In this document: positions 1 to 41,091 of the stretch, in pieces | Numbering within the stretch: position 1 is the first letter of the stretch | Layout of the letters: each line of letters starts with the position of its first letter | From: Candidatus Obscuribacterales bacterium | Lineage (GTDB): Bacteria; Cyanobacteriota; Vampirovibrionia; Obscuribacterales; Obscuribacteraceae | Length of the DNA stretch: 41,091 bases | Assembly: GCA_019744775.1 (NCBI GenBank) | Contig: JAIETZ010000006.1 | Span: 1 to 41,091, forward strand | Direction of reading: 5' to 3' | Notes under the pieces: model-generated | What the model was told of the DNA's origin: nothing | The model's database searches: none | The model's input: the letters and a program-made list of their open reading frames with translations, nothing else | Position numbers and translations under genes: made by a program

Positions 1-8
1 TAAAATTC

Positions 9-38
9 AAAAAAAAAGAGCCCTGCAAAGCAGAGCTC
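9..38 (-). terminator. Rho-independent terminator of tRNA-Ser
   Basis: Read on the minus strand, a 9-bp stem (GAGCTCTGC / GCAGGGCTC, one G-T wobble) with a TTT loop occupies 38-18 and is followed by an unbroken T-run at 17-9. It lies 8 nt past the 3' end of the tRNA gene, so it most likely ends the tRNA transcript. Confidence 0.9.
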
Positions 39-46
39 AAAAGATT

Positions 47-136
47 CGGAGAGGGTGGGATTTGAACCCACGGTACAGCTTTTGACCGTACAACTTCTTA
101 GCAGGAAGCCGCTTTCGACCACTCAGCCACCTCTCC
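47..136 (-). tRNA. tRNA-Ser (anticodon GCU)
   Basis: This is a 90-nt tRNA with a 7-bp acceptor stem (GGAGAGG at 136-130 paired with CCTCTCC at 54-48) and discriminator G at 47. The anticodon stem-loop is GCTTC-CTGCTAA-GAAGT, giving anticodon GCT, which reads AGC/AGU serine codons. The T-arm carries GGTTCAAATCC. A long variable arm (around GTACGG...CTGTAC) between anticodon arm and T-arm marks it as class II, as expected for serine. The 3' CCA is not encoded. A strong terminator follows immediately. Confidence 0.97.
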
Positions 137-171
137 AGGACCTAGAAATATATCATATGCTGAATCAAAGA

Positions 172-266
172 AGCGAAGCAAGGGCGGCGATGAGCCGTCC
201 GCCGCTAGCGCACTCCCACAGCCGGATGGCAAGCGAAGGTGCTGGCTTTGCAGCACCGGAGCGTTA
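172..266 (+). repeat. Three-hairpin intergenic repeat, copy A
   Basis: This 95-bp element matches 8635-8730 along its whole length. It starts AGCGAAGCAAGGG, ends CACCGGAGCGTTA and contains three hairpins. The first is GGGCGGC-GATGA-GCCGTCC (182-200), the second GCC-GGAT-GGC (221-230), and the third GGTGCTG-GCTTTG-CAGCACC (238-257). The corresponding stems in copy B have different bases but still pair. The element abuts the stop codon of cdsA, lying antisense to that gene. Its function is unknown. Confidence 0.8.
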
Positions 267-1163
267 CTAAAGAATCCCTAATACGACGAGACAAACCCAG
301 TAGTAAGCAATCGGAGCTGCGATGATTAAGCTGTCGCCTCGGTCAAGCATGCCGCCGTGTCCTGGAATAAGCGCGCTCGAGTCCTTAAACCCGGCGTCGC
401 GTTTCAACAGAGATTCGCAAAGATCACCAAGTTGGGCAGCCACTGAAAGCACGGCTCCCATAAAGGGTGCCTGCCAGTAACGGAATTGAAATGGGTGATT
501 GGGAAAAAGATAGTTGTCGGCGACATAGCAAACAAGACACGAGAAAAATATTGATGCAACTAGTCCGCCAATTGCACCTTCAACGGTTTTCTTGGGACTG
601 ACTTGCGGATACAAAAGAGTCTTGCCGAATCTCTTTCCAATTACATAGGCAAAGACATCAGTCGCCCAGACGATAAATAGAGTTGCCCAAACATACGCCA
701 GTCCAGGTTGTTGCAATGGATTGAACGGAAGTTCAGTCATATTTGGTGGTATGAGCGTGCGCAACATAACTAGATGGCTAGGCATCCAACCAACGTAAAT
801 AAATCCAAGCACGGTGGTGGCGATATCCGCAATTGTTGCCGGTGGATTTTCATGACGGAAAAGCAATCGAAAGAATGATGTGCAAACTCCAACAGTTAAA
901 ACAACAGGCAAATGCTCAATAGAAAAATCCCAGGAAAGATTCAATCCAGGAATTGCCGGCAACGCAGCAAGCACAAAAAATGCAATGACCATGCTACGAA
1001 TAATTCTTGGCGATGGATTCATACCCTTAGCCCGTGTCATGGCAATATATTCTTCACCAGCTAGTAATGAAACCGCACAAAGAGCAATTGCCAGAAACAC
1101 ACCGCCGGCCATAATGCTGCCGACGGCAACTGCAAACATCAGCCATCCCCAGAGCACTCTCAT
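267..1163 (-). CDS. cdsA: Phosphatidate cytidylyltransferase (CDP-diacylglycerol synthase)
   Basis: The enzyme transfers CMP from CTP to phosphatidic acid to make CDP-diacylglycerol, the branch-point precursor of bacterial phospholipids, in the inner membrane. The 298-residue protein is a string of hydrophobic segments and ends with the CdsA family signature: SLLKR at 251, then FKD, and HGGMLDR ending near residue 275. The length is normal for CdsA. The ATG overlaps the TGA of the upstream YibE/F gene by 4 nt (ATGA), so the two are probably translationally coupled as the last genes of a ruvB operon. The stop codon abuts the three-hairpin repeat at 172-266. Confidence 0.95.
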   Translation of the reverse strand: MRVLWGWLMFAVAVGSIMAGGVFLAIALCAVSLLAGEEYIAMTRAKGMNPSPRIIRSMVIAFFVLAALPAIPGLNLSWDFSIEHLPVVLTVGVCTSFFRLLFRHENPPATIADIATTVLGFIYVGWMPSHLVMLRTLIPPNMTELPFNPLQQPGLAYVWATLFIVWATDVFAYVIGKRFGKTLLYPQVSPKKTVEGAIGGLVASIFFSCLVCYVADNYLFPNHPFQFRYWQAPFMGAVLSVAAQLGDLCESLLKRDAGFKDSSALIPGHGGMLDRGDSLIIAAPIAYYWVCLVVLGIL

Positions 1164-2341
1164 AGCTTCACCCCGGGATCGGAATTCGTCTTCGATGCAT
1201 TGAATGACTTCATATCTGCACTGTCTTTGCTATGGGACATGAGACGAGCGGATATGAGAGCCGTTAATGGAATAGTTAACACCAGTCCAATGCTGCCTGA
1301 AAGCGCAGCTGCTATTTCAGTCGCCAAAAGATCAAGATTCAAAAGCTTTATCGAAGGCATTTGTGCAACCAACAACAAAAGTGGCAACGCACTTCCAGCG
1401 TAAGCCAACACAAGCGTATTGGTCATCGTGCCCATAATGTCGCGACCAACATTCATACCGGACTTGTACAAATCAGCCACGGTCAAAGTCTTATCCGTGG
1501 AACTTACTTCAGCAACACTGGAAGCAATTGAAATTGCCACATCCATAATGACGCCCAATGCTCCGATAAGCATTCCCGCTGCCAAAAGTCCGCTGTAGAA
1601 CTTAAGCGGCACGCCGGCAAGAGTCGCTCTTAGGATTTGCGCTTCTTCACTGGTCAATCCCGTAAGTGGAGCGGTAATGATAACCACATAGGAAATGAGC
1701 CCGGCAACAATGACCCCGCCAATGGTTCCTAAAATTGCGGCATATGCTTTCTTACTGAAGCCGGCAACCAAAAGCATTGAACTTGCTGTAGCTACAAGAC
1801 AAATTCCTGTCGCAATGAGCAAGGGATTGCCGCCCTGAAGACTCAAAGGCAAAAGCACAAAGGCAATTAGCGCTACACAGATAACGAGACCGGCAAGTGA
1901 CTTAATGCCTTTCTTACCGCCAAAAATTAGAAACACCGTTAGGAAAGCTGCAAACAACCAACCAAGAATTGGCGCGCGGTGGTAATCGGAAATATTTACT
2001 TCACTATGTCCATTCTTGTCAGTGATAACAGACAAGATAAGTTCTTGCCCTGGTTTAATATTTATATTGTAAGCAGGGTTGTCCGTAACTTCGTTGGTTA
2101 CGGTAACGGTTGCGCCCTTAAGCGTGCCTTCCAATATATTCACTTCAACCAATTGCTGCCCGCTAACGATACCGGTTGATTGTTGCAACGCTTGGTTAAT
2201 TGACGGCTGAGAAATTTTCAGCACCTTACCCGCTACAAAATCTTCTTTCAATTCGTCAATGGCAAAAGCAGGCAACAGAGAAATCACCATCAGCATAGTG
2301 GCCACGACAATCACTTGAAAGAAGCTTTTCAAATTAGCCAA
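1160..2341 (-). CDS. YibE/F-like multi-spanning membrane protein
   Basis: The protein has an N-terminal signal sequence ending in AFA. It continues with a roughly 90-residue extracytoplasmic beta-rich domain (a VEVNILEGTLKGATVTV-like stretch) and about eight membrane helices. The second half, with GALGVIMDVAISIASSV and GRDIMGTMTNTLVLAY, is characteristic of the YibE/F family, whose transport role is not settled. No ATG fits the N-terminus. TTG at 2341 is chosen because it overlaps the ruvB stop and follows a purine-rich AAGGCGAAGAGA. A TTG at 2359, overlapping ruvB by 26 nt, is the alternative. The gene sits between ruvB and cdsA with overlaps at both ends, so it is co-transcribed with them. 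Confidence 0.85.
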   Translation of the reverse strand: MANLKSFFQVIVVATMLMVISLLPAFAIDELKEDFVAGKVLKISQPSINQALQQSTGIVSGQQLVEVNILEGTLKGATVTVTNEVTDNPAYNINIKPGQELILSVITDKNGHSEVNISDYHRAPILGWLFAAFLTVFLIFGGKKGIKSLAGLVICVALIAFVLLPLSLQGGNPLLIATGICLVATASSMLLVAGFSKKAYAAILGTIGGVIVAGLISYVVIITAPLTGLTSEEAQILRATLAGVPLKFYSGLLAAGMLIGALGVIMDVAISIASSVAEVSSTDKTLTVADLYKSGMNVGRDIMGTMTNTLVLAYAGSALPLLLLVAQMPSIKLLNLDLLATEIAAALSGSIGLVLTIPLTALISARLMSHSKDSADMKSFNASKTNSDPGVKL

Positions 2342-3500
2342 TCTCTTCGCCTTCTTCAAATTCCAGGCTCAACTGCAAGCCGTTAAACTTACGTCCAAGA
2401 TGTTTGTACGCGGCAGGTGTAGCCATGCGTCCTCTAGGAGTCCTTTGCACAAAGCCTCTTTGAATTAAAAATGGCTCGTACACATCTTCCAAAGTATTGC
2501 TGTCTTCACCAAGCGTTGCAGCAATGGTATCGATGCCGACAGGACCGCCGCCATAACTATCAATAAGAATTTCCAGAAATCTTCTATCAGTTGGATCGAG
2601 ACCTAATGCATCAACTTGATACGTGTTCAATGCTTCTTCTGCCAATGCACGATTAACGGAAGTCTTTTCTTTGTATTGGGCAAAATCTCGCACCAGCCTT
2701 ACCAGCCTATTTGCAATACGTGGCGTGCCACGCGATCTAGCTGCTACAACTTCTACACCATCGGCTTCGATGCGAACATTCAAAATGCCTGCTGTTCTGT
2801 GAACGATAGAGGCCAATTCTTCCAGCCCGTAATATTCAAGGCGAAGAACAAATCCAAATCGATCACGCAGAGCGTTCGAGATCATTCCTGCTTTAGTCGT
2901 TGCACCAATTAGAGTGAAACGCGGTAGAGGCAATCTCATACTGCGTGTTGCATGCCCCTTACCAGTTGTTAAATCAATGACGAAATCTTCAACGGCCGGA
3001 TAAAGCAATTCTTCCGCCACGCGGCTCAACCGATGAATCTCATCGATAAACAAAACATCATGCGCTTCCAACTGGTGCACAAGACCAATGATGTCGCGCG
3101 GACGCTCAAGAGATGGTCCTGATGTGATGTGCAACTTGGAACCCATTTCATTGGCAATTACGTGAGCCAAAGTTGTTTTACCCAATCCAGGTGGACCGTA
3201 AAAGAGAATATGGTCCATCGCTTCGCCACGCGATTTAGCTGCGGCAATTGACATCTCTAAAATTGATTTCAGACGAGCCTGTCCAATGTACTCAGCAATA
3301 CCCTTTGGTCTAAGGCTCAAATCAATGCTTTTATCAGAGGCAAATTCCTCACCTGACAAAATTTTAGACCTGTTATTTTTAGGAGCGGAGCTAGGTCCCG
3401 GATTGCCTTGAGTCTCCGAAACAATTGGCGTCACAGACGGCTTTCCGCCGCTTGCGCGCCGAGGTTCGGCATCTTCAGCAAAGCTCGATTTAATAGTCAT
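2334..3500 (-). CDS. ruvB: Holliday junction branch migration helicase RuvB
   Basis: RuvB is the AAA+ motor that, with RuvA and RuvC, drives branch migration of Holliday junctions during recombination and repair. The core carries Walker A GPPGLGKTT, Walker B DEIHR, the GATTKAG sensor region, an RDRFG arginine segment, and a C-terminal winged-helix region ending in RTPRGRMATP. A Pro/Ser-rich extension of roughly 50 residues precedes the usual RuvB start. ATG codons exist at 3521, 3506 and 3500. The one at 3500 is preferred because a perfect TATAAT (3512-3507) lies exactly 6 nt before it, which suggests a leaderless transcript. No Shine-Dalgarno precedes any of the three. It is the first gene of the ruvB-yibE/F-cdsA operon. 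Confidence 0.96.
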   Translation of the reverse strand: MTIKSSFAEDAEPRRASGGKPSVTPIVSETQGNPGPSSAPKNNRSKILSGEEFASDKSIDLSLRPKGIAEYIGQARLKSILEMSIAAAKSRGEAMDHILFYGPPGLGKTTLAHVIANEMGSKLHITSGPSLERPRDIIGLVHQLEAHDVLFIDEIHRLSRVAEELLYPAVEDFVIDLTTGKGHATRSMRLPLPRFTLIGATTKAGMISNALRDRFGFVLRLEYYGLEELASIVHRTAGILNVRIEADGVEVVAARSRGTPRIANRLVRLVRDFAQYKEKTSVNRALAEEALNTYQVDALGLDPTDRRFLEILIDSYGGGPVGIDTIAATLGEDSNTLEDVYEPFLIQRGFVQRTPRGRMATPAAYKHLGRKFNGLQLSLEFEEGEEIG

Positions 3501-3506
3501 CGCCAT

Positions 3507-3512
3507 ATTATA
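3507..3512 (-). promoter_or_regulatory. Candidate -10 box of ruvB (leaderless start)
   Basis: TATAAT on the minus strand is followed by 6 nt and then the ATG at 3500. Transcription would start on or next to the start codon. No convincing -35 box was seen. Confidence 0.45.
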
Positions 3513-3567
3513 AGGTGACATTTACGGTTAATGAGAAATTCTTCAAGGTACTCAGGGCAAGCGACCA

Positions 3568-3573
3568 TATAAT
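3568..3573 (+). promoter_or_regulatory. Candidate -10 box of the glycosyltransferase gene (leaderless start)
   Basis: TATAAT is followed by 6 nt and the ATG at 3580, the same geometry as on the opposite strand for ruvB. There is no Shine-Dalgarno sequence and no clear -35 box. The two divergent promoters lie within about 75 bp. Confidence 0.45.
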
Positions 3574-3579
3574 GTCAAC

Positions 3580-4629
3580 ATGCCAATAGAGTCATCTATC
3601 CAAAACAATGTTATGGCAGCGTCGGCGCAGATTGAAGCGCCCGCAGCTTCCACGCCTGCACTTATTCCGTCAAATCCTGAATTGTCGGTGATTATTCCTG
3701 TTCTCAACGAAATTGAGAATCTGGAAAGGCTGCACAAGCAAATAACAACAAATTTGGCCGGTCTCAACCGCGCCTTTGAGGTTATTTACGTTGACGACGG
3801 ATCGACAGACGGCTCCTATGAATTGCTTTCAAAAATTGCCGCCAAAGACATGCGCGTCAAAGTCGTAAAATTCGTGCGCAATTTTGGTCAAACAGCAGCA
3901 TTGGCTTGCGGTATCGATCACGCAGCCGGTGACATTCTTATTCCAATGGATGCCGACTTACAAAATGATCCTGCCGACATCGAACAACTGATTCAAAAGC
4001 TGGAACAAGGCTATGATGTGGTGAGCGGCTGGCGCAAAGAACGTCAGGACGAACTTTTCTTGAGACTCATCCCATCATGGTGCGCCAACAAATTGATTTC
4101 CGTTATTAGCGGCGTGCGCCTACATGATTATGGCTGCTCACTGAAGGCTTATCGTCGCGAAGTAATTAAAGACATTCGCCTCTATGGTGAAATGCACCGC
4201 TTTGTACCCATCTATGCAAGCTGGGTAGGCGCGAAAGTCACGGAAATGCCTGTTACTCACCATGCCCGCCAATTCGGCAAGTCGAAATACGGCATTGAAC
4301 GCACCTTCAAGGTCATCCTTGATCTCATGACCGTCAAATTTCTCTCGTCCTATGCAACCAAGCCAATTTACGTATTCGGCTCGGCCGGTCTTTGGTCCTT
4401 TGTGGCAGCGGCAGCCGGCTTTACCTGGATGGTCATCCTCAAGTTTTTCTACAATTGCACCTTCATTCAAACACCACTGCCTGTGCTTGTAGCCATGTTT
4501 TTCATGCTCGGTATCCAGTTCATTCTCATGGGACTTTTGGCTGAAATCCTCATGCGCACCTATCACGAGTCCCAGGACAAGCGCATTTACATAGTAAAGT
4601 CATCTATTAACTGCCAGAGCGACAGATAA
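3580..4629 (+). CDS. Family 2 glycosyltransferase, polyprenol-phosphate sugar transferase type (GtrB/DPM1-like)
   Basis: The protein probably transfers a sugar from a nucleotide sugar to undecaprenyl phosphate on the cytoplasmic face, for later wall or surface glycan modification. An N-terminal GT-A domain begins near residue 35 with LSVIIPVLNEIENL. It continues with VDDGSTDGS and the metal-binding DADLQNDP, and with FGKSKYG near the end of the catalytic part. Two long hydrophobic segments in the last 100 residues (FVAAAAGFTWMVI and VAMFFMLGIQFILMGLLAEI) match the GtrB/DPM1 architecture. The 349-residue length is normal. The gene is divergent from ruvB. The sugar donor cannot be told from sequence. 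Confidence 0.88.
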   Translation: MPIESSIQNNVMAASAQIEAPAASTPALIPSNPELSVIIPVLNEIENLERLHKQITTNLAGLNRAFEVIYVDDGSTDGSYELLSKIAAKDMRVKVVKFVRNFGQTAALACGIDHAAGDILIPMDADLQNDPADIEQLIQKLEQGYDVVSGWRKERQDELFLRLIPSWCANKLISVISGVRLHDYGCSLKAYRREVIKDIRLYGEMHRFVPIYASWVGAKVTEMPVTHHARQFGKSKYGIERTFKVILDLMTVKFLSSYATKPIYVFGSAGLWSFVAAAAGFTWMVILKFFYNCTFIQTPLPVLVAMFFMLGIQFILMGLLAEILMRTYHESQDKRIYIVKSSINCQSDR

Positions 4630-4727
4630 AGTAGCTTAGCCTTGAGAAAGAACACCTAAGATGCGCTTGTAGCGCTACAATTAGATATTGCGGATATCGG
4701 TTTTAAGCATTTCATAGAAGAAGAGAA

Positions 4728-6740
4728 ATGGCACCCACCAAGGAACAAGCAGGAATCGACTTCCTACATCCTGGGGCAGAATTAGGTTATTGGCTGGCAG
4801 TTGTAGTAGCCGGCTACATTGGTCTTGTCTTTGCATTAGGCGCTCCCCACATTTTCAATCAGCGGATTGAAGTGGGAGAAGTTGCCACTAAAAATATCAT
4901 CGCTAAAAAATCCATGCAGGTCGTAGATGAGCTGGCAACGCATAGAGCACGTGATTTTGCCAGACATGCAGTAGCGCCCGTGCTGAAATGGGACCATAGC
5001 GCCGACGATAGAATTATCACCCGCCTGAATAAGGCATTGGAAAGCGGGATTTACTCAAATACTTACAGCGCGGATCAAAAAGCTCAAGTCATTCAATCAA
5101 CAAAACAATTGCTCAAGATAAGTCCGCTTTTGCCTGAACAAGATCAAAAGCAATTGCAGCTTTCCGCCTTGGAAGTCTTGCCGGCGAACTGGGATGCCGG
5201 ACTAAGAGCTAAAACGGCACACTTAATTGCGGCGTGCCTTGAATCTAATGTACTTCTCGATACGGAAGCCACCAAAGCAAAAGGTGAGCAAGCGGCGCGT
5301 CAAATTGATCCGGTGATGAAAGAGGTCAAGAAAGGTGACCTGATTGTCCAGCGCGGACATGTAGTATCAGCAGAACACGTGCACACGTTGAGCACAGTCG
5401 GTGGAAATCAGGAAAGAGATACAGCCGCTCTCATGAGCCTTTGCCTTTCATTGCTGGCTGCATTTGTCTTGACCGGCATTTTCCTCTGGTCGTATGAACC
5501 ACGGCATATGTTCTCACATTCATCGATTGGTTTGATATGCACAATTTGTGTAGTCACATCATCTATCGCAGCTTTTGCCGGCGCACAGTACCCGCAGTTT
5601 ATTCCATTGCCTGCGGCGGCCCTGGTGATGACTATTTTCCTTGGACCGCGAATTGCTGCCGTCATTGCAATGCTGTTGATCATCTTCCTATATACAGACA
5701 GCCTGCTGAAAATTCCTGATCTCATTGCACTGGGCACAGCTTCAATGTTTGCCTTGGGTGGACGCATATCAGATCGCCAACACCTGATGTTGCGTGGAGT
5801 ATTAATTGGATTAACTCAAGCCGGTGCTTACTTTGCGGTTGTACTTCTAACCCAATCGGCTCATTCGGTATCGGAACTCGTTGCCGACCTCACTTTGCAA
5901 TTACTCGGCGGTCTATCATCGGCTATTGTGGCCATAGGCAGCTTGCCATTCCTGGAAAATCTCTTTGGTGTTGTGACACCATTTCGTCTTGCTGAATTGA
6001 CTGACCCCACACAACCTTTATTGCGGCAATTAGAAGATAGAGCACCCGGTACATATCAGCACAGCCTCGCTGTGGCCAATCTTGCTGAAGCAGGCGCTAA
6101 AGCAATTGGCGCTGATGCCAATCTTGCCCGCACAGGTTCGCTCTATCACGACATAGGCAAACTTGTTCGTCCGGTTTATTTTATTGAAAATCAACTAGGC
6201 AATAAGAATCCTCATGATGAAATTTCACCAGAAGAAAGTAGAGATCGTGTGCTTGCCCACGTAACGGACGGCATAACACTTGCACACAAATATGGTCTAC
6301 CGAAAATCGTGCAAGACTTCATTCCGCAACATCAAGGCACAACAGTGATGGCATATTTCTATCACAAGGCATGTTTGCGCGATGGCACGGAAAACGTTAA
6401 CACTTCGTTTTACAGATACCCAGGGCCTAAGCCACAGTCAAAAGAAGCGGCAATTGTAATGCTTGCCGACGTATCGGAAGCAGTTACACACAGCATGCGC
6501 GACCCCAGCGAAGAAGAGGTTGAAGCTGCTATTTCCGCAGTATTTAAGGCTCGTACCGACGACGGGCAATTTACGGAATCAGGAATGACCGCCCAAGATC
6601 TTGAAAAGGTGAAAAAAGCTTTCGGTCGAGTATGGCGCACTTTGCACCACGAAAGGCTAAAATATCCCTCCACAACCACTGGTCGGATGCCATCACCTCC
6701 GGATTCAGTAGCTCCTTCGCCCGAGGAAGGTTGTTGTTAG
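4728..6740 (+). CDS. PgpH-like 7TM receptor with cytoplasmic HD domain (cyclic-di-AMP phosphodiesterase)
   Basis: PgpH-type proteins hydrolyse cyclic di-AMP to pApA in response to signals sensed by an extracytoplasmic region. Here one N-terminal membrane helix (about residues 16-38) precedes a roughly 210-residue external domain. A seven-helix membrane block runs from about residue 235 to 420, and then an HD domain follows. HD residues are visible: H445 in TYQHS, H474-D475 in YHDIGK, a later His in AHVTDG, and PQHQGT. The surrounding wording (APGTYQHSLAVANLAEA, RPVYFIENQ, NPHDEISPE, AYFYHKA) is highly characteristic of PgpH. The start has a purine-rich GAAGAAGAG upstream. Residues after about 650 form a Pro/Ser-rich tail. 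YbeY, often adjacent in other bacteria, is not here. Confidence 0.92.
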   Translation: MAPTKEQAGIDFLHPGAELGYWLAVVVAGYIGLVFALGAPHIFNQRIEVGEVATKNIIAKKSMQVVDELATHRARDFARHAVAPVLKWDHSADDRIITRLNKALESGIYSNTYSADQKAQVIQSTKQLLKISPLLPEQDQKQLQLSALEVLPANWDAGLRAKTAHLIAACLESNVLLDTEATKAKGEQAARQIDPVMKEVKKGDLIVQRGHVVSAEHVHTLSTVGGNQERDTAALMSLCLSLLAAFVLTGIFLWSYEPRHMFSHSSIGLICTICVVTSSIAAFAGAQYPQFIPLPAAALVMTIFLGPRIAAVIAMLLIIFLYTDSLLKIPDLIALGTASMFALGGRISDRQHLMLRGVLIGLTQAGAYFAVVLLTQSAHSVSELVADLTLQLLGGLSSAIVAIGSLPFLENLFGVVTPFRLAELTDPTQPLLRQLEDRAPGTYQHSLAVANLAEAGAKAIGADANLARTGSLYHDIGKLVRPVYFIENQLGNKNPHDEISPEESRDRVLAHVTDGITLAHKYGLPKIVQDFIPQHQGTTVMAYFYHKACLRDGTENVNTSFYRYPGPKPQSKEAAIVMLADVSEAVTHSMRDPSEEEVEAAISAVFKARTDDGQFTESGMTAQDLEKVKKAFGRVWRTLHHERLKYPSTTTGRMPSPPDSVAPSPEEGCC

Positions 6741-6765
6741 GAAGGACTGGATCGCTTGATAGCTC

Positions 6766-6793
6766 AAAAGGTTTAAAGTGGATTTAACCTTTC
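6766..6793 (+). terminator. Weak hairpin downstream of the PgpH-like gene
   Basis: AAAGGTTTAAA and TTTAACCTTT can form a 10-bp stem with one bulged T and a short loop, 26 nt after the stop codon. There is only a partial U-rich tail, so termination is plausible but not certain. Confidence 0.35.
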
Positions 6794-6820
6794 TGATAAT
6801 TAAATGGATCAAATTTATGA

Positions 6821-6826
6821 TCTAAT
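6821..6826 (+). promoter_or_regulatory. Candidate -10 box of the Rieske oxygenase gene (leaderless start)
   Basis: TCTAAT (5/6 match to TATAAT) is followed by TAGGGC and the ATG at 6833, again a 6-nt gap. AGGG overlaps the position where a weak Shine-Dalgarno could sit, so a leadered start is not excluded. Confidence 0.35.
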
Positions 6827-6832
6827 TAGGGC

Positions 6833-7981
6833 ATGACTTGGAGACCGATGAGCCCTAATTTCACATACAGCACGCAGATGTCGTCGTTCGTGGCGCCACC
6901 TGTCAACGATGAGACGTCCGCCAAACAAGATGTCTTACCGGTTGGCTTAACGTATGTCGATCACATGTGGTATTTCGCGCTATCCGGAAAGGCCCTTAAG
7001 CCAGGCAAAATGACTGCCAAAGTAATGCTCGGTCAACCAATACTTATTGGTCGCGATCGTGACGGCAAAGTGTTTGCCATGAAAGACATTTGCCCGCACC
7101 AGGCTGTACCTTTATCCAAAGGTCGCTTTGATGGTTGCGAAGTCGAGTGTTGCTTCCACGGCTGGAAATTTGATACTGAAGGTGTCTGCACAGAAATTCC
7201 TTCACTTGTTGAAGGTCAATCAATCAACTTGTGCAAGATAGCCACCCAGGCATATCCGTGCAGAGAAGTGCAGGGTAATATCTGGGTCTACTTCGGCAAG
7301 CACAAAGAAAATACACCGGAAGTTCCAAGTGCTCCAGGACTAGATGGAATTTCCTATGATCAGACAACAACTACACTTTATTTGCCCACGCATATTGATT
7401 ATGCCGCCGCGGCGTTAATTGATACGGCTCATGTTCCATACGTGCACAATGCCTGGTGGTGGCGTTCCGCTCGCGTGCTCAAAGAAAAGACAAAGACTTA
7501 TGTACCTGAAGGTACCGGCTGGACAATGGTGCGCCACAAGCCATCTAAGCACTCAATGATTTTCAAACTAATAGGCGATTATATCGAAACTGAAATTAGT
7601 TTCCGTCTGCCTGCCTGCCGCCGTGAATACATTGTCTTTGGTGGACGCACAATACTTTCCGGCATCACAACGTTGACTCCTATTGATGAAAACACAACGG
7701 AGTTAAACCACACAACCTACTGGACAATTAGAGGATTCAAACCACTTGTTGAACCAATAATTCAATATTTCGTCCGCGTGTTTTTAGGACAAGATGCCAC
7801 CATTGCCCAAATGCAAGCTGAAGTCTTGAAGTACAAACCGGATTTGATCATGACCATCAAAGATGTGGGCACGCCGGGCAACTGGTATTTCCAACTCAAA
7901 AGAAATTGGAACTACGCTGCCGCCAAAGGCATTCCGTTCGTAAATCCGATCAAAGAGAAAGTCTTAAAGTGGCGGACATGA
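6833..7981 (+). CDS. Rieske non-heme iron oxygenase (PaO/vanillate demethylase-like)
   Basis: This is a terminal oxygenase that should use a Rieske [2Fe-2S] cluster and a mononuclear iron to oxidise an aromatic or tetrapyrrole-like substrate. The Rieske ligands are C87, H89, C106 and H109 (C-P-H, 16 residues, C-C-F-H). The catalytic iron site is visible as DTAHVPYVH (Asp and two His), with a later FLGQDATIAQMQ that probably supplies the third carboxylate. The 382-residue length fits the family. No ferredoxin or reductase gene is nearby, so electrons must come from elsewhere. Met6 and Met15 are alternative starts. The substrate is unknown. Confidence 0.85.
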   Translation: MTWRPMSPNFTYSTQMSSFVAPPVNDETSAKQDVLPVGLTYVDHMWYFALSGKALKPGKMTAKVMLGQPILIGRDRDGKVFAMKDICPHQAVPLSKGRFDGCEVECCFHGWKFDTEGVCTEIPSLVEGQSINLCKIATQAYPCREVQGNIWVYFGKHKENTPEVPSAPGLDGISYDQTTTTLYLPTHIDYAAAALIDTAHVPYVHNAWWWRSARVLKEKTKTYVPEGTGWTMVRHKPSKHSMIFKLIGDYIETEISFRLPACRREYIVFGGRTILSGITTLTPIDENTTELNHTTYWTIRGFKPLVEPIIQYFVRVFLGQDATIAQMQAEVLKYKPDLIMTIKDVGTPGNWYFQLKRNWNYAAAKGIPFVNPIKEKVLKWRT

Positions 7982-7995
7982 TCTCGGTTCTGTAC

Positions 7996-8018
7996 GCGCA
8001 TTGCATGCGCCCTTTTTT
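7996..8018 (+). terminator. Terminator hairpin made from a GCGCAT palindrome
   Basis: GCGCAT-TGC-ATGCGC (7996-8010) forms a 6-bp stem, followed by CC and six Ts (8013-8018). It lies 15 nt after the Rieske gene, in the gap before the convergent rsmD. The same palindrome, in reverse orientation, occurs at 13217-13235, so this terminator appears to be a copy of a dispersed repeat. Confidence 0.75.
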
Positions 8019-8023
8019 GTGCC

Positions 8024-8566
8024 CTATTGCTTGCGACGATAAAACGAAATCGACGTCTGTCCGTAGTCTCGACGGTCATAGACAACTAGATCGCCAGATT
8101 CTTCCGGCAATTTGAATTCTCTTGCGTGTTCAATGGCAAGAACACCATCATCATGCAGAATATCTCGACGCGCGACTTGATGAAGAACACTCTCCGATTG
8201 CCGACTCTTATAAGGCGGGTCCGCAAAGATTATGTCGAAGCCGCGTTTGGGTAATTGGTCTAGAAAACTTCGGACGTCGGCTTGAATGACCTGTCCTTGG
8301 AAGTTGAGCTTCTCCAAGTTATCTTCGATGACTTTGACCATCTTGCGGCTTTCATCAATGGCTACGAGTTCACGGGCCCCTCGGCTAAGCGCCTCCAGCC
8401 CCATGAGACCAGAACCGGCAAAGAGGTCCAGAAAACGGGCGTCATCTACTTTGTTACGCAATATGTTGAAAAACGCCTGCCTAATCTTAGAGGCAGTAGG
8501 TCTGGCTTCCAGCCCCGGTGGGCAGTTTATTTCACGTCCCCTGGCTATACCTGCCGTAATTCGCAT
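8024..8566 (-). CDS. rsmD: 16S rRNA (guanine-N2)-methyltransferase RsmD
   Basis: RsmD methylates G966 of 16S rRNA in the assembling 30S subunit using S-adenosylmethionine. The 180-residue protein begins MRITAGIARGR and has RPTASKIRQAFFNIL, the SAM-binding DLFAGSGLMGLEALSRGA, and the catalytic DPPY (ADPPYKS), all typical of RsmD. The length is normal. It converges with the Rieske gene and diverges from nusB. TATAAA lies 5 nt before its ATG. Confidence 0.95.
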   Translation of the reverse strand: MRITAGIARGREINCPPGLEARPTASKIRQAFFNILRNKVDDARFLDLFAGSGLMGLEALSRGARELVAIDESRKMVKVIEDNLEKLNFQGQVIQADVRSFLDQLPKRGFDIIFADPPYKSRQSESVLHQVARRDILHDDGVLAIEHAREFKLPEESGDLVVYDRRDYGQTSISFYRRKQ

Positions 8567-8571
8567 GGACC

Positions 8572-8577
8572 TTTATA
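8572..8577 (-). promoter_or_regulatory. Candidate -10 box of rsmD (leaderless start)
   Basis: TATAAA on the minus strand is followed by GGTCC and the ATG at 8566. If this is the -10 box, the mRNA begins at the start codon. The AAAGG overlapping it could instead act as a weak ribosome binding site. Confidence 0.35.
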
Positions 8578-8609
8578 CAACCTAAACAATATGTAATAGG
8601 GAGACATGG

Positions 8610-8624
8610 TAACATGTCATGTTA
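8610..8624. promoter_or_regulatory. 15-bp inverted repeat between rsmD and nusB
   Basis: TAACATG-T-CATGTTA is a perfect 7-bp inverted repeat with a one-base centre, placed between two divergent genes. It could be an operator, but a 7-bp arm can also arise by chance in a window of this size. Confidence 0.25.
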
Positions 8625-8634
8625 TGCCCGCACT

Positions 8635-8730
8635 AGCGGAGCAAGGGTTGCGTAGAGCAATCCGCCGCGGAGCGCTAACGAATGCTGGACAGCAAGCGAA
8701 GGTGCTTACGCAGAAAGCACCGGAGCGTTA
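8635..8730 (+). repeat. Three-hairpin intergenic repeat, copy B
   Basis: This 96-bp element is homologous to 172-266. The hairpins are GGGTTGC-GTAGA-GCAATCC (8645-8663), GCT-GGAC-AGC (8684-8693) and GGTGCTT-ACGCAGA-AAGCACC (8701-8721). Relative to copy A, the stems carry compensatory replacements (CGGC/GCCG to TTGC/GCAA, C-G to T-A, G-C to T-A). The element ends 10 nt before the nusB start, so if it is transcribed it occupies the nusB 5' leader. Confidence 0.8.
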
Positions 8731-8740
8731 AGAGTTAGAT

Positions 8741-9517
8741 ATGTCATCCCGCCGCCTAGCTCGCGAACTAGCGATTATTACATTGCCCCAGTTGCCCAAA
8801 GATGAGGCAAAACTGGATCAGTTGGAATTGGACTTTTTGGTGTCCAAAGCCGTGCAAATGCTTTGCGACTATGCCAAGCAAAATTTGGCTGACGCCAATG
8901 CTTTACTGGTGAAGGCCGACAAAGAACTCAACGAAATTGAAATTGAACACAGCGACAATGCTAAAAATGTAGACGAATTGGAATCAGTTCCACTGACGAC
9001 CGGTCAGTTGCGCAAACAACTTGAATTGATTGAGAGATCTCTTCATCTTGCTTCGGAAGCTTTGGATATTCCTGAGATTGCTACACATAGCGCGCACATC
9101 ATCAAAGAAGTAAATTGCAAAAAATGCAAAGTCACGTTGGAAGTACCGATTCAAAAAACAAGTGAGTCGGATGTACTTTCGTTCTTCCGTCAACTAATAA
9201 CCACTTACATGGAACATCGTGAGCAAATTGACGAATTCCTCAAGCAAATTAAAGCGAAGTGGCGTTTGGACAGAATGATCTCCATCGACCGCGATATCCT
9301 TCGCCTGGCTTGTGCAGAGTTATTCTTCATGCCTGATGTACCAGTCAAAGTTGCTATCAACGAAGCCATTGAATTGACACATCGTTTCGCTGATGACAGA
9401 GCTGCGAAGTTTATCAATGGCGTGCTTGCCGATCTTTCTGAAACTGCTGGTCAATACAGAACCACCGGCGAATTCACGTTACAAGAAGAAGCAGCAACAC
9501 ATTCATCCGACAAATAG
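8741..9517 (+). CDS. nusB: Transcription antitermination factor NusB, with cyanobacterial-type insertion
   Basis: NusB binds boxA RNA with NusE (S10) and promotes rRNA antitermination. The C-terminal third contains the conserved NusB block: LDRMISIDRDILRLACAELF, VPVKVAINEAIELTHRFADD and KFINGVLADL. The N-terminus (SSRRLARELAIITLPQLP) is followed by about 100 residues of charged helical sequence as in cyanobacterial NusB proteins. At 258 residues it is much longer than the ~140-residue E. coli protein. The insertion carries a CKKC pair near residue 127 that might bind metal. It is followed after 2 nt by ftsY, so the two form an operon. The gene starts just after repeat copy B. Confidence 0.85.
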   Translation: MSSRRLARELAIITLPQLPKDEAKLDQLELDFLVSKAVQMLCDYAKQNLADANALLVKADKELNEIEIEHSDNAKNVDELESVPLTTGQLRKQLELIERSLHLASEALDIPEIATHSAHIIKEVNCKKCKVTLEVPIQKTSESDVLSFFRQLITTYMEHREQIDEFLKQIKAKWRLDRMISIDRDILRLACAELFFMPDVPVKVAINEAIELTHRFADDRAAKFINGVLADLSETAGQYRTTGEFTLQEEAATHSSDK

Positions 9518-9519
9518 AG

Positions 9520-10545
9520 ATGGCTGACGAACAAACCAATCAAGAACAAGGCAAAGGCTGGTGGGGTTCCACCCTCGGCAAACTAAAATCCGCGCTTTCC
9601 AAAACGAAGGAAGCCGTAGTTGATTCTGTTGTTGAACATCCAACCGCTCACGAACAAACCGACTTTTCACAAGCCACCGAACATGTAGCGGCCCCAGTTG
9701 CAGCACCGCCCGCTCCTCCTCGTGCAATTGACTATGACTATCTGGAAGACCTCGAAGAGAAACTCATCAAAGCAGACTTGGGTCTTGCCACAGTTGAGCT
9801 GATGATTGGTCATCTACGTACTCAAGCAAAACAATCAGGCTGGACTTCACATGATGTAGAGAAGTTTCTGCAAAAGGAATTTCAAACTCTTCTGCAAGCT
9901 GCTCCTGATTGCAAACTCAGAATTGAAGATAACAAGCTCAATATCATTCTCGTAGTCGGTGTTAACGGCACAGGCAAGACAACCAGCATTGGCAAATTAT
10001 CCTGGCGATTTAGATCACAAGGACACAAAGTCTTAATTGCTGCCGGCGACACATTCAGAGCTGCCGCCGAATCCCAATTGGAAATCTGGTCCCAAAGGGC
10101 CGAAGTAGATATAGTCCGCTTAGCAGACGGCTCTGATCCAGGCGCAGTAGTCTTCAAAGCAATACAACGCGCCAAAGAAGAAAACTACGACATTCTCATC
10201 GTTGATACTGCAGGTCGCTTGCATAACAAATCCAATTTAATGGCTGAATTGAAAAAGATAAGGGGCGTTGTCGACAAGAATGCTCCAGATTGCAATATCG
10301 AGTCGCTACTTGTTATTGACGCATCCACCGGACAAAACGGTATGCAACAAGCCCGCGTCTTCACAGACATATGCCCACTGACAGGTGTCATCTTAACCAA
10401 GCTTGACGGCACATCCAAAGGCGGCATCGTCTTCAGCATAGCCCGCGAACTAAAAATTCCAGTCAAACTAATTGGACTCGGCGAGCAAATAGATGACCTG
10501 CGTGACTTTGAGCCGGAATTGTTCGTTGAGGCGTTATTCGCCTAA
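9520..10545 (+). CDS. ftsY: Signal recognition particle receptor FtsY
   Basis: FtsY is the SRP-receptor GTPase that docks ribosome-nascent chain complexes at the membrane. The 341-residue protein has a variable N-terminal region with a WW/Lys-rich amphipathic start and an Ala/Pro linker near residue 60, then the NG domain. The G1 loop is GVNGTGKTT (147-155), followed by GDTFRAAA, DTAGR (229-233), TKLDGTSKGG (from 293) and the closing GLGEQIDDLRDF. It starts 2 nt after the nusB stop. It lacks the long acidic A-domain of E. coli FtsY, as is common outside Proteobacteria. Confidence 0.97.
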   Translation: MADEQTNQEQGKGWWGSTLGKLKSALSKTKEAVVDSVVEHPTAHEQTDFSQATEHVAAPVAAPPAPPRAIDYDYLEDLEEKLIKADLGLATVELMIGHLRTQAKQSGWTSHDVEKFLQKEFQTLLQAAPDCKLRIEDNKLNIILVVGVNGTGKTTSIGKLSWRFRSQGHKVLIAAGDTFRAAAESQLEIWSQRAEVDIVRLADGSDPGAVVFKAIQRAKEENYDILIVDTAGRLHNKSNLMAELKKIRGVVDKNAPDCNIESLLVIDASTGQNGMQQARVFTDICPLTGVILTKLDGTSKGGIVFSIARELKIPVKLIGLGEQIDDLRDFEPELFVEALFA

Positions 10546-10564
10546 ATTCAAGCTTGACCGGACC

Positions 10565-10593
10565 TTGACAAAAGCTCATCCTGTACGTAGAAT
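10565..10593 (+). promoter_or_regulatory. Promoter of the yefM-yoeB operon
   Basis: TTGACA (10565-10570, perfect -35) and TAGAAT (10588-10593, 5/6 to the -10 consensus) are separated by 17 bp. It is the best sigma-70-type promoter in the window. It overlaps one TGTAC site and abuts the operator, so repressor binding would block it. Confidence 0.85.
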
Positions 10594-10605
10594 TGTACAT
10601 GTACA
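10582..10605. promoter_or_regulatory. YefM/YoeB operator (TGTACA sites)
   Basis: Two abutting TGTACA palindromes (10594-10599 and 10600-10605) are preceded by a third TGTAC at 10582, one helical turn upstream. TGTACA is the known core of the E. coli yefM-yoeB operator. Its position across the -10 and start region indicates autorepression by the antitoxin or the complex. Confidence 0.8.
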
Positions 10606-10609
10606 GAAT

Positions 10610-10615
10610 AGGAGG
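10610..10615 (+). promoter_or_regulatory. Shine-Dalgarno of yefM
   Basis: A perfect AGGAGG lies 7 nt before the ATG at 10623. It fixes the yefM start and excludes the upstream in-frame codon at 10593, which lies inside the promoter. Confidence 0.85.
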
Positions 10616-10622
10616 CATTGCC

Positions 10623-10874
10623 ATGGAAGCCATTTCGTATACGCAAGTCCGAGAGAAACTGGCCAAAACTATGGATCAAGTTTGCGAGAACCACGCTCCA
10701 ATTATTATTACAAGACAGAATGCAAAGCCTGTAGTAATGCTCTCGCTCGAGGACTATGAGGCAATGGACGAAACAGCCTATCTCTTAAGAAGTCCGGCCA
10801 ATGCCAAAGAACTGTTGAAGTCCATAAAAGAAATTGAAAAGGGTAAAGTTAAGGAGAGAAAACTCCTTAAGTGA
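10623..10874 (+). CDS. yefM: Type II antitoxin, YefM (Phd/YefM family)
   Basis: The 83-residue antitoxin neutralises YoeB and, with it, represses the operon. The N-terminal DNA-binding Phd fold is visible as EAISYTQVREKLAKTMDQV, IIITRQNAKPVVMLSLEDYE and then DETAYLLRSPANAKELLKSI, close to E. coli YefM. The charged C-terminal tail (KEIEKGKVKERKL) is the part that typically wraps the toxin. The start is set by AGGAGG at 10610. It overlaps yoeB by 4 nt (GTGA). Confidence 0.95.
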   Translation: MEAISYTQVREKLAKTMDQVCENHAPIIITRQNAKPVVMLSLEDYEAMDETAYLLRSPANAKELLKSIKEIEKGKVKERKLLK

Positions 10875-11125
10875 AAATTCTCTTTAGCGAAACATCGTGG
10901 CTACATTATTTGTACTGGCAGGAAAATGATCCAAAACGCCTGGCACGAATCAATGACCTTATTAAGGACGTGCAGCGCAGCCCTTTCCAAGGCATAGGCA
11001 AGCCGGAACCTCTAAAAGCAGATCTGTCAGGCTACTGGTCTCGACGAATAGATCGAGAACATCGACTAGTCTACAAAATACAAGACGATTGCATTCTCGT
11101 TGCCCAGTGTCGCTATCATTACTAA
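10871..11125 (+). CDS. yoeB: Type II toxin, YoeB (ribosome-dependent mRNA interferase)
   Basis: YoeB cleaves mRNA in the ribosomal A site when freed from YefM. The 84-residue protein aligns without gaps to the E. coli length. It keeps the catalytic residues E46 (GKPEPLK), R65 (REHRLVY) and the terminal H83-Y84 (CRYHY), so it should be active. The start is GTG, overlapping the yefM stop by 4 nt, which couples toxin translation to antitoxin. The gene converges with the acyl-CoA synthetase gene after only 8 nt. Confidence 0.95.
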   Translation: MKILFSETSWLHYLYWQENDPKRLARINDLIKDVQRSPFQGIGKPEPLKADLSGYWSRRIDREHRLVYKIQDDCILVAQCRYHY

Positions 11126-11133
11126 GATAGTGA

Positions 11134-13107
11134 TCAACTGCGATGAATGTCGTCCAGGGCATCAGGATTTTCCACTGATGAAAGATCGCCAATCGGTTCA
11201 CCAATATACTTTCGACGAATAGTTCCACGAACTATTTTGCCTGAACGTGTCTTCGGCAATGCACGTACGACATGAACCGCTTCCGGCTTCAGTGGCCCGC
11301 CAAGTTTTTTGGCAACAAGATCTTTCAACTGTTTGATGATTTCATCACTTGGCTGTGTATTGGGAGTTAAAACAACGAAGCAGACAATTCCTTCACCCTT
11401 AATTTCGTGTGGCACACCAATGACGGCAGCCTCTGCTACTTGGGGATGCTCGATAAGAATTGACTCTACTTCACCGGGACCTACGCGCTTACCGGCTACC
11501 TTAAGGGTATCGTCGGAGCGACCGAAAAGGAACCAGTAACCGTCTTTGTCCACTTTAGCCCAGTCACCGTGATACCAGACTCCAGGGAATTTGCTGAAAT
11601 AGGTTTCTAGATATCTATCCGGATCTTTCAAGAAGCCTTTGGTCATGGACGGCGCCGGCTTTTTGCATACAAGATGCCCAATGGCGTCATGAATACTATT
11701 GCCTGATTCATCAAATACATCTGCATCCATGCCTAATGCTGGCGCTCCTAGGGAACATGGTTTCAATGGCATGATTGGCAAAGGTTGTAAGTGACAGCCG
11801 ACAATTTCCGTGCCACCGGAAATATTGATAATCGGACAACGCTTGCCGCCTACTTTGTTGAAGAACCACATGTAACTGTCTTCATCCCACGGTTCGCCTG
11901 TTGATCCAAGCAAACGCAAACTGGAAAGATCGTGTTTGTCCACCCACTCATCGCCAGCCGGCTTAATTACGCGCACGGCTGTCGGGCTTATGCCGAGCAT
12001 GGTTACTTTATGCTTGTCCACCATTTCCCAGAGTCTGTCAGGATTTGGATAATTCGGTGCACCTTCAAACAGCACCATCGTGCCGCCCCAGAAAGTAACT
12101 CCTATCATTTCCCAGGGTCCCATCATCCAACCAATATCCGTGACCCAGAAAAATACATCGTCCGCTTTTGTATCAAAAGCAAAACCTACTTCTTTGGCAA
12201 TTTGCGCAAGCGCTCCACCATGCGTGTGCACTGTGCCTTTCGGTTTACCAGTTGTTCCAGATGTATACAAATACATAGACGGGTGCTCAGCCGGCAATTT
12301 TGCTGTTTGCGCAAGCGGTTTCTGCGCTAAGACTGCATCTTCCCACTTAAGGTCCCTGCCTTCTGTCCAATTTTGTTTAGTGCCACAGTGATCCAATACG
12401 ACAATGTGTTTCAGACTAGGAACAGCCTTAGCAGCTTCATCCGCATCAGGTTTAATTGGAATGATTTTTCCACGACGTCTTCCCGCATCAGCTGTAAAAA
12501 GAACTTTTGCTTCAGCATCGGCTAATCGCGCCGACAACGCTTCTGTACCAAATCCACTAAAAATAGGAACCGGCACTGCACCAATTTTCAAACAACCAAA
12601 TAATACGGCCACAACTTCGGGCACCATAGGCATGTAGACGCCGACTGCGTCGCCTGCACCAACAGACATGTTTACCAATGATGCGGCAACTTTCGATGAC
12701 ATTTCATCGAGTTCACCATAGGTAAGTTTGCGCAGACCGCCATCATCAGCTTCCCAAATAATCGCCATATGGTCCTTGCCCACAGGCTTGCGATTGACAA
12801 CAGACTCACCAGTTTCACCTTTTACATGCCAGTCCAAACAATTGGCATATATATTGATTTCACCATCGACAAACCACTTAGCCCAGGCAAACCCTTTTGA
12901 TGTGTCCAGCAGTTTGCTGTAGGGCTTAAACCAGGAGACTTCCATATATTTGAGGGCTTCCTGCCAGAACCATTCGGTATCTTGGCTTGAACGTTCTAGG
13001 AGCTTCCGCCAGTCGGAAATACCTTGCTTGCTCATGAATTCGGCTACACGACAATCCATGTATTTGCCGCTTGGCTGCCAGATGAATTCCGTCAAAGTTT
13101 TGTTCAT
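11134..13107 (-). CDS. AMP-forming acyl-CoA synthetase (acetyl-CoA synthetase-like)
   Basis: The enzyme activates a short carboxylic acid with ATP to an acyl-AMP and then to an acyl-CoA. The 657 residues include the P-loop TSGTTGKPKG (282-291), the DIGWMMGPWEMIG substrate/hinge region and GRSDDTLKVAGKRVGPGEVE. The C-terminal PKTRSGKIVRG contains the catalytic, acetylation-sensitive Lys624. The N-terminal region (ACS-type) and length fit acetyl-CoA synthetase. However, the canonical GTAE-type hinge is GPGEVE here, as in several acyl- or hydroxyacyl-CoA synthetases, so acetate is likely but not certain. It is a single gene on the minus strand, divergent from the permease operon. Confidence 0.85.
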   Translation of the reverse strand: MNKTLTEFIWQPSGKYMDCRVAEFMSKQGISDWRKLLERSSQDTEWFWQEALKYMEVSWFKPYSKLLDTSKGFAWAKWFVDGEINIYANCLDWHVKGETGESVVNRKPVGKDHMAIIWEADDGGLRKLTYGELDEMSSKVAASLVNMSVGAGDAVGVYMPMVPEVVAVLFGCLKIGAVPVPIFSGFGTEALSARLADAEAKVLFTADAGRRRGKIIPIKPDADEAAKAVPSLKHIVVLDHCGTKQNWTEGRDLKWEDAVLAQKPLAQTAKLPAEHPSMYLYTSGTTGKPKGTVHTHGGALAQIAKEVGFAFDTKADDVFFWVTDIGWMMGPWEMIGVTFWGGTMVLFEGAPNYPNPDRLWEMVDKHKVTMLGISPTAVRVIKPAGDEWVDKHDLSSLRLLGSTGEPWDEDSYMWFFNKVGGKRCPIINISGGTEIVGCHLQPLPIMPLKPCSLGAPALGMDADVFDESGNSIHDAIGHLVCKKPAPSMTKGFLKDPDRYLETYFSKFPGVWYHGDWAKVDKDGYWFLFGRSDDTLKVAGKRVGPGEVESILIEHPQVAEAAVIGVPHEIKGEGIVCFVVLTPNTQPSDEIIKQLKDLVAKKLGGPLKPEAVHVVRALPKTRSGKIVRGTIRRKYIGEPIGDLSSVENPDALDDIHRS

Positions 13108-13216
13108 GTTGCCCGCTTATTTGCCCGTATATGAAAGACAAAATTGTACCCGATCAATCCGGCAGATGTCATGCGCGCGAATGCAGTGAAAAACAAGGCT
13201 GGCAGCTATACTAAAT

Positions 13217-13235
13217 GGGCGCATGCAATGCGCCC
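13217..13235 (+). repeat. GGGCGCAT palindromic repeat in the permease leader
   Basis: GGGCGCAT-GCA-ATGCGCCC is an 8-bp hairpin followed by CTACA. Its reverse complement closely matches the palindrome at 7991-8012, so it is a dispersed short palindrome. Here it has no T-run and lies 18 nt before the preferred GTG start of the permease gene. It overlaps an upstream in-frame ATG (13215), which is therefore an unlikely start. Confidence 0.7.
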
Positions 13236-13253
13236 CTACAAAAGGCTACAAGA

Positions 13254-14663
13254 GTGGATTCGTCGCTAATCGGCATAGCTTGTTTTTTAGTTTTCCTGGC
13301 AATGGCTGCGCTTATGTACACGCGCCATTTGTCGACATTGTTGGCTTTGCCGATAATGGCAGTGGCAATTGCTGTCATTGCTCAAGTTTCCACTAAAGAC
13401 ATTTTGTCGGAAATTATCAATCAAGGCGCATTGAAATACGGTGACGTTGTCACAACCGCTATGTTCGGTGCAGTGCTGGCTGAACTTATTAATCAACAAG
13501 GCATAGCCAAAAGTCTCGTGCGTTGGGTTGCTGAATTTGGTGGGGACAATCCATTTATGTTGGGCATCTTGCTCACCTTAGTCACAGCTGTTTTGTTCTC
13601 AACACTTGGTGGACTTGGCGCTGTAATCATGGTCGGCACAATTGTTTTACCGGTAATGCTTTCGCTGGGAATTTCTGCTGTAACTGCAGCTGGACTTTTG
13701 TTATTCGGCATTAGTTTTGGCGGCATGTTCAACTTAACCAACTGGCAGCTCTACATAAATACTCTTGGGCTAACGCGACAAGACATGATGGCATTTCTTT
13801 TGCCGTTTTCAGCTGTTGTAGCACTTGGTATTATGACTTTCCTTTTTGTGCAATTAGGCGCCCGTCACGTAAAGTCGGCAATAGCAACAGTGTTTGTCCT
13901 TTTGCTGGGCTACGGTGTTCTCTATTACCAGATGTCCAGTTTCAAGGAAAAGGAAGCTCTTACAGCAACGCCGGAGTCAATTCTAGTGGCCACTGTGCTG
14001 TTGGGACTTTTAATTGTTTATGCTCTTTATCGTCATCTAAAACGCGTGAGCACTTTACCCTCGTTAGCGTTGATTACACCTCTTATTCCATTGTTGTTGG
14101 TTCTTGTTTGCCACTGGGAATTCATTCCGGCATTTGTCGCCGGCATCACTTACGGCGTACTTATCTGCTGGCAGCATAGTTCGGTCAACACCTTAACTAA
14201 ATCCATAATTGAAGGCATTTCTCAAGTTGTACCGGCAATTGTTTTGATAATCGGATTAGGAATGCTTGTCAAATCTGTAATGCATCCAAATGTTTCTCAC
14301 GCAATGGCACCACTTTTGCAAATGTCCGTACCGAGCCATGCACTGGCTTATGTCATCGGCTTTACAGTATTTGCGCCACTGTGCCTTTACAGAGGTCCCT
14401 TAAACATGTGGGGCATGGGTGCCGGACTGCTTTCGCTTATCAGCAAAGTTAATATCCTATCTTCCAAGGCAATTCTCGGCATGGTTTGGTCGGTCGGACA
14501 AATTCAAGGAATTTGCGATCCGGCAAACACACAAAATCTTTGGGTCGCTAACTATCTAGCAATTGACACTCAAACTATTTTGAAAAACACATTGCCCTAC
14601 GCCTGGACATTAGCATTTCTTGGACTTTGTCTGGCAGTAGCGTTTGGCTACGTGAGCTTTTAG
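13254..14663 (+). CDS. Multi-spanning permease of the ion-transporter superfamily type
   Basis: The roughly 469-residue protein consists almost entirely of hydrophobic segments (about 12), with Gly-rich re-entrant-looking stretches such as FSTLGGLGAVIMVGT and FGISFGGMFNLTNWQLY. The late YRGPLNMWGMGAGL and QIQGICDPANTQN resemble GntP/CitM-like secondary carriers for organic acids. The substrate is unknown. Its position directly before a HyuA gene suggests a cyclic amide, 5-oxoproline or related compound. GTG at 13254, with AAAGG 8 nt upstream, is preferred over an ATG at 13215 that lies in a hairpin repeat and would give a non-hydrophobic, Cys-containing N-terminus. The stop is 8 nt before the next start. 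Confidence 0.7.
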   Translation: MDSSLIGIACFLVFLAMAALMYTRHLSTLLALPIMAVAIAVIAQVSTKDILSEIINQGALKYGDVVTTAMFGAVLAELINQQGIAKSLVRWVAEFGGDNPFMLGILLTLVTAVLFSTLGGLGAVIMVGTIVLPVMLSLGISAVTAAGLLLFGISFGGMFNLTNWQLYINTLGLTRQDMMAFLLPFSAVVALGIMTFLFVQLGARHVKSAIATVFVLLLGYGVLYYQMSSFKEKEALTATPESILVATVLLGLLIVYALYRHLKRVSTLPSLALITPLIPLLLVLVCHWEFIPAFVAGITYGVLICWQHSSVNTLTKSIIEGISQVVPAIVLIIGLGMLVKSVMHPNVSHAMAPLLQMSVPSHALAYVIGFTVFAPLCLYRGPLNMWGMGAGLLSLISKVNILSSKAILGMVWSVGQIQGICDPANTQNLWVANYLAIDTQTILKNTLPYAWTLAFLGLCLAVAFGYVSF

Positions 14664-14671
14664 GAGATAGG

Positions 14672-16819
14672 ATGCCTGGCATAATTAGAATCGGCATTGA
14701 CGTCGGCGGCACATTTACACATGCCGTAGCCATTGATGGTTTAACACTTTCCATTTTAGGAAAGGTGAAAGTGAAGACTACTCACAAGGCAGAAGAAGGT
14801 GTAGCTAAAGGTATTATCGAATCACTCAATAAACTTTTGCAGCAAGCTAATATTGATCCGGCATCTGTCGGCTTCATCGCTCACAGCACAACTCAGGCAA
14901 CCAATGCACTTCTAGAAGGTGATGTTGCTGAAGTTGGTGTCATCGGAATGGGTCAAGGCGCCAATAGCTGGCTGGCAAAAGCAGCAACAAATATTGGCAA
15001 AATTGAACTAGCTAAAGACAAATTCCTTACCACTTATCACCGCTTCATCGATACATCTACTCCGCCAACTGATGCAGTCGTTAAACAAGCGATTAATGAG
15101 TTGATTTCACAAGGCGCTAAAGCCATTGCCATAAGCGAAGCATTTTCCGTCGATTGTCCTGAAAATGAAAAACGTGTATTGGCGATGGCGCAAGAGATGA
15201 GTCTACCAGCCACAGCTGGATCCGACATTAGCCAGCTTTACGGACTAAAGGTAAGGACCAGAACGGCAATTATTAACGCCTCAATGTTGCCGAAAATGAT
15301 GCAGACAGCTGATATGACCGAGTCATCTGTTCGCCAGGCAGGCATCAAGGCGCCAATTATGATCATGCGTTCGGATGGCGGCGTCATGGATATTGAAGCC
15401 ATGCGCAAAAAGCCGATTCAAACCATGCTTTCCGGTCCGGCTGCCGGCGTGGCGGCGGCAATGATGTATTTGCATATTTCAGATGGCATTTTCTTAGAGA
15501 TTGGCGGCACCAGCACTGACATATCCGCAATTAGAAACGGCAAAGCATTGGTTAAATCAGCCGAAGTCGGCGGACACAGAGTCTATATGCGCACACTTGA
15601 TGTACGAACAATAGGTGTTGCCGGTGGCTCAATGATTAGATTTAAGAACAACCAAATTACAGATGTCGGGCCACGTTCAGCACACATTGCCGGTCTCGAT
15701 TACGTATCATTTGCAAATTCATTAACTGAACCAAGAGTTCATCAGATACAGCCAGATGCAAAAGATCCAAACGATTACCTAGCAATTTCTGATGGCGATA
15801 CAAAACCGGCGTTTTGTCTAACCACAACATGCGCCAGCAATTTATTGAATTTAGTTCCCCAAGATGACTGCGCATTTGGAAAGCCAGATCAGATTAAATC
15901 GGCATTTAATGTCTTTGCCAAACAACTGGGCAAAAGCGCCGAAGAAACAGCTCGTGAAGTATTAACTCAAGCAAGCAAGAAAGTTATTCCAGTCGTTTCG
16001 CAATTAATCAAAGACTACAAACTGGACCCGGAACTGGTGACACTTGTCGGCGGCGGTGGCGGCGCTGCAGCGCTTGTGCCTTTTACAGCGCAAGAAATGA
16101 AGTTGCGCCATACTCTTGCAGACAATGCTGATGTAATTTCGGCAATTGGTGTAGCGCTTGCCCTTGTTAGAGAAACGGTTGAAAGACAAATTATTAATCC
16201 GAGCAATGATGATATTTTGCGCGTTCGCCAGGAAGCACAATCAGCTGTTGAGAAGATGGGCGCCGATGCGCGTTCTATCGAAGTGCACGTGGAAGTAGAC
16301 AGCCGTACTAATATAGTGCGCGCCACTGCCTATGGGGCAACATCAACGGAGACCTCCACAAATGGGAAGCATTCATTGAGCGATGAAGATAAGCGAATTC
16401 TTGCAGCAGAGTCAATGCGTGTGCAGAACGATGCAGTTATCGTGGAAGCCAAAAGCGAAAAATTCACCGCATTTGCAGCGCCGACAATAAATAAACGTCT
16501 GTTTGGTTTGATAAGAACCAAAGGAAATTCATTGAGATTAATTGATGAATCGGGAACTATTCGTTTGCAAATCAAAAAAGGAATTGCTCGCGAAACAACT
16601 GCTTCTTCTGCTGCAGAAGTTGTCGCGCAAATTGGCGAAGACCATGCCAATTACGGTGATGCCGGTAAGCTTGTACCGAGAATGCTGATTGCCGCCGGCA
16701 ACAAAATAATTGATTTGTCCGGATTGTTGAATCTGGGACAAATGCAAGCACTGGCCAAAATAGAACTTGAGCTTTTACCCAAAGACACCAAAGTCCTAGT
16801 AATTGCCAATTTGGATTAG
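14672..16819 (+). CDS. Hydantoinase/oxoprolinase subunit A family protein (HyuA-like)
   Basis: HyuA-family proteins are actin-fold ATPases that couple ATP hydrolysis to opening of 5-membered cyclic amides (hydantoins, 5-oxoproline), usually with a HyuB partner. The ATP-binding motifs are present: IGIDVGGTFTH (7-17), LSGPAAGVAAAMMY, EIGGTSTDISA and GGGGGAAALVPF. The usual acidic residue after GGTFT is His17 here. No HyuB gene lies in the window. The start at 14672 has AGGAG 5 nt upstream; an in-frame codon at 14627 lies inside the permease gene and is rejected. The protein has 715 residues, slightly longer than typical. The last ~200 residues are less conserved. The exact substrate is unknown. 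Confidence 0.82.
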   Translation: MPGIIRIGIDVGGTFTHAVAIDGLTLSILGKVKVKTTHKAEEGVAKGIIESLNKLLQQANIDPASVGFIAHSTTQATNALLEGDVAEVGVIGMGQGANSWLAKAATNIGKIELAKDKFLTTYHRFIDTSTPPTDAVVKQAINELISQGAKAIAISEAFSVDCPENEKRVLAMAQEMSLPATAGSDISQLYGLKVRTRTAIINASMLPKMMQTADMTESSVRQAGIKAPIMIMRSDGGVMDIEAMRKKPIQTMLSGPAAGVAAAMMYLHISDGIFLEIGGTSTDISAIRNGKALVKSAEVGGHRVYMRTLDVRTIGVAGGSMIRFKNNQITDVGPRSAHIAGLDYVSFANSLTEPRVHQIQPDAKDPNDYLAISDGDTKPAFCLTTTCASNLLNLVPQDDCAFGKPDQIKSAFNVFAKQLGKSAEETAREVLTQASKKVIPVVSQLIKDYKLDPELVTLVGGGGGAAALVPFTAQEMKLRHTLADNADVISAIGVALALVRETVERQIINPSNDDILRVRQEAQSAVEKMGADARSIEVHVEVDSRTNIVRATAYGATSTETSTNGKHSLSDEDKRILAAESMRVQNDAVIVEAKSEKFTAFAAPTINKRLFGLIRTKGNSLRLIDESGTIRLQIKKGIARETTASSAAEVVAQIGEDHANYGDAGKLVPRMLIAAGNKIIDLSGLLNLGQMQALAKIELELLPKDTKVLVIANLD

Positions 16820-16840
16820 GAAATTGAGAGAGGAGCAGCT

Positions 16841-17386
16841 GTGTCCAAAACAATAGTACTTACAGGTACAGGACGTGATCAGGTAGGTATAGTAGCCAGA
16901 CTTACCGAAGCTCTCTTTGAACTCGGCTGCAACCTGCTTGACTCCAGCATGACTTTACTACGGGGCGAATTTGCCATTATCGTCATGGTCGAACTACCTG
17001 GTGAAGAAACACTTGAGGCATTGCAAGCGAAACTTGCCTCTATAGAAAAGTCGTTAGGATTAACCATCCACGTGCGCGAGTTAAGCGAAGCTGAATTAGA
17101 ACCAGGTGATACTCCCAGAAACCCTTACTTGATTTCCGTCTATGGAGCCGATAAGCCGGGAATAGTCGCCGGCATTACGCGCGTGCTGGCCAACCTCGGC
17201 ATCAATATTTCCGACGTGCAAACCTCATCCACAAAATCAGAAACAGGCGATGTATTTGTGATGATTCTGGAAGTCGAGGCGCCTGACAATCTTTCGGTCA
17301 ATGAACTGACAGGCATTCTTACCAAAGAGGGAAAAGCCCTGGGAGTCGATGTAACCGTTCAACCGATTGAAATAATGGAATTGTAG
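16841..17386 (+). CDS. Two-ACT-domain regulatory protein (GcvR-like)
   Basis: The 181-residue protein consists of two ACT domains. The first (about residues 4-75) begins KTIVLTGTGRDQVGIVARL; the second (about 95-172) begins YLISVYGADKPGIVAGITRVL. Such pairs bind amino acids. The best-known relative, GcvR, inhibits the glycine-cleavage activator GcvA; no GcvA is seen here. The start is GTG with GAGAGGAG upstream. It lies 21 nt after the HyuA gene and 1 nt before def, so it is in one operon. A role in sensing the amino acid released by the HyuA reaction is possible but only inferred. Confidence 0.82.
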   Translation: MSKTIVLTGTGRDQVGIVARLTEALFELGCNLLDSSMTLLRGEFAIIVMVELPGEETLEALQAKLASIEKSLGLTIHVRELSEAELEPGDTPRNPYLISVYGADKPGIVAGITRVLANLGINISDVQTSSTKSETGDVFVMILEVEAPDNLSVNELTGILTKEGKALGVDVTVQPIEIMEL

Positions 17387-17387
17387 A

Positions 17388-17891
17388 ATGGCCGTCCTGC
17401 CCATACTTACTTATCCGAATGCTCTTTTAAAAGCTGTCTCTGAGCCGGTTTCGGTATTAGACGAACAACTACTCGACTTTGTTGAGGACTTACGTGAGAC
17501 TTTATACAGTCATCCTGGTTGTGTTGGCATTGCCGCGCCACAAACTGGAAACCTAAGACGCGTGATTGTCATAGATGCACAAAGAGCGAAAGCAGGACAA
17601 GACTTCAACAGCGGTCCCCTCGTCATGATCAATCCGGAAATCAACTGGCAGCAAGGCGACGTGCTTGCCCGCGAAGGCTGCCTGAGTTTGCCTCATCTAA
17701 CAGCCAATGTCAGACGAGCAAGAAATATTCGTGTAAGTTATATGGACAGTCAAGGCACACAACACTCATTAGAGACGCGAGACTTTGAAGCACGCGTAAT
17801 TCTGCATGAAACTGATCATTTAGACGGGCTTTTATTTTTAGATCGCGTCAGTTCTTTAAAAACAGATGTCTTCAGGCGTAAGCGATATTAA
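17388..17891 (+). CDS. def: Peptide deformylase
   Basis: Peptide deformylase removes the N-formyl group from nascent proteins using a metal ion. All three family motifs are present: GIAAPQ (47-52), EGCLS (96-100, metal ligand C98) and HETDH (140-144, metal ligands H140 and H144, catalytic E141). The length of 167 residues is normal. It starts one base after the GcvR-like stop. It ends directly against the stop of the convergent glycosyltransferase gene, with no space for a terminator. Confidence 0.97.
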   Translation: MAVLPILTYPNALLKAVSEPVSVLDEQLLDFVEDLRETLYSHPGCVGIAAPQTGNLRRVIVIDAQRAKAGQDFNSGPLVMINPEINWQQGDVLAREGCLSLPHLTANVRRARNIRVSYMDSQGTQHSLETRDFEARVILHETDHLDGLLFLDRVSSLKTDVFRRKRY

Positions 17892-19274
17892 TTAGCTGCG
17901 CAATAGTGAGCCTTGGGAAAGCCGTCGTGACACTTTCTCGATAATACCTGACAGTCCAATTTTTCTCGCGTACAACAAACTATCTTCCATGCGCGAAATA
18001 TTGAGCGCACACTGGTCGGAAAATCGTTCCATAAGTGAACCAGAAGCCGGAAAACTTTCATTTTCTGCTTCCGTATATTCGGACAACCAGCTTTCTGTCA
18101 ATTCATAAGAATCATCGATACCCGGCTCCGGAAACTTAGAGCTGGACTTGTTTTTAACCTTTGTCAAAGACGCAATGATAAATCTTCTCAGTCGGGACTC
18201 AACAATCTCAGGCGCAAAAGTCTGGTTCATATAAGTACGTCCAGCTAGTGCCAGTTTTTCTTTTTTGTCGGTATTTTCACTTAGATACATGAGTGCCGCA
18301 GCCAGTGAAGAGACGCTATTGGCAATCAAGCCTCTTTGATTGTGCCGGCAGAATTCGATTTGCGCATTGTCCATCGAAGGAGTTGAGTTGGCTATTACAG
18401 GCAACCCGGACATCATTGCTTCAGCCATTGCCAGACCAAATGTTTCACCGATAACCGAATAGTTGACGACAACGTCGCTGGCAGCAAGGGTCCTGCGCAC
18501 ATCGGCGTCTTTGGCGCTTGGTTCCAGCAAAACAGCGGCATTTCCCAGCTTTGCCTTAACCCAATCATGCCTTTCAGGCGGTGCAGCGCGCAAAACAAGA
18601 CAAGTTTTCTTCCTCTTTTGCAGTTTTTCCATTGCCAGCACTGGTAACGGATCCCATTTTCGTAAATCCGGACGGACCAGGCGTGCCACCACAAAGGCAT
18701 CTCCAGGCACATTCAATATTTTGCGAGCTTCTTGTCTTTCAGCATTAGTGATACTGCTTGCAATACCAGATACGGTATCACTTGCGGTACCGCTTGCGAC
18801 ACTAACTGCATATCCAATGGCTTTTTGATTACTCAAGTCTAGTGGTGCCGCTCCGCGTCTTCGAGCATATTGCAAAAGACTAGCTCTTGAAAGATGAATA
18901 TGTCCTGTCCATAGATGATCGGTAGCAGCATCAACTCTTGCAAATGTATTGTATTCAAAACAAGCAACTCCAGCCTGATGGAAAACTTCTACCAGAGCCG
19001 TTTCTGTTGAATTTGGAGCGCCATTACGATGAACGATCAATACATCGGGGTCGTTGAGTTGCAACCAGGAAGTTAGTTTGGACGATGCCACCATATCAGG
19101 TGCAACAATAACCTGCGCATTTAATTGATCAGATCTTGGTCCTGGCTCATTGGTCTGCGTTAAAACGGAGACACGAGCCCACTTTGCTTGTTCGTTTGCA
19201 AGTGATACCAGGTTTTTGGCGTCACCACCAAGTCCCAGATCTAATATCCAGTGTGCTATATGTACTTCAGCCAT
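17892..19274 (-). CDS. Glycosyltransferase, GT-B fold (family 4-like)
   Basis: The protein probably adds a sugar from a nucleotide donor to a surface glycan or protein. The 460-residue protein has an N-terminal acceptor domain beginning HIAHWILDLGLGGDAKNL. Its C-terminal donor domain holds VARLVRPDLRKWDP and the typical GETFGLAMAEAMMSGLPVIAN, whose Glu residues contact the donor nucleotide sugar. A Ser/Ala/Thr-rich low-complexity insert (SVASGTASDTVSGIASSIT) separates the two halves. About 90 extra residues follow the usual fold. It overlaps the upstream nucleotidyltransferase gene by 8 nt, so the two are co-translated. The acceptor is unknown. Confidence 0.78.
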   Translation of the reverse strand: MAEVHIAHWILDLGLGGDAKNLVSLANEQAKWARVSVLTQTNEPGPRSDQLNAQVIVAPDMVASSKLTSWLQLNDPDVLIVHRNGAPNSTETALVEVFHQAGVACFEYNTFARVDAATDHLWTGHIHLSRASLLQYARRRGAAPLDLSNQKAIGYAVSVASGTASDTVSGIASSITNAERQEARKILNVPGDAFVVARLVRPDLRKWDPLPVLAMEKLQKRKKTCLVLRAAPPERHDWVKAKLGNAAVLLEPSAKDADVRRTLAASDVVVNYSVIGETFGLAMAEAMMSGLPVIANSTPSMDNAQIEFCRHNQRGLIANSVSSLAAALMYLSENTDKKEKLALAGRTYMNQTFAPEIVESRLRRFIIASLTKVKNKSSSKFPEPGIDDSYELTESWLSEYTEAENESFPASGSLMERFSDQCALNISRMEDSLLYARKIGLSGIIEKVSRRLSQGSLLRS

Positions 19275-20619
19275 CTACACCAAATTTCTCCGCATCGGGA
19301 TGCTTCCAATACGCATAACCGAACATTTTTCTCACGACGCCGGCAGGCAAAAATAAAACAAGCCAGTGCAACACAATCGATTTCAAGCGACTCAAGATGT
19401 TTAGTTTCTGTCCATCACAGTAGTAGTCCGACAAAAATTGGTCATCAGGAAAAATACTTTCCGACAGTATGCGCAATTTTCTTTTCCCATCGCCCATCGT
19501 CATAGCATTGAGGACAAGCATTGCCAGACCGTTAGCATTCCAAACAAATTCCGTGCTGACAAACTTCATAAGCGGTGCTGTCAATACGACATTATTACCC
19601 AATTCATCGATAACTTCATCGGGAATTTCGGTATGCAAAAGCGATTTCACTCTTAAAAGAGCTGCTCTAGCACTTTCATTCACGCCTTCTTTCTTTAGTC
19701 TTGCAGTCAACGTACGCCATTGAGATGGGTCTTCATTAAGTTTATTGCAAATCATATGCACATCGTGAATCCAACCAAAACCAAAAAGTCTGTGTTTATG
19801 CAAATGGACAAGCTCGACAATTAAGTGATCAACCAACGAAGGCGCCTTAAATACACTTTCACGCCAATGAACATCAACAGCATCCGCAAAAAACCTGTCC
19901 AACTCTTTCATGGATACCCCATTATCGAGCGGATTTATTTTCAATTCCAGATGCGGCCAACCTGGTGCTGTCATTGTCAGATTGTGACAACCTTCCAATT
20001 CTTTTTGTGGCACCAAAAATAAGTCAGCCAAATTCTCAGTCGGTCCAACACCAATTTGGTGGCAATGTCCCGGCTCACCCAACAATGGCTGCCAACCTGA
20101 TTGTTTCAGTCGCTTCAAAAGTTTCGGCATATGTTCTTGTTTGACGACAACATCATAGTCAATACCGACTCGATAATTGAGTTTACTGTACAGTGTCCGT
20201 GCTAAGACCGTGCTCTTTATCCAAATCATATGCGGAAGTTCTTCGTCGAGAAACTTCAGTAATTCAAAAAATCTTTCATCGAATTGAACTGCTTTTATCG
20301 CCGCTTGCTTTGCTTGATTTTCCAAGTAATCAAAAAAGTTCAGTCCATTTGGCAGAGGAATTTTCAGAGATTCCTTTGCATCAAGTTCACATGCTCGTTC
20401 GTAGAAGAGCCCACAAAGACCTGATTCGGCCGCTTGAAACAAAAGTTCGTCTGGAAAATCGTTGAATCGTAAAGCGTCAGCAAGACTTGCTTCCATAGCG
20501 GCCCTATCTTTACGCAAAAGTGAGGCCAACAACTTTTCGGTGATAGGTTGAGCCGGAGCCCCGATCATGTCCCACTGTCTTTCGCCAAGTTTCAATTTAA
20601 CCTTACCACTAAGTGTCAT
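19267..20619 (-). CDS. Nucleotidyltransferase-fold protein (NTP_transf_5-like)
   Basis: The protein resembles the uncharacterised nucleotidyltransferase family often found in polysaccharide loci. The diagnostic block is IKSTVLARTLYSKLNYRVGIDYDVVV near the first third, where D-Y-D would be the metal-binding acidic pair. Downstream HIS-rich HLHKHRLFGFGWIHDVHMI also fits the family. ATG at 20619 is preferred because the other in-frame ATG (20643) lies inside a 24-bp inverted repeat. With that longer start it has 458 residues. No strong ribosome binding site is seen for either. It is co-transcribed with the downstream glycosyltransferase and diverges from the giant gene. The enzymatic reaction is unknown. 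Confidence 0.68.
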   Translation of the reverse strand: MTLSGKVKLKLGERQWDMIGAPAQPITEKLLASLLRKDRAAMEASLADALRFNDFPDELLFQAAESGLCGLFYERACELDAKESLKIPLPNGLNFFDYLENQAKQAAIKAVQFDERFFELLKFLDEELPHMIWIKSTVLARTLYSKLNYRVGIDYDVVVKQEHMPKLLKRLKQSGWQPLLGEPGHCHQIGVGPTENLADLFLVPQKELEGCHNLTMTAPGWPHLELKINPLDNGVSMKELDRFFADAVDVHWRESVFKAPSLVDHLIVELVHLHKHRLFGFGWIHDVHMICNKLNEDPSQWRTLTARLKKEGVNESARAALLRVKSLLHTEIPDEVIDELGNNVVLTAPLMKFVSTEFVWNANGLAMLVLNAMTMGDGKRKLRILSESIFPDDQFLSDYYCDGQKLNILSRLKSIVLHWLVLFLPAGVVRKMFGYAYWKHPDAEKFGVDG

Positions 20620-20628
20620 AACTCGGCC

Positions 20629-20652
20629 TATACATATATCCATATATGTATA
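20629..20652. repeat. 24-bp AT-rich inverted repeat
   Basis: TATACATATAT-CC-ATATATGTATA has perfect 11-bp arms around two C residues. It lies immediately upstream of the preferred nucleotidyltransferase start (20619) and 2 bp from the 32-bp palindrome. It may be an operator or promoter element. Confidence 0.75.
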
Positions 20653-20654
20653 TC

Positions 20655-20686
20655 TTGGTTTGAAATTTCGCGAAATTTCAAACCAA
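20655..20686. repeat. Perfect 32-bp palindrome
   Basis: A gapless palindrome with half-site TTGGTTTGAAATTTCG runs from 20655 to 20686, centred at 20670/20671. All 16 base pairs match. A perfect palindrome this long is not expected by chance in a window of this size. It lies between the divergent nucleotidyltransferase gene and the giant repeat-protein gene and has no T-run, so a protein-binding site or cruciform is more likely than a terminator. Confidence 0.9.
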
Positions 20687-20779
20687 TTTCGGGCCCAGAA
20701 ACTAATTTCAAGTCCCCTTGGCCGGGTATGGGAAATTAATCTACTCCTTTAAAGATTAAAGCTACTGATAGCAATTGAT

Positions 20780-20785
20780 TATATT
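20780..20785 (+). promoter_or_regulatory. Possible -10 box of the first giant gene
   Basis: TATATT precedes the conserved leader block GGGAATAAAAGT. No recognisable -35 box is present, so this promoter is tentative. It would give a leader of about 140 nt. Confidence 0.3.
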
Positions 20786-20787
20786 AG

Positions 20788-20934
20788 GGAATAAAAGTAT
20801 TGAAGTGGACGTAGGTGGAGGAGAACCAACCGCGCGTTGGTTCTGCAGTGAAAACCAGCGGACTAACCCAGTTAGTCATGCCGGTCTAATCTGCTTTAAG
20901 ATGCCACCCCGCTCAAGCCCATTCTGGAATCCCT
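20788..20934 (+). promoter_or_regulatory. Structured 5' leader of the first giant gene, conserved with the second
   Basis: The leader shares, in order, six blocks with 38343-38493: GGGAATAAAAGT, a GTGGA(G) block, GTGAAAACCAGC, a hairpin, ATGCC-GTCTAATC-GC, and TGGAATCCCT directly before the ATG. Its own hairpins are AGAACCAAC/GTTGGTTCT (20822-20844) and GACTAAC/GTTAGTC (20861-20877). GGTGG (20814-20818) could close a three-way junction with CCACC (20904-20908). No Shine-Dalgarno is seen. It matches no riboswitch class that I could recognise. Confidence 0.55.
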
Positions 20935-23900
20935 ATGCGTAGCACTGACCTAATGGCACGGCCCCTGGCTCTTTTGCTAGCCTTCGTTTTAACGATAGGT
21001 GCTACCGCGTTTGCCCAACAAGCCGAAACTCCAGCCCAGCCGGCATCTCCAGCCACCCCCACTGTGCTTGATCAAAGCACACTCGGACAAATGTCCAGCC
21101 TGGTCGTCAATCATAACGAGACGCTGGCAATTGATTTCGGTGCCCTGAATAACGGCATTAACCTGACAGGCAACCTTACCAATAACGGGTCCATATACGC
21201 CTATTCAACCAATCCCAATGTCACTGCCGGCTCGATAGGCGCCAACAACATTTTCAACGGCGGATTAATTACATCCGTTATGCCGACAAGCGGCATTCCC
21301 GGACTATCTTTGGATTTATCTACACTGGTAAGCAACTTCAGTCTCAACCTGAGCGCCATAAACAATATCGTAAATGCCGGAACCATAGCCAGCGCTGGAA
21401 ATTTAAGCCTGACGGCCGGAGGCACGATAACCAACGCGGCAACAGCAGCAAATATGTCCGCAATCCTCTCGGCAGTCAATAACATCAACATGACAGCCAA
21501 CAACATAATGAACAGTGGCGTGATTGCCGCTATGCAAGGCAATATCAATATCGCCTCGCAAGTAGCTTCCAATTTGGTGCTCAACAATATTGCCGGACAA
21601 CTTTCCGCCCTCAACGGTCAAATCAACCTACGCGACCCAAGTTTCGCCGGAAAATTCAACATAAGCGCATTGGGAGGAGACTTCCTTGCACAGCAACTGA
21701 ACGCCTATTCAGGCGAGGGCATTGTCAGTATAGACGTAGGGCGCCTTGTCGGACGGGTAAACGTTCAAGCCGGAGATCTGCATATCGCATCGGCTACAGA
21801 CAACTTGAATCTCGGCGATATTACACTAACCGGCGATCCAACTTTCTACAACACGGCCGGTGACGTGACTATAAGCGGCAATCTGGGAACCTTCGCTTCG
21901 CCATTGACTGTCTTAGCGGTAATTGCCAGTGGCAATATTGTGACTACTGCAGGAGCCGGCTCCATTGATACCCACAACGGATCGGGATCAGGCGGAGCTA
22001 TTACCATGATCGCCGGGGCTCAGTTCACTTCCAGCGGTCCGGCATCCGGCAGCAACGATGTTTCATCAACACTGACAATTACCGGCGCTTCGGCAACCGG
22101 AGGCAGAATCGATCTTTCCTCCGGCACAGCAATTACCTCTTTGACTTCCGCCTCCACTGGCGGAGGCGGAGCAGGCGGCGCCATTCAACTCCTGGCATTT
22201 GCCGGTACAGCGAGTAATTCCGGCACGATCACTCTGCCGACTGCAGTCACAGTAAACGCCAGTGGCAATGGTGCCGGCAGCAACGGCAACATTACCATCC
22301 TGGCCGGAGCAGATACAGGCACCACAATAACGACGGGCGCAATAACATCCAGTGGCGGAGCGGTCAACTCAGGCAGCATTACAGTCAAAACAGCGCAGCC
22401 GATACTAACCAGCGCCGCAGTGACTATTAATCCGGGCGGTGCCATAGGCGCAGGCGGATTTGCCGCCGGTGCCATTACCGGAGCCTCGCTATCCACGTTG
22501 GCATTACTATCAGGAGGCGGCACCATAATAGTAGCCGCCGGTAATAATGCCACCACGGGCGCAATTACGAGCACTGCTACCGCCTCCGGAAGTGGTGGCA
22601 CCATCAGCATCAACACCAACAGCGCAACAAGTTTCAATGTCGGCGGCGGGGGATCCAATGGTTCAACAGGCGCCATAGTAGCCAATGCCCTCACCTCCGG
22701 ACAAGGCGGCAGTATATCCATTACCAACAACGGCTCCGGTGGTATCACACATAACACTTCCGCCAATTTAAGTGTGACTTCAGCAGGAAATGGTCGAGGT
22801 GGCTCTATCACGCTAGACGCTCTAGGTAACGGTATCACTGGAGCATTGCAACTGGGCACTGGTGGAACCGCAGTCACCATCAGCGCCAATGCGTCCGGTT
22901 CAGGTTCCGTCGGTGTTGCACCAAGCAACAACATTAAACTTGTCGGCTCAACCTTAAGCTTCAGCACTAATGGACTTAATCTCAATGCCACAGGAGGCAC
23001 GACTGGAGCCGGTGGCAAAGTTTCCGTTGAAGTGATCGGTGGCACAATAACTGCCGGCACAGCCACAACGCTCAAAGTCAGCGCCATCGGAGGTAGTACA
23101 TCAGGAGCCGGCGGCAGCATCACATTGAGTTCAAGCGGAACATTAACAGTGACGCCCGGCGCCAACTTCTCCGCCAATCCGACAAACGGAGCAGGCGCCA
23201 CTTACAGCTTAACTTCTACCGGAGCGGCCGTCTCAGTAACTGCAGCTCTCAGTGCCAGCGCAGCAGGAGGAGGCGGTGGAGCCGGCGGCACCATCACAGT
23301 CAGCGCAGGAACTACCGCAGGATTCACCGGAGCGCTGAGCGCCAATGCGCTTGTCAGTGGTGCCGGCGGCATCATTCAAATCGACAGCAACAGCGGCACT
23401 GCCTTCAACGTAGGCGGCTCGGGGACGCAAGGGACAAGCAGCACAATAAGTGCCAATGCCGTCAGCGCCGGACAAGGTGGACAGTTATATATAACCAATA
23501 ACGGCACAGGTGGAATTACACACAATACAAGCGCCAACATAAGCGTCAGTTCCGCCGGCAACGGACGAGGTGGAGTGGTATCACTCGACGCCGTAGGATC
23601 CGGCATGACCGGTGCTCTCACATTAGGGACTGGTGGTACAAGCGTGACTGTATCGGTCAATGGCTCCGGCTCCTCTTCCGTCGGCAGCGCCGTCACAAAT
23701 AATATTTTCCTGAAAGGCTCGACGCTTGCCTTCAGCACCAACGGGCTGCAGCTAAATGCAAATGGAGGCACAACAGGGCAAGGCGGCAGCATCTCCGTTG
23801 AAATAATAGGCGGCACACTGACTGCCGGTACAGGAACAACGCTGAGGGCCAGCGCCATAGGTGGCAGCACATCAGGGGCGGGCGGCAGCATATCACTTAT

Positions 23901-26900
23901 ATCCAGCGGCGCTCTGACGGTCACACCCGGCGCCAACCTGACAGTAGCCCCAACCAACGGCGCCGGTGGCACCTATCAATTTACTTCCACCGGTTCATCG
24001 GTAACGGTTTCAGCGGCACTAACGGCCAGCGCCAGTGGTGCCAATGGCGGAGCCGGAGGCAACATCTTCGTAAATGCATGGACCACCGCCGGCTTCTCTA
24101 GTACAGTTTCCGCCACTGCCGCAGGTTCGACAGGCGGAAATGGCGGCACAATAAGCATCACCACTAATAGTGCATCCCCGTTCAATATCGGTAGCTCCTC
24201 CTCACAAGGCACAAGCGGAGCAATTTCCGCAAATGCGGCGGTCAGTGGACAGGGTGGCATTGTCACCATAACCAATAATGGCTCAGGCGGTATCACTCAC
24301 AATACAACCGCCAACTTAAGTGTCACGTCGGCAGGCAATGGGCGAGGCGGAGCAATTACTCTTGATGCTTTAGGGTCAGGACTGTTAGGAACATTACAAC
24401 TAGGCACCGGCGGCACCGCCGTCACACTCACAGCTTCAGCCAGCGGCTCAGGTTCAGTCGGAACAGCGCCGGATGCCAACATAAAACTAAAAGGTGCTTC
24501 ACTCACTTTTAGTACTTCCGGGCTCCAGCTAACTGCAACCGGTGGTACCACTGGTGCCGGAGGCGTGATTGACGTTGAGCTTACAAACACTGCACTCACC
24601 GCCGGTACAGCAAGCACTCTACGAGCAAATGCCGGAGGCGGTAGCACATCAGGAGCTGGTGGTACAGTGACGCTCAACGCAAGTGGCGCCCTTACCCTCA
24701 CGCCGGGTTCCAATCTGACAGCCAACCCAACTAATGGTGCCGGTGGCACTTATAACTTTGTATCCAGCACATCTTCCGTCACGACTTTGGCCGCGCTGAG
24801 TGCCAGTGCCGTAGGTGCCGCTGGAGGCAACGGCGGCAACATAAATATCACAGCCGGAGCCAATGTCGGCATAACTGGAGCACTTAGCGCTAATGCGCTT
24901 GTCACCGGCTCGGGTGGCACCATTTCACTAACCAGTAACAGCGCCACTACATTCAACATCGGTGGATCCGCAACACAAGGTACCAACAGCACGATAAGCG
25001 CCAATGCCGCAAGCACCGGACAAGGCGGCAAAATATCCATTACTAACCACGGCAATGGTGGCATCACACACAATACCACTGCCAATCTCAGTGTCACATC
25101 AGCGGGAAATGGTCGTGGCGGCTCAATACTGCTCGATGCTGTAGGCAGCGGCCAAACAGGTGTCTTGCAGTTGGGCACCGGCGGCACACTTGTTACGCTT
25201 GTCGCTAGTGCCTCCGGTTCAGGCAGCATCGGCACGGCACCTGAATATAATATCTTGCTCAAAGGCTCAACACTGAACTACAGCACCAACGGATTGCAAT
25301 TAACCGCTGACGGCGGAACCACGGGACAAGGAGGCAGCATTTACGTAGAGGTTTCAGCCAACACGTTAACCGCCGGTGCTACATCTACTGTGCTCATCAG
25401 TGCAAAAGGTGGCAGCACATCCGGATCCGGCGGTGCAATTACGCTCATTTCCAGTGGCGATCTTACAGTCACCCCGAATGCAACGAGATTCACGGCTGCA
25501 CCAACCAACGGCGCTGGAGCAACTTTCAACTTAACTTCCACCGGTGGACTAATCGAAGTAACCGCAGCCATGAACGCAAGCGCGCAAGGGTCCGCCGGCG
25601 GCGCAGGAGGAAATGTGTACGCCAGCGCTGCTAAAACAGTCGGCTTCACCGGGTTGCTAACTGCAAACGCTGCCGGCAGCGCTGGCGGCAATGGTGGCAC
25701 GATTTACATCGAGAGCATTAGCAGCGAGCCGTTTGATCTAAATCACTCCGGCGTACAGGGTACGACAAGCCGTATTGAAGCGGAAGCTGCTGTGAGCGGG
25801 CAGGGCGGCTCAATTACAATTATCAACAACGGCACTGGCGGCATCTACAATCATGCCACCAACAACCTTAGTGTTGCTTCAGCAGGCAACGGACTAGGAG
25901 GCAACTTGACACTTGATGCCGTAGGCAGCGGCACCGGCGGAACGATTCAAATAGGCACCGGCGCTACAGCGGTCACCATATCGGCCAATGCATCGGGATC
26001 TGCTTCCGTAGGTGTAGCCTACGAAAATAACATTACGATCAAAGCAAAAACACTCACCTACAGCACCAGTGGAATGGACTTAACCACCACCGGCGGTGCC
26101 ACAGGGCAAGGCGGCTCGATATACGTGCAATTGATTGGCGACAACATTAATGTCGGCACGGCAACAAGCGCTCGATTCAATGCCGCCGGGGGCAGCTCGT
26201 CAGGGGCAGGCGGGCGCATTGACATACAAACAATGGGCTCACAAGCAATTACAGTCGGTTCAAATTTCAACGTCGCCCCAACAAACGGTAATGGCGGCTC
26301 CTATAATCTGACATCACTAAACAGCTCAATAAACATTAGCGGTGGCAGTCTTTCCGCTAATGCCGTTACATCCGGCTCCGGCGGCAACATCACCATATCA
26401 GCAGGACTCGACAATTCAACAAAAGGCGGCTTGTTGAGCTTCTCCACAGCCTCTTCAACCTTGACTGCCAATGGAGTCGGTTCAGGTAGTGGCGGTAATA
26501 TCAGCATTAGCGTCAATAGTTCATTGCCTTTCAATATTGGCGAAGCCGGTCTTAATACCAACGGCACAGGCGCGGCGATCTCTGCCAATGCCGGTGTCAC
26601 CAGCGGCAGTGGCGGTTCAGTGAGCATATACAATTACGGCAACGGCGGTATCACATTGCCCGCCAATAACATTTCCGTAACGTCTTCCAATGGTGCCGGC
26701 GGCACAATAATCTTGGATGCGACTGCCGGCACAGTAGACGGTCCGCTCAACTTAGTAAATGGCGGCATACTGTCGGCCAATGCCACAGGAAATGGTAATG
26801 GCGGAACAATTAGCCTTTCTGCATCGTTAATAAACTGGGCTGCCGCCACCGCACCTGGACTAACGCTCAATGCCAACGCCGCCGGCACAGGCAACGGAGG

Positions 26901-29900
26901 CATTGTGTCCATAACAACTACCGACAGCCTCACTTCCATCACCATTGGTTCTGCAGTCATGCAATTTACAATAAATGCTGTCGGCGGTTCAATATCGGGC
27001 TCAGGCGGACAATTAACACTTTCGTCAGGCAAAGACATTACAGTCAATGTAGGTTCGTTGAGCCTCAATCCTGTCTCCGGCAGTGGTGCCAGTTATACAT
27101 TTACGGCCGGCACGAATGCTGCTGCCACTAGCGGCAACATCGCCATTAACGGCGGCAGTTTGTTTGCCGATGCAATTGCCGGCGGTGCCGGCGGTATAGG
27201 AGGCAGCGGTGGTACAGTAACAATTATTGCCGGACAAAACAATACAACGGGTGGTGGCATTCTATCTTTCGGTTCAAGTTCGGCCACTGTTACAGCCAAC
27301 GGCACAGGCACCCTATCCGGCGGACAAGTAAGTATTACTACCAACAGTTCCACTACCTTTAACATCGGTTCCGCTTCCACGGGAACCAATGGCACTGGTG
27401 CAGCCATTGCCGCCAAAGCAGAAGGCTCAAGTGGTAACGGGGGCTCAATTACAATCAAGAATAACGGCACTGGTGGCATCACGCTGCCTGGTTCCAATTT
27501 GCTTGTTACGGCAGCCAATGGTGATGGCGGCACAATCATTCTTGATGCAGCAAGTGGTGCCACAGCGGGCGCCCTGACAATTACAACCGGCACGGTACTT
27601 TCCGCCAACGGACAAGGAGATGGCGCAGCAGATGGCGGGCTAATAGGTCTCAAAGGTAGCTCCATAACTTGGGTCGGCAGTGCAAGCCCGGCGTTAACAC
27701 TCAACGCTAATGCTTCCGGCACTGGTAACGGCGGCCAAGTAATAGTAACTACAACCGGCACCACAAGCGACTTGACGATTGCCTCGTCAGCCACAGGCTT
27801 GGTAATAAACGCACGAGGGGGCTCCATCCAATCAGCTTCCGGCAATGGCGGAGCGGTGACCATATCCGCAGGCAGAAACTTGTCGATAACCACTGCCCAG
27901 CTATCAGCTAATCCATTAGGATTTAACGGAAGCGGAGCGCAACTAACATTTACTGCCGGTGCAACTGGGACCACCGGCAATCTAGTCATTACAGGAGCGC
28001 TGGCAGTAAATGCAGTTGGTGTCGGCAACGGCGGCAATATAAGTCTTACATCGAAGTCTGCGACCACCTTCAATGTTGGTGGTGGCGGCGCCAATGGCAC
28101 GAGCAGTTCAGTTAGCGCCAATGCGGTTACAAGTGGACAAGGCGGCACGATTTCTATAACCAACAATAGCACCGGTGGCATTACTCACAACACCTCAGCG
28201 AATTTAAGCGCAACATCTGCAGGAAACGGTCTGGGCGGCAGCATTATTCTTGATGCTGTCGGCACGGGCAGCGGCGGTGCGCTGACACTAGGCACAGGTG
28301 GAACTGCCGTTACCATTTCCACAAATGCCGTCAACTTGGCATCAGACGGCAGTGCTCCAACCTACAACATCAGGCTGAAAGGCACCACTCTCAGTTTCAG
28401 CTCCAACGGTCTCAACTTAAACGCCAATGGAGGCGTAGCCGGCAAGGGTGGAACTATCTCAGTTGAAATTACAGGCGGATCGGTCACAGCCGGTACGGCA
28501 ACGACGCTGAAAGCTTCGGCAGTAGGCGGCACTCGTTACGGGGACGGCGGTAACATATCCGTCAGTTCAAGTGGTGCGCTTACGGTGACTACAGGGGCAA
28601 ATTTCACTAACAGTCCAACGGACGGCAGCGGCGGCATATATAATCTTGCTTCGACTGGCGGAGCAGTCAGCATATCGGGTGCGATTAGCGTCAGCGCCGT
28701 AGGTAGTGTCGGTGGAATAGGCGGCACAATTTCAGTTAGCGCCGGTACCACTGCAGGCTTCTCCAGTACAGTCAGCGCCAATGCCTCCGGTTCACAGGGC
28801 GGCAATGGCGGCACTATTTCCATCAGCAGCACCAGCGGCACTACTTTTAACATCGGTGGTTCGTCCTCACAAGGAACAAGTGGTGCCATATCGGCCAATG
28901 CCTTAGTCAATGGACAAGGTGGCACGATTTCCATAACCAACAATGGCACAGGCGGCATAACGCACCTCACGTCAGCCAACTTGAGCGTGTCATCAACCGG
29001 CAATGGTCTTGGTGGTGCAATCCTACTCGACGCATTAGGCTCAGGTCCCAGTGGCACTTTGGTATTAGGCTCTGGTGGCACAGCAGTGACAATATCCGCC
29101 AATGCTTCCGGTGCCGGATCTGTGGGGGTTAGTCCTTCCAACAATATTAGGTTAAAAGGAGGCTCCCTGACATTCAGCACTAACGGGTTGGTGCTTGATT
29201 CAAATGGTGGCACCACAGGCAATGGTGGCAACATATCCGTACAAGTCACTGGTGGAACAATAACCGCCGGCACAGCTACGACTGTCATGATTACAGCTGA
29301 AGGAGGTAGCACATCAGGCAACGGGGGAAGCATCTCACTTTCTGCCAGTTCAACCCTGACCGTAACTACCGGTGCCAACTTTAACGCCGCGCCAACGGAC
29401 GGAGCAGGCGCCAACTACACACTTGTTTCAACCGGTTCTTCCGTTAGTGTAAGTGGTGCTCTTTCAGCTAGTGCAGCAGGGAGCATCGGCGGAGCTGGAG
29501 GAACAATCAGTATAAGTGCCGGCACCACTGCCGGTGCCTCAAGCACTCTCGCTGCCGGCGCCGCCGGCACACAAGGTGGCAATGGCGGCAGTATTTCCAT
29601 AACAAGCACCAGTGGCACCACATTTAATGTCGGCGGCTCAAGTTCACAAGGAACAAGCGGCGCCATCACCGCTAATGCCGCAGTCAACGGCCAAGGCGGC
29701 TCGATTTCTATAACCAACAACGGCACAGGCGGCATTACTCATAACACAACGGCCAATATCAGTGTCACGGCAGCGGGTAACGGCAAAGGCGGGTCGGTTA
29801 GCTTGGACGCTGTCGGATCCGGGTCAGGTGGTCCTTTGCAATTGGGGACTGGCGGCACATTATTGACAATAGACACAAGCGCCATTGGCTCAGGCAGCAT

Positions 29901-32900
29901 GGGCACCCAGCCGACAAACAACATTTTTCTAAAAGGCACCACTCTTAGTTACAGTTCAAGCGGACTACAATTGACAGCCGATGGAGGCACAACAGGAGCC
30001 GGCGGCAAAGTATATGTGCAAGTTACAGCCGGTACTCTCACAGCCGGTACAAACTCAACCATCAAGGTTCATGCCGAAGGCGGCACCACATCAGGAGCCG
30101 GTGGTGCAATAGCACTCATTGCCAGTGGCACTCTGACGGCCTCCCCACAAGCCACGCGGTTAACAGCAGCACCAACCGACGGTGACGGCGCCAGTTACAC
30201 TTACATCTCAACCGGTTCATCAGTTGTCGTTACTGCCGCCATCAACGCCAATGCCCTGGGACCAAGCGGCGGCAAAGGCGGCAACATCACAATTGAAGCA
30301 GCCACTACAGCCGGACTGACAGGACTTGTGCGTGCTAATGCTAAAAATTCCATCGGCGGCAATGGCGGGACCATTACCATTACGACCAATAGCAGCACCG
30401 CTTTTGCCGTCAATGCTTCGGCAGTCCAAGGCACAACTGCAGCCATCGAAGCAATCGCAGCAGGCGACGGACAAGGCGGAACAATAATTATTACGAACAA
30501 CGGCATCGGTGGTATCACAAACAACACCAACGGCAATATAACAGTCACTGCCGCCGGCAGCGGCTTAGGTGGCGTAATTGTTTTGGACGCCATAGGCACA
30601 GGACCCGGTGGGCCGTTGCAGATCGGCACCAGCGGCACCGCCGTTACCTTGTCAGCCGATGCCGTCGGATTCGGCGCAGCGGGAAGTGCCGCAACCAACA
30701 ACATAATTCTCAAAGGAACTACCCTGAGCTATGCCACAACCGGACTCGTTCTGAGCGCAACTGGGGGCACCAGTGGCGATGGCGGTAAAATAAGCATTCA
30801 AACAACCACAGGCGGACTCGTTTTAGGCACAGCTTCCAGCATACGGATCAACGCCACCAGCGGCAGCACATCCGGAAACGGCGGCAGCATCACTTTAAAT
30901 TCCGCCGGCGCGCTAAACATAACCACAGGAGCAAATTTCACCGCTGATCCTGTTTCCGGCGTCGGTGCCACCTACAGTCTGACTGCTTCAGGCGCAATAG
31001 GTATTAGCGGTAATCTAAGCGCTAACGGTGTGGTTCTCGGGGGCGGCGGAACAATAACCATAAATTACAACGATGCTTCAAATTCGTTTGTCGTCGGCGG
31101 TGTGGTCACCAATAGTGGTATCACCGGCAATTTAACGGCCGACTCCGCAGGTCAGGGAGCTGGTGGAGGGACAATTACCATCAACAATTCGGCGTCCGCC
31201 AACTTAGACATATCATTGACGGGCTCAATCTCTGCAAGCACCACATCGGGAACGCTTGGACAACTCAATTTCAGCAAGCCGGGACAAACAGTGCAAATTC
31301 TCGGCACGGCAGGCGCCGGCAGCTTAGCAGGATTTGTCAATGCAACAGGAAGTGTCATAAATATTCAAACTCAAGCTAATAGCACTACACTCACTCCCGG
31401 AACCATTACAAGCACAGCAGGAGCTCTAACCTTAAGTGCTGCCGGTTCAGGCTCCAGCATTCAACTCCTAAATCAAGCGGCAATTAGCGGAACTGGCGGC
31501 ACTGTCACGCTATCAGCACCAACTATCAATATCGACTATATTGGTGCTTCGCATATCACGACTGTCGGTGGAGCAGCCCTCACTCTTAATTCATCGACGG
31601 GCTCATCGCTGACAATTATTAGCCCCTCCAATTTCGGCGCCACTCTCAACACTAATGGCGGTGCCATTACCATTGCGCCCGGTGCCGGACAGAACCTCAT
31701 CTTTGCTAATTCAGGCAGCATTGCCACCACTCTCAGCCTAACGGGTGCAACAGTCGCCATAACCACTAGCGGAACCGCATCAACCACCATTAACAGCCTG
31801 GTCAATGTAACCAGCAGCAACAATATCGTTCTAACAACCAGCCAGTTGAATTTGAACAATGCCGGACAAACAAACCTAAGCGTTTCCGGTGCTGCAACAA
31901 TTCAAGTCACTTCACCCACAGGACAAGCACTGACCATTCAAACACCATCAGGTTCATCGGCAGCCATTGGCACAGCAGGTGGCTCGCTGACAGTCTCACC
32001 TATATCCGGACAGAATCTTTTCTTTGCCGTTTCCGGTGGCACAGCCGGTACTCTCAACTTAAATGGCGGTGCGGTCAATATCACAACAGCCGGCACAGCA
32101 ACAACAACAATAAACAACTTCGCCACTGTACAAAGTAACAACAATGTTGTTGTAACAACCAGTCAATTGAACTTGAATAACGCCGGCAATACTAATCTGA
32201 CAGTTACCGGCGGTACAAACACAATCCAAATAACCTCACCTTCTGCTCAGACCCTAACAATCCAGTCTCCCTCAAGCTCATCGGCAACTATTTCAACAGC
32301 CGGTGGCGCTCTAACAGTTGCTCCATCCTCCGGACAAAATTTGATATTTGCTGCCTCAGCAGGTGCCGCCACCACACTTAATCTTAGTGGAGTCGCACCC
32401 AGTATCTCAACAAGCGGCACAGCGACTACAACCATCAATAATTTTGTTACCGTTTCAAGCAACAACAATATGACAGTTACGACAAGGCAACTAAACCTGA
32501 ACTATGCTTCAGGCACAAGTCTGAGCGTCTCCGGCGGCACAAGTACAATCCAAATAACATCACCAAGCGGGCAGTCCTTAACAGTACAGGCAGACTCCGG
32601 AGCCTCATCAACTATTGCCACTGCCGGCGGCGCCATCACCATCTCGCCTAATGCCGGACAAAATCTTGTATTTGCCAACGCCGGCGGAATTGCTGCCACC
32701 ATCAACCTAACAGGAGCAGCAGCAGGAATTAGTGTCAGCAGTTCAGCTACAGTAACGCGTTCCGGGGATGTAACCATAGGCGGCAGCACGCTCAATTTCA
32801 CATCAAGCACTGGTGACATTGGTTCGTTGGGCACCAACATTAAGACATCGACAACGACACTTTCCGTGAACAATTCCAATCCGGCAAGAGCATATTTCAG

Positions 32901-35900
32901 CAATGCCGGTGCGCTCACTCTGGCTGCATCGTCAGTAGGCGGTGAGTTCGCCGTCACAACAACCGGTAGTAGTGCCAATATCGGCACGACAGGCGCCATC
33001 ACATCAACCAACGGACTGTTGAGCCTCACAGCTAATGGAACAATAACAACCTCAAATGTAATTTCAGGAAATTCACTGCTCCTGCAAACCTCATCAGGTT
33101 CCAACGGTAGCATCGCACTCAATGCCAACGCTACCGGAACAACCGGCGTCACCATCACCACCGACGGTACAGGCAACGTCACCAATCAAGCTGCCACTCA
33201 GATTTCCGCAACTAATTCACCAATTTCTATAACTGCCAATGACGTGGCATTTTCCGGCACAGTCAATGCCGGCACCAACACCGTGACACTTCTACCTAAT
33301 GGTGCAAAATCAATTTCGGTTGCCGGTGCCGGTGGAACTTTCTCAGTTCTTGCAACCGACATAACTGCCGTCACTGCCGGTACCTTAATAGTAGGAACAA
33401 CCGCTCAAATAGGCGGCTTGACCATTGCCGGTGCGTTAAATGTCTCCGGTGGAGGTCCCAACGGCGTCTTTAATCTTCAGTTCAATAATGGCGGCAACTA
33501 CACAGCTGCCGGACAGACAATCACGCTAGGCACACGCACCTTAACCGTGACAGCACTAGGCACTGTTGACACGGGAAGCGTCAGTGGCGGCAATACTACC
33601 GTGTCTATAACCGGTGGCACCAGCGTAAATGTTTCCGCCGCTGTGACAGTGTCCGGTGGCGGATCTATCACACTTGCCACCAGCAACAATGGCAACATAA
33701 GCTTAAGCGCCAATGTCGGGGGAGGAACAACTACGACATTGAACGCCAACGGTACAGGCAACATAAGTCGTTCAGGAGCATTTACTGCCTCGGGAACGAC
33801 AGTCAATCTATTGTCAGGTAGCGGCACCGTAGGCACAGTCGGCACACCAATACTGACACAAGCAGGCACGCTGACTGCCACAGTAGGCGGAACCGGCACA
33901 GCCTTCATATCCAATAGTGGTGCCGTTACCCTTGGCACTTCATCAGTTGGCGGCAACTTCTCCGTCACTACAACCGGCGGATCTGCCACCATGGGCACCA
34001 GTGGTAACGTTTCGTCAACAAGCGGTACTTTGTCACTGACGTCCAATGGAACCATGACAATCTCCAATGCAATATCAGGAAATGCCGTATCGCTGACAAC
34101 ATCTTCCGGTTCTAATGGTGCCGTAACACTCAATCACAATGTTACAGGCACAACAGGGGTCACAATAACTACCGATGGAACAGGTAATGTCACCAATGCC
34201 GCTACCAGATCCATTTCCAGTACCAATGCCCCTATTACGATAACTGCCAATGACGTAGCATTCTCAGGCACTGTTAATGCCGGTACCAACACAGTCACAC
34301 TTCTACCCAACGGCACGAAGTCAATTTCCGTGGCCGGTGCAGGTGGAACATTCAGCGTTTTATCATCAGACTTAAGTGCAATAACTGCCGGTACTCTCAT
34401 TGTCGGCACCACATCAACCGGTGGCGGCATCACGGTTGCCGGAGCGGTTAACGTATCCGGTGCCGGACCAAATGGTGTTTACAATTTGCAGTTCGACAAT
34501 GCCGGCACATTTACCTCAGTCGGACAAACCATCACCTTGGGCGGTAAAACCTTGACCATTCATGCCCTAGGAACCGTAACCCTCGGCACTGTTGTCGACA
34601 CATCCGGAAACGTCACTGTAACCAGTAATACGTCGTTCACGCTGGTAACACCTATCACCATGAGTGGTGCTGGAATCGTCAGCATCACCACCAATGGTGG
34701 AAGCTCATCAGTAGCTATTAACTCAGATATTTCCACAGCCGGCAACGTCACCATAACCACCAACGGCAGCTCTTCCAATGTAAACATTGCCAATCAAATC
34801 ACGGCCGGCGGCAGCCTCTCTATCACCGCCAACGGTAATGTAGTTGCTTCCAACACCTTAACCAGTAATTCGCTGTCCATCCAAACATCGACTGGTTCCA
34901 ACGGCAGCGTCACATTCAACCAAAATGCCAGCGGAACAAACGGCGTCACAGTGTCAACCGACGGCACCAGTTCAAGCATTACTGTTGCCTCCACCAGGAC
35001 AGTCGGCTCATCCGCCGGCGACATTCTCTTCACGACCGCCAATGCCACCATCAACGGCACCGTCAGCACCGGCAAGACTGATGGCAGCCTAACAATTCAT
35101 AGCAATGCAGCGCTTCTCTTGAGCGGCAATGGAACCTTGGAAGCGACAGGCGGGGGCTTCCCGTCCATTCTTGCCGAGGCAACCGGAGCCAACAGTTTAA
35201 CAATTGCCGGCTCATTAAACTACAATGCTTGCGCATCATGCCTTGTCGCCTTGCAATCAACAAGCGGCTCGGTAGTGTTTAACAGCAGCACCACACAAAC
35301 AGGCAATAACGGCCTCTACTTCCAATTTATAGCACCACAAATTACCTTTAACGGCACTGCCACCATCAACAACACAGATGGTTTCATGGATCTAACCGGC
35401 AATACTTCAAGCACAACAATTACTCTTGCCGACAATACTACCGTCAATGTAAATCTGGCATCAGGAACGGCATTCATTGGTTCGTACACGTCTCAAGCGT
35501 TAGCAATAAACAAAACAGCCGGCGCCAACTCGTCCACACTGCAAATCAACAACGAAGTACAAACATTCTCCTATGGCGCCAATACTACAATTGCCGCCGG
35601 CGTCGTCCTTTCTTCCAACAACAATATAACCGTAAGCGTCGATGGCGGCACGCTAAACTTGAACGGATCGCTGACTTCCTCCGCTACAGATGGCGTCATT
35701 GCCATAGGCAGCCTCGACGCCAATACGACGCTAGCGGGCACGCCGCAAGCAGTCACTGTTACAGGCGGAGGTAATCCAACTATTCTTGTGCAGGCAGGCG
35801 GCGGCGGGCATAACTTGAACATCAACAGCTCCTACAATTTCAACGCCGGTCTCAATGGTACTGTCGTATTGACGGCTGATACTTTGACGGTCGCCACCAG

Positions 35901-38232
35901 CGTCACCGCCCAATCTACCAACAGCCCACTCTCCTTTGTCGGTCAAAACATCAACCTGGCAGGCGGCGCCGTCATCACCGGCTCCCACGGTGTGTCCTTC
36001 TTTGCCTCAGGCGGCTCAAACACTCTGACTGTAGTATCGCCGGACATGACCTCGGCTCAAATCTCGTCCGGTTCCGGACAAGTACAATTCCAAGGACAAA
36101 GTGTTGTCTTTACCAAATCAGCAGGTCCGAACACCACCTTCCTCAATGTAAACAACTCTCCTGTATACATACAGTCCGTCAACGGCAATGTGACAATTGA
36201 CTCCTCAGTCACGGTTAGATCCAACAACGATATAACATTGCAAGCAAACAACGGTGTCAGCCTGAATATCAGCGGCGCTTTGGAATCGACCAAGAATAGC
36301 GGCATCATAAACATTTCCGGAACTGCCGGCATGACGATAGGCGGCTCGTCTACAGGCACCATTAAGGTCTCCGGCACCGGCGCCAACTCCATTTCCGTTA
36401 TTGGCTTCGACAGTGGTCTTACACTCAACAACTCACTTATCCTTGATGCCGGCAGTTCCGGCTCGGCTCTCATCGGAGCTGCCGCCGGCAACATGACGAT
36501 AGCTGCCAACAAAAACATCACTTTTGCCAATTTAACTGCAGGCAGCGTACAAGCGACAACTCTTTTGCTGTCCGGCAACAACACCATTACAGGTAGCAAG
36601 ACTTCCGGAACTGCTCTGTCAATTTTTTCTCCTAATCCAAATCCATTCACCCTTCTCTTGCAAGCCAACACCTCCTCTACATTTGCTTCCGGCGGCGGCG
36701 CAATAAATATCTTTTCGCCAAAAAATGTCACTATCGGAATTAATGGCGGCGGTCCCACAGATACGGCCACTCTCAATTTGACAGGCGGTCCTGTTACCAT
36801 CACCTCAAATCAAGGGACAACTATTATTAGTCCCAGAGTGACAATCAATTCCCAAAACGACCTCACCTTCAACGTCAATCAAATTACCGTTGGTTCAGAT
36901 GGTCAAATAAATACTTCCCTCGGCTCCATTACCTTAATTGCCGCCACCGGCACTATCAGCATCGGCAACAACGTAACCATGTACGCCAACGAAGGCAATT
37001 TGACTATTCAAAACACAGATGCCTCCGGTGGCACCATTGATATTGCCAGTGGAGCCGACCTGACCGGCTTCACCCTAAGTAATCCCGGACTGGGATTCGT
37101 CAACATTGTCATAGGACCTATTCCAAGCATGCCTGTTGTAGGTAGCGTGCCGGCCAATGTCACACTCAATCAGTCGGGTGGCGGTGTCATATACTTCGGC
37201 ACAAACAGCATCAATGCTGCCGCTCCGAACAATACCCTCAACGCCAAAGGACGCAACATCATCTTCAACACAGGTGACCAGGGTCCGGCAGCCATAACCA
37301 TCGGCGGCAATGTAACTATCACTGCCGATCCCCCGGAATTTGCTGCTTCACAGACTGGCAATTCGGCAGGTCAGTTTGCATTTTCCAACTTAAACAGTAT
37401 TGCATCTACCGATTCAACCAGTATCACCAACCGTAATATTGCCACCACGGTCATACCATTTGATACCAGTCCTTCATCTACGCTGCAATCTATTGTAAGC
37501 GACGACACAATCAACAACGTCGTAACCGAAGCCCTGGAACAATCAGGCATTCTCAACGAACGCAAGAAAATTGAGCAAGAAAATTCCGGCAATCCTTACG
37601 AACCAATTAGCTACTCTTCATCGGTAATACCGAAGAAGATAATTCCACCAACTAACCAGAAAGGGCTATACACATTAGAAACGGACAACGCCTTAATTAA
37701 GTGTATTCAGGGTGCCAAAATCTCCGTGAAAGACGGAGGCATAATTAGTGTCAAATCAGGAGAAGCCCTCATCGTTACCGGAAATAACCCGCAATGTGTA
37801 GATGTCGGTTCAAGGCAAATCTTCATAGGCAGTTCAGCGGCTGTAGTAGTCAGTTTTGATGGTGAAATTCTAAAAGTTACCAACCTGTACGACAAAAATT
37901 TGCATTCTGTATTTGTCACGGTCAGCAACGGCAGAATTCCATTAGGCTCCGGTCAAGAAATAATTATTGCCGCTGACAACGAGTCCATTTCCGGCGAGAT
38001 GAAACAAGACAGACTAGGCAGACGTCATACAAAATCACATGTCCTGCCATCGACAAAATGTTTGGCTCATAGCGAAATCTCGTTGGTGTCGCTACTGGAG
38101 AACAACTCCACAGTTAATCAACTGGTATTGAGCCGCGATCCCGACGACCGAGCATTGGCTAATCGCGTTTTGAAAATGGCAGCGTGTCTGATGATGGCTA
38201 CAACCAAGCGCGGTCCATATCAAAGCAAGTAA
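20935..38232 (+). CDS. Giant secreted beta-helical repeat protein (filamentous-haemagglutinin-like adhesin), paralogue 1
   Basis: The 5,765-residue protein has a 27-residue signal peptide ending AFA, an Ala/Pro linker, and an N-terminal domain (to about residue 550) shared with the gene at 38496. Then come about eleven 234-276-residue repeats, four ~108-residue repeats, two 337-residue repeats, and a long mixed Gly/Ser/Thr/Asn-rich beta-strand region. Near 5582-5685 is a FecR-like domain, followed by a charged tail. The only cysteines I saw are a CASC pair (4766-4769) and four near the C-terminus. No TPS secretion domain, autotransporter barrel, sortase motif or membrane anchor was recognised, so its export across an outer membrane is unexplained. 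The ATG at 20935 is supported because it gives the same signal-peptide length as the paralogue. Adhesion or matrix function is inferred from composition. Confidence 0.85.
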   Translation: MRSTDLMARPLALLLAFVLTIGATAFAQQAETPAQPASPATPTVLDQSTLGQMSSLVVNHNETLAIDFGALNNGINLTGNLTNNGSIYAYSTNPNVTAGSIGANNIFNGGLITSVMPTSGIPGLSLDLSTLVSNFSLNLSAINNIVNAGTIASAGNLSLTAGGTITNAATAANMSAILSAVNNINMTANNIMNSGVIAAMQGNINIASQVASNLVLNNIAGQLSALNGQINLRDPSFAGKFNISALGGDFLAQQLNAYSGEGIVSIDVGRLVGRVNVQAGDLHIASATDNLNLGDITLTGDPTFYNTAGDVTISGNLGTFASPLTVLAVIASGNIVTTAGAGSIDTHNGSGSGGAITMIAGAQFTSSGPASGSNDVSSTLTITGASATGGRIDLSSGTAITSLTSASTGGGGAGGAIQLLAFAGTASNSGTITLPTAVTVNASGNGAGSNGNITILAGADTGTTITTGAITSSGGAVNSGSITVKTAQPILTSAAVTINPGGAIGAGGFAAGAITGASLSTLALLSGGGTIIVAAGNNATTGAITSTATASGSGGTISINTNSATSFNVGGGGSNGSTGAIVANALTSGQGGSISITNNGSGGITHNTSANLSVTSAGNGRGGSITLDALGNGITGALQLGTGGTAVTISANASGSGSVGVAPSNNIKLVGSTLSFSTNGLNLNATGGTTGAGGKVSVEVIGGTITAGTATTLKVSAIGGSTSGAGGSITLSSSGTLTVTPGANFSANPTNGAGATYSLTSTGAAVSVTAALSASAAGGGGGAGGTITVSAGTTAGFTGALSANALVSGAGGIIQIDSNSGTAFNVGGSGTQGTSSTISANAVSAGQGGQLYITNNGTGGITHNTSANISVSSAGNGRGGVVSLDAVGSGMTGALTLGTGGTSVTVSVNGSGSSSVGSAVTNNIFLKGSTLAFSTNGLQLNANGGTTGQGGSISVEIIGGTLTAGTGTTLRASAIGGSTSGAGGSISLISSGALTVTPGANLTVAPTNGAGGTYQFTSTGSSVTVSAALTASASGANGGAGGNIFVNAWTTAGFSSTVSATAAGSTGGNGGTISITTNSASPFNIGSSSSQGTSGAISANAAVSGQGGIVTITNNGSGGITHNTTANLSVTSAGNGRGGAITLDALGSGLLGTLQLGTGGTAVTLTASASGSGSVGTAPDANIKLKGASLTFSTSGLQLTATGGTTGAGGVIDVELTNTALTAGTASTLRANAGGGSTSGAGGTVTLNASGALTLTPGSNLTANPTNGAGGTYNFVSSTSSVTTLAALSASAVGAAGGNGGNINITAGANVGITGALSANALVTGSGGTISLTSNSATTFNIGGSATQGTNSTISANAASTGQGGKISITNHGNGGITHNTTANLSVTSAGNGRGGSILLDAVGSGQTGVLQLGTGGTLVTLVASASGSGSIGTAPEYNILLKGSTLNYSTNGLQLTADGGTTGQGGSIYVEVSANTLTAGATSTVLISAKGGSTSGSGGAITLISSGDLTVTPNATRFTAAPTNGAGATFNLTSTGGLIEVTAAMNASAQGSAGGAGGNVYASAAKTVGFTGLLTANAAGSAGGNGGTIYIESISSEPFDLNHSGVQGTTSRIEAEAAVSGQGGSITIINNGTGGIYNHATNNLSVASAGNGLGGNLTLDAVGSGTGGTIQIGTGATAVTISANASGSASVGVAYENNITIKAKTLTYSTSGMDLTTTGGATGQGGSIYVQLIGDNINVGTATSARFNAAGGSSSGAGGRIDIQTMGSQAITVGSNFNVAPTNGNGGSYNLTSLNSSINISGGSLSANAVTSGSGGNITISAGLDNSTKGGLLSFSTASSTLTANGVGSGSGGNISISVNSSLPFNIGEAGLNTNGTGAAISANAGVTSGSGGSVSIYNYGNGGITLPANNISVTSSNGAGGTIILDATAGTVDGPLNLVNGGILSANATGNGNGGTISLSASLINWAAATAPGLTLNANAAGTGNGGIVSITTTDSLTSITIGSAVMQFTINAVGGSISGSGGQLTLSSGKDITVNVGSLSLNPVSGSGASYTFTAGTNAAATSGNIAINGGSLFADAIAGGAGGIGGSGGTVTIIAGQNNTTGGGILSFGSSSATVTANGTGTLSGGQVSITTNSSTTFNIGSASTGTNGTGAAIAAKAEGSSGNGGSITIKNNGTGGITLPGSNLLVTAANGDGGTIILDAASGATAGALTITTGTVLSANGQGDGAADGGLIGLKGSSITWVGSASPALTLNANASGTGNGGQVIVTTTGTTSDLTIASSATGLVINARGGSIQSASGNGGAVTISAGRNLSITTAQLSANPLGFNGSGAQLTFTAGATGTTGNLVITGALAVNAVGVGNGGNISLTSKSATTFNVGGGGANGTSSSVSANAVTSGQGGTISITNNSTGGITHNTSANLSATSAGNGLGGSIILDAVGTGSGGALTLGTGGTAVTISTNAVNLASDGSAPTYNIRLKGTTLSFSSNGLNLNANGGVAGKGGTISVEITGGSVTAGTATTLKASAVGGTRYGDGGNISVSSSGALTVTTGANFTNSPTDGSGGIYNLASTGGAVSISGAISVSAVGSVGGIGGTISVSAGTTAGFSSTVSANASGSQGGNGGTISISSTSGTTFNIGGSSSQGTSGAISANALVNGQGGTISITNNGTGGITHLTSANLSVSSTGNGLGGAILLDALGSGPSGTLVLGSGGTAVTISANASGAGSVGVSPSNNIRLKGGSLTFSTNGLVLDSNGGTTGNGGNISVQVTGGTITAGTATTVMITAEGGSTSGNGGSISLSASSTLTVTTGANFNAAPTDGAGANYTLVSTGSSVSVSGALSASAAGSIGGAGGTISISAGTTAGASSTLAAGAAGTQGGNGGSISITSTSGTTFNVGGSSSQGTSGAITANAAVNGQGGSISITNNGTGGITHNTTANISVTAAGNGKGGSVSLDAVGSGSGGPLQLGTGGTLLTIDTSAIGSGSMGTQPTNNIFLKGTTLSYSSSGLQLTADGGTTGAGGKVYVQVTAGTLTAGTNSTIKVHAEGGTTSGAGGAIALIASGTLTASPQATRLTAAPTDGDGASYTYISTGSSVVVTAAINANALGPSGGKGGNITIEAATTAGLTGLVRANAKNSIGGNGGTITITTNSSTAFAVNASAVQGTTAAIEAIAAGDGQGGTIIITNNGIGGITNNTNGNITVTAAGSGLGGVIVLDAIGTGPGGPLQIGTSGTAVTLSADAVGFGAAGSAATNNIILKGTTLSYATTGLVLSATGGTSGDGGKISIQTTTGGLVLGTASSIRINATSGSTSGNGGSITLNSAGALNITTGANFTADPVSGVGATYSLTASGAIGISGNLSANGVVLGGGGTITINYNDASNSFVVGGVVTNSGITGNLTADSAGQGAGGGTITINNSASANLDISLTGSISASTTSGTLGQLNFSKPGQTVQILGTAGAGSLAGFVNATGSVINIQTQANSTTLTPGTITSTAGALTLSAAGSGSSIQLLNQAAISGTGGTVTLSAPTINIDYIGASHITTVGGAALTLNSSTGSSLTIISPSNFGATLNTNGGAITIAPGAGQNLIFANSGSIATTLSLTGATVAITTSGTASTTINSLVNVTSSNNIVLTTSQLNLNNAGQTNLSVSGAATIQVTSPTGQALTIQTPSGSSAAIGTAGGSLTVSPISGQNLFFAVSGGTAGTLNLNGGAVNITTAGTATTTINNFATVQSNNNVVVTTSQLNLNNAGNTNLTVTGGTNTIQITSPSAQTLTIQSPSSSSATISTAGGALTVAPSSGQNLIFAASAGAATTLNLSGVAPSISTSGTATTTINNFVTVSSNNNMTVTTRQLNLNYASGTSLSVSGGTSTIQITSPSGQSLTVQADSGASSTIATAGGAITISPNAGQNLVFANAGGIAATINLTGAAAGISVSSSATVTRSGDVTIGGSTLNFTSSTGDIGSLGTNIKTSTTTLSVNNSNPARAYFSNAGALTLAASSVGGEFAVTTTGSSANIGTTGAITSTNGLLSLTANGTITTSNVISGNSLLLQTSSGSNGSIALNANATGTTGVTITTDGTGNVTNQAATQISATNSPISITANDVAFSGTVNAGTNTVTLLPNGAKSISVAGAGGTFSVLATDITAVTAGTLIVGTTAQIGGLTIAGALNVSGGGPNGVFNLQFNNGGNYTAAGQTITLGTRTLTVTALGTVDTGSVSGGNTTVSITGGTSVNVSAAVTVSGGGSITLATSNNGNISLSANVGGGTTTTLNANGTGNISRSGAFTASGTTVNLLSGSGTVGTVGTPILTQAGTLTATVGGTGTAFISNSGAVTLGTSSVGGNFSVTTTGGSATMGTSGNVSSTSGTLSLTSNGTMTISNAISGNAVSLTTSSGSNGAVTLNHNVTGTTGVTITTDGTGNVTNAATRSISSTNAPITITANDVAFSGTVNAGTNTVTLLPNGTKSISVAGAGGTFSVLSSDLSAITAGTLIVGTTSTGGGITVAGAVNVSGAGPNGVYNLQFDNAGTFTSVGQTITLGGKTLTIHALGTVTLGTVVDTSGNVTVTSNTSFTLVTPITMSGAGIVSITTNGGSSSVAINSDISTAGNVTITTNGSSSNVNIANQITAGGSLSITANGNVVASNTLTSNSLSIQTSTGSNGSVTFNQNASGTNGVTVSTDGTSSSITVASTRTVGSSAGDILFTTANATINGTVSTGKTDGSLTIHSNAALLLSGNGTLEATGGGFPSILAEATGANSLTIAGSLNYNACASCLVALQSTSGSVVFNSSTTQTGNNGLYFQFIAPQITFNGTATINNTDGFMDLTGNTSSTTITLADNTTVNVNLASGTAFIGSYTSQALAINKTAGANSSTLQINNEVQTFSYGANTTIAAGVVLSSNNNITVSVDGGTLNLNGSLTSSATDGVIAIGSLDANTTLAGTPQAVTVTGGGNPTILVQAGGGGHNLNINSSYNFNAGLNGTVVLTADTLTVATSVTAQSTNSPLSFVGQNINLAGGAVITGSHGVSFFASGGSNTLTVVSPDMTSAQISSGSGQVQFQGQSVVFTKSAGPNTTFLNVNNSPVYIQSVNGNVTIDSSVTVRSNNDITLQANNGVSLNISGALESTKNSGIINISGTAGMTIGGSSTGTIKVSGTGANSISVIGFDSGLTLNNSLILDAGSSGSALIGAAAGNMTIAANKNITFANLTAGSVQATTLLLSGNNTITGSKTSGTALSIFSPNPNPFTLLLQANTSSTFASGGGAINIFSPKNVTIGINGGGPTDTATLNLTGGPVTITSNQGTTIISPRVTINSQNDLTFNVNQITVGSDGQINTSLGSITLIAATGTISIGNNVTMYANEGNLTIQNTDASGGTIDIASGADLTGFTLSNPGLGFVNIVIGPIPSMPVVGSVPANVTLNQSGGGVIYFGTNSINAAAPNNTLNAKGRNIIFNTGDQGPAAITIGGNVTITADPPEFAASQTGNSAGQFAFSNLNSIASTDSTSITNRNIATTVIPFDTSPSSTLQSIVSDDTINNVVTEALEQSGILNERKKIEQENSGNPYEPISYSSSVIPKKIIPPTNQKGLYTLETDNALIKCIQGAKISVKDGGIISVKSGEALIVTGNNPQCVDVGSRQIFIGSSAAVVVSFDGEILKVTNLYDKNLHSVFVTVSNGRIPLGSGQEIIIAADNESISGEMKQDRLGRRHTKSHVLPSTKCLAHSEISLVSLLENNSTVNQLVLSRDPDDRALANRVLKMAACLMMATTKRGPYQSK
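22591..31050 (+). repeat. Eleven tandem ~770-nt coding repeats in the giant protein
   Basis: The hallmark GQGG-(4 residues)-TNNG-GGITHNT recurs at 22699, 23470, 24247, 25018, 25798, 26605, 27433, 28135, 28912, 29689 and 30469. Spacings are 771, 777, 771, 780, 807, 828, 702, 777, 777 and 780 nt, all multiples of three. Units 6 and 7 are the most divergent (GGITLP in place of GGITHN). Each unit also carries LDA(V/L)GSG, LGTGGT, STNGL and GGSTSGAGG sub-motifs. Confidence 0.9.
31600..32750 (+). repeat. Four ~108-residue coding repeats
   Basis: The motif GQNL(I/F/V)FA recurs at 31687, 32008, 32332 and 32656, giving spacings of 321, 324 and 324 nt. Each unit also carries a TSPSGQ(S/A)LTIQ-like strand and an NNAGNTNL-like strand. 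This is a different repeat type from the upstream 770-nt array. Boundaries are approximate. Confidence 0.8.
32755..34600 (+). repeat. Two 1,011-nt coding repeats
   Basis: Copies start at 32755 and 33766 (exactly 337 codons apart). They share VGG(E/N)F(A/S)VTTTG, TTGVTITTDGTGNVTN, ITANDVAFSGTVNAGTNTV and GPNGV(F/Y)NLQF. The second copy decays after about 34600. Confidence 0.85.
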
Positions 38233-38316
38233 GCATGCAAATTCCACAAGAATTTCACGATTCAGATCTAAACTGTTACTGTCTCAATTTACACCTGAAG
38301 TGAACTTTTAATCATT

Positions 38317-38322
38317 TATAAT
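38317..38322 (+). promoter_or_regulatory. Possible -10 box of the second giant gene
   Basis: A perfect TATAAT lies 20 nt upstream of the conserved leader block GGGATAGAAAGT. No good -35 box is present 16-18 bp upstream. If used, it gives a leader of roughly 165 nt. No clear terminator for the first giant gene was seen between its stop (38232) and this point. Confidence 0.4.
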
Positions 38323-38342
38323 TTGAAAACTCACCCATTTGA

Positions 38343-38495
38343 GGGATAGAAAGTTCATAATAGATATAGTGGAGCGGTAGTGGCAGTGGTTTCCCAATGG
38401 GGCGTTCGCGACGAGTGCAATGAGCAAGTCCAACGCTAGTTGGATGCCTTGTCTTATCGGCGTAGCACCTTCAATACCCCTGTTGGAATCCCTTG
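38343..38495 (+). promoter_or_regulatory. Structured 5' leader of the second giant gene
   Basis: The blocks shared with 20788-20934 are GGGATAGAAAGT (38343), AGTGGA (38368), GTGCAATGAGC (38415), hairpin TCCAAC-GCTA-GTTGGA (38429-38444), ATGCC-GTCTTATC-GC (38444-38461) and TGGAATCCCT (38484-38493), two bases before the ATG. The hairpin sequence differs from that in the first leader but pairing is kept. Confidence 0.55.
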
Positions 38496-41091
38496 ATGCT
38501 CACGTTCTCCCCACTCGCCAAGTTATTGTCAGCAACACTTGCCCTGTCGCTGATTTTGCCGTTTGCAGCCTTTGCGCAAGAAACCCCATCGACGCAACCG
38601 GCTCAACCAACTACCAGCAGCACACCCACAGTTTTGGACCAAAGCGCTGTGCAACAGCTAACGAGTCTTGTCGTTAATCCACAGCAAACAGTAGCAATAG
38701 ATTTCGGCAATTTAGCCGGCGGACTCAATTTATCCGGCAATCTAACCAATAACGGCTCCATCTACGCTTACTCGACAAATCCCAATGTCACCGTCGGCTC
38801 GTTTAATGCCAACAACATCTACAACAATGCCGGCGGACTAATTACATCCGTATTACCAACAGGCGGAATTCCCGGACTTTCAATGGACGTTTCTTCGCTG
38901 GTCAGCAATTTCAGTCTTAACCTGACGGCCATCAACAACATCGTCAACGCCGGCACCATAGCCAGCGCCGGAAGTTTGTCGCTTGCTGCCGGAGGCACGA
39001 TAACCAATGCAGCGACACAGGCAAACATGGCGGCGCTACTTTCAGCAGTTAATAATGTCAACCTAATGGCGAGCAATATCGTCAATTCGGGAGTCATAGC
39101 GGCAATGCAGGGAAACATCAACATTGCCTCGCAATTGGCACAACATTTAACCTTGAACAATATCGCCGGTCAGTTACAAGCCTATAACGGCAGCATAAAT
39201 CTGCGAGACATTAATTTCGCCGGCAAGTACAACACGTCATTAACCGGCGGCGACTTCTTATCCAAAGAACTAAACATATTTTCCGGCAACGGCATTGCCA
39301 ACATTTACGCCAAAGACATAAGTGCTCTCGTCAACATAAGCGCCGGCGAGGCACATGTAACTGCCGCCACTGAAAATCTGCGGCTTGGCTCGATGATAAT
39401 CACAGGTGATCCCTCCATTTTTAACTTAGCCGGAGACGTCACTATTTCAGGGACACAAAGTTTTGCCGGACAACCTTTATCGATAGTAGCTTACGGCAAT
39501 ATTGTCTCGGCAGCAGGAGCTGGAGCCATAAGCACTGCTAACAACTCCGGAGCCGGCGGCAATATTTTAATGGTGGCCGGCGCCAACTTTACTGCTGATG
39601 CCTCAAACAACCTAACAATTTTAGGAGCCTCATCTTCCGGGGGCTTCATCAATCTTTCCTCCACCCCAATAACATCACTGACAGCGGCAAGCACCGGAGG
39701 CGGTGGGTCAGGCGGCAATGTCACACTGATTGCTTACACCGGACTGAGTTCAAATTCAGGAGCCGGTTCCGGCACAATAACTCTACCAACCGGAGTGGCA
39801 ATTACATCGGGCGGCAACGGCACAGGGACAAACGGCAATGTCCTCATAGTTGCCGGAGCAGCCGGGACAACTGCCGTCACTACGGGAGCAGTTAATGCGA
39901 GCGGGGGAGCTGCCTCAACAGGCAACATCAGCATTTACACATCGACACCGACTATAAACGGCGGCGGCTCATGCTCTCCCTGCGTCACCATAAACGGTTC
40001 AGGGGCAGTAACAGGCGGCTCATTTGATGCCACGCGCGACACTTTCAATGCCGTAATTGCGCAAACAGCTTCCATCTCCACAGGCAATTTGACAGCCGGC
40101 GGCAGCACAATTGATATTGTCTCCGGATACAACGCCTCTATAGGCACAGCCGGAGCAGGCAGTAACGCCATTATCAATAACGGCTCAAGCGGCGGCGGCA
40201 CGACAAACATAACGGTCAACAGTCCAAGAACACTTCTTATCAACAGCTCAACTGGTCCAAATAACGTAAACGGACTAATCGTAGCCAATGCGACAGGCAC
40301 AGCAGGACAAGGCGGCAAGATTTTCCTAACCAACAACGGCACAGGTGGTATCACATTAACTGCGCCGACGAATCTTTCCGTCTTAGCCGGCAGCACATCA
40401 GGAAATGGAGGCACCATAAGCCTGTCATCACCTGGGGGCACCGTGACCATACCTACAGGCAACCTGAATGCCAACGCATCAGCAGGAGCAACCGGGGGCG
40501 CCGGCGGCACACTAACGTTGAACGCATCAACCGTAACCATCACCGGTGCCGGACCTCTCAACATGAACGCGGCAGCCAACGTGAACGGCAAAGGCGGAAC
40601 GATCTCTGTCACAGCTTCCGGAGCGGCATCCACACTTACGGTTAATCAAACGGCCGCAGGCGCTCTAAATCTCTGGGCAGTCGGCGGGGCAACATCCGGT
40701 GACGGCGGCTCCGTCACTCTTATTGCCGGCGGCGCACTTAACTTTACTGATTCCGGCGCTTCTAATAATCCTGTCGGCTCAGGCTCCGGCGGATCGTACT
40801 ACTTGCAATCAGGAGCTGCCGGCAATGGTGTCATCAGCTACAACGGCTCATTTACCGATTCAAATGCCGTTGGCACAGGTTCAGGCGGGAATATTACTCT
40901 TATAACTAATAGCTCCATAGCCTTCGACATGGGTTCCAATGCCGGTGGCAACGGATTTAGCGGCATCATTCATGCCCATGCTGCCACATCCGGAGCAGGC
41001 GGCAAGATAACAATTCAAAATTTGGGCAGTGGTGGTATCACTGTTTCCGATCTCAGTGTATTTGACGTGCAACAAGCAGGCTCGGGATTGG
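38496..41091 (+). CDS. Giant secreted repeat protein, paralogue 2 (partial, runs off the window)
   Basis: The open frame continues to the window edge for 865 codons without a stop. The protein starts with a signal peptide ending AFA at residue 27, exactly as in paralogue 1. It then follows the same N-terminal domain almost line by line: TVLDQS, NLTNNGSIYAYSTNPNV, GGLITSV, SNFSLNLTAINNIVNAGT, SGVIAAMQGNINIASQ. A CSPC pair (493-496) is absent from the matching place in paralogue 1. Repeat hallmarks GQGGKIFLTNNGTGGIT and GAGGKITIQNLGSGGIT occur at 40305 and 40992 (229 codons apart). The function is presumably a surface or matrix adhesin, by inference. Confidence 0.85.
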   Translation, partial: MLTFSPLAKLLSATLALSLILPFAAFAQETPSTQPAQPTTSSTPTVLDQSAVQQLTSLVVNPQQTVAIDFGNLAGGLNLSGNLTNNGSIYAYSTNPNVTVGSFNANNIYNNAGGLITSVLPTGGIPGLSMDVSSLVSNFSLNLTAINNIVNAGTIASAGSLSLAAGGTITNAATQANMAALLSAVNNVNLMASNIVNSGVIAAMQGNINIASQLAQHLTLNNIAGQLQAYNGSINLRDINFAGKYNTSLTGGDFLSKELNIFSGNGIANIYAKDISALVNISAGEAHVTAATENLRLGSMIITGDPSIFNLAGDVTISGTQSFAGQPLSIVAYGNIVSAAGAGAISTANNSGAGGNILMVAGANFTADASNNLTILGASSSGGFINLSSTPITSLTAASTGGGGSGGNVTLIAYTGLSSNSGAGSGTITLPTGVAITSGGNGTGTNGNVLIVAGAAGTTAVTTGAVNASGGAASTGNISIYTSTPTINGGGSCSPCVTINGSGAVTGGSFDATRDTFNAVIAQTASISTGNLTAGGSTIDIVSGYNASIGTAGAGSNAIINNGSSGGGTTNITVNSPRTLLINSSTGPNNVNGLIVANATGTAGQGGKIFLTNNGTGGITLTAPTNLSVLAGSTSGNGGTISLSSPGGTVTIPTGNLNANASAGATGGAGGTLTLNASTVTITGAGPLNMNAAANVNGKGGTISVTASGAASTLTVNQTAAGALNLWAVGGATSGDGGSVTLIAGGALNFTDSGASNNPVGSGSGGSYYLQSGAAGNGVISYNGSFTDSNAVGTGSGGNITLITNSSIAFDMGSNAGGNGFSGIIHAHAATSGAGGKITIQNLGSGGITVSDLSVFDVQQAGSGL

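Follow-up and report, generated by a model that had tools for sequence, protein, structure and literature searches.

A probable non-autonomous mobile repeat family with a strand-specific fold in one family of Obscuribacterales

Described interspersed repeats and the two window copies

Structured intergenic elements of ∼100-150 bp that are often transcribed include bcr1 of Bacillus cereus and ERIC of enterobacteria. The end boxes of integron attC sites have the form RYYYAAC and GTTRRRY, and GGA loops are bound by the regulator CsrA. Here we describe a repeat from a Candidatus Obscuribacterales bacterium that is dispersed, non-coding and polymorphic in position and has a conserved fold, the features of structured interspersed repeats of the BOX and bcr1 kind; it is best read as a non-autonomous structured element of REP/BOX-like type, a kind already known. 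BOX of Streptococcus pneumoniae has fixed 5′ and 3′ modules, a variable middle and a conserved predicted RNA structure, and it resembles the present repeat in being composite, intergenic, present in many copies and slow in current insertion (PMC3049150). The two have no apparent sequence relation; the present repeat differs in that covariation at fixed loci supports its fold, in that it spans many genera, and in that no IS partner was found for it, whereas one has been proposed for BOX (PMC3049150). REPs and REPINs with a RAYT are likewise dispersed, strand-defined extragenic hairpins that are sometimes tandem, and REPs are described as 20-40 bp palindromes with a GTAG tag at one end (PMC3733652). 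The present repeat is longer, has several hairpins and ends in GGAGC rather than in a GTAG palindrome, with no GTAG tag in the logos of its ends, and no Y1 transposase was found in its genus (0/3 draft genomes). The CGTC-tagged REPs resemble it in being palindromic, high in copy number and devoid of a transposase of their own, but they are single short palindromes (PMC3733652), whereas the present repeat has no tag and another size.

The hosts of bcr1 and ERIC are unrelated to ours, and the copies match no Rfam family, either at the gathering score in the window or at E ≤ 1 at five loci. The end logos contain no attC-type box at the 5′ end, and no T-run of an intrinsic terminator follows the hairpin, the 3′ flank being A/G-rich. 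A CsrA regulon was rejected because PF02599 is missing from 3/3 genomes of the genus; it occurs in 2 of 50 genomes of the family. No published description of the repeat for Obscuribacterales was found, including in PMC12306157, in a search that covered little of the subscription literature.

The window is the whole 41,091-nt stretch analysed (contig JAIETZ010000006.1, assembly GCA_019744775.1), from the 4.1-Mb home genome, G000; its two genus-mates are G001 and G002. The two copies that an earlier note had placed at 172-266 and 8635-8730 are present, both on the forward strand, and a covariance model (R1, built from alignment A2 of 25 copies) sets their limits at 170-266 (copy 1) and 8633-8730 (copy 2); the search of the genome scores them at 92.2 bits (E = 1.7e-16) and 82.6 bits (E = 2.1e-14), respectively. 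According to a crude longest-ORF caller, used here in place of annotation, copy 1 is flush with the 3′ end of a CTP_transf_1 (cdsA-like) gene (267-1163, reverse strand), which agrees with its proposed location behind cdsA, with the qualification that this gene and a tRNA-Ser gene (46-137, reverse strand), 32 nt away on the other side, are both opposite to it in orientation. G001 has an identical copy (97/97) at the locus of copy 1. Copy 2 is flanked by an RsmD-like gene (8024-8566, reverse strand) and, in sense, by nusB (8741-9517, forward strand), whose start codon follows 10 nt past it. Elsewhere in the window, positions 22253-41091 form a long coding region that repeats itself about every 777 bp, and a repeat of 300 bp is found at 21258 and again at 38831.

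In the genus of G000 the unit spans ∼98 positions and three hairpins. Hairpin A (consensus GC-GNA-GC-AA-G(R)G-CGGC-GATGA-GCCG-K-(Y)C-GCN-GC-GNA-GC) occupies 173-209 in copy 1, as placed by alignment A2, an RNAalifold consensus and pair counts, and 8636-8673 in copy 2; in copy 1 its outer arms (173-174/208-209 and 178-179/204-205) pair round a GNA-type internal loop and enclose an inner stem (182-188/194-200). Hairpin B (GCY-GGAN-RGC) is GCC-GGAT-GGC in copy 1 (221-230) and GCT-GGAC-AGC in copy 2 (8684-8693). Hairpin C (GC-GAA-GGT-GNA-GC...GC-GNA-ACC-GGA-GC, then GTTA) lies at 233-262 in copy 1, with GGAG at 258-261 and a terminal TTA at 264-266, and at 8696-8726 in copy 2, with GGAG at 8722-8725. 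The differences first noticed between the copies are as reported: CGGC/GCCG against TTGC/GCAA in hairpin 1, with a G.T wobble retained, one C-G changed to T-A in hairpin 2 and one G-C changed to T-A in hairpin 3. The hairpins themselves need some redrawing, since hairpin 1 has, besides the inner stem first drawn, flanking GC-GNA-GC arms that pair round a GNA/GNA internal loop, and in hairpin 3 the stem with the change is accompanied by a GAA/GGA internal loop and, outermost, by a GC/GC pair.

Sheared G.A pairs could form in the GNA/GNA loop of hairpin A, and the GNA-loop column pairs 6-39 and 8-37 are among the top 25 covarying pairs. Local GCGNAGC mini-hairpins were rejected because long-range pairing of the arms accounts for more of the cells (98.4% paired, against 95.6%). 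The long-range arm of hairpin A is A-U in 18 of 100 copies, and a standing G.G or G.T mismatch is found in 15 and 10, respectively, of the 25 copies in A2. The folding energies of the two window copies, taken singly, fall weakly below those of shuffled sequences (z = -1.62 and -1.95), so that the evidence for structure is the covariation. One sense frame can stay open through the repeat, e.g. SGEEPVAA...RTASEGEAK (L055, L072, L111, L128, L145), and automatic gene calls may add false N-terminal extensions to downstream proteins.

Copy number, covariation and folding strand

Plain alignment places the repeat at 36 sites in G000. The covariance-model search of the genome and its relatives, which the earlier note had proposed, returned a dispersed family: in G000, R1 has at least 114 matches at E ≤ 1 and at least 108 at E ≤ 0.01 (150 of 1371 first-look candidates scored), with at least 73 matches in G001 and at least 119 in G002 (150 candidates scored in each). 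With more than 100 dispersed copies, the resemblance of the two window copies is more than chance. No sign was seen that the stems are conserved as part of a longer transposon: all 108 G000 matches cover the entire model, the flanks contain no longer conserved unit, and no mobile gene recurs beside the copies. Alignment A2 took 25 of 33 listed copies, leaving out two false hits and most copies with a nested hairpin or a very long loop; repeated identical sequences and those shorter than 60-80 nt were dropped, and 100 distinct sequences from the 108 G000 matches were aligned.

Across the 20 pairs of A2, 98.4% of cells are paired, falling to 24-39% when one side is slid, and 58 cells are double changes, against 15.0 ± 2.8 in shuffles. 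Among 99 G000 copies, five pairs are significant at E ≤ 0.05 under a tree-simulated null (40 gap-free alignments simulated on the inferred tree, without recombination between copies), all of them structural and none outside the structure, and the idea of a structure survived this genome-wide covariation test; 11 of the top 15 covarying pairs are structural, and the remaining four each touch a structural column. The strand that folds is identified by the asymmetry of wobble pairs, G.T exceeding A.C in each of four sets (37:13, 14:0, 18:8 and 16:1; 85:22 summed), in alignments that were fitted to models and lean somewhat towards structure. Together with the double changes at shared loci described below, these results strongly support the selection for RNA or ssDNA structure that was first suggested from two copies.

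Insertion polymorphism and change at shared loci

At the nusB site both genus-mates read CATGTCATG-AC-TATGTCATCC, with contiguous flanks 2 nt (AC) apart, where the window carries a 118-bp insertion (8622-8739, forward strand) that comprises copy 2 with 11 nt to its left and 9 nt to its right; no source for this filler was found among the loci compared. Copy 2 indeed lies in sense 10 nt upstream of nusB, but the supposed leader is an insertion private to this lineage, being absent from both genus-mates. Polymorphism extends to other sites. The 71 G001 copies compared with G000 comprise 34 at the same site, 7 facing an empty site, 2 inversely oriented within the same spacer, 5 one-sided and 23 unmatched among the fetched G000 loci; the corresponding counts for 46 G002 copies are 10, 4, 3, 5 and 24. 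There are thus 11 further empty sites in G000 and five cases of opposite orientation in the same spacer. The original opposition of selected structure to a mobile element does not hold, given more than 100 dispersed copies, polymorphic sites, flips of orientation and the private insertion of copy 2. We consider it probable that the repeat is a non-autonomous mobile interspersed family of ∼80-140 nt with a strand-specific fold and with selection acting on the resident copies.

Flank logos of 164 copies show no fixed target-site duplication, the two ends, GAAGCGAAGC and GGAGCGTTA, do not form the terminal inverted repeats of a classical transposon's MITE, and the clean empty site at nusB can be described as 118 bp replacing AC or as TATG duplicated with a small edit. 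The closest pair within a genome is 94.5% identical in G000 and 94.7% in G001, by a lenient measure, and this lack of near-identical copies gives no sign of recent activity or of a burst. No recurrent mobile-type neighbour gene or autonomous parent was found among the six longest reading frames per locus, and in a search of draft genomes (completeness 77-98%) the Y1/RAYT transposase (PF01797) was found in none of the three genus genomes. A dead RAYT/IS200-type REP family, once moved by a Y1 transposase since lost from the genus, would share the look of REPs, which are dispersed intergenic hairpins, and PF01797 occurs in 11 of 38 relatives in all, including G005, G016, G017 and G019 of the family. 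Yet G001 and G002 hold insertions without a G000 counterpart in a genus without PF01797, the domain is also missing from the copy-rich genomes G004, G010, G018 and G020 (copy-rich G026 lay outside that search), and units of 80-140 nt with several hairpins contrast with the 20-40 bp palindromes of REPs (PMC3733652); we regard such a history as very unlikely.

Selection on resident copies can be followed at the 44 loci shared with the genus-mates, where the 42 double changes comprise 38 that preserve pairing and four that break it, and the 43 single changes divide into 18 that keep pairing and 25 that break it. From the singles, 0.45 doubles are expected in the comparison with G001 and 0.11 in that with G002, against 23 and 19 observed (together about 0.6 against 42), an excess over independent expectation of ∼50-fold for G001 and more for G002. 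The pair-breaking singles mean that the constraint is not absolute. Mutation or recombination alone could also produce covariation, if gene conversion or repair templated by the hairpin kept the arms complementary with no selection on the fold: a whole stem looks exchanged between otherwise identical flanks at L162/L117 and L242/L104, which would yield covariation without selection at the locus, 10 of the 38 kept doubles cannot pass through a G.T step, and the doubles are concentrated in 15 of the 44 loci. The stem swaps and the clustering therefore indicate that conversion between copies contributes. As the whole explanation it is highly improbable in our judgement, since copying of one arm should heal the G.G/G.T mismatch and the internal loops, both of which persist, since the excess of G.T over A.C would be left without a reason, and since the other 28 kept doubles are pairs of transitions, the pattern expected of stepwise compensation.

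A smaller hairpin is nested in some copies. The pattern AAGGAGA-N5-CTAAATG-N5-TC occurs at 21 places in G000, allowing two mismatches; 16 are within listed elements, all on the element's own strand, and one (C2:145094) looks like chance. Three of the four other convincing places (L454-L456) belong to another repeat, which contains TGTCATTTCGACC or its close variant TGTCATTCCGAGC, and the hairpin is present or absent between orthologous copies at L182/L103, L164/L049 and L231/L123. Its ∼30 nt read AAGGAGACGACAC-TAAAT-GTGTCGTCGG, with variants whose arms match (L016, L024, L029, L035 and L457, the last with three in one element). A bolder possibility, which we hold to be unlikely, is that the repeat represents a class of its own among single-strand mobile elements, in which a non-Y1 enzyme acting on folded single strands (ssDNA or RNA) would copy and insert hairpin cassettes, the nested hairpin would insert strand-specifically, often into hairpin loops of at least two repeat families, and resident copies would be kept foldable.

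Gene context, distribution and meaning of the fold

Copies in the genus lie preferentially in sense. Between co-directional neighbours the ratio of sense to antisense is 50:12 in G000 and 27:8 and 19:3 in the other two genus genomes, divergent spacers exceed convergent ones in G000 (25 against 10), and in a stricter tally 8 of 49 sense starts are exactly 3 nt past the element, so that GGAG stands at the distance of a ribosome-binding site. These figures, and the compensatory changes at fixed loci, would suit a cis-acting regulatory RNA leader whose fold controls downstream translation or stability, possibly by hiding the GGAG of hairpin C, the copies forming a regulon. Such a role is quite improbable in our view, because the nusB copy is absent from both genus-mates, the neighbours are tRNAs and housekeeping genes with no relation to one another, 12 of the 62 co-directional G000 copies, copy 1 among them, are antisense, and CsrA is missing from the genus. 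Moreover, G010, a genome of another genus with 44 placed copies, shares the fold and has no sense bias (9:10) and a preference for convergent spacers (17 against 8), which lends no support to a general role in leaders.

It is the 3′ end that lies close to genes, at a median of 12 nt from sense starts and 2.5 nt from opposite stops in G000, and of 4 and 12 nt, respectively, in G010, the 5′ end being distant from starts (134 nt in G000, 160 nt in G010); in the stricter tally, 17 opposite stops lie at a median of 2, and the terminal TTA can act as TAA. We read the gene-proximal 3′ ends as survival of harmless insertions and not as proof of regulation. A tRNA gene adjoins 12 of 97 placed G000 copies, often with the copy 2-9 nt before the tRNA 5′ end (L049, L059, L109, L110, L119, L122, L149 and L154, besides window positions 46-266); this looks like more than chance, in a count not scaled to spacer length.

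The same fold is found in other genera. Twenty weak R1 matches from these, aligned alone, yield both long hairpins again, and 10 of their 16 pairs have changed on both sides, which indicates that the weak matches are real. A second model (R2), built only from other genera, has copy 2 as its best match in G000, matches 82 of 87 scored candidates in G010 and finds the repeat in 22 of 50 genomes of the family, in 14 of 24 genera; over 194 genomes of the class it matches 21, every one inside the family. Among the genomes searched, the repeat is confined to this one family of Obscuribacterales. Short tandem rows with a period of ∼103-110 nt occur in other genera (L406, positions 801-1104; G026:C13:57364-57666; G018:C466:36505-36693). 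Plasmids and phages gave no match, and of four pattern matches in viral contigs two score 21.4 and 17.9 bits and two give nothing at E ≤ 0.1. A contig pattern search returned 107 stretches, and most titles among the 80 listed occur once, which we take for chance; the titles repeated among the matches listed are the two genus-mates, a delta-proteobacterium MAG (two contigs, neither with an R1 match at E ≤ 0.1) and a few others. One contig of Paenibacillus terricola has five matches of 20.6-22.6 bits.

For the mobile family that we favour, one strand would form a pair of long hairpins that contain GNA-type internal loops, joined in this genus by a small middle hairpin, and this folded single strand, as ssDNA or RNA, may be what a candidate mobiliser recognises. 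Inserted copies would often be co-transcribed, and may survive beside genes because in sense the 3′ GGAG could serve as a ribosome-binding site, and in antisense the terminal TTA provides a TAA stop. Most compensatory changes would then reflect selection on the fold of resident copies, and some the exchange of whole hairpins between copies. Against this explanation we count the failure to find a mobiliser, the lack of signs of recent activity, the pair-breaking singles, the stem swaps and the unbiased orientation in G010.

The nusB copy carries a caution, in that a covarying structure in the leader of one gene can be a private insertion. It is an old question whether interspersed hairpins of bacteria are kept for an RNA function or just for hopping. 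Because the fold of this repeat can be traced at the same loci between species, selection on residents is separable from selection on mobility, and the shared loci are ready sites for testing. The letters drift while the shape of the hairpins is kept, even in copies that stay in place, which suggests that something still uses the shape.
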